Source: Nostoc sp. NMS2 (GTDB lineage: Bacteria; Cyanobacteriota; Cyanobacteriia; Cyanobacteriales; Nostocaceae). From it: DNA of 64,000 bases. The notes beneath the pieces are model-generated. The model saw nothing but the letters and a program-made list of their open reading frames with translations. It was not told where the DNA came from and did no database searches. Positions 1 through 64,000 of this stretch are shown here, piece after piece. Position 1 is the first letter of the stretch. The number at the start of each line of letters is the position of its first letter. Location: positions 1 to 64,000 of the forward strand of contig NZ_JABXKH010000109.1 in the NCBI RefSeq assembly GCF_017115105.1. Direction: 5' to 3'. The position numbers were made by a program, and so were the translations under genes.

Positions 1-55
1 AGAGGATTTGAGTGAGTGGCGAATTTCTGGCACTAAAAGTTGAAACTTGCCAACG

Positions 56-538
56 CTACCTCGAAGAGCGCATTTCTTGCTGGCGCATGGGCATAGCGTC
101 AATTTGCTCAAAAATTGCTCTCACCTGGACTGGTGTAGTGTCACTGCGCTTAACACCACCATCTTTGCCCACCAAAATAATGCGGAAATTTTCTTGATCA
201 ACCCCAAAGCGATCGCGCAACTTAGCAGCAGAAGACTCATCTATTAATTGTCCGTTGGCATAGCTTTTATCTGTTGCCAAAACCTGAACGAGAATTAAAT
301 CCCGGTCTGTAAAACCGCTTTTTTGCTCTTGCAATAGCTGCATCTGCTGCTGATAGGTACGGTTATCAACAGACGGTGCAAACACCAGTAGCACGCGGTT
401 TTGCCATTTTTGGGAACTAAGGTTAAATGAAGACATTTTGATGGCATGGGTTGAACCTTGGGCAGTACCAGCAATGCTGACTGGCGATAGAACTATAGAC
501 GCGGTGAGGGTCAGGGCGATTAATACTGAGTTATTCAC
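56..538 (-). CDS. DUF4174-type secreted thioredoxin-fold protein
   Basis: This 160-residue protein starts with a typical signal peptide (basic start, hydrophobic stretch to about residue 22, then SIAGTAQG), so it is probably exported. The rest contains LLVFAPS near residue 50 and a DGGVKRSD segment near residue 128, the layout of the DUF4174 family. That family has a thioredoxin-like fold without the CxxC redox pair, and no CxxC is present here. Its function is unknown in general; a stress or cell-envelope role is only a guess. No clear operon partner is visible; the next gene upstream is 228 bp away on the same strand. Confidence 0.75.
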   Translation of the reverse strand: MNNSVLIALTLTASIVLSPVSIAGTAQGSTHAIKMSSFNLSSQKWQNRVLLVFAPSVDNRTYQQQMQLLQEQKSGFTDRDLILVQVLATDKSYANGQLIDESSAAKLRDRFGVDQENFRIILVGKDGGVKRSDTTPVQVRAIFEQIDAMPMRQQEMRSSR

Positions 539-766
539 TTCGGGGGTTGAGATGAGCGTTCCATCATTTCAAGCTATCATTAATTTTCCCTCTCTGGCTC
601 TATCTGGTGATTGAATAAGTGTGATGCCTACCCGCAAGAGCAATCGCTATGATAATAGCACCCACCTAAATACAGGCAGGCGCTATTCAAATAATTTAAA
701 TTCAGGGAGAAAATATAGTGAAATGAATCCCTGATATTTACTATTAATTAATTCCAATTTAATTTC

Positions 767-1039
767 TTAGATTGCACTGCGACGATTTAGCAAATTCCAC
801 AAGAAAACAGCGACAATTGCGCCAAGAACCGCTACTGCAATACCAGGAATGCTGAGTGTGGGGGCGGCTAATGTCAACGTTCCTGTACTGAAGAATATAC
901 CCAAACTACCACCAACAAAAGCACCAATAATTCCTAATAAGATTGTTCCTAAGATTCCGCCGCCTTGATGACCGGGGTAGATAGCCTTTGCAATAGCACC
1001 AGCAATTAGACCTAAAACAATCCAAGCAAGAATATTCAT
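767..1039 (-). CDS. GlsB/YeaQ/YmgE family small membrane protein
   Basis: This 90-residue protein is almost entirely hydrophobic and rich in glycine, with three predicted membrane segments (about residues 3-19, 28-48 and 58-83). The motifs AGAIAKAIYPG and GGILGTILLGIIGAFVGG are characteristic of the transglycosylase-associated (YeaQ/GlsB) family of inner-membrane stress proteins. The full family length is present. Members are often induced by general stress, but the molecular role is unclear and no enzyme activity should be assumed. It is a single gene on the minus strand. Confidence 0.85.
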   Translation of the reverse strand: MNILAWIVLGLIAGAIAKAIYPGHQGGGILGTILLGIIGAFVGGSLGIFFSTGTLTLAAPTLSIPGIAVAVLGAIVAVFLWNLLNRRSAI

Positions 1040-1197
1040 TGTTTTAATTCGATAGACGTTTTTTACCTACAAATAAACAATAGCAATCTAAACATTGACA
1101 TTCAATCTACCAACAGAATCAACTATTAATAGCCTTGAGGATGAATGCTGTTACTTCTGGTGATATACCCCATAACTGAAATGGATAATAAATAAAA

Positions 1198-1228
1198 AAG
1201 CTCCTAGTTGGTCTAAAACCAGGAGCTT
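1198..1228. terminator. Hairpin resembling an intrinsic terminator
   Basis: AAGCTCCT pairs perfectly with AGGAGCTT across a 15-base interior that can also pair GGT with ACC. On the minus strand the stem is followed by a T-rich run, so it would work best as a terminator for leftward transcripts. It sits alone in the 400-bp gap between the small membrane protein and the IS605 element, so the gene it served is not obvious. Confidence 0.5.
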
Positions 1229-1352
1229 CGTTTATTCATTGCTTGATAATTGCAGTATATGCATTTTTAATGATTTATCTCATCTACTTTAAGAATTAAG
1301 CTAAGTTTAAAGTTTGAAAGCCGAATATTAATTTGATTTCTTCAAGCCGCAC

Positions 1353-1375
1353 ACTCGTGACTTCCAGTCATGAGT
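1353..1375 (+). other. IS605 left-end hairpin
   Basis: ACTCGTGACT and AGTCATGAGT form a ten-base stem with one G-T pair and a TCC loop. Imperfect subterminal hairpins of this type are what TnpA of IS200/IS605 elements recognises in single-stranded DNA. The same hairpin recurs in the relic near 12.0 kb. Confidence 0.8.
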
Positions 1376-1443
1376 TATGTATACGCTCTATATTAAGTAT
1401 CATTTTCTGTTAAAATGGAAGGGTCTTCAGAGGATTTAATAAA

Positions 1444-2670
1444 TTGTCATCCATCCAAAAAGCGTTTAAAGTCATTCTCATACCTACACACAACCAAGAA
1501 ATCTTAATCAATAAGACAATTGGCTGTGTGAGATATGTGTACAACCGCTTTTTGGCACTAAAGAAAGAGTTATATGCAAGTGAGGGAAAAACCTTAAATT
1601 ATAATGCTTGCAGTCAACACTTAACTATACTCAAGAAAGAAATTGAATGGTTGAAAGAAGTAGATAAGTTTGCCTTACAAAATTCACTTAAGAATTTAGA
1701 AACAGCATACAAAAACTTTTTTGCTGACTTAAAGAAGGTTAAAGGCAAGAAAGGGGTAGGTTTTCCTAAATTCAAAAAGAAACACGGGTGCAAGCAGTCT
1801 TACAAAACTAACCTGACTAACGGCAACATTCAGATAATAGAAAATCGTTTAAAGCTACCGAAGTTAGGTTGGGTAAGGTTCCACAAATCCCAAGACATTA
1901 CTGGGAAGCTTGTAAACGTTACCATAACTCGCACTTCCAGAGGTAAATATATTGCTAGTATTCTGTGTGAAACAGAGATAGAAAAATATCCCCAGGTAAC
2001 AGAGAATATTGGATTAGATTTAGGGTTGAAGTCTTATCTAACTACCAGCAATGGCGAGACGGTAGATAACCCGAAGTATTACAGAACTCAAAAAAGGAAG
2101 TTACGTAAAGCACACAAAAAACTATCCCGCAGTGTAAAAGGTAGTAGCAACAGAGTCAAAGCGAAAATCAAGCTGGCTCGTATCTACGAACGGATTACGA
2201 ATTTGAGAGATGACTTTTTGCACAAACTGTCAACTCGCTTAATCAAAGAAAACAGTATTATCTGTATTGAGGATTTGCGAGTTAGCAACATGGTAAAGAA
2301 TCACAAATTAGCTTTGAGTATCTCAGACGCTAGCTGGTCTAAGTTCGTTACTATGCTTGAATACAAAGCTTTGTGGCATAACAGAATTGTACAAAAAGTT
2401 GGTACGTTTTATCCCTCATCTCAGACTTGCAACTGCTGTGTTTTTATCAATCCACTAGTTAAGGATTTAAAGTTGCGTGAATGGACTTGTCCTATTTGCA
2501 ATAATTACAACTTGAGAGACGCAAATGCAAGTTTAAATATATTGAGTGAGGGGTTGAGAATTTTAACAGCAGCCGTCGGTGCGCCGGATGCTATATACGC
2601 CTGCGGAGAACTTGTAAGTCCTGGATTTTTTCAGGCAGAGATCGTTGAAACAGGAATCACGCGACTTTGA
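1444..2670 (+). CDS. tnpB: TnpB, RNA-guided endonuclease of IS605 family
   Basis: TnpB is a DNA nuclease guided by an omega-RNA made from the element's own right end; it cuts next to a TAM and helps the element persist. The RuvC triad is visible: D in GLDLGLKSYL (about residue 193), E in ICIEDLRV (about 277), and D in LRDANASLNIL (about 360). A zinc finger lies between the last two (CNCC, then CPIC). At 408 residues it is full length for this family. The start is TTG at 1444, preceded by GAGGAT; the relic copy at 12 kb keeps the same TTG start, which supports it. No tnpA is adjacent. Confidence 0.93.
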   Translation: MSSIQKAFKVILIPTHNQEILINKTIGCVRYVYNRFLALKKELYASEGKTLNYNACSQHLTILKKEIEWLKEVDKFALQNSLKNLETAYKNFFADLKKVKGKKGVGFPKFKKKHGCKQSYKTNLTNGNIQIIENRLKLPKLGWVRFHKSQDITGKLVNVTITRTSRGKYIASILCETEIEKYPQVTENIGLDLGLKSYLTTSNGETVDNPKYYRTQKRKLRKAHKKLSRSVKGSSNRVKAKIKLARIYERITNLRDDFLHKLSTRLIKENSIICIEDLRVSNMVKNHKLALSISDASWSKFVTMLEYKALWHNRIVQKVGTFYPSSQTCNCCVFINPLVKDLKLREWTCPICNNYNLRDANASLNILSEGLRILTAAVGAPDAIYACGELVSPGFFQAEIVETGITRL

Positions 2671-2702
2671 GTCGTGTGAGGTTCAATGAGATTAAGGGCG
2701 AT
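2571..2702 (+). ncRNA. Probable omega-RNA (reRNA) with guide
   Basis: In ISDra2-like elements the guide RNA scaffold overlaps the 3' end of tnpB and ends exactly at the right end. Here the last scaffold bases are GTGAGGTTCAA ending at 2686, directly after a hairpin at 2658-2678 (CACGCGACT, loop TTG, AGTCGTGTG). The guide would therefore begin at 2687 with TGAGATTAAGGGCGAT. The 5' boundary given here is a guess from the usual scaffold length. Transcription and guide length cannot be seen in sequence. Confidence 0.65.
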
Positions 2703-3002
2703 AGGTGGAATAAAACTCGTAACTTGTTCTTTGAAACCCACAGCAATTTAGAACGTGGAACCCCCGGCTGCTTCATGTACACTGAGGCGGACTGGCTGTT
2801 TTATTACTTTGTCAATACTCGCCAACTGTACAGACTACCGATGCCCAAAACGCGGGAATGGTTTTTGATTACCATGCGGCGGTTTCGGGAGCGTACCACA
2901 ACAACGCCAGTGGGGAGTAGCTATTACACAACTGTGGGGCGACTTGTGCCAATTACTACGGTGATGTTGGAAGTGGCGGGGATTAAGATGGAGCAGCTGT
3001 AG
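2687..3002 (+). pseudogene. 3' fragment of a gene cut by the IS605 element
   Basis: From the IS605 right end an open frame runs for about 105 codons with strongly coding-like content (for example TEADWLFYYFVNTRQLYRLPM and, near the end, VAGIKMEQL). No proper start exists outside the element; the only start is a TTG inside the right-end hairpin. Rejoining the flanks at TTGAT extends the frame by a few codons (NINL then IEIKGDR) before reaching a stop, so the 5' part was already damaged or lost. I do not recognise the family. It is best read as a gene remnant. Confidence 0.6.
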
Positions 3003-3253
3003 GGGGCGATGGGGCGATCGCATGGAGCCGCCCTTTATAGCGAACGCACGCACGCATACATAATTTATGATTGTTAAATTCCAAGAGAACTGAAGCGAAG
3101 GGGGCGATCGCGCAGCTTAACGAACGCAAGAGCGTCTCGTAGAGAAGTTATCGCATTCTATGCCTTTTCAGTTGGACGAAACTGCTTAAAATCTTGTTAA
3201 TTCAAAAAATTTCCGAGTTTTTACGGAGAGCGCATAAGCATAGGTGTAGTTAA
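3003..3253. other. Intergenic, HIP1 and REP-like sequence only
   Basis: This stretch holds two HIP1-type GCGATCGC sites and a palindrome-rich segment around 3110-3160 (AGCGTCTCGTAGAGAAGTTATCGC) of the kind scattered in Nostoc genomes. No ORF or promoter that I can support is present. The open frame of the next gene begins at 3254. Confidence 0.5.
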
Positions 3254-3385
3254 TATAAAGCAAATGATATATCAATTGCTAAACAAGTTCCCTTTTCGGA
3301 GTTAATTTTTGCTACTTCTTTAGACCCAATTTTAAAGGAAGAAGGTTACAGAAGAGAGAAAGAATGGGAAACTTCACTTCAAAAA

Positions 3386-4912
3386 ATGGGGTTACTTAAC
3401 TTAACTCAAGTTAGTCAAAATTCAAATTCAAATCAACCAACTGATTGGAATGACTTTGTTGAAGAGTTAAAAAAATTGTCAGTTGGACAAAAAGCTTATG
3501 GACGAGAAATCTCCATAAACGGAAATTTAGGTGAATTTAATATCAATGGACTAAATACAAGAATTCAACTTTTGCAAGGCCCACCAGGAACTGGGAAAAC
3601 AGAAACAACTGCGATCGCAACTTTTCTGAGAATTATGGCACGTTGTTCTGCTGGTGATATTGTTATTATTACGGCTCATACCCATACGGCGGTGGATAAT
3701 TTACTATTACGTTTAGATAGTCTTTTACCTATTTTAAACCAGCACACCGCTAAATCTGGACTTACCACCCCAGCTATTCAGTTGAGTAAAGTACATTCTT
3801 CAGAAATTGAGGTTACAGGTGGAACTATACAAGACTTTTCCTCTAAATCTTGTGTTAGAAAAGTTACTCAAATGGTATCTAATAATGTATTAGTTATCGG
3901 TGGTACAACCAGTGCAATTTTGAAAATGGTAGATGAATTAAATAGTAAACCGACGTTTACTAATAAATATCCTCAACGTTTTCAAACAACTACTCTAATT
4001 GTTGATGAAGCAAGTATGATGGTATTTCCTCACTTTCTGGCTTTAGCTACATTAGTTAGAAATGATGGTGAAATTATGTTAGCAGGAGATCACCGGCAAC
4101 TTGCTCCTATTGTTACCCATGACTGGGAAAATGAAGATCGTCCTCCTGTTGTATTTTACCAACCCTATGTCAGTGCCTACCAAGCAATTCAAAATTTAAA
4201 AGAAAATTCAGAAACTCCAGTAGCTGATGAAGCAATTTTACGTTCTCCTTTAGATAATACTTTTCGTCTACCTTATGAAATTCGTAAACTAATTGAACCT
4301 GTATATCAAAAAGATGATATTCAACTAAAAGGCAAAGAAAAAGATCAAAATATAGAAGAGAAAGAGATTGCAGGAACTTGGGAACAGCTTTTACAAGGAA
4401 CGAAAGGACTTTATCTTGTTTTGCATTCTGAACGTGAATCAAAACGTAGTAATCAAATTGAAGTAGAAATAATCAAACAGATTCTTGATGCAGGAGGAGA
4501 ACTTCCTGATAATTCTACTGCAATTCTCACGCCACATCGCGCTCAAAGATCATTGCTAAAAACAGAATTGGAAACTGATTACGGAAAGGCTGTAGATGTT
4601 ATTGATACTGTCGAAAAAGTTCAGGGTGGTGAACGTGATAATGTCATTGTCTCTGCAACAGCAAGTAATCAATCAGCAATTAGTAAAAATGTGGAGTTTA
4701 TTCTTAGTCTAAACCGATCAAATATTGCATTTTCAAGAGCTAAAAAACGCTTAATAATAGTTTGCTCTAAAACACTATTGGATTATATTCCAACAGAACT
4801 TGAAAACTATGAAGAAGCAATTCTTTGGAAAACTTTGCGTTCACAATGTTCTGAACTTATTTTTGCAGAACAAATCGCTGGACACACAGTTGATGTGTTT
4901 ACAAATCCTTGA
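3386..4912 (+). CDS. SF1 DNA/RNA helicase, AAA_11/AAA_12 type, likely 5'-truncated
   Basis: The 508 residues carry a UPF1/Dna2-like superfamily 1 helicase core: Walker A GPPGTGKTETTA near residue 67, HTHTAVDNLL (motif Ia), LIVDEASMM (Walker B, near 207), LAGDHRQLAP (motif III), NTFRLPYEIRKLI, then VDVIDTVEKVQGGERDNVIVS and RSNIAFSRAKKRL (motifs V and VI). Such proteins unwind nucleic acid and often sit in defence loci. The same frame stays open upstream to 3254 with coding-like content (ELIFATSLDPILKEEGYRREKEW) but has no good start there. The ATG at 3386 is therefore probably an internal codon of a gene that lost its N-terminus, or translation starts at a rare codon. Confidence 0.75.
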   Translation: MGLLNLTQVSQNSNSNQPTDWNDFVEELKKLSVGQKAYGREISINGNLGEFNINGLNTRIQLLQGPPGTGKTETTAIATFLRIMARCSAGDIVIITAHTHTAVDNLLLRLDSLLPILNQHTAKSGLTTPAIQLSKVHSSEIEVTGGTIQDFSSKSCVRKVTQMVSNNVLVIGGTTSAILKMVDELNSKPTFTNKYPQRFQTTTLIVDEASMMVFPHFLALATLVRNDGEIMLAGDHRQLAPIVTHDWENEDRPPVVFYQPYVSAYQAIQNLKENSETPVADEAILRSPLDNTFRLPYEIRKLIEPVYQKDDIQLKGKEKDQNIEEKEIAGTWEQLLQGTKGLYLVLHSERESKRSNQIEVEIIKQILDAGGELPDNSTAILTPHRAQRSLLKTELETDYGKAVDVIDTVEKVQGGERDNVIVSATASNQSAISKNVEFILSLNRSNIAFSRAKKRLIIVCSKTLLDYIPTELENYEEAILWKTLRSQCSELIFAEQIAGHTVDVFTNP

Positions 4913-4975
4913 AATGGGAGATAGAAGAGATAACAGTACAGCGATCGCTCTTAGTCCTGTATGCGATCGCCCCCA

Positions 4976-4991
4976 TTCTTAGAGGAAACCC
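4976..4991 (+). repeat. 16-bp inverted repeat, left copy
   Basis: TTCTTAGAGGAAACCC here is the exact reverse complement of 6515-6530. The two copies bracket the broken NERD helicase gene. A second pair with the same core lies near 19.9 and 20.7 kb. Confidence 0.7.
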
Positions 4992-5006
4992 CAAATCATA
5001 CTTGCT

Positions 5007-6506
5007 ATGGCCACACTAATTCCCTCATTCAATAGCTGCTCAATGCGGATGACCCCTGGCGAAAGGAGGTTAGCGCAGCGCTTAGAGGAAAAATTAGAAA
5101 GTGATTATTTACTTTGGTACGATGTGCCAGTAGGTAAAAAGCAGTTACATCCAGATTTTATAGTGTTGTACCCTAGCCGGGGCTTGTTCATCCTTGAGGT
5201 GAAAGACTGGAAGTTAAACACTATTCAAAGTATTAACCCCTCCACAGTCACACTGCTTACTGAAGATGGAATAAAGGAAGTTAAACACCCACTACAACAG
5301 GCAAGAGATTATGCCCTAGCAGTCAACAAAATGTTAGAAAAAGACCCTGCTCTGGTGCAGCAAGAAGGTAACTATCAAGGTAAGCTGGTCATTCCTTACG
5401 GTTATGGGGTCGTGTTCACCAACATCACCCGCAAGGATTTTGAGCAAAGTGAACTACCCACAGTGTTTGAGTCACACTTAGTTATCTGCAAAGATGAAAT
5501 GCTACCTAGCACAGATGCAGGGGAATTTCAGCAACGACTTTGGGATTTATCGGCATATCAATTTGGCAAGACCTTAACCAGTAGTCAAATAGATAGAATC
5601 CGTTGGCATCTTTTCCCAGGTGTGCGGATTAATACCAAATTTGAATCAGACACCGCGGCCACTGAAGAAGAATCGTCGCAGTTGCAAATCCCCGACATTC
5701 TGAAAATTATGGACTTGCAACAGGAACAGTTAGCCCGCAGTCTAGGTGATGGACATCGAGTAATTCATGGTGTAGCGGGTTCAGGAAAAACCATGATTTT
5801 AGCCTACCGTTGTCAGCACCTTGCTCAAGTCAGTAATAAACCAATTTTGGTACTGTGTTTCAACGTTTCTCTAGCCGCCAAACTCAGGCAGGTTGTTCAA
5901 GAAGACCCAAACAAAATTAGTCGCATTAAAGTACGACACTTTCATGGCTAGTGCATGGATTTACTCAAAAAATACAACATTCCCAGACCCGACTCTAGAG
6001 AATACAAAGGGGAAGCTTATGTAGACGAACTGGTTAACCGAGTAATTACCGCCGTCGATGCCCAGTTGATACCGGCTGGCACGTATGGCGCTGTGATGCT
6101 AGATGAAGGCCACGACTTTAAACCAGAGTGGTTAAAGTTGATTGCTCAAATGGTCAACCCTGAAACCAATTCTCTACTTATCCTCTACGACGATGCCCAA
6201 AACCTCTACGGTGAACAACGCACTAAGAAATTTAGCTTTAAGAGCGTAGGCATCCAGGCACAGGGACGCACAACTATTTTTAAACTCAACTACCGCAATA
6301 CTGCTCAAGTGTTGGGGGTGGCTTATGAATTTGCGAAAGAAGTCATGACCCCCACCACCGGGGATGATGACCAAGTAGTATTGGTAGAACCGACTAGTGC
6401 AGGACGGCAAGGCCCCAAACCAGACCTCATCCATTTACCCAGTTTTAAACACGAGGTAGATTACCTAGCAGGGCGAGTGCAACAATTACACATAGCAGTA
6501 TTTTAG
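5007..6506 (+). pseudogene. NERD-domain SF1 helicase broken by an amber codon
   Basis: Two consecutive open frames in the same phase form one gene. The first (5007-5951) has a NERD nuclease-related domain (PDFIVLYPSRGLFILEVKDW) and then Walker A HGVAGSGKTMILAY. The second (5955-6506) continues with Walker B MLDEGHDFKPEW, LLILYDDAQNLYG and LNYRNTAQVLGVA. They are separated only by TAG at 5949-5951 followed by TGC; GGC TAG TGC ATG would read GWCM if TAG had been TGG. The 3' end is also missing: the protein stops soon after motif IV and lacks motifs V and VI. The gene is almost certainly inactive. Intact relatives pair nuclease and helicase functions and are common in defence islands. Confidence 0.85.
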
Positions 6507-6514
6507 GTGTTAAG

Positions 6515-6530
6515 GGTTTCCTCTAAGAAA
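6515..6530 (+). repeat. 16-bp inverted repeat, right copy
   Basis: GGGTTTCCTCTAAGAA is the exact reverse complement of 4976-4991, 1.5 kb upstream, on the other side of the broken NERD helicase gene. Confidence 0.7.
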
Positions 6531-6540
6531 CTGAAAACGA

Positions 6541-6569
6541 GCGATGCCGAAGGCGGGCTACGCCTACGC
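6541..6569 (+). repeat. REP-like palindrome, copy 1
   Basis: A 29-bp GC-rich unit (GCGATGCCGAAGGCGGGCTA then CGCCTACGC) able to fold through GGCG and CGCC. Related copies in the opposite orientation lie at 18553-18581 and 20706-20734. Such repeats are widespread between Nostoc genes. Confidence 0.7.
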
Positions 6570-6749
6570 TAGACATAGTTTAGACCAGGGCGCACCTGTG
6601 TAATTGGTACAGCAGACTTTGGGGCATACCAGCTTGCATACTACCAGCCGCTCAGTTCAAAAGTTACACAAAGCCTATTTGTGAAGGTTATAGAGGAGTA
6701 GGGTATTACAAAAGGAAAGGAAAATATAGATGCAAATAATTTATTAAAG

Positions 6750-8447
6750 TCAAGGGGTACAATTCCAGCATAATCCAATCTTTCCTTGAGTCCATTGTAG
6801 GGTCATGTGATTAGCTCCGCTTTGAATAATTGAGGCTGGAGCGTTATCAACTAATACACCTGAATTAGAAGTGATGTATGATTCTTTACCATTCGACCAT
6901 ATAAGTTTGTAATTCCCATTTTTATAGTCATTAATTGAGCAAGGATCATCGACAATATTTTCACTCTTACTAATAGCAATAAATGTGCAATACCCCCTGT
7001 GAATAGTTGGTTGGATAGAAGGACTTTCTTGTGGCGAAACCACAGTCTCAGGTTTTGTTGATTCAGAAACACTTGGCAAAGATGGACTCAACTCTATATC
7101 TGTGGGCAATCCAAGAATATTGTCATTGCTAGTATTAGTTGTGACTTTTTGTTGATTTTCCTGCTTTGACTGTGGTAAAGAAGCGGGTTTTTCTTGTGTG
7201 GGTTGCGATTGTGCTTCTGGTGTATAAGCTACTGGAGGTGAGGAAGAAATAGAAGTGATTGGCTGCTCTGGGGAAGGCTGGGAAGCAACAGGCGTATCTT
7301 TGGGTTCGCTAGTAGGAGCAATAGATGTAGGTGACGGATTTATAGCGTTAGATTCTGGTGTAGTCCCAGGTGCAGGTGATGTAGCAATAGTTGTTTCAGG
7401 TTGTGACTGGTGAGTAATATTAGCAATCACTGTCCCACCAATCAAAATACCTACAATCAAACCACCAAAAATTAAAGCGGGTTTTTGCCAATTTCCATCT
7501 GCGCCAGAGGCAGGGATAAAAGTAGATTTCTGGGAAGAAGATAAGGGCTGAGTTTGTCCTGCAACAGGAGACAAAGGAATAGCAGATTGAGTTGACTGGT
7601 TAGAAGATGTTGAAAGAATAGAACTGAGAGATTGCAAAGCACATAACATTTTGCTAGCAGTGTTGAAGCGATCGCTAGCCTGCGGTTTAATCGCCTGACT
7701 TAGGACACTAGCTAAATCAGAGGAAACATAAGGCGCGTGTTGCTGCCAGAGAATTTCTCCTGTTTGGGGATTGGTTTGCAGTTCTTCGGGGTTTTTGCCA
7801 GTTAACAGATAAATTGCTGTTAATCCTAAGCTGTAAATATCACTGGCGTATACTGGCCTACCAACACCTTGTTCACTGGGCATATACCCAGGTGTACCAA
7901 TTATTATAGATCGTGTAGGATTACCTGGAAAACCCACTACTGAACGGATTGTTTCCTTAACTGCGCCAAAATCAATCAAGAATGGCTTCAAATCACGGGA
8001 ACGGAGAATAATGTTATCTGGCTTAATATCCCGATGAATAATCCCTTTACTGTGTACATAATCCAAAACTGATAACAGACTGACAAGAATTTCCCGAACA
8101 GCAGTTTCACTTTGATATCCTTTGGTTTCCACAAGATTCCTCAAGGTTTGGCCTTGAATCCATTCTTGCACGAGGTAAAACTGCCCATTCTCTAAAAAGT
8201 AAGCATAAAGTTTGGGGATTTGGTCACTATGTTCACCTAAATACTCTAAAGTTGCAGCTTCTCTCTCAAATCGCTGTTGGATTATTTGGTAGGTTTGTGG
8301 GTCGTTGGCGATGGGTTTGAGTTGCTTAATCACGCAGCGACGGCGAGAAGGTATATGAGTATCTTCTGCGAGGAAGGTTTCACCAAACCCACCAGCACCC
8401 AGTACCTGAATAACTTGATAGCGATTGTTTAACTGTTTTATTTTCAT
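6750..8447 (-). CDS. Membrane Ser/Thr protein kinase, PknB-like
   Basis: The protein phosphorylates serine or threonine on unknown targets. The kinase domain fills residues 10-270: glycine loop LGAGGFGETFLAED, catalytic lysine in RCVIKQLKP, HRDIKPDNIILR (HRD), IDFGAVKE (DFG) and GTPGYMPSEQ (activation segment). A single membrane span follows (about 328-347, ALIFGGLIVGILIGGTVI). A long Pro/Ser/Thr-rich linker leads to an outer C-terminal domain with four cysteines (YCTFIAIS, DDPCSIND, IGLCWNCTP). This architecture is typical of cyanobacterial Hanks-type kinases. It stands alone on the minus strand. The substrate and the ligand of the outer domain are unknown. Confidence 0.92.
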   Translation of the reverse strand: MKIKQLNNRYQVIQVLGAGGFGETFLAEDTHIPSRRRCVIKQLKPIANDPQTYQIIQQRFEREAATLEYLGEHSDQIPKLYAYFLENGQFYLVQEWIQGQTLRNLVETKGYQSETAVREILVSLLSVLDYVHSKGIIHRDIKPDNIILRSRDLKPFLIDFGAVKETIRSVVGFPGNPTRSIIIGTPGYMPSEQGVGRPVYASDIYSLGLTAIYLLTGKNPEELQTNPQTGEILWQQHAPYVSSDLASVLSQAIKPQASDRFNTASKMLCALQSLSSILSTSSNQSTQSAIPLSPVAGQTQPLSSSQKSTFIPASGADGNWQKPALIFGGLIVGILIGGTVIANITHQSQPETTIATSPAPGTTPESNAINPSPTSIAPTSEPKDTPVASQPSPEQPITSISSSPPVAYTPEAQSQPTQEKPASLPQSKQENQQKVTTNTSNDNILGLPTDIELSPSLPSVSESTKPETVVSPQESPSIQPTIHRGYCTFIAISKSENIVDDPCSINDYKNGNYKLIWSNGKESYITSNSGVLVDNAPASIIQSGANHMTLQWTQGKIGLCWNCTP

Positions 8448-8639
8448 GCTACGTTCAAAGCGTTAGTGAAACAAGCTTTATCAGCGATTCAATAAAAGAA
8501 TAAACCCTGCCAGACGGTAGGATTTGCAATTTAAATGTTGTATTCATGTTGACACATACCCAGCAGACTCCCACCGGACATCGCCACCGTCACAACCCAA
8601 AATCCTGCTAAAATCCCTGTATTCAATACACCAACTACC

Positions 8640-9119
8640 ATGTCTGGCAAAGGATTTGGGCAACGCCAACCTACAAAAATCGATAAAATTGTTGAATCTG
8701 CGGTGCGTTATTGCCAACAGCAACAGCCAGAAGCATTAGACCAAATTTTTGACAATCTGCCTGTTAAGCTCAACCAGCAAGTGTTAAATGGTACGGTTGC
8801 AGCTTTAAAAAAAGACATTGATAGCCTCAGTTGGCTGTGTGGTTATTTTGCATCCGAAATTAACAGCACTTCAGACAACGATAAACCCTACCATCCCATT
8901 ACTTTGTTATCAAAACTTTTGATTAAATCGGGAATGCAGCCATTCATTGATTTTATGCCCTACATTGGTTGCCGCATTCCCATACTCAACAACGAGAAAT
9001 TTGAAGCACTGCCGCCTAGAGTTCAAGCAGCAGTCAAAGAAGCTTTTGATGTAGTAGAAACTAGTGGGGAAGAGGCACAAAGGATAAATGAGGCATTGCT
9101 ACGAGAGTTGGAAGTGTAA
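8640..9119 (+). CDS. Conserved hypothetical protein
   Basis: A soluble protein of 159 residues with no signal peptide and no motif I can name. It begins with ATG at 8640 (MSGKGFGQRQPTKIDKIVE). The first 70 residues are helix-forming and glutamine-rich; the C-terminal half (PRVQAAVKEAFDVVETSGEEAQ) is acidic and also helical. No frame competes for the region. Its neighbours, a kinase and an HD hydrolase, are transcribed the other way, so it is probably a single-gene unit. Confidence 0.65.
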   Translation: MSGKGFGQRQPTKIDKIVESAVRYCQQQQPEALDQIFDNLPVKLNQQVLNGTVAALKKDIDSLSWLCGYFASEINSTSDNDKPYHPITLLSKLLIKSGMQPFIDFMPYIGCRIPILNNEKFEALPPRVQAAVKEAFDVVETSGEEAQRINEALLRELEV

Positions 9120-9176
9120 TAAATTACATGGTGGAACTGCCCAACACACGGCGATCGCCTCCTCTAATGTAGGTAT

Positions 9177-9740
9177 TTACTTGATGAACGCCTTATAATC
9201 TTCAATTTTAGTAGCCAAGCGGGATGCTAGAAACGGGCTGGCATCGTGCAAATCTTCATAAATCTGAATACCTTCTTCTCGATATCGAATAATTTTGTCT
9301 TGATTCCAATAATGTGGAGGTGCTTGGAGATTGCTGATTCTATCTGCTAATTTCACCATCCATATTTCTCGTGGTTGCTCTTTTATCCTTCGCAAACTGT
9401 CTGACATTTGGAGATGTTTTGCTAAACTTTCATCTTTGGTCAATGCCAGTACACCATTAGCTACTGATTCACCAAATTCAGTTTTTATTTGCTCAAAAGT
9501 GGTATCAGTATCTTCAATGGTGTCATGCAAAATGGCACATTGAATAGCAAGGTTGCCATCATGTTCTATTTCGACACTTAGAGCTGCAATGATTTCCATG
9601 CTTACAAAACTCAAGTGCATGATGTAAGGTATATTTGACCCTGGCACTTTTTGACCTTGATGTGCGTGTGCGGCAAATCTATAGGCTTTGATGTAGCTTT
9701 CTTGTGACCAGTTTTGTAAGCTGAGTTGATATGTTCGCAT
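9177..9740 (-). CDS. HD-domain hydrolase, Mesh1/SpoT-like (p)ppGpp hydrolase family
   Basis: The 187-residue protein has the HD signature of RelA/SpoT-type hydrolases: AAHAHQGQKVPGSNIPYIMHL near the start, CAILHDTIEDTDTTFEQI (HD plus ED, about residues 70-88), and VKLADRISNL near 130. It lacks the synthetase and TGS domains, so it matches the small alarmone hydrolase group. The predicted reaction is removal of the 3'-pyrophosphate of ppGpp or a related nucleotide; substrate identity is inferred from family only. Several phage-defence systems also use small HD proteins. No operon partner is visible. Confidence 0.82.
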   Translation of the reverse strand: MRTYQLSLQNWSQESYIKAYRFAAHAHQGQKVPGSNIPYIMHLSFVSMEIIAALSVEIEHDGNLAIQCAILHDTIEDTDTTFEQIKTEFGESVANGVLALTKDESLAKHLQMSDSLRRIKEQPREIWMVKLADRISNLQAPPHYWNQDKIIRYREEGIQIYEDLHDASPFLASRLATKIEDYKAFIK

Positions 9741-9839
9741 TTGTCAATTTTGGTCATAAGATGGGGCGATGAGCGTAGGACTTGCCGGAAGCGATGCCTG
9801 CGGTGCTTGCTAGCCTATGCAGCTTGCAACAGAATCGAT

Positions 9840-10925
9840 TTATGATTTCGCAGGCTCTAGCAAAACCATTAAAATGTTTTCCCATTCATCGAAGAACCCA
9901 TCAGGCCATCGGTCAATTCTGCCGTCTTTATTAATGCGTGGTGACACAACTTTAATAAAAGCTTGACCTTGGTTTTCTTGACGTTGAAAGTAATGTAATT
10001 GCACATCCTCCGGCTCAATTTTATCACCAAGCACAGCAAGACGAATGCCGTTTAAAATCTGGTCGCTATGAGTTTCTACCACCACTTGAACGCCACAGTT
10101 AGCAGCTAATGCTAACAGCTTACCCAGCTTTGTTTGTGCTTGGGGGTGGAGTCCGGTTTCTGGGTGTTCAATCAGAATTAACGCACCCGGACTGGAGGCG
10201 AGGATTGCCACGATAATTGGTAAAACGTAGGTAATGCCGTATCCAATAGGGTCACTAAATTGTAAATTAACCAAATCCATATCTAGATATACGTCAACTT
10301 GGATGCGTAGACCAGAACTTATTTCTCCCATCCACGCCTCAACTTGGTCTAGCAAATTCATTGATTTGGCTTCCGGGTGAGCGAGTTCGGTGATGGGGAT
10401 TGGTTGATTACCGTATGTATAGAGAAAATGTGCTGTATATTCGCCAAGCGCACCAATTTGTTTAAGTTCTCGCCTTTGGTAATTTAAGATTCCTGATACA
10501 GTTGTTGCACGTTCTGATTGAAGGTGATGAAATTCTTTACTGAAAATGCTTGACTGATAAATATCGGCATCAACAGATTTGAATCCAATCTCTAAAACAT
10601 CAGCTTCTCTCTCTAATGAGTTGTAGTTAAAGTGCCATATTCCTTTAGTTTCGTTTTTTAAAATAAGCTCAAATCCTACATAGTCTTGTTTGGAATTTTC
10701 ATACAAAGCGTCCTTTGCTGTGCCAATATTTACCAAGTTTCCATTGAGCAATAAGCCAGTGTTTTGTAGTAAATTTTGCTGGTAAGATTGATGCAGCAGT
10801 GATAGTGCTTGCAACACAGAGGATTTAGCAGTGTTATTGTAACCAGAGAGTAGGGTAAGCGATTTGAATTCAACTAATTGATTTTCAAATGCTTTAAAAT
10901 TTAGCAGCCGTAATGAGCTAATCAT
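9840..10925 (-). CDS. AAA ATPase with DUF3696 (OLD-like)
   Basis: The 361-residue protein has an SMC/RecF-like ATPase fold: N-terminal RLLNFKAFENQLVEFK, a P-loop GYNNTAKSSVLQAL at residue 28, and a C-terminal Walker B with signature LILIEHPETGLHPQAQTKLG followed by ETHSDQILNGIRLAV (H-loop). The C-terminal tail (RINKDGRIDRWPDGFFDEW) is the DUF3696 block. The P-loop reads TAKSS where GKSS is normal, so the invariant glycine is alanine; this may weaken nucleotide binding. Proteins of this type occur alone or with nuclease partners in defence loci, but no partner lies next to it here. Confidence 0.85.
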   Translation of the reverse strand: MISSLRLLNFKAFENQLVEFKSLTLLSGYNNTAKSSVLQALSLLHQSYQQNLLQNTGLLLNGNLVNIGTAKDALYENSKQDYVGFELILKNETKGIWHFNYNSLEREADVLEIGFKSVDADIYQSSIFSKEFHHLQSERATTVSGILNYQRRELKQIGALGEYTAHFLYTYGNQPIPITELAHPEAKSMNLLDQVEAWMGEISSGLRIQVDVYLDMDLVNLQFSDPIGYGITYVLPIIVAILASSPGALILIEHPETGLHPQAQTKLGKLLALAANCGVQVVVETHSDQILNGIRLAVLGDKIEPEDVQLHYFQRQENQGQAFIKVVSPRINKDGRIDRWPDGFFDEWENILMVLLEPAKS

Positions 10926-11111
10926 TAATAGTTAAAATATGGATGTTCTTCAATTTTATTATAGTTAGTTTATATCAAGCTATTTTGTAAGAATCTTGTA
11001 GTTTAATAAATAACCTGTAGATGAAAAAATATTAAGTATATTTTGTGATTTACCTTTTTCATAATTAATCCAAAAAACTAACAATTTATCAAGATTGAAT
11101 TGGAATTATAA

Positions 11112-11291
11112 ATGGCATCTGAAAATTTTAAAGAACTTGTCAATGTTGCAAGCCAAGTAGCGACCAGAATAAATAAAAGAATGTCAGTCTTCCAGCTTGA
11201 TAACACTTATTATATAGTTGATGCTAGGGAATGGGAGAATGGTCGTGCGTATGGTCAATATATCATAACGGTAGAACCTGAGCAAAATTAA
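11112..11291 (+). CDS. Small hypothetical protein, 59 aa
   Basis: ATG at 11112 opens a 59-codon frame ending at TAA 11289-11291. The product begins MASENFKELVNVASQ and continues through SVFQLDNTYYIVDARE to YGQYIITVEPEQN, an alternating hydrophobic pattern that suggests a small alpha-beta protein. Its last codons overlap the last codons of the convergent gene that was split by a MITE. No family recognised. Confidence 0.5.
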   Translation: MASENFKELVNVASQVATRINKRMSVFQLDNTYYIVDAREWENGRAYGQYIITVEPEQN

Positions 11292-11889
11292 GCGTCAGGT
11301 GTTTCATATTGCTGAAACTTTTCCCAATCAAACTCAAGAGTCAGGATTTCAAATAGTGTTGGTGACAACACATCTAACTCTATAGGTTCACCAGGGTAAG
11401 CGCATCTAATTTTGTAGCTCTTGATACAGACAAAAAACTTAAAACTTTATCTGAATATCAATTTTTCATTCAAAATAGGACGAATTGTCGTAAATGATTG
11501 AAAAAACATGGGTCAAATAGCTTTTTATGTTTTTTAACCACATAAAGACGAAAATGTCAATCCCACCCCTTGGCTCAGTGTAGTAATTTTGAACTTATTT
11601 GTGCTTTGGGTGAACCCCAAAACTACCGTGTCAATAGGGTTTGAGATGCGCTTACCCTGATAGGTTCACCAGTGTAGGTGACATCTGGAAAGTCTTGAGG
11701 ATGAAAGATTCCGTGAGGAATACCATCTCCTTTAAGCCACATATTAGCTCGATAATTGATGCGTTCTCCACTTGGTAAATCAATCCAGAAATGCGGCTCA
11801 ATGTGTTGATGATGTTGAGTCAAAACCCCAAACATCGGTTGATGCTCAATGCTGTGATTAGTTAGTACGGTGTGACAGATGTGAACCAT
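11288..11889 (-). pseudogene. Small gene split by a MITE
   Basis: The gene starts at 11889 (MVHICHTVLTNHSIEH) and codes normally for 77 codons up to TYTGEPI at 11660. There a MITE interrupts it; the present frame adds only RVSASQTLLTR from the MITE and stops at 11623. Beyond the MITE the original frame resumes as ELDVLSPTLFEILTLEF and ends YETPDA at 11288. Removing the MITE and one copy of its 10-bp target duplication restores a 107-codon protein. The family is not recognised; it is histidine-rich near the start (LTQHHQHIEPHFWIDLPSGE). The truncated 88-residue form may still be made. Confidence 0.8.
11392..11659. mobile_element. MITE with 16-bp perfect terminal repeats
   Basis: The 268-bp element begins CAGGGTAAGCGCATCT and ends with its exact reverse complement. 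It is flanked by a 10-bp direct repeat ATAGGTTCAC (11382-11391 and 11660-11669). It has no ORF. CAGGG-type ends with 8-10 bp target duplications fit ISAs1-like parents, but that assignment is inference. It interrupts the gene at 11288-11889 precisely. Confidence 0.9.
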
Positions 11890-11917
11890 ACCATCGCACT
11901 CTGTTTGAGAAGAGTCA

Positions 11918-12037
11918 TTTTTGAATGGATGACAATTTCTTGAATCCTTTTAATACCCTTTAATTTTAACAGAAATTGATACTTAAAATAGAGCGCCTAA
12001 CTCATGACTGGAAGTCACAAGTGTGCGGCTTGAAGAA
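11918..12037 (-). mobile_element. Relic of IS605 left end with tnpB start
   Basis: Read on the minus strand, this segment matches the left 106 or so bases of the element at 1338 and its first tnpB codons. It contains the same hairpin (12004-12026), the same AAGTATCA-TTTCTGTTAAAAT stretch and TTGTCATCCATTCAAAAA, the tnpB start. It follows TTGAT on the minus strand (12038-12042). The rest of the element is deleted. It supplies the last 18 or so codons of the Nif11 gene. Confidence 0.85.
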
Positions 12038-12255
12038 ATCAAATGGAATATCCTTGTTAGCCCCTGGCGCAATGATTCTTGAGAGAAGTTATAGCCACGT
12101 TCAACAGCCATAGTTATGATTGCAGCGTTATCTTTCGCACCCATTGCTTCCATCAGTCGGTCTAACAACAGTTTATCTTGGAGGGCTGCTGCAAAAAATT
12201 CCATAACTTGTAGTTCACTTTGAGCGGCATTTAGTGACTTATTCATTTTCGACAC
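11983..12255 (-). CDS. Nif11-family leader-like protein with foreign C-terminus
   Basis: The first 70 residues fit the Nif11 leader family: SLNAAQSELQVMEFFAAALQ, then DKLLLDRLMEAMGAKDNAAIITMAVERGYNFSQESLRQGLT. In RiPP biosynthesis such leaders direct modifying enzymes to a C-terminal core peptide; some Nif11 proteins have other or unknown roles. From about residue 72 the reading frame runs into the IS605 relic (SSSRTLVTSSHELGALF), so the original C-terminus, where a core would be, is lost. No lanthionine synthetase or other modifying enzyme is adjacent. It is probably non-functional as a precursor. Confidence 0.75.
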   Translation of the reverse strand: MSKMNKSLNAAQSELQVMEFFAAALQDKLLLDRLMEAMGAKDNAAIITMAVERGYNFSQESLRQGLTRIFHLISSSRTLVTSSHELGALF

Positions 12256-12325
12256 GTAGTAAGGAGATTTTATAGCTTGTTACCTTGCTCTCATGTTTGA
12301 GAACTGTACTACCTGATAACATCAT

Positions 12326-12784
12326 CTATTCTGTTTTTAAGTTATTTAATTGCTCTGCTAAACTTTCAACTTGGTTTTTCACGTATTCGATGTTTTTATA
12401 GGTGCTATCTCTAAAGTTAAAAAAATTAACCATAATTGGGATAACATCTTCACTGTGCATACAATCAAATCCTATCCACCAATCATTAGCGGTTTTTGGT
12501 AATAATTTATGACAAACTGCTCTGGGGTCTTCACTTTGGTCAGTTCCTCCAGAAAATGTAATTTTTCCATGAACCCGAATGAACTTTAATTCATTATCAT
12601 CCATATCCTTACCATAATAAGGATGAGTTTTATTAATAGCCACGTACCCAGAGAAAGTACCTTCATTTTGTCTGACTATTAAACAAGGGAATCCCAGATA
12701 AACCCATTCCATTCTGTCAGGTTCTTTTTGCCATTCACCGTCTGCCCATGCAGATTTTTCAATCCAATTCAGAGTTTCCATCAA
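12326..12784 (-). CDS. Phage/plasmid-type hypothetical protein
   Basis: A soluble protein of 152 residues, with motifs WVYLGFPCLIVRQNEGTFSGYVAI, KFIRVHGKITFSG and WWIGFDCMHSEDVIP. A terminal helix (YVKNQVESLAEQLNNLKT) may form a coiled coil. This arrangement (a GFDCxHxxD block followed by a YVxxxxxxLAEQL helix) recurs in hypothetical proteins of phages and plasmids as I remember them; the function is unknown. Its start overlaps the stop of the next upstream gene by four bases, so the two are translated together. Confidence 0.65.
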   Translation of the reverse strand: MMETLNWIEKSAWADGEWQKEPDRMEWVYLGFPCLIVRQNEGTFSGYVAINKTHPYYGKDMDDNELKFIRVHGKITFSGGTDQSEDPRAVCHKLLPKTANDWWIGFDCMHSEDVIPIMVNFFNFRDSTYKNIEYVKNQVESLAEQLNNLKTE

Positions 12785-13020
12785 TCAATAATATCCCCAT
12801 TTTCATCCCGCCTCACTTCCACCACCTTAACGTCAAAACTTTCCCACTCCTCCACACTAAACCCCGCCTCGGTTTCTTCTGGATACCGCCGTGCCATTTC
12901 CTGCCAAGCAGCCTCTTCGTTGATTGCCCAGATGTAATGACCCTGGCGTTCTCTAAGGTCATCTCGACCTATGCAGTCGTGTGAGTATAATGCGTTACGT
13001 GTACAGCGATATTCTCTCAT
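12781..13020 (-). CDS. Small acidic hypothetical protein
   Basis: Seventy-nine residues beginning MREYRCTRNALYSHDCIGRD and ending RRDENGDIID, with a WAINEEAAWQEMARRYP helix in the middle. Two cysteines and a histidine near the start could bind metal, but the pattern is not a known finger. The gene overlaps the following one (12326-12784) by four bases. Its start lies only 8 bp from the start of the divergent HNH gene, so both promoters must overlap the opposite coding sequence. Confidence 0.6.
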   Translation of the reverse strand: MREYRCTRNALYSHDCIGRDDLRERQGHYIWAINEEAAWQEMARRYPEETEAGFSVEEWESFDVKVVEVRRDENGDIID

Positions 13021-13028
13021 AACTGCGA

Positions 13029-13994
13029 ATGGCCAAAGATTTAGCTTACTACGTTAAGAAATTTTCTCCCAAGTATGTTGTTGGAAAGCTAGGCTTAAAT
13101 GTTAGCCCTGGTGCGCCCAATAAACCGATTTTGCTTTTATCTATCATTGAAATGATAACTACTGGGCAAATAGTGAGAAACCAAATTCCTCTATCTGCTG
13201 AACTCATCGCCACATTTCTCAAACTGTGGAGCCACCTGGAGCCAGTACGCAAGCCGGATATAGGTTTACCTTTTTACCACCTCACCAGTGACGGTTTCTG
13301 GTATTTTGAGATGAAACTGGGGTTTGAATCATTGATTGCTGCCAAGGTGAAAATCAGAACTCCCAGTACTATTAGGCAAACTGTAGAGTATGCTTACCTC
13401 GATGATGAACTCTGGTCACTCCTGCAAAAAGAGAGCGATCGCACTGTACTAACCCACACACTAATTAATTCCTGGTTTAACGAGCGTACACAGGATATCG
13501 AGTCATTATTGCAAGTCAACGCCTTTGCTGAACTACAAGACCAGTTGCAACGCTCCGGCGGTAAGGTTTACCAACCAGAGGAATTAGAAGATGAGCAAGC
13601 TGTAATTGTGCGAGATGGGGCGTTCCGTAAAATCGTTGTCTCAACTTACAACCACACTTGCGCCTTTTGCGGGTTACAGATACTCGATTCACTCGGTCAG
13701 AACATCGTTGATGGCTCACACATCAAACCATTTTCCCAGTTCTACGATGACCGCATTGATAACGGGCTGTCACTATGCAAAAATCATCACTGGGCATTTG
13801 ACCGCTTCTGGTTTACTATCAACGATGATTACACTATCATCGTCTCTGACAACCTGCGGGAAGATTCACCCAACGCTAGACCGATGCGAGAATTTAGGGG
13901 CGATCGCATTATCCTTCCAGCCCAGGAACAGTATTATCCTAGACTTGATTCACTACAATGGCATCGTGAAGAGTTTTCAAGGCGTGCTGCATGA
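13029..13994 (+). CDS. SBD-HNH endonuclease, ScoMcrA/SprMcrA-like type IV restriction
   Basis: The N-terminal half (about residues 28-110) contains APNKPILLLSIIEMITTGQI, LSAELIATFLKLWSHLEP and FYHLTSDGFWYFEM, the pattern of the ScoMcrA-like sulfur-binding domain that reads phosphorothioate-modified DNA. The C-terminal half is an HNH nuclease: CAFCGLQIL (zinc), VDGSHIKPFSQFYDD and LCKNHHWAFDRFWF (about 213-265). The predicted role is cleavage of incoming modified DNA. SBD assignment is from motif reading, so the preferred modification is uncertain. The stop overlaps the next gene by four bases, as do the next two genes, so the three form one operon. Confidence 0.8.
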   Translation: MAKDLAYYVKKFSPKYVVGKLGLNVSPGAPNKPILLLSIIEMITTGQIVRNQIPLSAELIATFLKLWSHLEPVRKPDIGLPFYHLTSDGFWYFEMKLGFESLIAAKVKIRTPSTIRQTVEYAYLDDELWSLLQKESDRTVLTHTLINSWFNERTQDIESLLQVNAFAELQDQLQRSGGKVYQPEELEDEQAVIVRDGAFRKIVVSTYNHTCAFCGLQILDSLGQNIVDGSHIKPFSQFYDDRIDNGLSLCKNHHWAFDRFWFTINDDYTIIVSDNLREDSPNARPMREFRGDRIILPAQEQYYPRLDSLQWHREEFSRRAA

Positions 13995-14851
13995 GTAAAA
14001 AACCTAGAGGTTGGTTTAATGAAATTGTTATTCGTCCCGTTGTTCATGTAGACGGTTACGAAAGCTATGAAAAGATGTGCGGTATTGTTGCAGAATTTTA
14101 TTACTCTTCGGAGGAACAAAAGCTACTGCGCCAACTAAGAACTAACCCCAAGGATTCAAGGTATATTACCCTCTACACGCTTTTTAAAGTAGGGCAAGCC
14201 AAATGCCCTGCTTATTGGGTAAATAATGATTTATTAAGCGCATTGATGCAATCAAATTTAGATATTGAAGTTGAAAATTTGCAGTGGGCAATGAAAACAG
14301 GATTTTTTATGTTGCCCAAGGGTGTAGTTCTTTCCCCAGAAAAACGTAGTATTGATACAATTTTTTGGCATTGTGATACATCTGATGACTTACTTTATTG
14401 GGCTGCAATAGATAGGGATACCGTTTTCTGCCGCAGATTGAAAATTAGCGATAATTTCAAAAAATTTACATATACTGATACTCAAGATTTCAATCCCCAA
14501 GTAGTTACAGATTTTAATCAATATCTACAATCAATTTTCTTGCGATTAATTTTGATAATGGAGTGTCGCCCGGAACTTGTAGATTCAACAAGCGAACTAG
14601 TCAGAGTGAATAGAGGTTTTGGCAAAGCGCAAGCCCAAGATTTTTATCAACCACTTTGGCTAGGACTTGGATATAAACTCAAACGTGAAGGGACGCAAAG
14701 CAGTGAAGGCAGTAGCGGTACACATGGTACTAAGAGTGTCCATTGGCGCAGAGGCTTTTTACGTAATCAACCTTACGGAGAAGGCAGACAGCAAAGAAAA
14801 CTAGTTTGGATTGAGCCAGTTTTAGTAATGGGTGGGAAAGAATCATCATGA
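13991..14851 (+). CDS. Unknown protein with C-terminal HWRRG motif
   Basis: The 286-residue middle gene of the nuclease operon overlaps both neighbours by four bases. The body has no motif I can name; it is mixed alpha-beta with a hydrophobic helix near residue 185 (YLQSIFLRLILIMECRPEL). The C-terminus has HGTKSVHWRRGFLRNQPYGE and ends with KLVWIEPVLVMGG. HWRRG-type tails of this kind occur in phage and plasmid hypothetical proteins, including some labelled AcrVA2-like, but I would not transfer that name. Tight coupling to an HNH nuclease and a DUF262 protein points to a defence role. Confidence 0.7.
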   Translation: MSKKPRGWFNEIVIRPVVHVDGYESYEKMCGIVAEFYYSSEEQKLLRQLRTNPKDSRYITLYTLFKVGQAKCPAYWVNNDLLSALMQSNLDIEVENLQWAMKTGFFMLPKGVVLSPEKRSIDTIFWHCDTSDDLLYWAAIDRDTVFCRRLKISDNFKKFTYTDTQDFNPQVVTDFNQYLQSIFLRLILIMECRPELVDSTSELVRVNRGFGKAQAQDFYQPLWLGLGYKLKREGTQSSEGSSGTHGTKSVHWRRGFLRNQPYGEGRQQRKLVWIEPVLVMGGKESS

Positions 14852-15342
14852 TGACAGACGATGAAATTAATGGCAAATATGAATCTGCTCAAGACAGACT
14901 AATTCAAGAAATTGACAGGATAAAGTTACCAGCCTTAGTTGAAAAAATTAGGTCTAATCCTAATTACATGAGGATTGATAATTATAGTCAATCTGCTGTG
15001 GATTGGGATGATGTTAAAAAATCCCAGTTAATTGAATCTTTTATTATTAATTTTCCTGTAATGCCAATTGTTATCTATGAAAAGTCATATCATACATACA
15101 AAGTTATTGATGGCAAACAAAGGTTAAAAGCAATTGTCGATTTTTTCAGTAATAAATTAGTTTTGAGCGGACTAGAAGTTAAGACCGAACTAAATAGATG
15201 CACTTATGCTACTCTTCCATATCATGCAAAGACAGTGCTGAATCGCTATTCTCTATCTTTGATATCGGTTATCCCTTCAGAGGATGCCAGCCTCGAAGAA
15301 ATAGCAAAAATCATAGAGATTATTGCAGAACGCCTTAATTAA
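14848..15342 (+). CDS. Mini-DUF262 protein, GmrS/ParB-like NTPase half
   Basis: The 164-residue protein has the N-terminal core of DUF262: MRIDNYSQSAVDWDDVKKSQLIESFIINFPVMPIVIYE, then VIDGKQRLKAIVDFF, the DGQQR-type nucleotide motif with K for the first Q. Full DUF262 proteins are 350 residues or more and are often fused to an HNH (GmrD) domain. Here the helical and nuclease parts are absent, while an HNH nuclease is encoded two genes upstream in the same operon. It could be a natural minimal partner or a 3'-truncated gene; the 165 bp after its stop show no continuing DUF262 coding. Confidence 0.75.
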   Translation: MMTDDEINGKYESAQDRLIQEIDRIKLPALVEKIRSNPNYMRIDNYSQSAVDWDDVKKSQLIESFIINFPVMPIVIYEKSYHTYKVIDGKQRLKAIVDFFSNKLVLSGLEVKTELNRCTYATLPYHAKTVLNRYSLSLISVIPSEDASLEEIAKIIEIIAERLN

Positions 15343-15438
15343 AGGGCTGCGATGGCGTACCAGATCATCAATAGGATAAAAGGAAGCCTTGGGCTAGCGA
15401 AAATGTGTTGGCAGCTATCAGTTAGCTAAATGCACAGA

Positions 15439-15467
15439 TTGTAAATTCATAGTAAACTATGTACAAT
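15439..15467 (+). promoter_or_regulatory. Sigma70-type promoter with palindromic operator
   Basis: TTGTAA (15439-15444) and TACAAT (15462-15467) are spaced by exactly 17 bp. Between them lies the perfect palindrome CATAGT-AA-ACTATG (15448-15461). This is where a dimeric repressor would block RNA polymerase. It is 48 bp upstream of the ATG at 15515 and probably controls the row of small genes that follows. Confidence 0.6.
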
Positions 15468-15514
15468 AGAAGAGTAAGCGATTACACATTCTGGCTATCA
15501 CCATTAAAACCATC

Positions 15515-15895
15515 ATGAAGCTGCAACGTATTGAGGCAGGTGAATATCTTACTCCTGATGGTAGGTTTTATGTCCGCAATACTTACTATTCCAACGGATT
15601 ACCTGGACGGAGTAACACTACTAAAGGGTGGTTGATTGAAGATAGAAGCGGGGCAACTCCGTTTCAAGTAAGCAGCAGTCAAAAGACTAAGCTGCGGCGG
15701 GTGGATACGCTTGCACAGGCCAGAGAAATTATGGCACGGATTATTCAACGTGACGCTGAAGCAAAAAAGCTACGTGATGCCGGATGGTGTAAGGAAGAAA
15801 ACACAAAGCAGCCAGGGGTATGTTGGCGATCGCCGTACTCCGGCAGGTTATTAACGCAAACTGAAGCACTGTTGGAATTAAATTTGATGTCGTGA
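15515..15895 (+). CDS. Small hypothetical protein, 126 aa
   Basis: First gene of the run of small plus-strand genes, directly downstream of the promoter at 15439-15467. The N-terminal half is beta-rich (GEYLTPDGRFYVRNTYYSNG, GWLIEDRSGATPFQV). A basic helix follows (AREIMARIIQRDAEAKKLRD), and two cysteines sit near the C-terminus. No family is recognised; the size and context suggest a phage- or plasmid-derived gene. It ends in TGATG with the next start, so the two are probably translationally coupled. Confidence 0.55.
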   Translation: MKLQRIEAGEYLTPDGRFYVRNTYYSNGLPGRSNTTKGWLIEDRSGATPFQVSSSQKTKLRRVDTLAQAREIMARIIQRDAEAKKLRDAGWCKEENTKQPGVCWRSPYSGRLLTQTEALLELNLMS

Positions 15896-16113
15896 TGACC
15901 AAAATGGATGAGCTTTTTAAGCTTCTTGAACCACTTAACAAAACCCAAGGAGAGCATTCGGTAACTGTAACTTTTTATCCTGGCATGAAAGGTGGAGTCA
16001 TTAACTTTATGTTGGACTGGAAAACTTTTATTGGAGAGAAAGAATTTGACAATATTGACGAAGCGATAAAATTTGCTTACTCTCTTAGAAAAAGAGCCAA
16101 TATTAATTATTAA
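15895..16113 (+). CDS. Small hypothetical protein, 72 aa
   Basis: The ATG at 15895 shares a base with the preceding TGA stop; a GTG at 15892 is an alternative start. The product (MTKMDELFKLLEPLNKTQGE onward) has a predicted beta hairpin around VTVTFYPGMKGGVINFMLDW and a helix at the end (DEAIKFAYSLRKRANI). No family is recognised. The close coupling to the gene before supports real expression. Confidence 0.5.
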   Translation: MTKMDELFKLLEPLNKTQGEHSVTVTFYPGMKGGVINFMLDWKTFIGEKEFDNIDEAIKFAYSLRKRANINY

Positions 16114-16176
16114 TAAGTGAGAATTTTATTGAGAGATTAATTTTTAAATCACTTAATCAAATTTAGTAGAATAAAA

Positions 16177-16623
16177 ATGAACACATTAGAACTAAAACCA
16201 GGGGATAAAATCGGAGTATTTTTTTACGATGACAAGCGTGGCGCTAAAGCCGTAATTGAAGAAGTTATACATATTTCATCTAGTGGTACAATTACTCTCA
16301 AAAATGGCACTCGCTACAACCGAAATGGAAGAGAAGTAGGTGCTTTGGGCGAGGGAACTTATTTGTGTACCACAGAAAAAGCTCAAGCTGTCATAGAGAA
16401 AGCAAAACAACGTAAGCAACAAAAAGAAGAAGAATATAAGGCATACATAGCATCACCTGAAGGTAGACGTGATAAAGCTGCGGCATCAGCAGTAAATGCT
16501 GCTATTAAAGTACTCAATCAATATGGCTGGTATGCTGATGTTGATGGTCACATGGATGCTATGGAGTCAGAAATTGAGCAAATTATCAAAAAATATGTCA
16601 GCGAACACGAACCTATTAGCTAA
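16177..16623 (+). CDS. Small hypothetical protein, 148 aa
   Basis: The N-terminal 70 residues (LELKPGDKIGVFFYDDKRGA, then VIHISSSGTITLKNGTRYNRNG) look like a small beta-barrel, perhaps an SH3 or KOW-like fold. A long charged helix follows (QAVIEKAKQRKQQKEEEYKA), then a C-terminal helix. The barrel-plus-coiled-coil plan is common in phage-derived proteins with nucleic-acid roles, but no family is recognised. It lies 63 bp after the preceding gene. Confidence 0.55.
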   Translation: MNTLELKPGDKIGVFFYDDKRGAKAVIEEVIHISSSGTITLKNGTRYNRNGREVGALGEGTYLCTTEKAQAVIEKAKQRKQQKEEEYKAYIASPEGRRDKAAASAVNAAIKVLNQYGWYADVDGHMDAMESEIEQIIKKYVSEHEPIS

Positions 16624-16658
16624 AGATTCAGGTATTTCATTAATTGAGGTTAACTTTT

Positions 16659-16898
16659 ATGTTTGAACCAAACGCAGAAGGTCAAGTCAGACTGTACTTT
16701 ACAGAAGAGAAAATTTGTATTGGTTCATATAAAGAAGTAGAAAAGTACGAGCGAGAAACCAAAAACAGCTATTGGGCATCTGATTTTTTTGAATTACCAC
16801 CAGACTATAACCCAATTGGTAAAACAGTAGATGAGATTAAGTTAGCTGTGAGAGAAGTACTTTTATCAAAGTTACTGAAGAAAAGCTTAGGTCTGTGA
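16659..16898 (+). CDS. Small acidic hypothetical protein, 79 aa
   Basis: I take ATG 16659 as the start because GAGG at 16646-16649 is a good ribosome binding site for it; the earlier TTG at 16644 overlaps that site. The product begins MFEPNAEGQVRLYFTEEKI and ends VREVLLSKLLKKSLGL. It is acidic in the middle with a C-terminal amphipathic helix. No family is recognised. Phage inhibitors and antitoxins can look like this, but there is no direct evidence for either. Confidence 0.5.
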   Translation: MFEPNAEGQVRLYFTEEKICIGSYKEVEKYERETKNSYWASDFFELPPDYNPIGKTVDEIKLAVREVLLSKLLKKSLGL

Positions 16899-16909
16899 TT
16901 TAACCTTAT

Positions 16910-17377
16910 ATGTACTACGGATACCGTTGCTATACCAAAGAAGATAAGCCTTTGGGGTGGCTATACACATTTGATTCTAATCTTGAATATGCTTTTATAA
17001 ATAAAAGTTTCCATTTGTGCAAGCGATGGAAAACAGAAAAAGGAGCTAAAAAACACTTCGATCATTACAACAATAATTGGCAATTTAAGAGTAAAGGAGG
17101 CTATCTCAAAATTGAGATAATGCCAGAAATTACTGATAATGAAAAAGAAAAATCTTCTCAGCAGCGATGGAATGAAGCCAATCGTGATGCACTTTACCAA
17201 GCTCAAGAAAATTACAACCAGAAGCGCCCTATAATGTCATTTCGTCCAAAAGCCGAACTGTTGGAATGGCTGGACGAGGAACGCGAAACTGATGACAATG
17301 GTGAACCAGAAACTGATGCTTCACTCCTAAATCGGAAGTTAGAAAAACTCAGACAGTTAGAACAAAAAGGATTTTAG
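16910..17377 (+). CDS. Hypothetical protein, 155 aa
   Basis: The product starts MYYGYRCYTKEDKPLGWLYT and is rich in aromatic and charged residues. The N-terminal 75 residues are mixed alpha-beta with KKHFDHYNNNWQFKSKGGYL. The C-terminal half is a long charged helix region (DEERETDDNGEPETDASLLN, then RKLEKLRQLEQKGF). No family is recognised. It begins 11 bp after the previous stop and belongs to the same run of small genes. Confidence 0.55.
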   Translation: MYYGYRCYTKEDKPLGWLYTFDSNLEYAFINKSFHLCKRWKTEKGAKKHFDHYNNNWQFKSKGGYLKIEIMPEITDNEKEKSSQQRWNEANRDALYQAQENYNQKRPIMSFRPKAELLEWLDEERETDDNGEPETDASLLNRKLEKLRQLEQKGF

Positions 17378-17400
17378 CGATTCGTTTAAGGGAAATTAAA

Positions 17401-17616
17401 ATGCCAAATAAAATATTAAAGTTTGAACTAATTGAAGGGCTACCAGAAGATAATGGAACTTATTTTGTATTATTAGAAGATGGTTCGATAAAAGAAGGAT
17501 ATTTTGGCTCATTCTCTTTTCCTTATCATCAAGAAAATTTTGTTAGAATTGCTAACTGTGAAGATAAGCAATTTCATTATGAAAAATTTATTGGTTGGCT
17601 AAAGCCTATAGAATAG
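17401..17616 (+). CDS. Small hypothetical protein, 71 aa
   Basis: ATG at 17401 is preceded by AAGGGA at a good distance, so the start is well supported. The product reads EGLPEDNGTYFVLLEDGSIK and ends HYEKFIGWLKPIE, a compact beta-rich domain. Short proteins of this type (a GxYxV-L-DGS pattern with a terminal GW) are frequent in phages as DUF551-like or similar domains, but I cannot assign one. It lies 23 bp after the preceding gene. Confidence 0.55.
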   Translation: MPNKILKFELIEGLPEDNGTYFVLLEDGSIKEGYFGSFSFPYHQENFVRIANCEDKQFHYEKFIGWLKPIE

Positions 17617-17723
17617 AATGATTTTTTGACTAAAATAATAGGTATAAAATGGAAATAAGGATAATTTATATTTATAATTAGGTCAAAAACTAATAGTTTT
17701 ATATATACAAAAATTTTAATTTT

Positions 17724-18056
17724 ATGAGTAATAAAGAAGCGACAAGTGAAGTATTTAAAAATCAGAGTTACATGATCCCAGAACAGCTAAATATTGCTGA
17801 AGAATTTCAGAAGACGATAGAAGCTGAGTATGCGCTTTGTGCTGGGGAAATGAAAAAAGCGAATATTGCAGCAGCATCTGGAGCTACATCAACTAACTCA
17901 GATGAAAAATTATCAATAAACTATGCCTGTTTAGAAATTGATGCGATTCGTGAATACTGGTTCAATCGGCTAGTCAGCCTCATACAAATCATCGAACACC
18001 GAAATCCACAACTTGAAAAAGAACTAGCAAGGAAGTATTTAAATAATGAGCAGTAA
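17724..18056 (+). CDS. Hypothetical protein, 110 aa, helical
   Basis: The product is mostly helical (QLNIAEEFQKTIEAEYALCA, then LEIDAIREYWFNRLVSLIQI). It starts at ATG 17724 after a 107-bp AT-rich gap that could hold its own promoter (TTGACT at about 17635, but no well-spaced -10 that I can defend). It overlaps the next gene by 11 bp. No family is recognised. Confidence 0.55.
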   Translation: MSNKEATSEVFKNQSYMIPEQLNIAEEFQKTIEAEYALCAGEMKKANIAAASGATSTNSDEKLSINYACLEIDAIREYWFNRLVSLIQIIEHRNPQLEKELARKYLNNEQ

Positions 18057-18549
18057 CTTAGACCGACTGCTAGCAATATTAAAAGAACAAGCAGACTTGA
18101 TTGATCAACTTAACACACGTTCTAACTTTCAATACAAAAGTACACAAAGGCTAGTTTTGGATTATGGTAAACCTTTTGTAACTCAGGTTAAATCACCATT
18201 TAAAGGTGAACGTAAAGCTTGCTTTGAAAACTGCTTAAAAGGATTGTTGAGGTATCCAAACCTAAACTACTGTGAAGGATTTGCTATTAGTGAGGATATT
18301 GATATAGCTGTATCCCATGCTTGGCTAGTAAATAATGATGGAGAATTAATTGATCCAACTTGGATAGGTGAGCGATTTAAAGGTAGTGCTTATTTTGGAG
18401 TAGTCTTCACCGATGATTTTGTAAGAGAAATAGCCCAAAAGACTAAATGCTATGGAATCCTAGACAACGATTTCATGAATGAACACCAGCTATTACGAGA
18501 AGGATTTCCACCTCACGCACTACTCACTGAGGCGATAGACGTTCTTTGA
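18046..18549 (+). CDS. Possible papain/transglutaminase-like protein, 167 aa
   Basis: The protein contains CFENCLKG near residue 61, YCEGFAI near 83, then VSHAWLVNNDGELIDPTWIG near 96-113. The order Cys, His-Ala-Trp, Asp-Pro-Thr-Trp is the catalytic layout of transglutaminase-like cysteine proteases and of small phage proteins resembling them. Activity is inference only. It overlaps the preceding gene by 11 bp and is the last of the small-gene run, followed by a REP-like palindrome and a convergent gene. Confidence 0.6.
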   Translation: MSSNLDRLLAILKEQADLIDQLNTRSNFQYKSTQRLVLDYGKPFVTQVKSPFKGERKACFENCLKGLLRYPNLNYCEGFAISEDIDIAVSHAWLVNNDGELIDPTWIGERFKGSAYFGVVFTDDFVREIAQKTKCYGILDNDFMNEHQLLREGFPPHALLTEAIDVL

Positions 18550-18552
18550 TAT

Positions 18553-18581
18553 GCGTAGGCGCAGCCCGTCGTAGACATCGC
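18553..18581 (-). repeat. REP-like palindrome, copy 2
   Basis: GCGTAGGCGCAGCCCGTCGT followed by AGACATCGC; same unit as 6541-6569 in reverse orientation, and 26 of 29 identical to 20706-20734. Confidence 0.75.
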
Positions 18582-18616
18582 CCCCCATCCTCAGTTCTGG
18601 GGGAAAGTAAGCCCCC

Positions 18617-19186
18617 CTACCCAAACGGTTGCCCCCAGCGCTCCCAATTTTCTTTATTGAACGGCGATCGCCACTTCAAAATTAAGTTCAACTCCAACTC
18701 TTGCCGTGCGCGTCGGTCAACAGGCGTATCCCACCAAAACGCCGCATTGACCGCAGTCTTCATTCCATAGCGATAATGTAAATCCTGATAGCTTGCTATG
18801 TAATCCTTGCAGGCGTGAATCCCTTTCCAGCGCTTGTTAGAGCGGCAAGTTTCCCCCACATACAAAATCAGACTAGCCGCAGAGTCAACGATGAAGTACA
18901 GGCACGCATCACCGGGGCTATCTGCTGGCATTCTCCAAAAAGAGAGCGATCGCACTGACAACTGCAAAGGATCAATCCGGTCTGGGTCGCAGTGCGCCGG
19001 GGCTAGATCAAATAATGCCGTCTGTTGTGGTGGCTGACTTTCCCTTACTACCTGCTGATAGTCAAAGATTTGCGCTTTCCACTTCAGCAGCACTGTTTCG
19101 CTCATCACCAGCGCCTCTGTTCTAGGTGCTGTTGTGGGTTTTACGTCTGGAAATAGGTTTAGCTGATTGGGTTCCAAGGTCATCAC
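18617..19186 (-). CDS. GIY-YIG-like nuclease domain protein
   Basis: The C-terminal half (about residues 95-185) has LYFIVDSAASLILYVGETCR, which fits the GIY...YIG beta strands, followed by RWKGIHACKDYI and ending in RQELELNLILKWRSPFNKENW, where the family has its catalytic glutamate and asparagine. The N-terminal 90 residues are unfamiliar and proline-rich. Such nucleases act in repair, recombination, homing or restriction; the role here is not clear. Convergent with the small-gene run and transcribed alone. Confidence 0.72.
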   Translation of the reverse strand: MMTLEPNQLNLFPDVKPTTAPRTEALVMSETVLLKWKAQIFDYQQVVRESQPPQQTALFDLAPAHCDPDRIDPLQLSVRSLSFWRMPADSPGDACLYFIVDSAASLILYVGETCRSNKRWKGIHACKDYIASYQDLHYRYGMKTAVNAAFWWDTPVDRRARQELELNLILKWRSPFNKENWERWGQPFG

Positions 19187-19389
19187 TGGGAGTTACAAAC
19201 CAGTAGATTATCTCCCAAAACTGAATCGAGTAAACCTGTTAACGGGTTTAGGAGTACGTAGGCAAGCAAAAACCTTTGGCATCGCCACACTTTACTTGTT
19301 TATTGATATTAAGCGTTAATGTGCAGCAGGTTTGTTGTAAATATATGAATATCAACTGATGTAGAATCTGAAAATTAGGATTGCTAAAG

Positions 19390-19851
19390 ATGGACTCCGA
19401 CCCGATTAAAGACTTAGAGATTGTTGCTCATATCATGACAATTGCTAAAACTCATAAAATTAGTACTAAGTCAGCTTTAGAGTTCTATTTCCAAAAAATG
19501 AAATTGGAACTACAACAGAATAAGAAAGAAAACACAAATTTATCTGACAGTTTAAAATCAAGTTTAAGTCCCCAAAATTGGGAATCAGTGATGAAGTATG
19601 TACGTCATCATCCCACCAATGAAGAACTTTACCTTGCATACTACCAAGCTAAAAATGAGGGGAAACTGAAGCCAGCTAAACTATTAGTGGGTGGAGATTT
19701 TTATTTTAGAAATTCTGATTTTGTAGGTAGTAAGTATCTAGCACCAGGGATTACAGTTGAAGCTGAAGTGTACGATAACACAATTGGTCATGTTTGGCTC
19801 TCACCAATTGAGTGCGAATTTGTTTTTATAGATGAACTGGAATTTATTTAA
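19390..19851 (+). CDS. Hypothetical protein, 153 aa
   Basis: I choose ATG 19390 (MDSDPIKDLEIVAHIM) over the TTG at 19381. The first 60 residues form a helical unit, followed by LSPQNWESVMKYVRHHPTNE and a C-terminal beta-rich domain (LLVGGDFYFRNSDFVGSKYL, APGITVEAEVYDNTIGHVWL). No family is recognised. It stands alone, followed by HIP1 and the 16-bp repeat. Confidence 0.55.
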   Translation: MDSDPIKDLEIVAHIMTIAKTHKISTKSALEFYFQKMKLELQQNKKENTNLSDSLKSSLSPQNWESVMKYVRHHPTNEELYLAYYQAKNEGKLKPAKLLVGGDFYFRNSDFVGSKYLAPGITVEAEVYDNTIGHVWLSPIECEFVFIDELEFI

Positions 19852-19904
19852 AATTTGCTCGATACTACTTACACCAGACATAGACTTTCTGGAGCGATCG
19901 CTTG

Positions 19905-19920
19905 TTTCCTCTAAGAAAAT
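19905..19920 (+). repeat. TTTCCTCTAAGAAA repeat, third copy
   Basis: Same 14-bp core as at 4976 and 6515. A reverse-complement partner lies at 20681-20695, so here too the copies form an inverted pair, 0.8 kb apart, around two small genes. Confidence 0.6.
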
Positions 19921-20031
19921 TTTAAGTATCCATTTACACAAACAATAACCATCCTCTCAGATGAAGGGGCGATGAGAGAGCGATCGCTATGAGTTGGCTG
20001 CATGAGAGATACCACTGAGGAATTTGTATTG

Positions 20032-20122
20032 CTATCCCTGTAAATACTCTGCCACTGCTGCCAAATCTTCCATTGCCCGATTCAAGCGATTTAGCAAGCG
20101 TTTCAAATTTAGGTACTTTCAT
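20032..20122 (-). pseudogene. Very small frameshifted ORF
   Basis: An ATG at 20122 has a strong ribosome binding site (GAGGGGAG). It reads MKVPKFET, and then a one-base shift gives LLNRLNRAMEDLAAVAEYLQ and a stop at 20032. The second part is a regular amphipathic helix. The interval is 91 bases, one more than a multiple of three, so the whole would be a 29-residue peptide after a single-base correction. It may be a remnant or an unrelated pair of short frames. Confidence 0.3.
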
Positions 20123-20251
20123 TACTTTTGCTCCCCTCAAGTTGGTAAATTCTGAGCTATATAGCTGCTCAACTTAAGTATTAAATAAAATTATTACCAA
20201 TAGTCTAGGAAAAGCAAAGACGTGAACCGTTTTTAAAAGCTATCCTCAATT

Positions 20252-20587
20252 GTGTTCCTGCTATTAGCCTTCATTTATCCACCTGCTTTGGCTGAAGCCA
20301 AGGATACTACTCTCAATCATGTTCTCAATGAACAGAGTCTTGATGCACAGACAAAATTAGTTGGAGAGCAAAGTGAAGAGCTTTTGTTAGCTCACCGACG
20401 GACTCGACGACGTTATCATAGACGGCAACGGACTGGAAAATATTATTATCAACGCCAGAGGAATCGACAACATTATTATAGACGACGCTATCGCTCTGTA
20501 CGTTATCGCGGACAACCATATCGTCATGGAGAATGGGAACTTGTGCGCGATCGTCATGGACGATTAATGTATGATTGGCAGCGTTAA
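20252..20587 (+). CDS. Secreted Arg/Tyr-rich protein with damaged start
   Basis: The product has a hydrophobic signal segment (FLLLAFIYPPALAEA), an acidic stretch and then a very basic C-terminal half (HRRTRRRYHRRQRTGKYYYQ, then QRNRQHYYRRRYRSVRYRG). Such tails bind anionic polymers or nucleic acid. The frame continues upstream to GTG 20222 (NRF) but a TAA at 20234-20236 intervenes, then KLSSIVFLLLAF. The original start was probably GTG 20222 and TAA may have arisen from TTA. Restart at GTG 20252 would leave a short signal peptide. No family is recognised. Confidence 0.5.
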   Translation: MFLLLAFIYPPALAEAKDTTLNHVLNEQSLDAQTKLVGEQSEELLLAHRRTRRRYHRRQRTGKYYYQRQRNRQHYYRRRYRSVRYRGQPYRHGEWELVRDRHGRLMYDWQR

Positions 20588-20680
20588 TAGTACACTTTAC
20601 CCTTAATTTTTCCAGAGAATCTTTATGCGTAAATCCTCATGTAGGCAGACTTGTTCGAGATAAGCGCGATCCCCTGTGAT

Positions 20681-20695
20681 TTTTCTTAGAGGAAA
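20681..20695 (-). repeat. TTTCCTCTAAGAAA repeat, fourth copy
   Basis: TTTTCTTAGAGGAAA, inverted relative to 19905-19920. Confidence 0.6.
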
Positions 20696-20705
20696 TTTGT
20701 AGTAT

Positions 20706-20734
20706 GCGTAGGCGCAGCCCGCCGCAGGCATCGC
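20706..20734 (-). repeat. REP-like palindrome, copy 3
   Basis: GCGTAGGCGCAGCCCGCCGC followed by AGGCATCGC, near-identical to 18553-18581. Confidence 0.75.
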
Positions 20735-20790
20735 TCTATTATTCTAAGAAATTGCTTCTAAGTTATGGGTGCAATGATCGCTTATTCCTT

Positions 20791-21162
20791 CTAATTTCCT
20801 GCCAAGAAAGCTTGGAACAGTTCTGATATTTTCGCCTGGAGTGCTGAAATTGCCTCTTCTAAAGTATCACTTGGTTCTGTATCTACTAGATGAGCGTCCC
20901 CCACATCAGCACTTGACCACAGATAGCTGGGTTGCCCTATCGTTAAACATCCTTGCCATTTATCCTCATGATTAGTGTCAAGTGTAATGAAAAACCGCCG
21001 GGGCATTATTAATTCTTCGGTGTTAATCACAAACTCTCCCCAAACAGAGAAGCCAAAATACTCATCATTTTTTTCATTGTTATATTCCCAATTAGTTAAG
21101 TTGGGAAAAGCCGCTTGAACTTGCTCTAAAACTTGTTTAATTTCAGATTCGGTTAGTATCAT
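20791..21162 (-). CDS. Hypothetical protein, 123 aa
   Basis: I choose the ATG at 21162 (MILTESEIKQVLEQVQAAFP) because AGAGGATG just before it is a good ribosome binding site. The longer frame to 21240 runs through the coding end of the upstream gene. The protein has a conserved-looking beta core (DEYFGFSVWGEFVINTEELI, MPRRFFITLDTNHED, WQGCLTIGQPSYLWSSAD) and a C-terminal helix. No family is recognised. It lies 16 bp after the small gene that the ISKra4-type unit interrupts and was probably co-transcribed with it. Confidence 0.6.
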   Translation of the reverse strand: MILTESEIKQVLEQVQAAFPNLTNWEYNNEKNDEYFGFSVWGEFVINTEELIMPRRFFITLDTNHEDKWQGCLTIGQPSYLWSSADVGDAHLVDTEPSDTLEEAISALQAKISELFQAFLAGN

Positions 21163-21178
21163 CTCATCCTCTAATAAT

Positions 21179-21297
21179 TTATTTTTTAGCCTTCGCTCTT
21201 TTAATAAAACCAATAATTTCCTCCAGCGGCACTCCCTCATTTTGCATTGATTGAATCAGTGGAATTGCACCCAACGGCACACTTCCAATACTCCGCA
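21179..21297 (-). pseudogene. 3' part of a 55-codon gene cut by the ISKra4-type unit
   Basis: Outside the left end of the transposon the minus strand codes for RSIGSVPLGAIPLIQSMQNE, then GVPLEEIIGFIKRAKAKK and a stop at 21179. Joined to the fragment at 24244-24292 it gives exactly 56 codons including the stop, in frame, with DRALMV then RSIGSV across the junction. A TTG at 24316 would give a slightly longer start. It precedes the 20791-21162 gene by 16 bp. Unknown family. Confidence 0.7.
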
Positions 21298-21350
21298 AGA
21301 GCGATTTTTTTCGGGGGAGATGGGCAACAATTAAGCAGGGGCCTTAAACA

Positions 21351-21987
21351 TCAATCATCCCAAAGACCTTGAAACTTGGTAGACGCAAGTTCGGTGTAAC
21401 GAACGGTATGCTGAATATTTTTATGCCCCAAGTAATTCTGAATTGTTCGGGTATCAATCCCTCGATTCGCCAGATAATAACCTGTTCCATGCCGCAGCAT
21501 ATGAGCATGAATAGGGAAAGGCAAACCTGCTAATTTACCAGCCCGCTCAACAATGCCGGCGATCGATCGTATCATGTGCCAATGGGCCAAGTCGAGAAGA
21601 CTGGAAAATATAGGGACTAGCAGGATAATCTCGTTGCAACTGACGGAGAGAGCGAATCTCCAAACCGGAAAGGGGTTGAACCGAGGGTGTACCTTTTTTG
21701 ACTCGCTTCACGTAAATTGTGCCACCATTCCAATCTATTTGCTCCCATCGCAAAGATGCCACCTCTGCCACTCGCAATCCGTGACGGTAGCAAAGCAAAA
21801 TTATGGTTGAATCTCGGTGAGCGTCGCGACCCTTGGATTTTTTGATAGCTGACCGCATCGCAGAGACTTCTTCTGGTAACAAATGCTCCCTAGTCCTGAC
21901 CTCGGAATATTTGCGAAAGTTAGGCGATTGACGTTCTTGTTTTTCGGTTTTACCAACTTTCGATGGTTGGAGGGTTTGTGGTGTCAT
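21351..21987 (-). pseudogene. Tyrosine recombinase split by a 4-bp duplication
   Basis: The first part (21987 to about 21573) has HGLRVAEVASLRWEQIDWNG (catalytic Arg) and YVKRVKKGTPSVQPL (Lys). The second part (to 21351) has HAHMLRHGTGYYLANRGID (HxxR), QNYLGHKNIQHTVRY (His) and the Tyr in RYTELA. All six catalytic positions are present, but in two frames. The junction reads ACGATCGATCGCC; removing one GATC gives ACGATCGCC and restores DTIAGIVERAG. The protein would be about 210 residues, a catalytic-domain-only recombinase. It lies inside the ISKra4-type unit. Confidence 0.88.
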
Positions 21988-22027
21988 GACTCAACCCCCT
22001 GAAAAACTTGGGGTATATGAGCTAATT

Positions 22028-22055
22028 TTACCAACTTACACTCTAAAGTTGGTAA
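22028..22055. repeat. 10-bp inverted repeat near recombinase start
   Basis: TTACCAACTT, eight bases, then AAGTTGGTAA. The same decamer recurs at 21950-21959 inside the recombinase gene and, inverted, at 20139-20148 outside the unit. Paired arms with a 6-8 bp spacer resemble a tyrosine-recombinase core site, or a terminator or operator; the sequence alone cannot decide. Confidence 0.5.
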
Positions 22056-22137
22056 GCACATAGACATAAAAACAAACCAGCATTTTACGGAGAATCATCA
22101 CTTAAAAGTAATTTAAATTACCTTAATTACTGAGAAT

Positions 22138-23556
22138 TTAAGCGACATGAGGTATTTCTTGGGTCGGCTGACTATCTACTCTAAAACCAGGATACCATTG
22201 CTGGAATTTGCTTTCTAACTCTTCATTGAGAACCAAAATTCTGACCTGGAGCAGAAGATGAACACCTTTAGGAGTCCACCGCATCTGCTGTTTCTTGACA
22301 AACCGCTTGCTAATGACTTGATTAACCGTCGATTCCACGAATCCAGTAGCAATGGCTTCGCCATTTCGCCAACGTTCTCCATAATTGGGGATATAAGACC
22401 CATTGTTTGAAATATAGCTCTCAAACTCCCGCACCATTTTAAACAGTTTTTTTAGCTCTATTCCGCTCTTACCATCAAAAATCACAATTTCTAGGTCGTC
22501 CACAAGGTCTTTTATCAGTTGCAATGCTCTGAACAGGTTTCCATGCCACAGATACCACTTAATTAGTTCCAACTCTTTGGGTATGTCTGTATCTAGTGCG
22601 GTATCTTTTTTACTAAGTCCTTTTGCCGTTTGATTCATCACTGTCAGCCGCATGGTGATATGAAACCAATCCAGAAGATATTCTGCGTTGGGATTGAGAT
22701 AAAGCTGTAGTTCGCGTATCTTCTCATCACCATCTGAAAGGAAAGTTACTTGTTGATTCATCTGCATCCCTTGAGATATCAACACCTCAAAGATCCGACG
22801 CTGGGGTTTGGTATCGTAAGAATAAACTCCCCCAAATCGCTTAGATTTACCGTCTGCTTTTATACTCTTACCAACGATAACTTCAAAATTACCTTTAGAA
22901 AGCGATTTTTTGTCGTAGGAACGAACATATCCGCCATCCATTCCCAGTACCAATGGTAAATCAGGTCGGGGCAATTCCTCCCAATCTCTGGGACAGCCTT
23001 CAATGTATCCTCCTTTCTCTTCCCCCAACTCGTCTTCTAAGCGTTGACCAATTGTGTGTAAGTTATTCCGTATCGCTGTAGTGTTTATTTCACCTTCTAT
23101 TGGTAATACTTCCTGTAATAGTTTCACAGATAGTCCGTAAGACATCAAAGACCCAAACTTGGATTCTAGATACAATAGTTCTCTTGAGGTGCGTTCTGGT
23201 AGTAAGTTGGCTACTGGATTAAAGCTACGGGTTGGTTGTTCCTGACAAGAGCAGTGAAATAGTCGAGGGCATTGGAGATGTAACTTGCCAAACAACGTGC
23301 GGTATACAATTGTACGCTTGTCTTTATGCAATAGTTTCTTACTACAGTGCAAACATGATTCCTGTTGTTGAGAGTACTCTGCTATTTGTTGTTCGGCTAG
23401 GGTGCGTTGCAGGCTTTGTAGTAATGTTTTGGCTTCTGCTAGTTTTAGCCCCAAGTTTTCTGGATGTAAGGAACCGCGCGAAATCTCCATGATTTCTTGG
23501 ACAACTTGGGAATCTCCATGATCTGACTCCACGACTATTTGGATTTTAACTTTCAC
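22138..23556 (-). CDS. ISKra4-family transposase
   Basis: The 472-residue protein has the ISKra4 N-terminal zinc-binding block (SCLHCSKKLLHKDKRTIVYR, then LFHCSCQEQPTRSFNP) and the core with LVLGMDGGYVRSYDKKS (first catalytic Asp), FLSDGDEKIRELQLYL (second Asp) and a C-terminal IATGFVESTVNQVISKRFVKKQQMRW segment with the Glu. It is complete. The start overlaps the stop of the pRiA4b ORF-3-like gene by four bases, so the two are co-translated. It moves the unit bounded by the 25-bp repeats. Confidence 0.92.
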   Translation of the reverse strand: MKVKIQIVVESDHGDSQVVQEIMEISRGSLHPENLGLKLAEAKTLLQSLQRTLAEQQIAEYSQQQESCLHCSKKLLHKDKRTIVYRTLFGKLHLQCPRLFHCSCQEQPTRSFNPVANLLPERTSRELLYLESKFGSLMSYGLSVKLLQEVLPIEGEINTTAIRNNLHTIGQRLEDELGEEKGGYIEGCPRDWEELPRPDLPLVLGMDGGYVRSYDKKSLSKGNFEVIVGKSIKADGKSKRFGGVYSYDTKPQRRIFEVLISQGMQMNQQVTFLSDGDEKIRELQLYLNPNAEYLLDWFHITMRLTVMNQTAKGLSKKDTALDTDIPKELELIKWYLWHGNLFRALQLIKDLVDDLEIVIFDGKSGIELKKLFKMVREFESYISNNGSYIPNYGERWRNGEAIATGFVESTVNQVISKRFVKKQQMRWTPKGVHLLLQVRILVLNEELESKFQQWYPGFRVDSQPTQEIPHVA

Positions 23557-24191
23557 ACTATTTCCTGTTCAAATAACATTTGTTTATCCCCAGCCGCGTA
23601 TTGCTGTAAACGTTGGTTTATTTCTTGGCGGTCAAAATGTTCAACCATTAACCATTGACGTAGTTCGTATATTTCTTCAATATTGCCAGGTATATCACCT
23701 TCTTCCACAATTTCACTGAAGCGATTTGCTATATGTCTTACTGAGTATTCCTGTTTTTGTGCCATGAACTCCCACGGACTACCACAGTCTTCTGGAGGGC
23801 AAGCGCGTTTACCATCAATGCACACTGGATAAAAGCAATTTGATTCTGGAGTGAGAATTGCTTCGACCCGAATTTGATGCTGCCAGTTATCACCGAAATC
23901 ATATTCGTATAAAAAACGCTCTCGCATTCGCCAGCCAAAATCTGATAATTTGACAACTTTAGGGTCATCAGAAAACCACATCCCCCCAATTTGAGCAATC
24001 CCATAATGCTTACCGTGGATTATGAAACGATCTAAATGGGAATCTGTCCACCCCATTGCTATCTGGATGATGTAGTGCAAATCGGCGATTGTGCTGTCAC
24101 TGCGGATTTTGACCCTACGCCAAATCATGGGACTAATGCCCAGGATAAAAATATGAAGCTGGTAGATGACAAGTTGCTCAGGATCTGACAT
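23553..24191 (-). CDS. pRiA4b ORF-3 family passenger protein
   Basis: The protein opens with YQLHIFILGISPMIWRRVKI, then TIADLHYIIQIAMGWTDSHL and FLYEYDFGDNWQHQIRVEAI, the classic features of the pRiA4b ORF-3 (IS1096 TnpR-like) family. A cysteine block follows (CFYPVCIDGKRACPPEDCGS) that probably binds zinc. These proteins are common passengers of insertion sequences and their function is unknown. It overlaps the transposase by four bases. A second, longer family member lies at 33742-35013. Confidence 0.9.
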   Translation of the reverse strand: MSDPEQLVIYQLHIFILGISPMIWRRVKIRSDSTIADLHYIIQIAMGWTDSHLDRFIIHGKHYGIAQIGGMWFSDDPKVVKLSDFGWRMRERFLYEYDFGDNWQHQIRVEAILTPESNCFYPVCIDGKRACPPEDCGSPWEFMAQKQEYSVRHIANRFSEIVEEGDIPGNIEEIYELRQWLMVEHFDRQEINQRLQQYAAGDKQMLFEQEIV

Positions 24192-24243
24192 TGCGTCATC
24201 TTACCGCATTGCCAGTCTCATCTCCCCCGAAAAAAATCGCTCT

Positions 24244-24292
24244 CCATCAGCGCTCGATCACAAGCAACCATATTCTCTGGCTGGCAAGGCAT
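24244..24292 (-). pseudogene. 5' part of the gene cut by the ISKra4-type unit
   Basis: Codes for MPCQPENMVACDRALM up to the right end of the unit. See 21179-21297 for the rest; 49 plus 119 bases give 168, exactly 56 codons. Confidence 0.6.
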
Positions 24293-24407
24293 CTGGTCAA
24301 AGTCACAGTTTCTCAAGTGTTTAGTTCGCTAAAAATAAGTAGTTAAAGAAACAAATGAAAGAAGAAAATTATGTATTGCGATCGCACGCAAGTCGATTGA
24401 TTAGTAG

Positions 24408-25160
24408 TCACACAGCAGTGTAACCACCATCTATCAGGTGGAAGCTGCCTGTGACGAAAGAGGCTTGCTCCGACAACAGGAAGCTAACCATGTCCGCGAC
24501 TTCCTCGGTTCGTGCAAGGCGACCTAAAGGGTGCAAGTCAGCCATCTGCTTTCGCGCTGACTCTGGTAACTCTTGCATCTGAGGTGTATCAACATAACCT
24601 GGCCCGATTGCAGTCACCCGGATGCCCTGGTTTGCATATTCCAATGCTGCTGCCTTTGTCAGACCGATAATGCCGTGCTTGGCAGTGACATAGGGAGCAA
24701 TACCCGCCACTCCGACCGCACCAGCGGCAGATGACATATTCACAATTGCCCCACCACCGCTTTGAATCATTGCTGGAATTTCATATTTCAGCCCAAAGAA
24801 AATGCCGTTAAGATTAGTCGCAATCACACGATGCCACCATTCAATCTCATAATCGGCGGTATTAATCCCATGCGGCCCGGTAAAGCCAGCATTATTGACT
24901 GCTAGGTTCAACCCGCCAAATCGCTCCACCGTTTCGGCTACCATTGCCTCCACAGCGCGATGGTCAGACACATCAGTTTCAATAACGTGTGTCCGCTTGC
25001 CAGATGAATCCAACCGCCTAGCTACTTCCTCCGCTCCTTCGGCATTGATGTCTGCCAGAACGACCCGCGCACCGTTTTTGTACAGGTTGACGGCAATGGC
25101 TTCGCCAAGACCTCTGGCTGCACCAGTGACAATAGCTATCTTGTTTGCGAATTCGGTCAC
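24408..25160 (-). CDS. SDR-family NAD(P)-dependent oxidoreductase
   Basis: A classical short-chain dehydrogenase of 250 residues with all hallmarks: TGAARGLGEAIAVNL (nucleotide site, residues 12-26), ADINAEG, NNAGFTG near 90, catalytic Ser in IVNMSSAAGAVG near 143, YVTAKHGIIGLTK (YxxxK near 157), GPGYVDTPQ and the C-terminal VTGSFHLIDGGY. Asp after the second beta strand (VVLADINAEG) suggests NAD preference. The substrate cannot be told. It is not clustered with a pathway here. Confidence 0.92.
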   Translation of the reverse strand: MTEFANKIAIVTGAARGLGEAIAVNLYKNGARVVLADINAEGAEEVARRLDSSGKRTHVIETDVSDHRAVEAMVAETVERFGGLNLAVNNAGFTGPHGINTADYEIEWWHRVIATNLNGIFFGLKYEIPAMIQSGGGAIVNMSSAAGAVGVAGIAPYVTAKHGIIGLTKAAALEYANQGIRVTAIGPGYVDTPQMQELPESARKQMADLHPLGRLARTEEVADMVSFLLSEQASFVTGSFHLIDGGYTAV

Positions 25161-25230
25161 TGGCTTATCCCCTGCGAATCAACGCTGTACTCTTTGTCAG
25201 TTCCAGAGAGCAACCTACTACAATGGCGAG

Positions 25231-25410
25231 TTGATTATACAGCCTCGACCACGCTGGACACAACAGCAACAGTTAGAGTTGCTTGATTGGCATCCGTTGT
25301 TTACTGGCAAATGTCCCAAATGTGGTGCTGAGTATGAACGCGATTGCACCTCAAGAATACACTGGGATTGTCCAAACTCAGAATGTGGCTGCATGGACGA
25401 TACTGTGTAG
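25231..25410 (+). CDS. Small zinc-ribbon protein, 59 aa
   Basis: A frame from TTG 25231 gives IIQPRPRWTQQQQLELLDWH, then FTGKCPKCGAEYERDCTSR and WDCPNSECGCMDD. CPKCG and CPNSECG form a likely four-cysteine zinc site. The frame is open further upstream without a good start, so this could be the 3' end of a truncated gene. No close partner is present. The start is uncertain. Confidence 0.4.
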   Translation: MIIQPRPRWTQQQQLELLDWHPLFTGKCPKCGAEYERDCTSRIHWDCPNSECGCMDDTV

Positions 25411-25455
25411 AGCGATCGCCTAGAAAGCGACTAATATTACAGGTCATTACAAATT

Positions 25456-25632
25456 TCAAGTAAGTGTAGAACCACCGAACGTATTTAGGTAAGCATTAAC
25501 AGCTTCCTCACCAAGACCGCCAGCTTGAGCATGACGAAGTAGCGTATGTTCGGCATAGCAATACTTATACCCAATAGGGCATTGAATCCTGCAACAACCA
25601 CTGGTGCTGACAACATAACTGTAAAATAGCAA
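25456..25632 (-). CDS. Possible small Cys-rich ORF
   Basis: A 58-codon minus-strand frame from TTG 25632 contains SGCCRIQCPIGYKYCYAEHT, then LRHAQAGGLGEEAVNAYLNT and stops at 25456. Four cysteines in 14 residues followed by a regular amphipathic helix look more like coding than chance. There is no clear ribosome site, and it may be a gene remnant. It lies just downstream of the small membrane protein gene on the same strand. Confidence 0.3.
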   Translation of the reverse strand: MLFYSYVVSTSGCCRIQCPIGYKYCYAEHTLLRHAQAGGLGEEAVNAYLNTFGGSTLT

Positions 25633-25656
25633 AGGTATTGAAAAAAATCTGAAATT

Positions 25657-25917
25657 TTAAGTATCTTGGTCAGGATAACCTTTTCTAGATTTCAGCTTTT
25701 TTAGACCGTGTTTTAATATTATTATGAATATGACAGCAAGGGCAAAAGTAATTACTAATAATATTGCTATTGGCAGGGAGCAATTTACTTGAGTTGTACT
25801 CCACGAACATAGGAAAAATAGAGTCTGTATCCCAAAGATGCTCCCTAAAATTAAGCTAAATATGCCAATAGCACCAACACATACAAGAATATATCCAGCA
25901 TTTTTATTTTTGCTCAT
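25657..25917 (-). CDS. Small two-span membrane protein
   Basis: The 86-residue protein has two strong membrane segments (about residues 9-31, ILVCVGAIGIFSLILGSIFG; and 47-68, LPIAILLVITFALAVIFIII) joined by a short loop with two cysteines (FLCSWSTTQVNCSLP) and ends with a positively charged cytoplasmic tail (KHGLKKLKSRKGYPDQDT). No family is recognised; it could be a stress or toxin-like membrane peptide. It stands in a gene-poor area. Confidence 0.55.
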   Translation of the reverse strand: MSKNKNAGYILVCVGAIGIFSLILGSIFGIQTLFFLCSWSTTQVNCSLPIAILLVITFALAVIFIIILKHGLKKLKSRKGYPDQDT

Positions 25918-26293
25918 AAATCCCTGGCTTCTGAGAAAAATTATTTTCTAGTTGCAGTTACACGGCTAGGCGAGTATTCCCAAAATAACAGAATTACAAC
26001 TCAAGCAATATGCTTAAACGGAAGCAGTGCTAGATTCTGGTGATTACCTTACCTCAGTACGCTTTGGGCAACGCATTGCAGAAGCAACTAAACGTGGCTT
26101 AAGTCGTTTTTGACACTTGTATTAAGTTATAGAACCCAAAGTCTCTGACGAAAAATTCTTTTCAAGCCAAAGTTACATTTCTGGAGCGATCGCTTCTTGT
26201 GCGTGACTCTGGAGCAAGGATTTTGTTTGAGTCGGATGCGTCAACGCAAGCCAAACCGATGCTATCCGCTACCAAGTGCTGATTGCATACAAT
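25918..26293. other. Intergenic, nothing recognised
   Basis: Contains one HIP1-like GCGATCGC near 26188 and short decayed coding-like fragments (for example around 26040-26110), but no ORF, repeat or promoter that I can support. Confidence 0.4.
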
Positions 26294-26731
26294 TTATTTG
26301 CAGTGTTTTTGGAGAAGAGATACGGCTAGTTCATAGCTATTAGGTTGAGTTTGTACTGCATAGGCTTCTCTTTCTAAATCTTGCCTGTGAACATCAGTGT
26401 AACGCCTAAAAAAAGGTCGAGCATAATTGCTAGGCTTAATATTTAGACCTAAAACTTTTATTTTCCCTTTTCCTGCACATACCTGTGCAGCATGAACAGC
26501 TTCATGAATTATAGTCTGAGTACCAATGTGTAACTCAAACACTACTGGATTGATCCAAATTTTTTTGTCAGCTTCTCTTAATAAACCATAAGCTCCTCGC
26601 TTTGGTGGTAACTCAATTACTACTTCAAACCCAAACTTTTCTAATTGCTTTTTTAAATTGAGGAATTTCGATTCAGGATTAGATGTCTGAGATAGAAGAA
26701 ACAGAGAATTTAATATTAAAAATTTATTCAT
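26294..26731 (-). CDS. HExxH zincin-like protein
   Basis: The 145-residue protein has IIHEAVHAAQV (HExxH, near residue 77) and, 40 residues later, DLEREAYAVQ, where many zincins place the third zinc ligand, a glutamate. It starts with a short hydrophobic stretch (MNKFLILNSLFLLSQ) that could be a signal peptide. A metallopeptidase role is inferred from motif order. Its start region faces the SNase gene on the opposite strand, with both promoters in a shared gap of about 230 bp. Confidence 0.65.
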   Translation of the reverse strand: MNKFLILNSLFLLSQTSNPESKFLNLKKQLEKFGFEVVIELPPKRGAYGLLREADKKIWINPVVFELHIGTQTIIHEAVHAAQVCAGKGKIKVLGLNIKPSNYARPFFRRYTDVHRQDLEREAYAVQTQPNSYELAVSLLQKHCK

Positions 26732-26959
26732 AAAACTTTAAAGCTTTGAATGACAAGAAAAAGCTGATAAAATACCCCAAAGCTTAACATACTTTTGGCT
26801 GGAAATAAAATACATCAATTTGCGAATAATTACAAATTTATTCGCCATTAGAGCTAAAGTTTTATCCTTTGTTTATACATAAACTGTTAAAGAACCTGCT
26901 GAATGTTCACTGCGGTTAAAATTGTGGTTTCTTAATATTGCAATACTAGATGTAGCAAC

Positions 26960-27496
26960 ATGAAGTCATTGTGGAGAACTCCCATAATTTTAACTGCGGT
27001 CGCTGGAGCTATCATCACCGCTATCTTGATTTTCCAAAGAACTAACCAGCCATCCATCGCGCTTACCGAAGAATGGATCGCTACCCAAGTGGCAGATGGG
27101 GACAGCATCACAGTTCGTCAAACAGATGGTAGTCAAATGGAGGTTGAGCTTTGTGGAATTGATGCCCCGGAAGTGAAACAAGGTGAAGTGCCAGCACAAG
27201 CATTGAGCAATGAAGCAAAAGATAAACTACTCAAGCTAGTCGCTTCTGCCGATAACCAACTAATGATTATTCCAGTAGCAAAAGATAGCGATGGTCGTAC
27301 TGTTGCTGAAGTGATGGCTCACGGACAGGGTGAGGCTGAGATTAGTTTTCAGGAAGAACTGCTTAAAAGCGGCTTGGCTAAAACGCGACTTGGTGGAGTG
27401 GAATGCCCAAACAGGATAGCTTTTGAACAGGCTCAGAAAATAGCGATCGCATCAAAGGCTGGAGTGTGGAGCCAAAGCAACTTAGAGTTGCCTTGA
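26960..27496 (+). CDS. Thermonuclease (SNase-like), membrane-anchored or secreted
   Basis: The N-terminal hydrophobic segment (IILTAVAGAIITAILIF, residues 9-25) anchors or exports the protein. The SNase domain follows: QVADGDSITVRQTDG, VELCGIDAPEVKQGE (the usual R-x-x-GIDAPE with Leu-Cys), and AKDSDGRTVAEVMAHGQG. The third active residue block reads GLAKTRLG. These enzymes degrade DNA and RNA outside the cytoplasm. It is a single gene, followed by a MITE. Confidence 0.85.
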   Translation: MKSLWRTPIILTAVAGAIITAILIFQRTNQPSIALTEEWIATQVADGDSITVRQTDGSQMEVELCGIDAPEVKQGEVPAQALSNEAKDKLLKLVASADNQLMIIPVAKDSDGRTVAEVMAHGQGEAEISFQEELLKSGLAKTRLGGVECPNRIAFEQAQKIAIASKAGVWSQSNLELP

Positions 27497-27549
27497 GATT
27501 ATTGCCAGCATGATCATTAAAACTTGGTAATCTTACTTCTTTGCGCCTT

Positions 27550-27652
27550 ATACCAATTCTGTATAAAGATGCGCCAAATTATATAAGGAACGAACCGCAA
27601 AGGGTGCAAAGGAAGAAAGAAAATTTGGCGCAGCTTCACAAAGAAATGGTAT
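27550..27652. mobile_element. MITE, 103 bp
   Basis: Imperfect terminal inverted repeats of about 31 bp: the left begins ATACCAATTCTGTATAAAG and the right, reversed, begins ATACCATTTCTTTGTGAAG; both inner ends read TGCGCCAAATT. It is flanked by TA. The family is common in Nostoc-type genomes. No coding. Confidence 0.7.
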
Positions 27653-27690
27653 TACCACTACCGTATGCTAAAAAGCTTGTTTTATAAAAC

Positions 27691-27888
27691 CTAAGATTTC
27701 CACTGTTCTACCAAGCTTTTCTTTTTTAAGGTCACATCTCCTCCAACAAATGCAGGCAACCCTAGAAGCAACCGATATTCATTAACGGTAATAATGCCCT
27801 GTCCAAAAGCTTCATCTATTAAATTAGTGTTTTTTATTCCGATTTCTGATAGATTAACAGATTCATTATTAGAACTATTTTCTAACAT
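27691..27888 (-). CDS. Small protein at the end of the hxs operon
   Basis: Sixty-five residues beginning MLENSSNNESVNLSEIGIKN and including GIITVNEYRLLLGLPAFVGG and LVEQWKS. It begins 10 bp after hxsC on the same strand, so it is probably in the operon. I do not recognise a family. It could be a second substrate, a partner protein or an unrelated gene. The GIITxxEYRxxLGL phrase resembles helices seen in phage portal-type proteins, which is likely coincidental. Confidence 0.55.
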   Translation of the reverse strand: MLENSSNNESVNLSEIGIKNTNLIDEAFGQGIITVNEYRLLLGLPAFVGGDVTLKKKSLVEQWKS

Positions 27889-27898
27889 TGCTTATCTA

Positions 27899-29083
27899 CT
27901 ATTTAGTAAGGAAAGGTGTTATATTTTCACTATATTTAAACATTGCAGAGCTAAAGAAGCCACCACAGTGGTCTTTTTCAACGCAAGCCTTGCATTCTGA
28001 CATATATTCGTTTTTCCAGTCAGAAATACTCTTGCGATTGTAAGGATATAAACGTGGATCAAGTAAGCATAACTGGTGATTGTAAACTGAAACAACCATT
28101 TTGTTTCGTGTAAGAATTTCAACCGCTTCCACCAACTGTAGCTGATATTGAGTTGGGTCAATCCATAAGTCATCAATGTTAGGACGGGTAAAACCCATCA
28201 TCTCTAAACCCATAAAAGCGACGTGATCAACAAATAGAAGGTTACGTGCAATAAAGCTAGCCAATTCCGGCAGACGAGAATAAGTTTGTTTGTGAATAAC
28301 AACTCGAATTTCTACTTGTTGTTTATAGCGTTTTAAATTAAGAATTCCGCGAATTGTCTCATCAAAGGCTCCATCTGCCTGAACAACATAGTCATGAATA
28401 TTAGAAATGTCTGAATATAAGGGTATCCCAATCATCAAATCAGAGTGCTTGATTTGAGCAATTTGGGAAGCAAGCTGCTCATAGGCAAACTTTCTACCAT
28501 TGGAAAGCATATGCACAGAAGTTTCAGGCAAATAGTTTTTTAATGCCCTTATCAAAATTAACATATCCTCCCCAAGCATGGTGGGTTCACCTCCTGTAAT
28601 ACCAATTTCCTTACTTTCTCTACTTATTAAAGGAATAGCAGTCAATAGCTCTTTGACTAAGTATCCATCATCTATATTTTTAGGAGGCTGAGAACACATT
28701 AAGCAATAGTTGTTACAACGTTCTGTTACTAACAAAGAGTTAGAAGTTGAATGACGGCGGTACATAACACTCAAAGTATGCTGCTCTGGGTCAAAGCGAA
28801 CTACATCTTCAGCACTCAAATAATGCAGTTCTTCACTTAGGCGAAAACAATTATTAACTTGATTAGTATCATATTTAGTATTATCAATCAAAAAGTAAGC
28901 CCTGAAACCTGTGGGTAGTCCACCACAGAGGGGCTGTTTCACTAATAAAATAGCCTCATGCCTTAAAGCAAATGGAAGGTTAATATTGTCGGTTAAACGA
29001 GCGATAAAAGCCCCAGATGTCCACTTGCTGATAGATTCAATTTTCCGAGAGTAAAGTTTTAGCATACTTAATTCCTTACCCAA
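27899..29083 (-). CDS. hxsC: HxsC, His-Xaa-Ser system radical SAM maturase
   Basis: A radical SAM enzyme of 394 residues with the [4Fe-4S] motif CNNYCLMC near residue 123, followed by EIGITGGEPTML (GGE). The C-terminal cluster is short (CKACVEKDHCGGFF), as in HxsC rather than a full SPASM domain. In the hxs system, HxsB and HxsC act on the repeat peptide HxsA; the chemical product was unknown when the family was defined. It overlaps hxsB by 16 bp and follows it in the operon. Confidence 0.87.
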   Translation of the reverse strand: MGKELSMLKLYSRKIESISKWTSGAFIARLTDNINLPFALRHEAILLVKQPLCGGLPTGFRAYFLIDNTKYDTNQVNNCFRLSEELHYLSAEDVVRFDPEQHTLSVMYRRHSTSNSLLVTERCNNYCLMCSQPPKNIDDGYLVKELLTAIPLISRESKEIGITGGEPTMLGEDMLILIRALKNYLPETSVHMLSNGRKFAYEQLASQIAQIKHSDLMIGIPLYSDISNIHDYVVQADGAFDETIRGILNLKRYKQQVEIRVVIHKQTYSRLPELASFIARNLLFVDHVAFMGLEMMGFTRPNIDDLWIDPTQYQLQLVEAVEILTRNKMVVSVYNHQLCLLDPRLYPYNRKSISDWKNEYMSECKACVEKDHCGGFFSSAMFKYSENITPFLTK

Positions 29084-30543
29084 CTAAATAGTATTTCCTT
29101 GGCTTCTGGGTCATCTTCTAGCAAAGTGATAATATGGCGTAAAATTTCCATATTTTTCTTGCAAAAACCACTAAAAGCCTTATGTCCAACATAATCTCCT
29201 TGGGTAGCATGGTGATAAACGGGATCGCTGCCGCAGTAAGCTTGGAAACCGCAATCTTGACACATTGGGCTACTTTCGCACAGTGATTGCTCTAATGGAT
29301 CGAGAAGCGCATCTGAGAGCATCATTTGCTCATAAGTATCGGTTTGTAAATTACCTAACCTAAATGTTTTATCTCCCATCTCTGCTAACATTCTAGACTC
29401 ATCTGAAGCGTATACTTCTCCATCATGATTAAAAATGATGGCACTAATACCGATACCAGCTGGTGATTGCAAATCAACATAGGAAGTTCCAAAAGGTGTC
29501 AGCATCTTATTTAAAAAGATGCTAGTATAATCCTCAACTAATTGGTATCCTTGTTTATTGATTTGCAGGATATAATCAAGTCCCTTCTTATAAAATTCCA
29601 ACCACTCTAAAGTAGTGTAGGCTTCATATGTTTTAGTCTTGATTGCAAAACCATAAGGACTTAAAGGCCGCAGAAATATACTGTGGAAGTCTTGACGAAT
29701 GTACTCATCAATAATTTCTGTTACTCTGGGCAAGCTGGCTTTAGTAGTAGTCATAAGTGCGCCAACTTTATCTATACCTAAAACTGACCGCACTCGCTGA
29801 ATACCTTGAATGGTTGACTGATAACTATTCATTCCGGGACGAGGACGATTCGCATTATGCAAGTCCTCTGAACCATCAAGAGAAGTAGAGATTAATATAT
29901 CGTGTTCCAAGCAAAACTGTAAGATTTCTTCATTAATTTGTGAGAGGTTAGTAGCAATAACAAATTGTAGGTTCTTTTGGTGAGTTAAGTTTTTTTGTTT
30001 TGCTGCCAAAACAATCTCTTTGATCAAATCAAAGTTAAGTAGTGGCTCACCACCCTGAAACTCGATCTTGATGTTTAGCGCTGGACTTTGGAACGTAAAC
30101 TCTAATGCCTTGTGAGCATAAGCAGCAGACATATCATAAGCAGTTCTATCATGGCTTTGGCGAGAAACTTGGCAATAAGGACAAGAGTGATCACAGCGCA
30201 AGGTTACAACGAACATATGCAGACTGGTAAAGTTAGCAATTTGCATACTTTTAGTCCGGTACTTTAAAGCTAGTAAATCTAAAGCAACCGATGAATCAGC
30301 ATCTAATAGAAAATGTTTTGATTTAAGCTGGTTGTAGACTATTGAATTGGGAACCAGTAGTTTATGTACAAAGTCCTGTAATAGGTTTTGGGGCAGGACA
30401 ACATATTCCCCTACTTCATTAGTCAGTACGTATCGCTTGGCATCAAGGCGGATAAAGCGAAACGGTAAGAGTTGATACCCTGATATTAAGCTCTGATTGT
30501 AAAAATCTAGAGGTTTAAATCGTTGCGAAACGGGTAATCCCAT
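29068..30543 (-). CDS. hxsB: HxsB, His-Xaa-Ser system radical SAM/SPASM maturase
   Basis: The 491-residue enzyme has the radical SAM motif CDHSCPYC near residue 114, FQGGEPLLNF (GGE) and STSLDGSEDLHNANRPR. Its SPASM C-terminus has CESSPMCQDCGFQAYCGSDP and SGFCKKNM, giving the ligands for auxiliary Fe-S clusters. Together with the N-terminal FRFIRLDAKRYVLTNEVGEY (a substrate-binding-like segment) this fits HxsB. It lies between hxsD (10 bp) and hxsC (overlap). Confidence 0.88.
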   Translation of the reverse strand: MGLPVSQRFKPLDFYNQSLISGYQLLPFRFIRLDAKRYVLTNEVGEYVVLPQNLLQDFVHKLLVPNSIVYNQLKSKHFLLDADSSVALDLLALKYRTKSMQIANFTSLHMFVVTLRCDHSCPYCQVSRQSHDRTAYDMSAAYAHKALEFTFQSPALNIKIEFQGGEPLLNFDLIKEIVLAAKQKNLTHQKNLQFVIATNLSQINEEILQFCLEHDILISTSLDGSEDLHNANRPRPGMNSYQSTIQGIQRVRSVLGIDKVGALMTTTKASLPRVTEIIDEYIRQDFHSIFLRPLSPYGFAIKTKTYEAYTTLEWLEFYKKGLDYILQINKQGYQLVEDYTSIFLNKMLTPFGTSYVDLQSPAGIGISAIIFNHDGEVYASDESRMLAEMGDKTFRLGNLQTDTYEQMMLSDALLDPLEQSLCESSPMCQDCGFQAYCGSDPVYHHATQGDYVGHKAFSGFCKKNMEILRHIITLLEDDPEAKEILFSWVRN

Positions 30544-30553
30544 TTTATTTTAA

Positions 30554-30886
30554 TTAAGTTATTAATGAAGTTTTGGAAAATGCTTGAGCTAGTATTAAGT
30601 TGCGTACTGCCTCGCTTTCTTTGGCAATGATTTCTCGCAAGTCTTGATCCATAAGTTCTTCCGAAAAACCAGCAATTACCTCTTGTATTTTCTCGGAAAC
30701 CGTGGGTTCAGTAAAAGTAAGTAGAACGCATAATTCTTGTTCATGTTTATCTTGTAAAAACACAGAACATTGAGAGGCAAACTTATAAGCTGTCTTTTTA
30801 ATAGCACTCAGACTGTATAAATCTAAATTGATAAATAGTTTTGCCTGATTACCTTCTATGATAAAACTGTTATCTGATAATGCCAT
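30554..30886 (-). CDS. hxsD: HxsD, His-Xaa-Ser system protein
   Basis: A 110-residue soluble protein placed directly before hxsB. It has LFINLDLYSLSAIKKTAYKF and FLQDKHEQELCVLLTF, followed by helical IAGFSEELMDQDLREIIAKE. This matches the size, position and Y-xx-xAI-K-T-AYKF pattern of HxsD, which may act as a peptide-recognition partner for the radical SAM enzymes; that role is inferred. It starts the hxsDBC block. Confidence 0.8.
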   Translation of the reverse strand: MALSDNSFIIEGNQAKLFINLDLYSLSAIKKTAYKFASQCSVFLQDKHEQELCVLLTFTEPTVSEKIQEVIAGFSEELMDQDLREIIAKESEAVRNLILAQAFSKTSLIT

Positions 30887-30974
30887 ACTTACTAATAATT
30901 AAAATAGTGATAATACTGAGAGCTAGGAAAAAACTTTTGGTAAGTGATTGCTATTAACTATTCTCTATTTATAC

Positions 30975-31058
30975 TTACAGATAGCTAGGAAGTTGTATAA
31001 GTAAAATTACCACTACTAACCCAACAGGTTTCAAAAAGTCTCGGTTTTTCTTAGTCAT
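30975..31058 (-). pseudogene. Truncated second hxsA precursor
   Basis: A 27-codon frame reads MTKKNRDFLKPVGLVVVILL then IQLPSYL and a stop. The first 17 residues differ from the intact HxsA start by one (D for G). The rest of the precursor, including the His-Xaa-Ser tail, is missing, so it cannot be a substrate. It sits between hxsD and the MITE. Confidence 0.75.
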
Positions 31059-31184
31059 AATTGGCTAATTATTTTTTGTTTTTACTTGTGGTATTCAGGC
31101 TAATAGCATAGTAGTGAAAAACAACCTTTGCCCTCAGTAATATTACTAGTTGTACTAAATATACAGGCAAATGAGTCTGCTGAA

Positions 31185-31391
31185 TATAGGAATCATATTT
31201 GATTTCTGCAAAAAATTACGAGACAATACGGAGGGATGTAGATGTCTAACAGCAAACAACTATCAACCTAGCAACACTGATTATTCAATAATAATCCGAT
31301 TAGATTTTTTTTAATATAAAATACAAGGGTGGGTTATAGCAAAGCATAACTCACCCTACGTAGATTACAAAAATCAAATATGATTTCTATA
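31185..31391. mobile_element. MITE, TA-flanked, 207 bp
   Basis: Left end TATAGGAATCATATTTGATT and right end, reversed, TATAGAAATCATATTTGATT form terminal repeats of about 27 bp with TA at both edges, as for IS630/Tc1-mariner relatives. It contains an inner hairpin (31325-31356: AGGGTGGGTTAT with ATAACTCACCCT) that could act as a terminator. A related copy lies at 61861-61975. It separates hxsA from the rest of the cluster. Confidence 0.78.
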
Positions 31392-31414
31392 CATAAATTC
31401 TCGTAGCAAGCTAC

Positions 31415-31705
31415 TTACCTACTACTGGAATAATGGGAGCTGTGTGAGCGATGAGAGCTATGAGAACGGTGTGAGTAATGTCTTGCTATTAGTTGTTCTT
31501 TGTTTATTCCTGCTGATGGTGCGATCACAAGCTGTTCATCTAAGTTATCACTTTTAGTAACCTGTGCATTCTCTACACTTAATTTACTAAAAGCATTACT
31601 CAAACGTTCACTAGAAGCGGCATTTCCTGGTAAAGGAGTTGTACTAAGTAAAGCTGCCACTACTAACCCTACTGGTTTCAGAAATCCTCTATTCTTTTTA
31701 GTCAT
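31415..31705 (-). CDS. hxsA: HxsA, His-Xaa-Ser repeat precursor peptide
   Basis: The 96-residue precursor begins with a signal-like region (FLKPVGLVVAALLSTTPLPG, residues 8-27), continues through a polar linker (SNAFSKLSVENAQVTKSDN) and ends with the modified region: HYSHRSHSSHRSHSSHYSSS, with histidines at three-residue steps, then R. This is the defining HxsA tail. HxsB and HxsC would modify these residues, and export is likely. A MITE and a truncated paralogue lie between it and hxsD, so it may have its own promoter or depend on read-through. Confidence 0.85.
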   Translation of the reverse strand: MTKKNRGFLKPVGLVVAALLSTTPLPGNAASSERLSNAFSKLSVENAQVTKSDNLDEQLVIAPSAGINKEQLIARHYSHRSHSSHRSHSSHYSSSR

Positions 31706-32194
31706 GCTCGGTTATATAATAGAAAAGGTTTGTTGTATGAATATGCAACAGCAGAAAAAATCAAACATCGATCAAGCACCAAATAATTTTTAACACGGTT
31801 TTTAAGTAACTTATTCAAAACCTAGACTATTTTTTGCTTGCTGCTTTTCCATACACTTAACACTTTAACTACAGACTTTCATACATAACAACAGTAATAT
31901 TGACTAAATAGCTTTTCTTAAAAATACTCATCAATCGCATTTAATTCGACTATTTAAGCATATAACTGACCTTAACCTTAGTTGCTTTCGAGCAGTCACA
32001 ATCTGCCCACGGAATCTTTGCGGTGTAGCTTTCTTTGAGTAGCGATCGCCTTACAGCGCTTCCGGCTATTATGCAATACAGTTTTCCTCTTGCTCCTCTT
32101 TTGTCATAGCTTTCAGCTTTGAGGATGTACCTCATAGCCGCCGAAAGTGCTGTATGCTTTCAGAATTTAACTTACGAAAATTTCTGTACTAATT
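31706..32194. other. Gap upstream of hxsA, no supported gene
   Basis: AT-rich; it must hold the hxsA promoter, but I cannot pick a convincing -35/-10 pair. A short minus-strand frame (31950-32135) has no coding features or ribosome site. Confidence 0.4.
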
Positions 32195-32659
32195 TTATAC
32201 AATTGCTCCCAATGTGCCATTAACCGCACGTAAATAATCATCTGGGGATAGCAGAAGCAGCATTCCTCGCATTCCACCAGAAACAGTAATCTGCTCAAAT
32301 AGGGTTGCTGTTTCATCAAGGTAAACTGGATAGTCTTTTTTACTAGCTAAAGCTGTCACACCCCCACGGATGTATCCTGTTAGTGGCTGAACTTCCTTGA
32401 GAGCAACTGTCTCAACCTTGCGGTTTCCTGAAATCCGCGCCAAGGCTTTTAAATCTAACTGAGCATTTCCTGGCACAACAGCAAAACAGATACCTGTTGT
32501 GTCACCTCTGACTACTAGAGTTTTAAAAACTTGCTCTGGGGGAAGTCCCACTTTATAGGCTGTACTTTCAGCAGCCAGATCGTCAGGGTTAACTTCATAG
32601 CTCAGGATTTGGTAGGGAATACCTAGTTTATCCAGTAGTCGAGCAGCATTCGTTTTCAT
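32195..32659 (-). CDS. ybaK: YbaK-type Cys-tRNA(Pro)/Cys-tRNA deacylase
   Basis: The protein hydrolyses mischarged Cys-tRNA(Pro), an editing step in translation. I take the start at 32659 (MKTNAARLLDKLGIPYQILS), which fits YbaK; the longer frame to 32686 overlaps vapC. Motifs include VFKTLVVRGD near residue 51 (catalytic lysine), FAVVPGNAQLDLKALAR and GGVTALASKKDYPVYLDE. Its length, 154 residues, is normal. It follows the VapBC-like genes closely (11 bp) and may share their transcript. Confidence 0.9.
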   Translation of the reverse strand: MKTNAARLLDKLGIPYQILSYEVNPDDLAAESTAYKVGLPPEQVFKTLVVRGDTTGICFAVVPGNAQLDLKALARISGNRKVETVALKEVQPLTGYIRGGVTALASKKDYPVYLDETATLFEQITVSGGMRGMLLLLSPDDYLRAVNGTLGAIV

Positions 32660-32669
32660 TGCTCTTAAC

Positions 32670-33068
32670 TTACTCCCAATCCTCAATCACCAGTCCACTA
32701 ACGCGACTAAATTCTCTTGTGTTGTGCGTAACTAATGTTAAGTTATTCACTAGAGCAATTGCCGCAATTTGCAAATCATAAGGCCCAATTGGTGTACCAA
32801 CCTTCCCTAACTCTGCCCGAATTGTGCCAAAAATCCGAGCCGCCCGATCATCAAAAGGCAAAGATACAAAATTATTTAAGAATGCTTCTTGTAATGTTAA
32901 AGTCCGTGTGGGATTATGACTTCGCATTGCACCATAAAATAGTTCGGCTTTTACTACCGAACAAACAACAATATCTGCTGGTGATAGCGATTCTAACCTC
33001 TGCCTCACAGCAGACATAGGACGATTCAGATAAACAATACAAGCATTAGTATCTAACAAAAATCTCAC
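32670..33068 (-). CDS. vapC: VapC-type PIN-domain toxin
   Basis: The 132-residue PIN domain carries the usual acidic residues: D in MRFLLDTNACIVYL (residue 6), E in VVKAELFYGA (about 42), D near 97 in IGPYDLQIAAIAL and a further THNTREFSRV block. These bind divalent metal for RNA cleavage, usually of tRNA. It overlaps the antitoxin gene by 4 bp, so the pair is co-translated. The motif set is intact, so the toxin is likely active. Confidence 0.9.
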   Translation of the reverse strand: MRFLLDTNACIVYLNRPMSAVRQRLESLSPADIVVCSVVKAELFYGAMRSHNPTRTLTLQEAFLNNFVSLPFDDRAARIFGTIRAELGKVGTPIGPYDLQIAAIALVNNLTLVTHNTREFSRVSGLVIEDWE

Positions 33069-33319
33069 TCTAATGGCTCCCTAGTGTCATACTCACCTTG
33101 GGGATATCTTTGAATTGGGTCATCTGCTAATGATCCAGCTGTTTGTTCAAAAAATCCGGCTGGCCATCCTAATTCTTGGGGTGTTTTCGGGGGCGCTGAT
33201 GGTTCTAGCTGTTGATATATTACTGTTACTTCTATTTCTTTGTCTGTTATCCCTGTGGGGATACTAAGGTGTAAAATGCCGTCAGCCCCAACATGAGAAC
33301 ATAACTTAATACTTTGCAT
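33065..33319 (-). CDS. VapB-like antitoxin
   Basis: An 84-residue protein directly upstream of the PIN toxin and overlapping it by 4 bp. The N-terminus (HVGADGILHLSIPTGITDKE) has the beta hairpin DGxLxLxIPxGxxDxE of AbrB-like or DUF-type antitoxins, and the C-terminus is a proline-rich, acidic tail (ELGWPAGFFEQTAGSL, then DTREPLE) that would wrap around the toxin. The family is assigned by position and pattern. It shares a base with the previous gene's stop. Confidence 0.82.
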   Translation of the reverse strand: MQSIKLCSHVGADGILHLSIPTGITDKEIEVTVIYQQLEPSAPPKTPQELGWPAGFFEQTAGSLADDPIQRYPQGEYDTREPLE

Positions 33320-33558
33320 TACTGTTTTCTCCTATTCCTTGGTTTATCGAGATTGGGTAGTACCTCATCTATGATGCCGTATTCTTTCTTAATAAAAACC
33401 AACAGCTTCTCTTCCACAGCCGTCAAATACAGTCGCTTCAACTCTCCCAAGTGCTTTAAGACAGCATGGGCAGCCTCTTCCAAGTTTTGATTTTCCCATA
33501 GCCTATGAATGCGATCGCTTCCTGTGGGAGAAATAGCACCATCGCTGATTAACTGCAT
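33319..33558 (-). CDS. Small hypothetical protein before VapBC
   Basis: Taken from ATG 33558 (MQLISDGAISPTGSDRIHRL); a TTG at 33585 is possible. It is helical (LEEAAHAVLKHLGELKRLYL, then VEEKLLVFIKKEYGII) and ends basic (KPRNRRKQ). Its stop shares a base with the antitoxin start, so it belongs to the same operon. Unknown family; it could be a third toxin-antitoxin component. Confidence 0.55.
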   Translation of the reverse strand: MQLISDGAISPTGSDRIHRLWENQNLEEAAHAVLKHLGELKRLYLTAVEEKLLVFIKKEYGIIDEVLPNLDKPRNRRKQ

Positions 33559-33572
33559 CTGCTGAGATTCGG

Positions 33573-33749
33573 ATGAATAAGCCAATTCCTGAGAAATTAT
33601 CTAGCCAAATCGACGCAGGTGTTAAACTCGCTATGAAAAAAGCTATTGAAAGACACCGCCGTTTAGTAGAATTTATTAGCATTTGGCAAAATGGCCAAGT
33701 TGTGAGATTAACCGCCATACAAATTCCTCCTTTCAACTCAGATGAGTAA
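33573..33749 (+). CDS. Small hypothetical protein, 58 aa
   Basis: ATG 33573 opens a frame coding for MNKPIPEKLSSQIDAGVKLA, then KKAIERHRRLVEFISIWQNG and RLTAIQIPPFNSDE, stopping at 33749. It overlaps the next gene by eight bases (ATGAGTAA), so it is translationally coupled to the pRiA4b ORF-3-type gene. Similar short proteins are frequent in Nostoc, often near toxin-antitoxin or transposon genes. Its start is divergent from the small gene before VapBC. Confidence 0.65.
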   Translation: MNKPIPEKLSSQIDAGVKLAMKKAIERHRRLVEFISIWQNGQVVRLTAIQIPPFNSDE

Positions 33750-35013
33750 CCTATTTTCCCTCATTCCAGATCAAATCCGAGATAAACTACCACTGACGGA
33801 AGATAAAAAAGAACTACTTCAACAGCAAACCATTACTCAAGATATCCCAGGAACAATTCTGCGGGATTTTCAAACTATTTTAGAACTTCTCCAACCCAAT
33901 GGTGTTGAAGTTAGTAGCACTTATCACCAATTATCGCTTAAGTATCTCCAACAACTTAACTCACAATTGAGTTATCCCATAGATATTAACCTCAAACGTC
34001 CTGTACAAAAATCCTATCCTTATATTCACGGTCTTTATTTCCTTCTACGCACCTCTGGACAGTCTCAAGTTATTACCGAAGGTAAAAAGAGCAAGTTAGT
34101 TTTAGACCAAAAAATTCTGCAAATTTGGCAAGGATTAAACCACACAGAACAATATTTCACACTGTTAGAATCTTGGTTAGTTTGGGGAGAAAGTGAACTC
34201 TTAGGCGACCAAAGAGATATGTTTGACCAAGCATATCGCTGTTTATTATTTTGGCAAAATCTCCCATCATCAGGATTAAAAATTAATAATTACTCAGAAC
34301 AAGATAAATTAGTTTATTATCCTGGTTTCCACAATCTTGCTCTCTTACATTTATTTGGATTAATTGAACTGACATCAGTCAAACCACAAGCCGCTAAAGG
34401 CTGGTGTTTTACTCATGTAAACCCCAAGGCTTGGGGTAATGCTCTCATGGCTGTATTAACAGAAAGTCGCTCAAATATCCAAGTAGAAGATTACGCCACT
34501 TTTCGGTTAGATTTTCGCATAGCTTTTGACAATTTAAAACCCTATCTCCAACCCTATTTCCCGGAATGGTCACAAACATTAGTGATTGCAGAAGGCGATT
34601 TTACTGAGGGTGTTTATATATTTAAAGCCACTTTACAGGATGCTTGGCGACGGATTGCTATTCCTAGTTACTTCAATTTAGATGAAGTGGCTGCCACAAT
34701 TGTGCAAGCATTTGATTTTGACCCGGAACACCTCTACAGATTTATTCACAAAGACCGTTTAGGAAGAACTTTGGAATTTAATCATCCTGTTGTCGAAATT
34801 TCTCCTGATACCTGCGATTTTCGTTTAGGCGATTTATCCTTAGAGGTAGGCAGTCATTTACAATTTATCTTTGATTTACTGCAAGAATGGGAATTTGATT
34901 TATATGTAGAGAAAATTGAACCAGCCAATGACAAAATGAAAAAGCCCAAGATTCTTGAATCTGATGGTGAACCGCCAGCGCAGTATGGTGAAGAGGGAGA
35001 AGGCTGGGAATAG
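33742..35013 (+). CDS. Long pRiA4b ORF-3 family protein
   Basis: The N-terminal 270 residues are helical and unfamiliar (contains YPYIHGLYFLLRTSGQSQVI and TLLESWLVWGESELLGDQRD). The C-terminal third (about 285-405) is a pRiA4b ORF-3 domain: VYIFKATLQDAWRRIAIPSY, NLDEVAATIVQAFDFDPEHL and QFIFDLLQEWEFDLYVEKIE. This is the IS1096 TnpR-like fold seen also at 23553-24191. Function unknown. It overlaps the 58-residue gene before it, and no transposase is attached. Confidence 0.82.
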   Translation: MSNLFSLIPDQIRDKLPLTEDKKELLQQQTITQDIPGTILRDFQTILELLQPNGVEVSSTYHQLSLKYLQQLNSQLSYPIDINLKRPVQKSYPYIHGLYFLLRTSGQSQVITEGKKSKLVLDQKILQIWQGLNHTEQYFTLLESWLVWGESELLGDQRDMFDQAYRCLLFWQNLPSSGLKINNYSEQDKLVYYPGFHNLALLHLFGLIELTSVKPQAAKGWCFTHVNPKAWGNALMAVLTESRSNIQVEDYATFRLDFRIAFDNLKPYLQPYFPEWSQTLVIAEGDFTEGVYIFKATLQDAWRRIAIPSYFNLDEVAATIVQAFDFDPEHLYRFIHKDRLGRTLEFNHPVVEISPDTCDFRLGDLSLEVGSHLQFIFDLLQEWEFDLYVEKIEPANDKMKKPKILESDGEPPAQYGEEGEGWE

Positions 35014-35123
35014 ATTTGCTGCTGCGATGGGCTACGTTCCGCCGTAGGCGATCCCACAATCCATACGTGTCAGAATTGGCAGTGCGAACGCTCGCCTAAG
35101 CATCCTTACATATCTTCTCTGAT

Positions 35124-38100
35124 CTATTCGCCTTCTTCCACTGCACCTAATGCTTTGAGGGTGGCCATTTCGGCTGAAGTTAAACCCTTAATGCCTGTGA
35201 TGTTCATGCGTTCATAAGGGCGATCGCTTCTCAGGGTTTTTAAACACTCGCCAGTTTCAACATCCCAAATTTTGATTGTTTCATCTTGGCTACCACTAAC
35301 AAGAATTCTACTGTCAAGAGCAACAGCAATTGACCATACTGCATCTAGGTGTCCATGTAAAGTTTTCAAACATTCACCTATTGTTATGTCCCAAAGTTTT
35401 ATAGTTTTGTCTGTGCTGCAACTTACTATACTCAAATTATCTCTAAAAATTACTGATGAAACTCCACCATAAAGGTGTGCTTGCCAACTTTCAATACATT
35501 CTCCTGTGTTTATGTTCCAACATTTTATTGTTTGATCACGACTGACACTAGCAATCATATTGCCATTGGGACTAAATGCAACAGAATAGACATGATCTGT
35601 ATGTCCACTAAAAATTTTTATACATTCACTAGTATTTAAATCCCATAGTCGAATTAAGCAGTCATAACCACAACTGACAAGAGTTTTTCCATTAGGACTA
35701 AAACTTATTGATTCTACATGGTTCAGATGTCCTGTCAAAGTATTTATACATTGACCTAATTTTATATCCCAAATTTTGATGCTTCCATCAGAACTTGCAC
35801 TAGCAAGTATTTTCCCATCGGGGCTAAATTTGATAGATCGAACTCTACCAAAATGTCCCTGTAAAATATGAAAACATTCGCCCGTAGTAACATTCCAAAG
35901 TCTGATTGTTTTATCATCACTACCACTAGCAAGTATTTTTCCATTTGGACTGAAACTTAATGACCAAGACCATTTCAAGTGTCCGTATAGAGTTTTTAGG
36001 CACTTACCTTCGGCTGTAGACCATAACCTAATAATATTTTCTTCACCAGCACTGGCAATAAGTTGACCATCAGGACTAATAATAGTTGACCATATCCGAT
36101 TATTTCTGTATCCTTGTAAAATTTTGAGACATTTACCTTCTATAACATCCCACAATCTAACAGTTTGATCTTCGCTCCCACTTGCCAAAATTTTACTATC
36201 AGGACTGAATACAATTGATGAAATTGATTGATTATGTCCTTCTAAAACTTTTTGGCATATACCTTTATTAACATCCCATAACTTAATTGTCTTATCATCA
36301 CCAGCACTAGCGATAATTTGATTATCGTGGCTGAAAGCAACTGACTCAATTGCATCGCTATGCCCATATAAAGTCTTAAGACAATTACCTGTGTTTATAT
36401 CCCAGATACATATAGTTCCATCAGCGCTTCCACTCACAATACTCGTACCATCAGATTTCCAAGAAATAGATTTTATCTGACCAGTATCTCCTTTGAAGAT
36501 GTTTATACATTCTCCTGTTTTAATATCCCAAAAACATATCTTTTGGGCATTATAATTACTGGTCGCAATTATTTTTCCATCAGGGCTAAAAGCAATTGAA
36601 TTGACTCTATTAGTATCTTCAAGATTGATTTTTAAATGCTCATCTGAATTAATATCCCACAGACGTATAGTTTCATCTTCGCCTGCACTAGCAATAATTT
36701 GCCCGTCTAAACTGAAAGATAATGTTCGTATAGAATTGGTATGTCCTGTTAAAGTTTTTAGAAGTTGACCTGTTTTTAAATCCCATAATTTTATAGTTTT
36801 ACTTCCCCCAGCAGTGGCAAAAATATTACCATCTGGACTAAAAGCGATTGACCATATCCAAAGAGTATCCGCTTGAAATGCAAAAATTTGTTTCTCTTCT
36901 CCTATTTTCCATAGGTAAATTTGACCTATTGAGTCACTTGCCACTAAAAATTTACCGTCAGGACTAAATGCAACACAATGAACTCTGCTAAAAAGTTGAG
37001 TAAAAGTTGAATCAACTAAATTCGTTCCGTTAAAATTAACATACTGTAAGCGAGCATTACTAAAATCAGCACCCTTTATTACTGTGTCACTAAAATCTCT
37101 CCCTTCCAACGCAGCCTGATCAACTTTCACTGCTAACGTCGCTGCATTCCCGCCAACATAACCCGCTTCATGCTCACTTTTGCCCCGTGTCGCCTCAATA
37201 ACTTTAATAAGAAACTCGTTATCACCTAACATCGGCAAAAGCAAATCCATCACTGCTTTTGTCAAAGGCACTTTACCAAAAGTCTCTCTCAACTTATTCA
37301 AAGGCTCACTTCTAAATTGCCTGAGCGGTGCGTTCCCCAAAGGGGTTGCCGCAGGCATCGCCATACACCCAGTATTATCCAATTGACGCGAAAAATAACC
37401 AGACCAAGTATAATCAACAGGCGCTGTACTGCTATCCAAACCTGACTGTGCTTGGGCTAATTCCGTAAAATCGCTAGCCAACGCCCCCAACTCTGCTGCA
37501 AATTTATACGCCACAAAAAACTCTAACAGCGATCTATGCGCTGGAGTATAGTCACCATCAGCATTGCGGACAAGCATCGTCTGCGCCATCATGTCATAAT
37601 GCCAGTGGTCTAAATCCTTCTGTTCTTGAACAACAGAACCAAATAAGTAGCGAATACATTCTGGGAACAGCCGATAATTCAGGCTCATTTGGTCGTTAGA
37701 CAGCATTTCCCAAGACAACTCGCACAGAAAATACAGCTTATCTGCAAGGGAAGTAAAAGTACGCTCCGCTTTGATGTCCCGTTCCATCTTGCGCCGTACT
37801 GCATACAAGTAAACCCGTGACATATCCACAGGTTTACCCGCCTCAATATCTGGCAATGCTTCTAAAATTAATTCAGTCATCACCGGGCGACGGGCTAAAT
37901 CTAATAATTGCGGATTGCCTATTACTTGTTCAACTGTTGCTGGTTCAGCTTGGTATGACAATAACTGCCGAATTTGTTCGTCGTTAAATTTCTCCAGTTC
38001 CAAGACTTCAAATTGAGGTGTTTCGCCAGTTAATTTTTTAGTTGATGCTTGTAGTTCTGCATTTAGTAAAGCACGTCCTTCCTTCGCCTCTGGAAAATGC

Positions 38101-39599
38101 TCAGTACGACAGGTGAGGATGACTTTAGCACTGGGAACTACCACCTTCGCCAGTTCCCAAAAGTTGTTAATCATCTGTTGGCGGTCAACTTTTGCTGCCA
38201 TTTCGTCAAAGCCATCGAAAATGAGCAGCAACTTACCCATGCGGTTGAGTTGGTCAAAGACTTCGCTGTTGATGCGGATATTGTGTTGGGTAAAAAAGAA
38301 ACCTGCCAAAACATTCTCAACATTTAGTGCTTTGGCAAAGTCACGCAAGGTAATTACCAAAGGTAGACGGGGACGTTCAACGCCACGTTTTTGAGCATCG
38401 CGGTAACGTTCCAATGCTGTCCAAGCATAGTGAAAGACAAACCAAGTTTTACCTGTACCAAATTCTCCCAAAATTGAAATATGCTCTTTGGCAGGGTCAT
38501 CCAGCCACAAATCGATGTAACCATCAATCCAGCCGTCCTCTTCCTCATATCGACTCACCCCAATTCGCCGCTTAGTAATTGGCTCAATTTCTTCTTTAGT
38601 ACAAGCAAGCGGTACATACTTGGTATCAATTTTTCGACGTTTGATTTCTACTTCTAACCAGTCGAGATAACTATTAAAGTCAGCATCTAAGTCAATCAGT
38701 TCGTCAAATGTAAAGCAGTCAAGGCGATGATTTTCTTCCTTCTTGACTTCATCCCTTGCTGCGCGGGAAATCCGGCGGGTAGTTACCAACCATCCTTCAT
38801 CAGTTTTTTGTTCTTCAACTGAGGAACGCAACGCCATGACATCACTCAGTCCCACCTCTCCTGCAACGCCACGTATAAGAATACGGTCATAACTGCGACG
38901 TACTGGGATGTGAATTATCCATTCAAAATATTCCTCTGCCCAGATTTCATATTTTTCAAAGTCATAGCCCAAGGTTTCAAACCATCCTCGCATCTGCTGG
39001 GCAAGTGCGATCGCTCTACATTGATTTTCAGTTGCAGTTCCTGGTAGTGCGGGATAATTCTCTACTGCCAACCTTGCTATTTCTGTCCGAATTCCCTCCA
39101 GCGTTGGCAATCTTTCCAGTTGTTCTTGGATACAAGCAATCCTTTTATGTAGAGAACTAATTTTCTGGTTTAGCAAAACATCAGAGGGTGTGCGAGTGCG
39201 TTTCGCAACTTCAATAAATACAGTTGCAAATTCAGCCACTTCTCGCCTGACATCAAGTTCCAAACTACTGATGTCATCACCCAAGGTATAGGTATCTAGA
39301 AAAGCATCAACCTCAGAAAGGAGAATTGAGGGGTTATTGTGGTCTAATGCTGTGCGAAAAGCTTGTTTAATTGCTGGTTGTCGGAACAATTCGAGCAATG
39401 GCTTAGGTTTGCCAACACCGTACTCTACCAAGGCGTAAGCGTAAACACCACTAAAATCAGCAGGTGGATGCTCTGGATCGAGGTGAAATTGCTGGAGTAA
39501 CTTAATTACAGTCTCCGAACGCAGAATTTTTTCTTTAATTAAAGGGTTGGCAATGCTAGTAATTGCGTTGAAGACCAGATCCAGGTTAATTAAGCTCAT
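35124..39599 (-). CDS. STAND NTPase: nuclease-like domain, NACHT, WD40
   Basis: The 1491-residue protein has four parts. Residues 1-200 are helical. Residues about 215-310 look restriction-endonuclease-like ([20 protein letters not shown], then [20 protein letters not shown]). NACHT follows at about 375-560: [20 protein letters not shown] (Walker A), [20 protein letters not shown] (Walker B) and [14 protein letters not shown] pentapeptide-like stretch ([20 protein letters not shown]) leads to about 13 WD40 repeats (870-1470). STAND proteins sense a ligand through repeats and then oligomerise; several are antiviral. Sensing and effector roles here are inferred. It is a single gene. Confidence 0.88.
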
Positions 39600-39920
39600 T
39601 AGAATACTCCGAAAGCACAGAGCTATCTTGCTAACTATGGGTTAATTTTACTTACTGTTACAAATAATATACCGCCAAAAACAGTTTTATTTTATACTTT
39701 CTCAATGATTCTCGAAAGAATACATTTAATAACTGTTAACTGTAATCTACTAGGCGATCGCTTTGCTCCTCCTGTTCAACAATATTTTTTCAGAGTTGAT
39801 TGCAAAGTAGATTTTGGAAGTAGTTGATAACTGCTTCAGCGTAGTTCGCCACAGTCATCCCTCCCATTCCATCACTTAAGGTATATTTGCGGGTATTCGT
39901 CGCATCAAATTAAATTAACA
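39600..39920. other. Intergenic, nothing recognised
   Basis: AT-rich with one GCGATCGC near 39754. It contains the start regions of two divergent genes, but no clear promoter. Confidence 0.4.
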
Positions 39921-40583
39921 ATGATGAAAAGACCACAAACTGTCAAATCATTGGAAGAATTAGGTCGAGTACGTTTGTCAAAAAACTTTTTTATGCGTGA
40001 TTTTCTGCACTCAGAAATTTCTCAAATTGAAGGGATTCCAAATATACCAGATAATCCTGATTTGGCGATCGCCTCCGGTAAAAGTCTTTGTGAGCAAGTT
40101 CTAGAACCAATTCAAAAAGCTTTCGGAAGAATCAGCATTCGCTCTGGATATCGGTCATCTGCTGTCAATGCTAAAGGTGCAGAAAATAAAAACCAATAGA
40201 ATTGTGCTAGTAACGAATCTAACTATGCAGTTCATATCTGGGATGTTCCAGACGCTAAAGGTTATATGGGTGCTACAGCCTGCATTATTGTGAATTCTTT
40301 CATTGATTATTATGAGAAAACTGCCGATTGGACAGCCTTAGCATGGTGGATTCACGATTACATTGATTATTACAATGCAATCACCTTTTTTCCCAAGTAT
40401 GCTGCGTTCAATATTGGTTGGTCTGAAAATCCCGAATCCAGAAAACTATACATTTACAGCTATATCCCTAATCCTTACACAAGCAAAAAGGGATATTTAA
40501 CACGTTTAGGCGCAGAAAATTATTCAGGTTCACATAAACAGTTTTATGAAGAGTTGACAACGCAGTTAGCTATTACACTTTAA
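39921..40583 (+). pseudogene. Peptidase M15-like protein broken by an amber codon
   Basis: Two in-phase frames form one gene of 220 codons. The first part has LSKNFFMRDFLHSEISQIEG and ISIRSGYRSSAVNAKGAENK; then TAG at 40197-40199; then NCASNESNYAVHIWDVPDAK and FPKYAAFNIGWSENPE. The SGYRSxxVN and HxWD blocks are the layout of M15-like (D-Ala-D-Ala carboxypeptidase fold) proteins, where Arg, His and Asp sit around zinc. Only one base change separates it from an intact gene. Its end overlaps a convergent frameshifted gene. Confidence 0.75.
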
Positions 40584-40775
40584 CTTCAGACTCTAGAAGG
40601 CTCAAAAGTTTTTCTTCCAACTCAGTTAGATAAGGACGATTCACCTTCCCCAACGACTGCAACAGACTTTTGACAGTCTCCAAAGAGTGAATCGGAATAT
40701 ATTTGAGCAAGGAAGGCGATTGCTAATCTCCAGAACCTGCTGACACTCCTGGGGTAGGTCGTTGAAAAACTTCAT
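40573..40775 (-). pseudogene. Small frameshifted gene
   Basis: From ATG 40775 the minus strand reads MKFFNDLPQECQQVLEISNR, and then, in another phase, LLKYIPIHSLETVKSLLQSL and VNRPYLTELEEKLLSLLESE to a stop at 40573. The interval is 203 bases, so one shift of one or two bases lies near 40705. The joined product would be about 67 helical residues. No family recognised. Confidence 0.5.
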
Positions 40776-40826
40776 GTGCTGCAACCTAATTGTGTACTCC
40801 CCATGCCACATACAAAAAGCATTACA

Positions 40827-41315
40827 TCAATCCAATCCCAAATTTCTCATCGCTTTCCACAAATTAGGTCGTCGCTTATGCTGGACTTTCCATTGGGACA
40901 ACAAACTATCATAATTCTGCGGTGCTAACTCCTTCAAGGCAGACATCCATTGTGCATTTTTCGTATAATCCGAGCTTTGAGACGAGTCCGGTCTGGGTAC
41001 AAAGTTGTGTAAGTTTGCTTGCCAATAAGCCATCACTCTTTCCCACAAATCAGGGGGTGCATATTCTTGGAGATACGTTCTCCTAGAAATATCATCTCGT
41101 GTCGATAGTTGGTTTGGCAGAATCACAACCTCATAAAACTTTGGGTAGGGGGATTTTCCCTGATACTTTATCTCGGTCAAATCTTTCGTTAACAAATGTA
41201 AAACACTATATGGTATTGAGCCGAGATACGTGTAAAAACCTGCAAGATGGTCTGGAAAGCCTTGTTGTATATAGCTTTCATCGATTTTGGCTTCCATCCT
41301 TATAAGGCTTTCCAC
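40827..41315 (-). CDS. Chimeric ORF: Tn3 end fused to flanking gene
   Basis: The 162-residue frame starts inside the Tn3 element (MESLIRMEAKIDESYIQQ), passes through the inverted repeat, which encodes DHLAGFYTYLGSIPY, and continues in flanking DNA as SVLHLLTKDLTEIKYQGKSP and YLQEYAPPDLWERVMAYWQA to the end (NLWKAMRNLGLD). The flanking part is a coherent helical protein but of unknown family. It appears to be the 3' part of a host gene that gained a start from the transposon. Whether it is expressed is unknown. Confidence 0.5.
   Translation of the reverse strand: MESLIRMEAKIDESYIQQGFPDHLAGFYTYLGSIPYSVLHLLTKDLTEIKYQGKSPYPKFYEVVILPNQLSTRDDISRRTYLQEYAPPDLWERVMAYWQANLHNFVPRPDSSQSSDYTKNAQWMSALKELAPQNYDSLLSQWKVQHKRRPNLWKAMRNLGLD
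41210..41254 (+). repeat. Tn3 inverted repeat, left, 45 bp
   Basis: Begins ATGGTATTGAGCCGAGATAC and is the exact reverse complement of 44389-44433 over all 45 bases. Tn3-type ends are usually about 38 bp and begin with G-rich sequence; here GGTATTGAGCC is the likely tip at 41212. Confidence 0.9.
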
Positions 41316-41412
41316 ATAGTGGACAAAATTTATACCTCAACGACACCACCAACTCACCACAATTCCCACAACTAGCCCGCAACTGCGTACCGCTTAATTG
41401 ACCGGACTGCAT
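41278..41412 (-). CDS. Zinc-ribbon microprotein inside the Tn3 element
   Basis: A 44-codon frame reads MQSGQLSGTQLRASCGNCGE, then LVVSLRYKFCPLCGKPYKDG and SQNR. CGNCG and CPLCG make a textbook four-cysteine zinc ribbon. It is transcribed divergently from the transposase and overlaps the start of the chimeric ORF in a different frame. A regulatory role on transposition is a guess. Confidence 0.6.
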   Translation of the reverse strand: MQSGQLSGTQLRASCGNCGELVVSLRYKFCPLCGKPYKDGSQNR

Positions 41413-41531
41413 ATCCTAAATTCAAACAATTTCCTAACCCAAAAGAGCTTGCAGAGCTTTATACCCCACAAAGCGAAGAAATCAAGCTTGCAAAGTCCAA
41501 AACTAAGAGCCACGAAGGATTTCTTAGTTTT

Positions 41532-44372
41532 ATGGTCATGCTAAAATCCTTCCAACGGCTTGGTTATTTTCCCCACCCCGAACTAGTACCAATTGCGGTT
41601 ATTAAACATCTACGGTCGTGTTTAAAGTTACAAGATTGGGTAAAAGCCATTCCATCCGAACGCCAACGCTACACTTATCTTCAGGCGATTCGGGATTATC
41701 TGAAAGTCAAACAGTATGATAAGGCAGGTCAAAGATTAATAGCCGCATTAGTTGCAGAAGCTGCGGAGGTAAAAGACCACCCTGCTGATTTAATCAATGT
41801 AGCCATTGAAGAATTAGTTAAAGAACGATACGAGTTACCAGCATTTAGTACCCTTGACCGATTAATTCGCCACATTCGTTCAATGGTCAATAATCGCTTG
41901 TTTGCACTTTGTTCTGAAGGGCTTTCCATCAACGAGCAGATTTATTTAGACCAATTGCTAGCGGTTACGAATAATGAGCTAGATGAAAATGCCACACTTA
42001 ATTTACTGAAATCGCCACCTAAAAGTGCCAAACTTAGTGGGATAAAACTCCTACAAAGTAAGTTTGATATTCTTATGACCTTTGGTGATGCCAAGCGACT
42101 GCTACAAAGTATTGCTATCACCAAAGTTAGACATTTTGCAGCACAGGCTAGGGCTTTGGATATCTCGGAATTTCAAGATATTAATTTACCCAAACGTCGG
42201 ACGTTGCTGTTATGTCTATTGTACGAGGCACAGGTTAACACCCGTGATTATCTTGTTGATATGTTTATTAAACGTATCCTCAAGATTCAAAATAATGCTA
42301 AACAGCGATTGCAGGAATTACGCGACAAACATTTAACTGAAACATCAGAGTTATTGGCTACCTTTGGGCAAGTATTAAAAGCATCTACAAAAGCCAAAGA
42401 AACTCAGGATAATGCTATTTTTGGAGAACAGGTGCAATCAATTTTGGATGAACATGGTGGTACAGAATTGCTGTTGCAAAAGTTGGATGAGATTGCAGCG
42501 TACAACACCAATAACCATTTACCGTTGATGTGGCGGTTTTATTCTGCCAATCGGAAAGCACTTTTTAGTTTGGTACGTTCTTTAGATATTCTCTCTACTT
42601 CTGCTGATGAGTCAGTAATTGAAGCATTAAAGTTCGTGTTAGAAAATCAACACAAACGCGCCAAGTATTTACCTTTTGAGATTGATTTAGATTTTATTAG
42701 TAGTAACTGGCGTGCGCTAGTTGTAGAAGAAATTGATGGAGCTGAGGTTTTGGTTCGTCAGCAGTTAGAAATTTGCATCTTTTCAAATCTAGCAACTGAA
42801 TTTAAAACAGGAGATGCGTGTGTTGTGGGTTCGTCAAGTTATGCCGATTTCCGCGAACAATTATTGAGTCATGCTGAATGCGAACCTTTGATAGAAGAAT
42901 ACTGTCGCTTACTTGAATTTCCTGCTAACCCAGATGACTTTGTTAAACACCTACAAGATAAATTAGCACAGGTAGCTTTCGTTGTAGATAATATTTGTGC
43001 GGTTGATAAACAATTCACTATCAATAAAGACGGAGAACCTGTACTTAAAAGAATCCCATCCCTAGCTCAAACGGATGAAGTGGAAGAATTAGAATCAAAA
43101 ATTCGGGCTTTGATGCCGGAGCGCAGTATCTTAGAAATCCTTTGCAATGTTGAGCATTGGTTGAACTGGACAAGGCATTTTGGTCTATTTTCAGGAAGCG
43201 AACCAAAAATATCTGATCCTGCTGAACGTTATATTTTTACTACCTTTAGCTACGGCTGTAATCTTGGCCCTAATCAGATGGCTCGTCATTCCCAAGGTGC
43301 AGTGACAAGTCACATGATTTCTTATACAAACCGTCGCCATATTAGTGCTGCCAAAATTGAAGCTGCAATTCGGGATATTATCAATACGTACAACCGTTTT
43401 AGTTTACCGTCTTGCTGGGGTACAGGGAAAAAGGCTGCTGCTGACGGAAGCAAGTTTGAGATATACGAGAATAATTTACACAGCGAGTATCACATCCGCT
43501 ACGGCGGTTACGGTGGTATCGCCTATCACCATGTCTCTGATAAATATATTGCTTTGTTTACCCACTTTATCACCTGTGGTGTGTGGGAGGCTGTCTATAT
43601 TTTGGATGGGCTGTTGAAAAATCTCTCAGATATTCAACCGGATACTTTGCACGCAGATACTCAAGGTCAATCTGGGCCTGTGTTTGCTATTTCCTATCTT
43701 CTCGGTATCAAATTGATGCCGCGTATCCGTAACTGGAAAGATTTAACTTTTGTTCGCCCCAGCGCAGATGTTACTTACAAGTATATCGAACCGTTGTTTA
43801 AGGGCGTGGTCAATTGGAATTTAATCAAGATTCATTGGTATGACATGATACGTGTAGTACTGTCAATTAAGGCAGGTAAGGTGATGCCTTCGATGCTTCT
43901 ACGTAAATTGGGTAGCTATAGTAAGAAAAATCGACTTTATCAAGCTTTTCTTGAGTTGGGCAAGGTAGTGCGAACAATGTTTTTGCTCGACTATGTTTCT
44001 AATGTGGCTCTTCGCCATGAGATTACAGCGATAACGAATATTGTGGAGATGTACAATGCCTTTCTGGACTGGGTGTTCTTCGGTAAGCTGGGAGCGATTA
44101 CTGAAAATGATCCTATTGAGCAGGAAAAGCGGCTGAAGTATCTTGATTTGGTAGCAAGCGCAGTTATTTTGCAGAATACGGTTGATATGTCGTTGGCTAT
44201 CCAAACGTTAATGTCACAGGGCGAATTGATTCCTATGCGACACCTTGCAGCAATGAGTCCATACATAACAAGACATATCAAAAGATACGGTGATTATGTG
44301 GTGAATTTACATAATATTCCCCAACCATTGGAGGCTGCTATTAATCTTCCACCAGAAATCTTTGAAACCTAG
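41532..44372 (+). CDS. tnpA: Tn3-family transposase TnpA
   Basis: The annotated 946 residues begin MVMLKSFQRLGYFPHPELVP (DUF4158) and include the DDE core: AADGSKFEIYENN (first Asp, about residue 640), LHADTQGQSGPVFAISYLLG (second Asp, about 700) and DYVSNVALRHEITAITNIVE (region of the Glu). It cuts at the 45-bp inverted repeats and makes cointegrates. The frame stays open upstream to 41376 with clear coding (RLIDRTAYPKFKQFPNPKEL, then AELYTPQSEEIKLAKS) but contains no ATG, GTG or TTG. The true start is therefore a rare codon, or the 5' end is damaged. Confidence 0.92.
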   Translation: MVMLKSFQRLGYFPHPELVPIAVIKHLRSCLKLQDWVKAIPSERQRYTYLQAIRDYLKVKQYDKAGQRLIAALVAEAAEVKDHPADLINVAIEELVKERYELPAFSTLDRLIRHIRSMVNNRLFALCSEGLSINEQIYLDQLLAVTNNELDENATLNLLKSPPKSAKLSGIKLLQSKFDILMTFGDAKRLLQSIAITKVRHFAAQARALDISEFQDINLPKRRTLLLCLLYEAQVNTRDYLVDMFIKRILKIQNNAKQRLQELRDKHLTETSELLATFGQVLKASTKAKETQDNAIFGEQVQSILDEHGGTELLLQKLDEIAAYNTNNHLPLMWRFYSANRKALFSLVRSLDILSTSADESVIEALKFVLENQHKRAKYLPFEIDLDFISSNWRALVVEEIDGAEVLVRQQLEICIFSNLATEFKTGDACVVGSSSYADFREQLLSHAECEPLIEEYCRLLEFPANPDDFVKHLQDKLAQVAFVVDNICAVDKQFTINKDGEPVLKRIPSLAQTDEVEELESKIRALMPERSILEILCNVEHWLNWTRHFGLFSGSEPKISDPAERYIFTTFSYGCNLGPNQMARHSQGAVTSHMISYTNRRHISAAKIEAAIRDIINTYNRFSLPSCWGTGKKAAADGSKFEIYENNLHSEYHIRYGGYGGIAYHHVSDKYIALFTHFITCGVWEAVYILDGLLKNLSDIQPDTLHADTQGQSGPVFAISYLLGIKLMPRIRNWKDLTFVRPSADVTYKYIEPLFKGVVNWNLIKIHWYDMIRVVLSIKAGKVMPSMLLRKLGSYSKKNRLYQAFLELGKVVRTMFLLDYVSNVALRHEITAITNIVEMYNAFLDWVFFGKLGAITENDPIEQEKRLKYLDLVASAVILQNTVDMSLAIQTLMSQGELIPMRHLAAMSPYITRHIKRYGDYVVNLHNIPQPLEAAINLPPEIFET

Positions 44373-44388
44373 ATATATCAACGGTTTA

Positions 44389-44433
44389 CAGACCATCTTG
44401 CAGGTTTTTACACGTATCTCGGCTCAATACCAT
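44389..44433 (-). repeat. Tn3 inverted repeat, right, 45 bp
   Basis: Exact reverse complement of 41210-41254. Confidence 0.9.
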
Positions 44434-44925
44434 TCACAGTACCCTCAAGGGTACTTTCTCTATCAAGAACTACTTGAGGGCTTCCATCTCTGTGAGCAAT
44501 TCTCGATGTTGGTTGACAGTGGTTAAATAATGCTAGTTTATCAGGTTACTTTAAGTATACGCAATTCAGCCTAAATATTTTAAGTGATATTACTGAGCAA
44601 TAGATTACTATTTAATTTTAATCCAATAATTGTCTATGTGATATTAGGTAGATTATACCTTTTAGACTCTCTTCATTTAGGAATTACAAAGTTTTCTGCT
44701 GAAAATAGCCACTTGCTATAGACGTATATAAAATAACATCATTAAGATGTAGCAGGTGCTAAAGAACAAATAGATTAAAAGCTATTTTATACCTGCAACG
44801 CAACTTTCAAAAAGATGGTTGTAGATTAGCACTCCAAGCTAACCAGGCATTAGGGTTTAGGGGAGTGAGTTTTTCATGATTAGAGGAGGGATAATACCAG
44901 CCGAGTTACAAGGGGGCAGACACGA
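44434..44925. other. Gap between Tn3 end and DISARM
   Basis: Contains an 8-bp palindrome pair AGTACCCT-CA-AGGGTACT (44438-44455) directly outside the Tn3 end, and a nearby CCCTCAAG/CTTGAGGG pair. The remainder is AT-rich and must contain the DISARM promoter; I cannot pick one with confidence. No ORF is supported. Confidence 0.45.
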
Positions 44926-47900
44926 GTGACTGACATTGTAACTGGACAGATTGTGCGCGTGCGATCGCGGCAATATCTTGTAGAAGAAGTTGTGTCGAAA
45001 CCGTCTCCAGAGCAAGACACTAAAGTTAGTCTTTCTTGTTTAGAAGATGATGCGTTAGGAGAATCGCTAGAAGTTCTTTGGGAACGGGAAATAGATGCCA
45101 AAATCGTCGGGGCAACATCTTGGGATTCCATAGCAAATCGAGGTTTTGATAATCCGCGTCTATTTTCTGCCTATCTGCACACATTACGGTGGAATTGCGT
45201 AACCTCCACAGATGCCAAGCTTTTCCAAGCGCCTTACCGAGCAGGTATAGAAGTCAAAGCGTATCAGCTAGAGACCACTGCGTAAAGCTTTACTGATGCC
45301 GAGAGTTGGTTTGTTTATTGCCGATGATGTCGGTTTGGGGAAAACCATCGAGGCAGGGCTGATACTGCGTGAGATGTTGATGCGGCAAAAGGTTAGACGA
45401 GTCGTTATCTCGTGTCCGCCGTCAGTGGTAAGGCAATGGCAAGAAGAAATGGAGAGTCGCTTTGGACTCACATTTATGATTCTGGATCGTGAGTTTATTG
45501 CTGCCCGTCGTCAAGAACGGGGTTATGGAATTAACCCTTGGATGACACACACTAGGTTCATTATTTCCCACGCTTTGCTACGAGATGAAACCTATGCCGC
45601 ACCATTACGGGACTGGCTTGGTGATTTTGCGGCTGCTTCCATGCTCATCCTGGACGAAGCTCACAATGCTGCACCTGCGAGTGGTGCAAAGTATGCCGTT
45701 GATTCCCAACTTACCAAAACTGTTCGAGATTTAGCACCGCGTTTTGAACACAAGCTGTTCTTGTCTGCCACTCCCCACAATGGACACTCCAACAGCTTTG
45801 CTGCCTTACTAGAAATTCTCGACCCCCAGCGTTTCTGCCGAGGAGTACCCGTTCGTAATCGCAAGTTGCTGGACACAGTAATGGTGCGGCGCTTAAAACA
45901 AGATTTACGGGAGATTGGAGAAGAGTTTCCCCAACGCTACGTTCTTCCTATAGTTATTGATAACCTGCCAGAAGACGCACCAGAACTCAAATTATCCCGA
46001 TTGCTGCAACAGTATCGCAATCTGCGTGAGGAAAAGCTCAAAGATGCAGCGAAATCTACCCAGACTACGGCGATGCTGGTGATTACTTCACTACAAAAGC
46101 GTCTTTTGTCTTCCATTGAGGCATTTGCTCGGACTTTAAAGGTGCATCGGACGGGGATGGAAAAGCAAGCGGCTCACCGCCCCACCATACATCAAGTCAG
46201 TCTACCTTTGCTGTTTGAATCCCCTGGTGCAGACGACGAACGGGCTGAATTCTCCGAAGAGGAAGTAATTGCAGAAGAAGATGCTCAAATGACAGCAGCT
46301 AGTATGCAGGCTGCCGGACAAACAGCGCGTGAATTAGCAATTTTAGATGAAATGGCAGATGTAGCTAATTCCTCTCGCTACCAGCCAGATCCGAGGATTC
46401 AACAACTGGTGGAGTGGATTCGCCAAAATCTTTGTCCCGATCTGGGTCAAGCGAATGCTGCTTGGTTAGAAAGACGAGTAATTATATTTACAGAATATAC
46501 AGATACTAAATGTTATTTACAACAGCAATTACAAAGTGCGATCGCTAATTCTAACCGCGAACAAGAACGCATAGATGTATTTCACGGGGGCATTGGAGAA
46601 GAACGCCGCGAAGCGATTAAAAGTGCATTTAACGCTGATCCAGCACGTCATCCCCTACGAATCCTGATTGCTACAGATGCAGCACGGGAGGGAGTGAATC
46701 TGCAAAATAACTGTGCTGACTTGTTCCACTTTGATGTGCCGTGGAACCCATCAAGGATGGAACAGCGTAACGGACGGATTGACCGCAAATTACAGCGATC
46801 GCCTGTTGTCCATTGTTACTACTTTGTTTTACCGCAACGCACAGAAGACAAAGTATTGGATGTACTGGTGCGGAAAACAGCCACGATTCAACAAGAACTT
46901 GGCAGCCTTGCACCAGTAGTTGAAAGAAATGTGTCGCGCCTACTCGCTAATGGAATTCGCCACCAAGAAGTAAATAATCTTGCCGACTCTATTAATAAAG
47001 CAGAGCAACTCAGTAACAAGGAAACAGTAAACACACAGGTAATTAATGAGGAACTGGAGCAAGCCAGACTCCGCCAACAGGATTTGACTAAACAAGTTGA
47101 GAATTTACAAGAAATGTTGCAAGAATCGCGGAAGTGGTTGGGACTAGATGACAATCACTTCCGTAATGCCATCTCTGCTTCTTTAGAAATTCTGGGAGTC
47201 CCAACACTTGCCCCTGTAGATGTGAATGAAGTTGCTAACAATCCTGTAACTGCGCGTTGGACAATTCCGGCTCTCGACCAGCGTACTGGTGCAGATCCAA
47301 CATGGTCAACTACACTTGATACCCTGAGAACACCTCGAAAAATCGGACAAAAGCCTTGGGAATGGCGAAAAGAAGCACCGATTCGTCCTGTAGTTTTTCG
47401 AGATCCTGGTTCTTTAGATGGGGATGTAGTTCATCTGCATTTAGAACACAGAATTGTCCAGCGTTTACTGAGCAGGTTTTTAGCTCAGGGTTTCTTGCAC
47501 GATGAATTAACTCGTGCTTGTGTTTGTCTAACTAATGACCCAATGCCAAAAGTGATTGCGCTGGGACGGCTGGCTCTGTATGGTGAACGGGCTTCTCGCT
47601 TACACGACCAAGTAATTGCAGTAGCAGCAGAATGGTCAGACCCAATCAGCCGAGGACGCAAGAAACTTCAATCTTTAAGAGAAGGCGAGAAAGACAACGT
47701 ACTGGAATTACTGGAAAATTCCCTAGCTTCCCCTCACTTGCTGGAAGTTGCCGAAGCGGTAAAAGAGCGATTGAAAAAAAGTGCTGCCCAAGATGTAGCA
47801 GAATTAATTCCTCATCTGGAACGCCGCGCCACAGCTTTGGCTGAAAGGGCTGAGAAAAACCTGGCCAATCGCGGTACTAAAGAAGCTGCTGAGATGAAGA

Positions 47901-48148
47901 AGATTCTGGAGGAACAGCAGACGCGAATTCTCAAGTGCCAAGAAGAATCTAAGGCAGTGCAGTTGTCTCTTCCATTTATAGAAGAACAGCGCCAATTGGA
48001 TGCAGACCGTCGCCATTGGGAAAAACGCCTGCAAGCGATCGCAACCGAACTAATTTCAGAACCAGCCCGGATTGAAGCCGCCTACAAAGTAAAAGCAGTG
48101 CGGGTTGAGCCAGTCGGCGTAATTTATTTATGGCCGATTTCCGGCTAG
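44926..48148 (+). pseudogene. drmD: drmD, DISARM class 1 SNF2-like helicase, frameshifted
   Basis: The N-terminal 119 codons (GTG 44926, ribosome site AAGGGGG) end in GIEVKAYQLETTA and a stop at 45285. The helicase continues from 45296 in another phase: LFIADDVGLGKTIEAGLIL (Walker A), LILDEAHNAAP (motif II), LSATPHNGHSNSF, VIIFTEYTDTKCYL and TDAAREGVNLQNNC with RNGRIDRKLQRS (motif VI). Removing one A near 45274 gives YQLEPLRKALLMPRVGL, which joins the parts smoothly. DrmD is the SNF2-like ATPase of class 1 DISARM. It may be inactive, or the base may be an assembly error. All helicase motifs lie in the second frame. Confidence 0.88.
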
Positions 48149-48162
48149 AGGGAGTATAAACA

Positions 48163-51100
48163 ATGGCAAACGATCCAGAAATTCGGTTACATAAAGAATG
48201 GTTAGGCTTTCTCCAGCCGGTGGGGTTGGTGGTGTCTCCGCCTGCATTGTCAGCAGCCCAAGCTGTGGTTAACCGCAATGTGGTAGAACTGCAACAAACA
48301 TTGCAAGAAGTTGCCAGACGCGAACCCGTCTCCGGTGACATAGGCAAGAAAACCTTTGGAATTGACGACTTTCCTGCTTTTACTATCAATGTTTTAGGTT
48401 GGCAACCAGAAGATTTAGTTGTCAGTCCAGAGTCATTAGCGATCGCACTCCCAGATTACAACGAAGTTTTGACACCCACATATGCTGTACCCGACCCTAA
48501 TGGCGGTTGGATGATGCTGGTACAGGTGCTTCCTGATGGGACTGAACTCGACAATGCAGGCGCGGAGGATAGTAAATCTACTGGTTGGCACGCCAGCCCC
48601 CAGTCTAAGTTTGAGCGCCTTTTAAAAGAAACAAAAGTTTACATTGGGCTATTGTGCAACAATACAGAATTGCGTTTGGTTTATGCACCACTTGGTGAGT
48701 CATCGGGACACCTGACTTTTCCTGTGCAGGCAATGTGTGAGGTATCTGGGCGGCTGATTTTGGGTGCAATGGAGATGTTGCTCTCGGCTGATCGATTGTT
48801 TAATGTCCCTAGCGATCGCCGTTTGTCTGCAATTCTGGAGAAAAGCCGGAAATATCAAAACGATGTCTCTATTAAGCTAGCAGAGCAGGTATTAGAGGCA
48901 TTATGGGATTTACTGCGCGGCTTCCAAATAGCAGATGCAACTACTAAAAGCGGCTTAATAAGTGATATTGCCACGACTGCACCCCAGCATATTTACGGTG
49001 GACTGATTACCATCTTGCTACGGTTGGTGTTCCTGCTTTACGCTGAAGACCGTGGACTGATGTCTCAAGATGCAGTTTATACACGCTACTACTCAGTTAG
49101 TGGACTTTACGAGCGCTTAAGAGAAGATGCAGGCAACTACCCAGATACAATGGATCAACGGTATGGTGCTTGGGCATGGTTGCTGAGTCTGTTTCGTTTG
49201 GTTTACGACGGCGGCGGTCATGCTGATTTGTACTTACCTGCTCGTCATGGGCAACTATTTGACCCAGATGAATATCCGTTTTTAGAAGGTCGTCCCCAGT
49301 ATACAGCATATCAAACAGGGGAAAGTCTTGAACCCCCTCGCGTTTCAGATGGTGTCATTCACAGAGTATTGCAAGGGTTGCTGGTACTGGATGGAGAACG
49401 CCTGTCTTACCGTTCTTTGGATGTTGAGAAACTTGGCTCTGTTTATGAAGCAGTTACGGGCTATGAGGTAGAAAGAGCAAGTAGTCCTGCCATCGGTGTT
49501 TGGAGTAAACCTAAAGGTTCCAAATCTTCGGTGACAGTTGTTGTCAGCGTTGAGGAAGTTCTCAAAACTAAGGTGGGAGAACGGGCTAAATATTTAAAGG
49601 ATGTTGCAGGTTGCGAAATTACTGGTAAATCCCTAACTGAGTTCAAGGATGCGAGGACAGCAGAGGATGTAGTGGCGGCGTTAGGACGCAAGGTATCACC
49701 GAAAACGCCGAGTTTAATGCCTGTGGGTTCTCTGTATTTGCAACCGGGGGAAGAACTGCGGCGTAGTGGTACTCATTATACGCCTCGTACTTTGACAGAG
49801 CCGATTGTTAAAGAAACCCTCAGACCGATTTTATCAGCTTTGGGAGAAAACCCCACACCTGAGCAGATTTTAGAGTTGAAAGTTTGTGATTTGGCGATGG
49901 GGTCAGGGGCATTCTTGGTCGAAAGTTGTCGTCAGTTGGCTGAAAAATTAGTTGAAGCGTGGAATAAGCAAAACGTATTACCTGAAATTCCAATTGATGA
50001 AGAACCATTACTTTATGCGCGGCGGTTAGTGGCGCAACGGTGTTTGTATGGTGTGGATAAAAACCCTTTTGCAGTGAATTTGGCTAAGTTATCTTTGTGG
50101 CTGGCGACTTTGGCGAAAGCTCATCCTTTTACTTTTTTAGACCATGCGTTGAAATGGGGTGATTCCTTAGTTGGGTTAACTTCTGAACAAATTAAAACGT
50201 TTAATTGGGATGAAGATAAAACCTATACAGACCCCAATTTACCTTTGTTTAATCTGTCGATGGAGAAGGTGAAGTTTGACAGAGATGTAATTCACAAGTT
50301 AGATGAGGACAATTATGCAGCGAAGCGTGTTTTTTACGAAAATATAGAAACAGAGTTGCATGATATTCGGCTAAAAGGGGATTTAGTTATTGCTTCCTTT
50401 TTCGCTAAGGATAAGGATAAGGCGAGAAAGGATGAGCGTGATAATTCATGGTTAAAGTTTTATAACAGGCAGAAAAATCAAGAAGATGATTTAGATGTCA
50501 GGCGAATTTGTGCAGAGTTGCGGTATGGTGAAAAACCTGTTCCCGCGTTTAATTGGGAGATTGAACTTCCAGAGGTATTTGATAGAGATAATCCGGGGTT
50601 TGATGCGATTGTTGGTAATCCACCATTTTTAGGTGGTAAACGAATTAGTACAGTATTAGGAGATAGTTATAGAGATTGGTTGCCTGTAGTAAATCCAGAA
50701 GCTAATAACAATAGTGATTTAGTTGCTCACTTTTTCAGACGAGCGTTTACACTGTTACGGAAGTTTGGCTCTTTTGGCTTGATTGCTACAAATACTATTT
50801 TTCAAGGTGATACACGTAGCAGTGGATTAAGCTATATCTGTCATAATGAAGGTATAATTTACAATGCTCAAAAGCGGTTAATTTGGCCGGGTTTAGCAGC
50901 CGTTATTGTAAGTGTAGTTCACATTTTTAAAGGTGAGTATAAAGGTATAAAGCTGTTAGATGGGCGCGAAGTTGACTTAATTTCTGCCTTTCTATTTAAG
51001 TCAGGTGGACATAAAAACCCTGCTGTTTTATTAGCAAATACTAATAAAAGTTTCATTGGTAGCATTGTGCTGGGAATGGGTTTCACATTTGATGATTCCA

Positions 51101-52134
51101 ACCCTGACACTACACCTATTCCAGAAATGCACCGTTTGATTGAACAAAATCCCAAAAATCAAGAGCGAATATTTCCTTATATTGGTGGAGAAGAGGTTAA
51201 CTCTAGTCCGACTCATTCACATCATCGCTATGTAATTAATTTTGGTGAGATGAGTGAGACGGAAGCGCAAGAATATTCAGATTTGTATAAGATAGTCAAA
51301 GAAAAAGTTTTTCCAGAACGAAAGAATAAGCCAGGAAGCTATAGCCGTCAGTGGTGGCTTTTTGGGCGTAGAAACCAAGAGGGTAATAAAGCGATAGCCC
51401 CTCTTAATCGTGTATTGGTAAGTTGTATTATCGGTAAACATTTATCTTTTGCATTTTTACCAAATGGGATGGTTTATTCTCATAAATTAGTCGTTTTAGC
51501 AATAGATAAAAATGCAGCTTTTACTATTTTACAAAGTCGTATTCACGAAATATTTGCACGATTTTTTTCTTCTACTATGAAGGATGATCTTAACTATTCT
51601 CCTACCGATTGCTTTGAAACCTTCGCCTTCCCCGAAAACTGGGAAATCAATTGCACCCTAGAAACTGTGGGTAAAACCTACTATGAATACCGCGCCGCCT
51701 TAATGGTTCGTAACAACCAGGGACTCACCGACACATACAACCGCTTCCACGATCCCGACGAACGCCACCCCGATATTTTACAACTACGCTTACTCCACGC
51801 CCAAATGGATCGGGCTGTCCTCAATGCTTACGGCTGGACAGATATTTCCACAGACTGCACCTTCCTGCTTGACTACGAAGACGAAGAAGACGACGAAAAC
51901 ACCAGCAAACGCCAGAAGAAAAAGCCTTGGCGCTACCGTTGGGCTGAAGAAATTCATGACGAAGTATTAGCCCGCTTACTCGAACTCAACCAGCAACGCG
52001 CCGAAGCGGAAATTTTAGGCGGTAAGGCTGCTGAGAAATCCAAGGGAAAAGGGAATACTAAAAAAGTAGCGAAATCTCGCAAGGCGACGGAAACGACTTT
52101 AACTATTCCTGATTTTCCCTCTACTTCTATGTGA
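48163..52134 (+). CDS. drmMI: DrmMI, DISARM class 1 adenine methyltransferase
   Basis: A 1323-residue N6-adenine DNA methyltransferase with motif I KVCDLAMGSGAFLVESCRQL (about residue 570) and motif IV DAIVGNPPFLGGKRI (about 820), preceded by SGTHYTPRTLTEPIV as in Eco57I-type enzymes. The Lys-rich C-terminal tail (GNTKKVAKSRKATETT) is likely unstructured. In DISARM this enzyme marks host DNA as self. It starts 15 bp after drmD, so the two are in one operon. No frameshift or missing catalytic residue is visible. Confidence 0.92.
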   Translation: MANDPEIRLHKEWLGFLQPVGLVVSPPALSAAQAVVNRNVVELQQTLQEVARREPVSGDIGKKTFGIDDFPAFTINVLGWQPEDLVVSPESLAIALPDYNEVLTPTYAVPDPNGGWMMLVQVLPDGTELDNAGAEDSKSTGWHASPQSKFERLLKETKVYIGLLCNNTELRLVYAPLGESSGHLTFPVQAMCEVSGRLILGAMEMLLSADRLFNVPSDRRLSAILEKSRKYQNDVSIKLAEQVLEALWDLLRGFQIADATTKSGLISDIATTAPQHIYGGLITILLRLVFLLYAEDRGLMSQDAVYTRYYSVSGLYERLREDAGNYPDTMDQRYGAWAWLLSLFRLVYDGGGHADLYLPARHGQLFDPDEYPFLEGRPQYTAYQTGESLEPPRVSDGVIHRVLQGLLVLDGERLSYRSLDVEKLGSVYEAVTGYEVERASSPAIGVWSKPKGSKSSVTVVVSVEEVLKTKVGERAKYLKDVAGCEITGKSLTEFKDARTAEDVVAALGRKVSPKTPSLMPVGSLYLQPGEELRRSGTHYTPRTLTEPIVKETLRPILSALGENPTPEQILELKVCDLAMGSGAFLVESCRQLAEKLVEAWNKQNVLPEIPIDEEPLLYARRLVAQRCLYGVDKNPFAVNLAKLSLWLATLAKAHPFTFLDHALKWGDSLVGLTSEQIKTFNWDEDKTYTDPNLPLFNLSMEKVKFDRDVIHKLDEDNYAAKRVFYENIETELHDIRLKGDLVIASFFAKDKDKARKDERDNSWLKFYNRQKNQEDDLDVRRICAELRYGEKPVPAFNWEIELPEVFDRDNPGFDAIVGNPPFLGGKRISTVLGDSYRDWLPVVNPEANNNSDLVAHFFRRAFTLLRKFGSFGLIATNTIFQGDTRSSGLSYICHNEGIIYNAQKRLIWPGLAAVIVSVVHIFKGEYKGIKLLDGREVDLISAFLFKSGGHKNPAVLLANTNKSFIGSIVLGMGFTFDDSNPDTTPIPEMHRLIEQNPKNQERIFPYIGGEEVNSSPTHSHHRYVINFGEMSETEAQEYSDLYKIVKEKVFPERKNKPGSYSRQWWLFGRRNQEGNKAIAPLNRVLVSCIIGKHLSFAFLPNGMVYSHKLVVLAIDKNAAFTILQSRIHEIFARFFSSTMKDDLNYSPTDCFETFAFPENWEINCTLETVGKTYYEYRAALMVRNNQGLTDTYNRFHDPDERHPDILQLRLLHAQMDRAVLNAYGWTDISTDCTFLLDYEDEEDDENTSKRQKKKPWRYRWAEEIHDEVLARLLELNQQRAEAEILGGKAAEKSKGKGNTKKVAKSRKATETTLTIPDFPSTSM

Positions 52135-52207
52135 GAGGTTCAACGTTAGCCATACCGATGAATTCCCAAAAAAGCATAGCCATCCTAAATCATTTATGAA
52201 CACTTAC

Positions 52208-52235
52208 TGTTCCCTGTTCCCTATTCCCTGTTCCC
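52208..52235. repeat. Heptamer tandem repeat (TRTTCCC)x4
   Basis: Four exact-length copies of TGTTCCC or TATTCCC in the gap between drmMI and drmA. Short tandem heptamers of this kind are typical of heterocystous cyanobacteria. It could affect transcript stability within the operon. Confidence 0.75.
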
Positions 52236-52245
52236 TGCCCTCATT

Positions 52246-55200
52246 ATGACCACATCTGCCGAAGTGCGATCGCATTTAATCCGCGCCATGCAACTAGACT
52301 TGGTGGGGCCAACCCCTGATGATGTTGAATATGGCGAGGAAATCCTCACCCAAGCTCCTTCTAAGTGGTATCTTACAGGTTTTTTAGTACCTTTTGGAGC
52401 GCCTGTTGAAGTGCGATCGGACGAAACAGCAGATGACACACTCGAACAACTTAGTAGCAGTGATACTAATGAAGATGCCAATGCTCCCGAAGCCTCCTCA
52501 GCCCGTAAAGCTCACTTTCCTTCTTCCATTGGCTTGAGCTTTCTTCTACCAGAAAATACCACAGAACTGAATATAACTGTGCAATGGGGTGACTACCAAT
52601 TTCTTGAAAGCGAAACAGAATTAGATGATAGCGAGAATCCCCAGTCAGCCAAGCAAGAATTATGGCAACGCTCTCCTCATTGCATTAGTATGCCTATTTC
52701 CCTGCTGGGAAATCAGCGAAAAATTCAGATTGAAGTTCCAGACAGCAACGGCTTAAAGTTATTTGTGTCAAATCGGGCTGTAGCTTCATCACCTCAACAA
52801 AAACTCCCTGTTGGTACGCGTTCAGTTTCAGTATTCTTAGTTAACTACCGCAGCAACAATCCCAACCAAAAGCACGACATCAGTTTTATTTTTCAAGCCT
52901 GCCTCACCATCCGCACAGCTGACGCTTTTGTATCCCGCCCTAACTTGCGGGGGCAAAACAGCCAAGACAGGGACGAAGCGGTGTCAAGCCTGCAATACCG
53001 CAACGATTGCGAATATGCTGTTGGACACAACGTTTCTGCTATTACTATCCTTAGCTCGAATCATATCTGTCAAGAAATTCGTACTAACTGGATGCCCACA
53101 GCAGAGGTGGCCAGAGTAGAACCAGCAGAAATTCCGGGGCTAGAACTAGGCATGGAAGCACTAGCTAAGGCAAAAGACGCGGCAACTATATCTGAGATGG
53201 TTTACCCAATGGTGACTGCATATACTGACTGGATTACCAAACAGCAAGCCGCAGCCCCCACTGAACCGCACCAGAGAAAGATGAAGAGTGAATTATTAAC
53301 CACAGCTAGCAGAATTAAGCAACGCATAGCCGCCGGATTACAAGCTTTAGACGATCCTCTGGTGTTAGAAGCTTTTCAAATTGCTAACCAAGCCCTAGCA
53401 ACTGCTAGAAGACAACGCCTAACTCACGATAATCCAGACAAATCCCCTGAAGACTTTTCACCACCGAAGTGGCGACCTTTCCAGCTAGCTTTTCTGCTGT
53501 TGAACATCCTGAGCATTGCTCAACCAGAACATCCAGATCGGGAAATAGTAGATTTGCTGTTCTTTCCCACTGGTGGCGGCAAAACCGAAGCCTATTTAGG
53601 GTTGGCAGCGTTTACTCTCGTGCTGCGTCGTCTGCGCGATCCTAGTATCCACTCTGCTGGTGTCAGCGTTCTCATGCGCTACACTCTGCGCCTCCTGACT
53701 CTAGACCAATTGGAAAGAGCCGCAACCCTCGTCTGTGCCTTAGAACTAGAACGTCAGCAAAATCCTAGACTAGGTAAGCATCCCTTTGAGATTGGGTTGT
53801 GGGTTGGGCAGGGTGCCACACCCAATAAAATGGGTAAAAAAGGCGACAAAGATAATTCAGCTTGGGCGCGGACTCAAGAATTTGATCGGCATTATCCTCA
53901 TAAACCAAAGCCGATTCCCCTAGAAAGGTGTCCTTGGTGTGGCACGGAATTGAAAGCGCGATCGTTTCAACTTTTACCACTTGCGGATGCACCTACTGAC
54001 CTGCGGGTAATCTGCGACAATCGGAAAAAACACGCGGATGGTAAACCTGCTTGTGTATTTAAAGGCAACAATCCCCTACCCATCGTAGCCGTAGATGAAC
54101 AAATCTATCGACGGCTTCCTTGCTTCATAATTTCCACCGTTGATAAATTTGCGAATCTGCCTTGGGTTGGTCAAACTGGAGCGCTATTTGGCAAGGTAAC
54201 TCATTTTGATGAAAAAGTAGGATTCACTGGGCCAGCTGATGCTAAAACCAAAGGTCGAGCCTTAGACAAAAATTTACCTCCACCAGATTTGATTATTCAA
54301 GACGAATTGCACTTGATTTCTGGGCCTCTGGGAACAATGGTGGGATTATACGAAACGGTTATCGATGTTCTGTGTAGTGTGACGCACAATAATAAAACTA
54401 TCCGACCGAAGATTATTGCCTCCACTGCTACAGTCCGCCGTGCGGAGCGCCAAATTCAAGCTTTGTTTAGTCACAGCCAGGTAGATATTTTTCCGCCTCC
54501 TGGGCCAGATCGCCACGACTCCTTTTTTGCCGAAACCGTACCAATCACTAAAACACCGGGACGGCTTTATGTCGGAGTTGTAGCCCAAGGACGCAGCCTT
54601 AAAGTAGTTCTGTTACGAGCATACTTAGCCCTGTTGGGAGCAGCTAAACAAGCTTGGGAAGATGCCGGCGGAAAAACAAATCAGCATAATCCTGCTGACC
54701 CTTATATGACACTGCTAGGTTATTTTAATTCCCTGCGGGAATTGGGTGGTAGTCGCCGCCTAGTGGAAGATGAGGTAAACTCCCGCCTGAGTCATTATGG
54801 CGATCGCCGTCGCTACCAAGAACCGTTTAGCTTATTTTGCGATCGCAAAATTGATGATGAACCGGAAGAATTAACCTCTCGCATCAGCACTAACAAAATT
54901 GCTAATACCAAACGTCGTCTAGCTTTACCTTTTCATGAGAAAGAAAGAGTTGATATTGCCCTAGCAACTAACATGATTTCCGTAGGGCTAGATATCACCC
55001 GCTTAGGGCTGATGGTAGTTTTAGGACAGCCGAAAACCACTGCTGAATACATCCAAGCCACCAGCCGCGTCGGTCGAGAAGCTGAAAAACCTGGTTTAGT
55101 CGTTACCTTACTCAACATTCACCGACCGCGCGATCGCTCTCACTACGAACGTTTTCAAATCTGGCATGATACTTTCTACCGCACAGTGGAAGCAAGTAGC

Positions 55201-55668
55201 GTTACTCCCTTCTCACCCCGCGCCATCGATCGCGGTTTATCAGGTGTTACCGTTGCCCTTGCCAGATTAGGTAATGCAGAGATGACAGCGCCTCTAGGTG
55301 CTGCTCAAATTACCCAACATCGCCTGCTTTTAGATTTTGTGGTGGATGCGATCGTTAAACGTGCAGAAGGACATAGCCCCTTAAAAGCCGATGAAGCCGA
55401 AAGTCTGCGTCAAGAAATCCGGCGACAAGTTATAGACCGTTTAGATACATGGCAACATATTGCCGTGCAAGACCAACGCCTACAATATCAACGCAATGAA
55501 GTAGAGATGGCAGCCCCTTTACTACTTGATGCCCTTGACCCCAAGGCGGACAAAGAAAGTAGCGATCGGCAAAAATTCAAAGCCCAGCGCAGCTTGCGAG
55601 ATGTCGAGCCAGTAGTGAAACTTTTTGTGCGTGACCCTGTTGGTTTAGAAATAGAGGAAGAAGTTTAA
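52246..55668 (+). CDS. drmA: DrmA, DISARM helicase
   Basis: The 1140-residue protein has Walker A LLFFPTGGGKTEAYLGLAAF (about residue 440), Walker B LIIQDELHLISGPLG (about 680), SATVRRAERQIQALF (motif III) and ALATNMISVGLDITRLGLMV with QATSRVGREAEKPGL (motifs V and VI). A CxxC pair near ERCPWCGTELKAR may bind zinc. This is the pattern of DrmA, the helicase that pairs with DrmB and recognises incoming DNA with free ends. Its last base is the first base of drmB, so the two are coupled. Confidence 0.93.
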   Translation: MTTSAEVRSHLIRAMQLDLVGPTPDDVEYGEEILTQAPSKWYLTGFLVPFGAPVEVRSDETADDTLEQLSSSDTNEDANAPEASSARKAHFPSSIGLSFLLPENTTELNITVQWGDYQFLESETELDDSENPQSAKQELWQRSPHCISMPISLLGNQRKIQIEVPDSNGLKLFVSNRAVASSPQQKLPVGTRSVSVFLVNYRSNNPNQKHDISFIFQACLTIRTADAFVSRPNLRGQNSQDRDEAVSSLQYRNDCEYAVGHNVSAITILSSNHICQEIRTNWMPTAEVARVEPAEIPGLELGMEALAKAKDAATISEMVYPMVTAYTDWITKQQAAAPTEPHQRKMKSELLTTASRIKQRIAAGLQALDDPLVLEAFQIANQALATARRQRLTHDNPDKSPEDFSPPKWRPFQLAFLLLNILSIAQPEHPDREIVDLLFFPTGGGKTEAYLGLAAFTLVLRRLRDPSIHSAGVSVLMRYTLRLLTLDQLERAATLVCALELERQQNPRLGKHPFEIGLWVGQGATPNKMGKKGDKDNSAWARTQEFDRHYPHKPKPIPLERCPWCGTELKARSFQLLPLADAPTDLRVICDNRKKHADGKPACVFKGNNPLPIVAVDEQIYRRLPCFIISTVDKFANLPWVGQTGALFGKVTHFDEKVGFTGPADAKTKGRALDKNLPPPDLIIQDELHLISGPLGTMVGLYETVIDVLCSVTHNNKTIRPKIIASTATVRRAERQIQALFSHSQVDIFPPPGPDRHDSFFAETVPITKTPGRLYVGVVAQGRSLKVVLLRAYLALLGAAKQAWEDAGGKTNQHNPADPYMTLLGYFNSLRELGGSRRLVEDEVNSRLSHYGDRRRYQEPFSLFCDRKIDDEPEELTSRISTNKIANTKRRLALPFHEKERVDIALATNMISVGLDITRLGLMVVLGQPKTTAEYIQATSRVGREAEKPGLVVTLLNIHRPRDRSHYERFQIWHDTFYRTVEASSVTPFSPRAIDRGLSGVTVALARLGNAEMTAPLGAAQITQHRLLLDFVVDAIVKRAEGHSPLKADEAESLRQEIRRQVIDRLDTWQHIAVQDQRLQYQRNEVEMAAPLLLDALDPKADKESSDRQKFKAQRSLRDVEPVVKLFVRDPVGLEIEEEV

Positions 55669-57551
55669 TGAAGAAGTCAAATAATAAAATAAAACCACAA
55701 GCAGAAATCCGCCAAAGCCAGCTTTTATCAACCTTTGGCCCGGGAGCGATGGTAGATTTACCTAAATACTCGGTAGTAATTGGGGGATTGACCTACTGGA
55801 AAGGCGAAATGCAGCCTATTCGTGAAGACCGTTTGAAAGATAAAGTTTGCGAAATGCTGCAAGTTAAGAATATCGAACTATTTAGTCCACCGCGAGAGAC
55901 TTCAGACCCGAATATGCCTCTTAGTGGTGTGGATGCATTTATTTTTCCTGCTTGGTTTGTAGCTCAAGTTGATCAAACCATTCGCTTCAACGGGAAAGAT
56001 TATCGTACCCGTCCCCTAGCTAACTGGCGAACAGTTAAGGAGGGATCAAAATTTGAAGGACAGCGCGTGTCATACGTACCAGTCCGCTTTGTGCAAGCTT
56101 GTATAAATGGACATCTGAGTGATATAAACTGGTACGCCTTTGCCCATAAAGATTTTGAAACCACCTGTCGGGGACAACTGTGGCTAGATGAAGGTGGCTC
56201 TGGCAATGACTTTGAAGAAATTTTTGTGCGCTGTGAAGGCTGCAAAGCTCGTCGTCCACTTTCCATAGCTAAAGCCAAAAATTCCAAAGTTTTCGGACAA
56301 TGCCAAGGGGATCGTCCTTGGCTGGGTGCTAAAGCTCAGGAACCTTGTTGGGTTTGTGCCCCAGATAAATCAGGTAATATTGTCCAAACCAACGAACGAG
56401 AACATAACCGTCTTTTGGTACGTTCTGCTAGTAATGCCTATTTTGCTCAAACCCTCAGCGTGATTTCGATTCCAGATGCTGATGAGCAATTGAAAAAAGT
56501 AGTGGATCGCCATTACTTACAGGACTTGGAATATTTGGAAGACTTAGATGAAGTGCAAAAAAATCTGAAAAGGAATCCTAAGTATGCTGACTTAACTAAA
56601 TTTGGATCGGAGGTGGTTTGGGCAGAAATTCAACGCCGTCAAAGTGGAAGAAGCAGCGATTCTAAAACCATCAAACAAGTAGAAATTGAAGCCTTACTTT
56701 CTTGTTCAGCAGAAATAGGTACTTCTAATGACGAGTTTTACGCTAGTAAACGCAAGTTAGATAATTTCAATCCTGCACTATTGCCATTTATAGAACAGGT
56801 GGTGTTAGTGCATCGTCTGCGAGAAGTGATTGCCCAAGTTGGCTTTACCCGTTTTGAGGCATCCATCCCTAATATTGAAGGAGAAATTGATGATTTAAGC
56901 ATTAATGTGCGGCGTGCTGATTTGGATTTTGAACGTCAATGGGTGCCTGCGATCGAGAATAAAGGCGAAGGGGTGTTTATTGCCTTTAACAAACAAGCGA
57001 TAAAAGATTGGCAGCAACGGAAGGCTGTTAAACAACAGGGGCAAAAATTAGAAAGGGGTTTCAATGTCTGGCGCGATCGCAAGGGCATTCCCCCTGAAAA
57101 AGCCATTTTCCCTGGACTTCCTTATATCATGCTCCATTCCCTATCACACCTCTTGATTACAGCAGTATCTTTGGAGTGTGGTTATGCAGCTAGTTCAATT
57201 CGTGAACGCATCTATGCCAGTGATGCAGGTTATGGCATCCTTTTATATACTGGTTCTCCCGGTTCTGAGGGGACTTTAGGGGGACTTGTACAAGTAGGGA
57301 ATCAACTTGAAGAACATTTGAATGTTGCCCTAGAGTTGGGAAAACTTTGTTCTAACGATCCAGTATGCGCTCAACATCAACCAGATAACGTACAAGAGGA
57401 AAGATTTTTACACGGATCTGCTTGTCACGGATGCCTACTGATCGCGGAAACTTCCTGCGAACGCCGCAATGAGTTTCTCGATAGAGCATTGGTTGTGGCT
57501 ACTGTTGAAGGACTAGGAGCAGAATTCTTTCCAGATCAGGTACTTGTTTAA
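55668..57551 (+). CDS. drmB: DrmB, DISARM DUF1998 protein
   Basis: The 627-residue protein begins with AEIRQSQLLSTFGPGAMVDL, typical of DrmB, and ends in a DUF1998 zinc region: LGKLCSNDPVCAQHQPDN and HGSACHGCLLIAETSCERRN. A further cysteine group lies in the middle (RCEGCKARRPLSIA, then QEPCWVCAPD). DrmB forms a stable complex with DrmA. The start ATG overlaps the drmA stop by one base, and drmC follows with the same arrangement. The protein is full length. Confidence 0.92.
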   Translation: MKKSNNKIKPQAEIRQSQLLSTFGPGAMVDLPKYSVVIGGLTYWKGEMQPIREDRLKDKVCEMLQVKNIELFSPPRETSDPNMPLSGVDAFIFPAWFVAQVDQTIRFNGKDYRTRPLANWRTVKEGSKFEGQRVSYVPVRFVQACINGHLSDINWYAFAHKDFETTCRGQLWLDEGGSGNDFEEIFVRCEGCKARRPLSIAKAKNSKVFGQCQGDRPWLGAKAQEPCWVCAPDKSGNIVQTNEREHNRLLVRSASNAYFAQTLSVISIPDADEQLKKVVDRHYLQDLEYLEDLDEVQKNLKRNPKYADLTKFGSEVVWAEIQRRQSGRSSDSKTIKQVEIEALLSCSAEIGTSNDEFYASKRKLDNFNPALLPFIEQVVLVHRLREVIAQVGFTRFEASIPNIEGEIDDLSINVRRADLDFERQWVPAIENKGEGVFIAFNKQAIKDWQQRKAVKQQGQKLERGFNVWRDRKGIPPEKAIFPGLPYIMLHSLSHLLITAVSLECGYAASSIRERIYASDAGYGILLYTGSPGSEGTLGGLVQVGNQLEEHLNVALELGKLCSNDPVCAQHQPDNVQEERFLHGSACHGCLLIAETSCERRNEFLDRALVVATVEGLGAEFFPDQVLV

Positions 57552-58348
57552 TGGGTTTTCTTAACCTCAGTCGTCCAACCCTCGTTAATTTAGCAGCAGC
57601 TTTAGAAACTGGCAGACTTTCCCCGCCCTTTTCTATATCCAATGTAGCTAACTACATCCCTGCGGCTTTGAATCGAGACATAGTTGATGAACTCAACCGC
57701 CTCAATGTTATGGGCGTACATTCTCAGCATATTGCTTACACACTGCGACTGCTGGCAGAAGAACGAAGTACATCCCAAGCTGTGAGCGATCGCATTGACT
57801 TAGTTTGGACTGGCCCAGAAATTGTTGGTTCTCAAAGCCGCGATACTAGTGTTGTTGTGCGCGAGTTGTTTAGCACTGCCAAAACAAGTGTTCTGATTTC
57901 TAGCTTTGCTATTGATAAAAGACAAAAAGCACGAGAGTTATTTATGGTGCTGGCAGAACGAATGGATTTTAACCCAGAATTAAATGTGCGAATGTTTCTT
58001 AACGTCAACCGACCGCACAACAGTGAAGTGCCAACATCTACTTTACTACGGGAGTTTGCCAGTAGTTTTCGCCAAGATATTTGGCCAGGAAAAAGACTAC
58101 CTGAAGTATTTCACGATCCGCGATCGCTGATGGTGGGTGTGGAATCAAAAGCTTGTTTACACGCCAAGTGTGTTGTTGTAGATCAGGAGCGTGTACTTGT
58201 TACCTCCGCTAATTTTACAGAAGCGGCTCACGAGCGCAATATCGAAGCTGGTGTATTACTCAATGATCCAATAACGGCTATTGCTTTGCAAATGCAATTT
58301 GAAAGCTTGGTTACAAGAAATATCCTATGTCGAATTCCTGGAATCTGA
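57551..58348 (+). CDS. drmC: DrmC, DISARM phospholipase D-type protein
   Basis: The 265-residue protein has one PLD motif, CLHAKCVVVDQERVLVTSAN (HxKxxxxD, about residue 197), followed by FTEAAHERNIEAGVL. PLD-family nucleases cut DNA as dimers. In DISARM, DrmC is variable in importance. The start shares a base with the drmB stop. It is the last core DISARM gene; the next gene begins 148 bp later, behind a leader repeat. Confidence 0.9.
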   Translation: MGFLNLSRPTLVNLAAALETGRLSPPFSISNVANYIPAALNRDIVDELNRLNVMGVHSQHIAYTLRLLAEERSTSQAVSDRIDLVWTGPEIVGSQSRDTSVVVRELFSTAKTSVLISSFAIDKRQKARELFMVLAERMDFNPELNVRMFLNVNRPHNSEVPTSTLLREFASSFRQDIWPGKRLPEVFHDPRSLMVGVESKACLHAKCVVVDQERVLVTSANFTEAAHERNIEAGVLLNDPITAIALQMQFESLVTRNILCRIPGI

Positions 58349-58377
58349 CTATTTTAAGCAAGATGTTATGACCTATT

Positions 58378-58415
58378 AGCTTTTTTAAGACAATCACAAA
58401 TACTACTGCATCATT
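58378..58415 (+). repeat. Leader repeat upstream of UvrD-like gene
   Basis: AGCTTTTTTAAGACAATCAC and the 18 bases after it match 62003-62039 at about 31 of 38 positions. Both copies lie 70-80 bp before a start codon of a plus-strand defence-type gene. This may be a shared promoter or operator region, or a duplicated leader. Confidence 0.5.
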
Positions 58416-58495
58416 ACATCAATAAAACAACTTCAACTCGGAACTCTAGCTTAGTGGATGAACTTTATTTAATGTTTAACCTAAAACTCTTATAA

Positions 58496-60706
58496 ATGAT
58501 TAACTTAACTACCTTTCATTCGTGTATTGCTCAATCTAATGCTCGTGGTTATGACCTGGATAACAAACAGAAGGAAGCTGTAGAGTATAGCGGAGGTTCT
58601 TTATGGCTGATAGCAGGGCCAGGTTCAGGGAAAAGTGAGGTATTGGTTACACGCACCTTAAAACTGCTTTGTGTAGATGGGGTTAAACCACGCTCAATTT
58701 TGTTAACCACCTTCACTCAAAAGGCAGCGCGTAACCTTGAAGACAGATTGGCTACTTACTTGGTAGCATTACAGAACGCTGATTCTAGTCTTCGAGACGT
58801 AGACTTAGCAGAGATAAGGATAGGGACATTGCATAGCCTATGTAATGACATCCTCCAAGAATACCGTTATCCGAAATATCAAAATGTTCGACTTCTGGAT
58901 CAGGTAGAACAGGATCTATTTGTTTATCGTCATGCTTCAATTGCAGATCATCAAGATTTAAACTTCTGGACACAGTTTGCTCATGCTGTTCGTGATTGGA
59001 GAGACAAAAAATATCCTCCTAACAAGTGGAAGCGTGCTAAGGCAGCAGTCACACTTTTTAACCATATTGTAGAAGATTATGTTGATGTCCAAAAGATGCT
59101 TTTGGCTGGTGAAAACTGGGCAACTCTTGCAGGTTTTTACCAGCAATATACTCAAGCATTGCGGGATAAATATCGTTGTGACTTTGCTCATCTTCAAGCT
59201 TGCTTTCTTGAATTCCTAACCTCTTCTGCTAGTAAACGATTTTTAGAGGGAGACGGTCAAAATCAGCTTCCACTGCTGCACATACTCGTTGATGAATACC
59301 AAGACACTAATCCAATCCAAGAGCAGATATATCTTGCCCTTGCTAACCAGACACCACACAGTATTACCGTAGTGGGGGATGATGACCAAGCTTTATACCG
59401 TTTCCGAGGTGGAAATGTATCCTGCATGGTTAATTTTGACAAAGCTTGCCTAGCAGCCTTCGGTGTATCTCCTAAACAAATTCAACTAGATAAAAACTAC
59501 CGTTCTCACTCTAGTATCGTTAATTTTTTTAACGACTACATCACTTCTTTTCCAGAAATGAAAACTTCTGGGGTACGTGCGCCCGGTAAAAATCCAGTCA
59601 ATGCAGCATCTTCCATTACTGGCTCATACCCTGCTGTTTCTTGGATAACTCAGAAAAACGCAGGTAATTTACCAGATGCTGTTGCCAGTTTAATCAAAAA
59701 CCACTTAATAGGTGATGGAATCATATCTGATTTTAGCCAGTGTGTTTTGCTGATGCGTAGTGCTAAAGACTCAAAAAACAACGCCGGATTGTATCTTGCT
59801 GCATTCCAGAAATATAATATTCCCGTTTATAATCCTCGCTCAAAGTCATTTATGGAAAGCGAAGAAGTGCAGTGTTTACTTGCTGCTTTGGTACAGGTGA
59901 TTGATAGAAAACACACTTTTAGTTACAAATACAAAGATCCAACTGGAAAACCTTTCTCATGGGTTGCAACCATTGATGAATGGTTTAAAACATTGGATAT
60001 AGTTAGAAGTAAATCTAATGTTGTCACACAACAATTAGATGACTACTTAAAACGTAGTAATGAAGAACTGCCAAAGTTGTGTGCATTCAACAATCAAAGT
60101 GTTTTTCTAAACCTGAATCTACTAGAAATTATCTATCGAATTCTCGCCCTAGAACCATTTCAAACATGGCAACAAGAACCTGTAAGAAATTTACGTCTTT
60201 CTAAGGTTAGTCGTCTTTTTGATGGATATCACAGTTTTAAATTAGATGGTTTGCGCTCAAACTCAGATGGAACTGATCTTGATCCAGGTTTTCTGCATCG
60301 TTTTTACAGCATGTTTATAAGCTACCTGATAGACGCTGGGATTGATGATGACGAAGATGAAGAAGTAATTGTACCCCAAGGGTATCTACCAGTAATGACT
60401 ATTCACCAAGCAAAAGGCTTAGAGTTTCCTTTTGTCTTAGTTGGACAACTGGGTAAAAAAGGAGAGGTTGGAGCCGCACAAATTCTGGAGCGAGATTTAG
60501 AACCATTTAGGCAGGATATTTATCCCAGAAATACACGAACTCCAGAATTACTGGCGGTTGAAGATGATATCCGTTTACTATATGTAGCTTACTCACGCGC
60601 ACAGCATGGTCTAATTTTAGTTGGCACACAAGATCATATTAAAAATCATGTAGCTGCACCTGGACGTAACTACACTAATTTTCGACAAAATACACTCGTA
60701 ATTTGA
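58496..60706 (+). CDS. UvrD/Rep-like SF1 helicase
   Basis: The 736-residue protein has all UvrD motifs: LIAGPGSGKSEVLVTRTL (Walker A, residue 38), TTFTQKAARNLEDRL (Ia), HILVDEYQDTNPIQEQI (II), VVGDDDQALYRFRGG (III), LDKNYRSHSSIVNFFNDY (IV), PVMTIHQAKGLEFPFVLVGQ (V) and LLYVAYSRAQHGLILVG (VI). It is followed with a four-base overlap, or a 12-bp gap, by an Fe-S PD-(D/E)XK nuclease, so the pair resembles AddAB/RecBCD in plan. Placement right after DISARM suggests an anti-phage role; that is inference. Confidence 0.9.
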   Translation: MINLTTFHSCIAQSNARGYDLDNKQKEAVEYSGGSLWLIAGPGSGKSEVLVTRTLKLLCVDGVKPRSILLTTFTQKAARNLEDRLATYLVALQNADSSLRDVDLAEIRIGTLHSLCNDILQEYRYPKYQNVRLLDQVEQDLFVYRHASIADHQDLNFWTQFAHAVRDWRDKKYPPNKWKRAKAAVTLFNHIVEDYVDVQKMLLAGENWATLAGFYQQYTQALRDKYRCDFAHLQACFLEFLTSSASKRFLEGDGQNQLPLLHILVDEYQDTNPIQEQIYLALANQTPHSITVVGDDDQALYRFRGGNVSCMVNFDKACLAAFGVSPKQIQLDKNYRSHSSIVNFFNDYITSFPEMKTSGVRAPGKNPVNAASSITGSYPAVSWITQKNAGNLPDAVASLIKNHLIGDGIISDFSQCVLLMRSAKDSKNNAGLYLAAFQKYNIPVYNPRSKSFMESEEVQCLLAALVQVIDRKHTFSYKYKDPTGKPFSWVATIDEWFKTLDIVRSKSNVVTQQLDDYLKRSNEELPKLCAFNNQSVFLNLNLLEIIYRILALEPFQTWQQEPVRNLRLSKVSRLFDGYHSFKLDGLRSNSDGTDLDPGFLHRFYSMFISYLIDAGIDDDEDEEVIVPQGYLPVMTIHQAKGLEFPFVLVGQLGKKGEVGAAQILERDLEPFRQDIYPRNTRTPELLAVEDDIRLLYVAYSRAQHGLILVGTQDHIKNHVAAPGRNYTNFRQNTLVI

Positions 60707-60717
60707 ATAAATTATTT

Positions 60718-61725
60718 ATGACAAAACCATTTAAAGGGATTTCTGTACCTCTATCTAATAATACTGTGGTGAAACGCCGATATAGTGTTACTCAAGATGT
60801 CGTTTCTTTTCGGCGCTGCGCCCGTCAGTATGGTGCTTTTAATGTTCACAAATATGCACCTGCCCAGCAAACTCAAACTTACTTCGGTACTATAATTCAC
60901 CAAGTTTTAGATCGCTGTCATGCCCACTATCATGGAATAGTTGATCCGTCAAACAAAGGCTTGCTTCCTGATAATGGACTTACTCTCAGTGAAGAAGAGA
61001 TTCGTGACTATTTTAATGAAGTTAAAGGCGCACAAAAGACTGGGGAAGCAGTACCATCACCTCCAAGCGATATTATCAGGTATTTTATTCAGGTTGAGAA
61101 TGGTTTGAATAGCAAAGGAATTCTGGCTATTAGATCGGATACGCGAGTTCAAGCTGTAAAGATTCTCCAATATTTCAATGCTCTCGAAGGCCCGACACTT
61201 TATCCACGCGTTAAAGACACAGAACATAGATTGCAGGCAGATCAGACTAATCATGTTCTTCATGGAGTTGTGGATCTGCTTGTAGATATAAGTGATGAAA
61301 ACTTAGACCCTGCAAACTGCGAGATGTGGGACTACAAAGGTAGTAGTCGCGTTGGTTTAAAGCCTAAAGACTTAGAGACGTATGAATTCCAAATGCGAGT
61401 TTATGCCTATCTCTACCAACGCAAGCACGGCGTTTTGCCACGAAAAGCGGTTTTGTATTTCCTTAACGAACTTGACGGATCTACCTGCCCATCTAAACGT
61501 CCCGTTAATGCTCTTGTGGAAGTCAGTATTGAGCCTAGCGAAATTCAAGTGGCGATAAATGAGTTTACTAAGACGGTAAATCAGATTGAACAATCACGTT
61601 GTACTAACAAATGGGAGGCTCCCGCTCCGGGCGATATTAGTGAACAAGATTGTAAAAGCTGTGATTTACGTTGGTATTGCAAAACTCCTAATGGTGGCAA
61701 GGGGGTAAAACCTATATATCCATAG
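60718..61725 (+). CDS. PD-(D/E)XK nuclease with Fe-S cluster, AddB/Cas4-like
   Basis: I choose ATG 60718 (MTKPFKGISVPLSNNTVVKR); a TTG at 60703 would overlap the helicase stop. The nuclease core has HGVVDLLVDISDE, MWDYKGSSRVG (D-Y-K) and LETYEFQMRVYAYLYQRKHG, as in RecB-family nucleases. A cysteine before the core (VVSFRRCARQYGAF) and three at the end (EQDCKSCDLRWYCK) fit the four-cysteine Fe-S site of AddB and Cas4. It probably acts on the ends opened by the helicase encoded just before it. Confidence 0.85.
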   Translation: MTKPFKGISVPLSNNTVVKRRYSVTQDVVSFRRCARQYGAFNVHKYAPAQQTQTYFGTIIHQVLDRCHAHYHGIVDPSNKGLLPDNGLTLSEEEIRDYFNEVKGAQKTGEAVPSPPSDIIRYFIQVENGLNSKGILAIRSDTRVQAVKILQYFNALEGPTLYPRVKDTEHRLQADQTNHVLHGVVDLLVDISDENLDPANCEMWDYKGSSRVGLKPKDLETYEFQMRVYAYLYQRKHGVLPRKAVLYFLNELDGSTCPSKRPVNALVEVSIEPSEIQVAINEFTKTVNQIEQSRCTNKWEAPAPGDISEQDCKSCDLRWYCKTPNGGKGVKPIYP

Positions 61726-61860
61726 CTAAACTAATAAGAATTTAGCAAGAAAAGGTGCAACTTGTTTGTTACCAATGGTTCAAGGATAGGGAGTAGGATA
61801 GCAGTTTATTTAGTTGATATTTTAGGCAATTGATGATAGTGCAATAGAAAAAAATAGTGA

Positions 61861-61975
61861 TATAGGAACCATATTTGATTTTTGAAAAAAACTCAGTACA
61901 CTTATACTCCCTTCTTCTCTATTCCCTGTTTCCTTCCTACGCAAGTAATTTCAAAAATCAAATCGGGCTGCTATA
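61861..61975. mobile_element. MITE, TA-flanked, 115 bp
   Basis: Left end TATAGGAACCATATTTGATT and right end, reversed, TATAGCAGCCCGATTTGATT, both continuing TTTGAAA. TA lies at both edges. It is related to the MITE at 31185-31391 and sits in the gap between the nuclease and the DUF262-HNH gene. Confidence 0.72.
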
Positions 61976-62002
61976 TCAGAATGTAATAAGCAATGATGTG
62001 TC

Positions 62003-62039
62003 AGCTTTTTCAAGGCAATCCAAATATTATCTCATCATT
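62003..62039 (+). repeat. Leader repeat upstream of DUF262-HNH gene
   Basis: AGCTTTTTCAAGGCAATCCA and following; the second copy of the motif at 58378-58415. Confidence 0.5.
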
Positions 62040-62106
62040 TAAAGTATCTGATTTTTTAAGTAAATACCCGGTTATAGAACTTGTAATAAAAGAGCAAAAA
62101 TAGCCT

Positions 62107-64000
62107 ATGAACATTACTACTATCCTTGACCAAATTGACATGGGCAGTATTGCCCTACCAGAATTCCAACGGGGTTACGTTTGGAATCGCGATCAAGTGC
62201 GCGGTTTAATGAATTCACTATATCGCAGGCATCCCATCGGTAGCTTATTAGTGTGGGAAACTAAAACTGAACAAGCAATTGACCATGCTCGTGGCGATGG
62301 GAAGCTTTCTACGGGTTCAGTTAAACTGCTACTAGATGGGCAACAGCGCATCACCTCATTCTATGGGATCGTGCGGGGCAAACCGCCTCAGTTTTTTGAT
62401 GGCAATGTGGAAGCTTTCACTGGTTTGCATTTCCACTTGGAGGAAGAAATATTTGAATTTTACGCTCCCCTGAAAATGAAGGAGAACCCTTTGTGGGTGA
62501 ATGTCACTGAATTGATGCAACAAGGTGTAGGAATTTTTATTCAGCGGTTACTAAAAGTTTCAGAACTGGCTCCTAAATTGACCACTTACATTAATAGTTT
62601 GAATAAGCTTGAAGGCATTAAAAATATCAATTTGCATATTGAAGAAGTCAGTGGTGAAGATAAAACAGTTGATGTAGTTGTGGAAATTTTCAACACTGTC
62701 AACAGTGGAGGAACCAAGCTATCTAAAGGTGATTTAGCACTAGCAAAAATTTGCGCTCAATGGCCTGATGCTCGCAACGAACTCAAAGCACGCCTCACAA
62801 AATGGAAAAAAGCAGGGTTTGAGTTTCGTTTGGAGTGGTTGCTCCGGTGCATCAATGCAGTTATCACCGGAGAGGCAATGTTTTCCGCACTCAAAGATGT
62901 CAAGACTGTGACATTTCAGGACGGGCTATACAAGGCAGAAAAAGCTATTGATACGCTGCTCAACCTGATTTCTGGTCGGCTTGGACTCGACCACAATCGC
63001 GTACTGGGCGGCATTTACGCCTTTCCTGTCATGGTGCGCTACCTTGTTGGGCGTGGCGGACATCTTAGAGATCACAAAGAACGCGACAAGTTATTGTACT
63101 GGTATGTACATACTTTACTGTGGGGACGGTACGCAGGTTCAACTGAGAGTGTTTTAACCCAAGATTTACACGTATTGGAATCTGAAGATAACCCGCTAGA
63201 CCAACTCATCGCCAACCTACGACAAAATCGCGGGGACTTGGAAATCAAAGCTATTGACTTTCAAGGCTGGGGTATGGGAGCAAGGTTTTACCCCTTACTT
63301 TATATGCTTACCCGCGTGCATCAAGCACAAGATTGGGATAGTGGCATTGAACTATCCAAACATCTTCTAGGTAAGCATAGCTGCTTGCAAGTTCATCATA
63401 TTTTCCCCAAGTCGCTACTTTATAAAGGCGGATACCCAAAATCCGAAGTTAATGCGATCGCTAACCTCACTTTTCTAACCCAAGAAACCAACCTTAAAGT
63501 CTCAAACCGACACCCTTCGGAGTATTTTGAGGCATTCGAGCAAATCCAACCCGATGCGATTGCAACGCACTGGATACCGATGGAACGCAGTTTGTGGCAA
63601 ATTGAAAACTACCATTATTTCTTAGCCGCACGTCGCGATCTTCTAGCTCAAGCTGCCAATAGCTTTTTGAATAGTCTATTAGCTGGGGATATTCCAGAAC
63701 CAAAAATGACAGATTCAATCTTAGAGCAAGAAGTCGTTGAAATCTCCACTGCGGTTGTACCACTGACTGACGAAAAAGTTCTAGAAGAATGTAATGCATG
63801 GGTACAGAAGCAGGGATTGCCGATTGGTGAATTGATGTACGAAATTACTGATTCCACAGGAACAGTGAGTGCAGTACTTGATTTAGCGTGGCCCAATGGC
63901 TTGCAGTCAGGGAAAAGTCAACCAATTGCCCTGCTAATTGATGCAGATAAGGAAATAGAATCAGCTGCAAATCGTCTTGGTTATCGCTATTTTACGGACA
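62107..64000 (+). CDS. GmrSD-like DUF262-HNH protein (runs off the window)
   Basis: The frame from ATG 62107 stays open to the last base (631 codons), so the 3' end is missing. The N-terminus is a full DUF262 domain: IDMGSIALPEFQRGYVWNRD, LYRRHPIGSLLVWETK and VKLLLDGQQRITSFYGI (DGQQR nucleotide motif, near residue 80). A C-terminal HNH-type block follows at about 430: LQVHHIFPKSLLYKGGYP and AIANLTFLTQETNLKVSN. GmrSD enzymes cut modified phage DNA using NTP. It is the third defence unit after DISARM and the helicase-nuclease pair. Confidence 0.88.
   Translation, partial: MNITTILDQIDMGSIALPEFQRGYVWNRDQVRGLMNSLYRRHPIGSLLVWETKTEQAIDHARGDGKLSTGSVKLLLDGQQRITSFYGIVRGKPPQFFDGNVEAFTGLHFHLEEEIFEFYAPLKMKENPLWVNVTELMQQGVGIFIQRLLKVSELAPKLTTYINSLNKLEGIKNINLHIEEVSGEDKTVDVVVEIFNTVNSGGTKLSKGDLALAKICAQWPDARNELKARLTKWKKAGFEFRLEWLLRCINAVITGEAMFSALKDVKTVTFQDGLYKAEKAIDTLLNLISGRLGLDHNRVLGGIYAFPVMVRYLVGRGGHLRDHKERDKLLYWYVHTLLWGRYAGSTESVLTQDLHVLESEDNPLDQLIANLRQNRGDLEIKAIDFQGWGMGARFYPLLYMLTRVHQAQDWDSGIELSKHLLGKHSCLQVHHIFPKSLLYKGGYPKSEVNAIANLTFLTQETNLKVSNRHPSEYFEAFEQIQPDAIATHWIPMERSLWQIENYHYFLAARRDLLAQAANSFLNSLLAGDIPEPKMTDSILEQEVVEISTAVVPLTDEKVLEECNAWVQKQGLPIGELMYEITDSTGTVSAVLDLAWPNGLQSGKSQPIALLIDADKEIESAANRLGYRYFTD

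Follow-up and report, generated by a model that had tools for sequence, protein, structure and literature searches.

A plasmid-type operon of Nostoc sp. NMS2, in which an SBD-HNH nuclease gene is joined to a gene for a protein with a predicted AcrVA2-like shape, points to a possible in-operon restraint of a dangerous nuclease. The operon lies in the window, i.e. the whole stretch of DNA analysed here (64 kb), taken from the start of a contig 79.7 kb long. It was shown to comprise three overlapping genes facing a divergently oriented gene set (the divergent arm), with the following features:

13029..13994, + strand: SBD-HNH endonuclease (gene 1), 321 aa, with a phosphorothioate-reader-fold domain and HNH_2
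13991..13994, + strand: ATGA stop/start overlap of genes 1 and 2 (4 bases, from sequence)
13991..14851, + strand: protein with predicted AcrVA2 fold (gene 2, 'HWRRG protein'), 286 aa
14848..14851, + strand: ATGA stop/start overlap of genes 2 and 3 (4 bases, from sequence)
14848..15342, + strand: mini-DUF262 (gene 3), 164 aa, an NsnA-type N-terminal domain ending at ERLN
12781..13020, – strand: conserved 79-aa gene, divergent, with its start codon 8 bp from that of the SBD-HNH gene
12326..12784, – strand: 152-aa ORF with a TTG start and no NCBIfam match
11983..12255, – strand: Nif11-domain ORF (PF07862, 29 bits), recurring in sister loci
9840..10925, – strand: NsnB-like DUF3696 AAA ATPase (PADLOC NsnB 352 bits, DUF3696 72.1 bits)
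9177..9740, – strand: HD-domain protein (PF13328, 49.1 bits), adjoining the NsnB-like gene at the outer edge of the shared neighbourhood

The three ORFs and both four-base overlaps described in the first-pass annotation were present, each overlap reading ATGA. The contig is very probably a plasmid, since its first 25 kb aligns with Nostoc and Tolypothrix plasmids: the best six of 33 matching plasmid records are plasmids of these genera of 65–292 kb, which align to 22–39 % of this region. Elsewhere in the window, a DISARM set was identified by PADLOC at 45296–58348 (DrmD, DrmMI, DrmA, DrmB and DrmC, with the best DrmD model matching only from profile position 136 onward), with a Tn3-family transposase gene upstream of DrmD (41532–44372). 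An IS605 OrfB/TnpB-type gene is located at 1444–2670 and is matched by TnpB genes of other Nostoc plasmids.

The gene 1 product was shown to combine a domain resembling phosphorothioate (PT) readers with an HNH domain, as had been proposed on first reading: residues 29–149 match the sulfur-binding domain SBDHga1 (PDB 8h0l; E 1.1e-14), and the C-terminal domain corresponds to HNH_2 (PF13391; 46.2 bits, cut-off 21), with a PADLOC HNH match of 71.2 bits. According to passages of PMC6224610, the sulfur cavity of ScoMcrA is lined by H116, R117, Y164, P165 and A168, of which P165 and H116 are the most conserved, while lysine is tolerated for R117. The corresponding gene 1 positions, obtained via the SBDHga1 alignment with motif order serving for the step from ScoMcrA to SBDHga, are N31, K32, L80, P81 and H84. 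Of these, the critical proline is kept, as is a positive charge; the highly conserved histidine is asparagine in the window nuclease and its near relatives, and histidine in some other clade members, and because of this replacement the reading of sulfur by gene 1 is in doubt. Compared with the PT-dependent SBD-HNH enzymes SprMcrA and EcoWI and with NF045808 (the curated NCBI model of PT-DNA-binding restriction enzymes), the window nuclease has the same SBD-then-HNH order, an HNH_2 domain over cut-off and the cavity proline and lysine, but it scores under the NF045808 cut-off (119.1 bits against 180), lacks the cavity histidine, belongs to a clade found in dndC-positive hosts and is encoded in an operon with a gene of predicted AcrVA2 fold. 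No private target peptide is visible at the nuclease N-terminus, since its motif is common to nucleases of the dnd-linked clade, and is in that respect uninformative, and since SBD-HNH proteins with two different N-terminal types are found together with one and the same type of gene 2.

The middle protein, previously regarded as unknown, was shown by its structural models to match the AcrVA2 fold (PDB 7CI1/7CI2; 12 % identity) in a VIA-align second look at the Foldseek list. A plain Foldseek search of the PDB with both gene 2 models gave no match at E≤0.001, AcrVA2 being absent among the best 50 listed. Single-sequence and profile searches likewise gave no AcrVA2 match at E≤0.001: the single sequence did not match it, one profile returned it as the top match with E 0.21, and a second profile placed it at E 7.6, behind an unrelated match. 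Gene 2 had no match at E≤1 in Pfam (a release without PF26125), PADLOC or NCBIfam, and only weak matches in PHROG (best 0.005). The precomputed Pfam label on most gene 2 relatives is PF26125, which we take to be the AcrVA2-like family. Phage homologues were absent from the phage collection at E 0.01, and a library of predicted virus structures yielded seven matches at E≤0.001, the best being an uncharacterised Mediterranean phage protein (2e-17). In contrast to the anti-CRISPR AcrVA2, gene 2 is carried by cyanobacterial plasmids next to a gene for a nuclease, and Cas12a was found in none of the nine genomes searched, a search in which the control was likewise silent. In a limited literature search, no description of an AcrVA2 relative adjoining SBD-HNH was found.

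To define the neighbourhood of gene 2, 39 loci were examined, leaving out double-fetched L032, L033, L078, L079 and L098 as well as L128–L130, in which only 35–51 residues matched; L034 and L109 were then dropped, the former being identical in locus to L117 and the latter agreeing with L108 in assembly and gene lengths. The remaining loci (n=37) are not independent, since many come from Nostoc strains that are close relatives. Of the 34 loci with at least 1.2 kb upstream, 28 have a same-strand SBD-HNH gene at most 500 bp ahead of gene 2, including L127, in which gene 2 is split and its first piece overlaps the nuclease gene by 4 bases. SBD-HNH was found within 4.1 kb in three further loci (L114, L122 and L124) and was absent within ~8 kb in three close-relative loci (L118 and L119, which are on one plasmid, and L123). 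In an even draw of 291 genomes, six carry the close gene 2 family, with SBD-HNH next upstream in all six. An intact mini-DUF262 gene (≥150 aa) followed within 700 bp in only 12 of the 36 loci with at least 1.2 kb downstream, indicating that it is optional; the others contained three shortened copies, one copy at 2.2 kb (L126), a 45-aa piece (L102) or none (19 loci). The four-base overlap is present in nine of the intact mini-DUF262 loci. Of the three-gene unit claimed in the first-pass annotation, the pairing of genes 1 and 2 was therefore borne out, with the full trio in part of these loci, whereas regular co-occurrence of gene 3 was not; close relatives of the middle gene do adjoin SBD-HNH genes, rather than never standing beside SBD-HNH or DUF262 genes.

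Among distant gene 2 loci (L037–L047, n=11), nine have neither SBD-HNH nor DUF262 nearby; in L041 and L042, SBD-HNH is present and a DUF262 gene of 151 or 162 aa lies between it and gene 2. Ten annotated plasmids with distant relatives showed mixed neighbours, nine listing no SBD-HNH or DUF262 (many genes being annotated only as 'hypothetical') and only the Chondrocystis plasmid, the same locus as L042, carrying the trio. The gene 2 family at large is consequently not tied to SBD-HNH. An SBD-HNH gene at 770 bp from a distant gene 2 was also observed (L165), and in G079, G143 and G273 nuclease and gene 2 are on one contig, 19–44 kb apart.

Comparison of the window genes with their orthologues gave dN/dS values of 0.07–0.15 for gene 1 (nine of ten pairs, one being saturated), 0.11–0.23 for gene 2 (13 pairs) and 0.20–0.58 for gene 3 (12 pairs); together with the recurrence of the pair, these low values argue against a chance gene set. 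For the same pair of loci (window and L094), dS was 0.31 for gene 1, 0.37 for gene 2 and 0.09 for gene 3, a difference which indicates that the genes have been exchanged separately.

Gene 3 encodes a partial GmrSD_N/DUF262 domain (PF03235; 53.9 bits, cut-off 33.2), closest to NsnA (PADLOC, 78.1 bits, profile positions 49–172 of 385), in agreement with the earlier description of a 164-residue DUF262 without the HNH half. Its sequence ends precisely with ERLN, whereas two full-length relatives (389 and 397 aa) go on from there as ERLNTGG or ERLNSGG; their YQR motif is missing and the first motif is degenerate, while DGKQR is retained in 12 of 13 mini-DUF262 sequences (DGRER in L035). The protein is probably poor or inactive as an NTPase, judging from these motifs. 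A length of 164 aa recurs in 11 loci, the window included, and mini-DUF262 is on this account a stable short form; a local truncation of a full-length neighbour, the alternative considered in the first-pass annotation, was ruled out by this recurrence, although the protein still represents an N-terminal piece relative to the 389–397-aa forms. A split GmrSD system, as had also been proposed, was rejected, because no DUF1524 nuclease partner was found by Pfam in the three operon genes, whose only nuclease domains are HNH_2 and a sub-threshold HNH_4 match, and because the DUF262 is of the NsnA type. The operon shares with GmrSD, BrxU and SspE (DUF262 plus DUF1524) the pairing of a DUF262 domain and an HNH nuclease, but differs in having a separate SBD-HNH nuclease and a degenerate N-terminal DUF262 domain. 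Mini-DUF262 is also 37–38 % identical to genes of three Vibrio phages over 84–86 % of its length (PQ189375.1, 31364–31771).

In the divergent arm, the conserved 79-aa gene has a dN/dS of 0.12–0.16 (11 pairs). In 12 loci chosen because it adjoins SBD-HNH, the two starts are 8 bp apart in nine and 6–15 bp apart in the other three. Where the arms adjoin in this way, their promoters must presumably be shared or overlap; with divergent starts 8 bp apart (13020–13029), the promoters would therefore lie inside the opposite coding regions, or the transcripts would be leaderless. In five loci (L095, L097, L105, L107 and L110), a second HNH gene sits between the 79-aa gene and SBD-HNH. This second HNH protein is of the HNH_4 type (387 aa in L092, 4605–5768; 346 aa in L095, 4382–5422) and often accompanies the NsnB-like ATPase in many sister loci, resembling a Septu-like ATPase-HNH pair. 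Matches to the second HNH gene were found in 20 of the 36 other loci (four being pieces) and to the ATPase in 15 of 36 (one a 54-aa piece), several contigs being short; the window's divergent arm lacks the second HNH gene. The 152-aa ORF was considered as a remnant of the sister HNH gene, but had no blastp match to two sister HNH proteins; it is a separate gene, as L033 and L111 contain both this ORF and, adjoining it, an HNH gene of full size.

The host of the operon carries dnd genes. In the Nostoc NMS2 genome, DndC (733 bits, cut-off 290), DndD (740, cut-off 246) and DndE (142, cut-off 72) are encoded on another contig, together with a DGQHR-domain protein that passes its cut-off, another DGQHR match that does not, and a dnd-associated methyltransferase. 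The first-pass annotation had noted an absence of dnd genes from the window, which is correct for dndC (matched just once in the genome, on that other contig), and had deduced an unmodified host, which is ruled out at the gene level by dndC, dndD and dndE; from these genes, the host DNA is probably phosphorothioated. Across the order Cyanobacteriales, dndC was found in 227 of 291 genomes, in agreement with passages of PMC8569181 that report dnd to be enriched, and dndFGH absent, in these cyanobacteria. The window nuclease clade (≥56 % identity, one match per genome, two further partial matches in G207 left out) does not avoid dnd hosts, as 12 of its 15 genomes carry dndC, close to the overall rate; those without are G161, G050 and G237, the latter being 73 % complete. 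In all nine genomes with a listed dndC place, dndC and the nuclease are encoded on different contigs. It is a puzzle that plasmids carry nucleases presumed to cleave phosphorothioated DNA in hosts with phosphorothioation genes.

As a tentative explanation, we propose that an AcrVA2-family protein limits a plasmid SBD-HNH nuclease by acting on nascent chains. The endonuclease and gene 2 would be translated together from one message. Like AcrVA2 in the case of Cas12a, gene 2 would recognise a peptide as it is being made, in the simplest case the SBD-HNH chain from the same message; binding would lead to decay of the message and keep a potentially self-harming nuclease low in dnd-positive hosts with probably phosphorothioated DNA. 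The optional mini-DUF262 would serve as an NTP-binding adaptor or sensor without most catalytic motifs, and the divergent arm, with its 79-aa gene and often an NsnB-like ATPase and second HNH, may share the same regulated locus. Defence against other mobile DNA would be the presumed purpose. Passages of a review (PMC13131331) describe AcrVA2 as the earliest example on record, among prokaryotes, of CRISPR being inhibited through translation-dependent mRNA degradation. Against a brake stand the lack of AcrVA2 sequence matches and of significant plain Foldseek PDB matches at the thresholds given above, the distant relatives mostly without SBD-HNH and the three close relatives without it within ~8 kb, the absence of a visible private target peptide, the reshuffling of the genes and the cavity asparagine.

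The main rival to a brake is a trans-acting anti-defence gene: the operon would be a defence and anti-defence cassette, in which gene 2 targets some other nuclease, encoded by the host or by a rival element, and has no more than the message in common with the plasmid's restriction enzyme. Such an arrangement is possible but somewhat doubtful. AcrVA2 is itself described, in the passages available, as a trans-acting inhibitor; gene 2 relatives are plasmid-borne in varied contexts, with no SBD-HNH listed on nine of ten plasmids; the three close relatives stand without SBD-HNH; and DISARM is also in the window. However, at 28 of 34 loci no more than 500 bp separate the close clade from a single nuclease clade, which is tighter than a free-standing inhibitor needs, and Cas12a, the AcrVA2 target, was not detected, the control being silent too.

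A multi-subunit modification-dependent restriction complex, in which SBD-HNH cuts, gene 2 is a structural or specificity subunit and mini-DUF262 gates by nucleotide, would amount to the new type IV layout suggested in the first-pass annotation and is considered unlikely. The tight conserved operon, the purifying selection and the gating of nucleases by DUF262 in other systems (passages of PMC10952713) are consistent with it, yet mini-DUF262 is intact and close in a third of loci only, with dN/dS up to 0.58, and lacks the YQR motif and everything past ERLN, and the passages available on AcrVA2 do not describe a role as nuclease subunit. Highly improbable is a larger Menshen- or Septu-like locus whose core is the NsnB-like ATPase, the second HNH and a mini-NsnA, with SBD-HNH and gene 2 as neighbours. 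NsnA and NsnB presumably belong to the Menshen system, of which we take NsnC to be the TOPRIM/OLD protein. Mini-DUF262 matches the N-terminal part of NsnA, the NsnB-like match spans profile positions 1–344 of 345, the NsnB-like and second HNH genes recur as described, mini-DUF262 adjoins an NsnB-like gene in G143 and G079, and the 79-aa and SBD-HNH starts are 8 bp apart. Conversely, the NsnB-like gene, 2.1 kb from the first gene of the operon, is on the opposite strand, as is the whole divergent arm, which is without the second HNH gene here; the C-terminal half of NsnA is missing; no NsnC-named match was found by PADLOC among 14 scanned neighbourhood proteins (presence of an NsnC model in the library being unconfirmed); and SBD-HNH with gene 2 often occurs without NsnB or DUF262. 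A passage of a published paper ties Menshen to DUF262 and an OLD nuclease, and a literature search on the Nsn gene names found no paper.

If the brake on the SBD-HNH nuclease is real, the AcrVA2 mechanism would gain a natural role in cells, with a native target adjoining it in the genome, by which the AcrVA2 decay machinery would become testable. By an unlikely extension, AcrVA2-family proteins would be ancestral plasmid regulators reading nascent chains and destroying the message, the cyanobacterial brake would let a plasmid keep a PT-sensing weapon in PT-modified hosts, and the anti-CRISPR AcrVA2 would have been exapted.

Independently of the operon, L164 (3599–12337) and L166 (3043–11824), from genomes G143 and G079, contain an NsnB-like gene with an antiparallel mini-DUF262 gene 23–27 bp away, a possible minimal two-gene Menshen relative, and a second mini-DUF262 gene ~6.7 kb away.

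SBD-HNH nucleases more distant from the window clade (40–53 % identity, n=65) have the same domain order but a different genomic setting: a dndC place was listed for 36, of which 34 lie 81–3283 bp from dndC and two on another contig, in contrast to the window clade (another contig in 9/9). Of the 29 without a listed place, at least three come from genomes outside the dndC-positive set (G105, G155 and G176). A tree of 54 nucleases groups 39 rows in a supported branch (96/89) that contains no dnd-labelled row, comprising 31 with close gene 2, three with distant gene 2 and five with neither; L167, without gene 2, falls outside it. The 'dnd' label was assigned by clade, with nearby dndC listed for ten of 14 rows; L149 and L160 are from dndC-positive genomes with no place listed, and L147 and L148 from genomes without a dndC match. 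Passages of PMC7461809 state that <3.6 % of such enzymes are possibly associated with dnd clusters, and that a PT-dependent enzyme and dnd are not expected together except where the enzyme has low activity or another specificity, which makes the cyanobacterial situation unusual. SBD, SRA and HNH proteins in dnd loci have been proposed, in passages of PMC10853773, to tell host from invader DNA, and the SBD-HNH proteins beside dndC may represent the missing restriction partner in a group reported without dndFGH. One of the 34 genes near dndC (G265:C3:3112266-3113195) contains one in-frame TAG.
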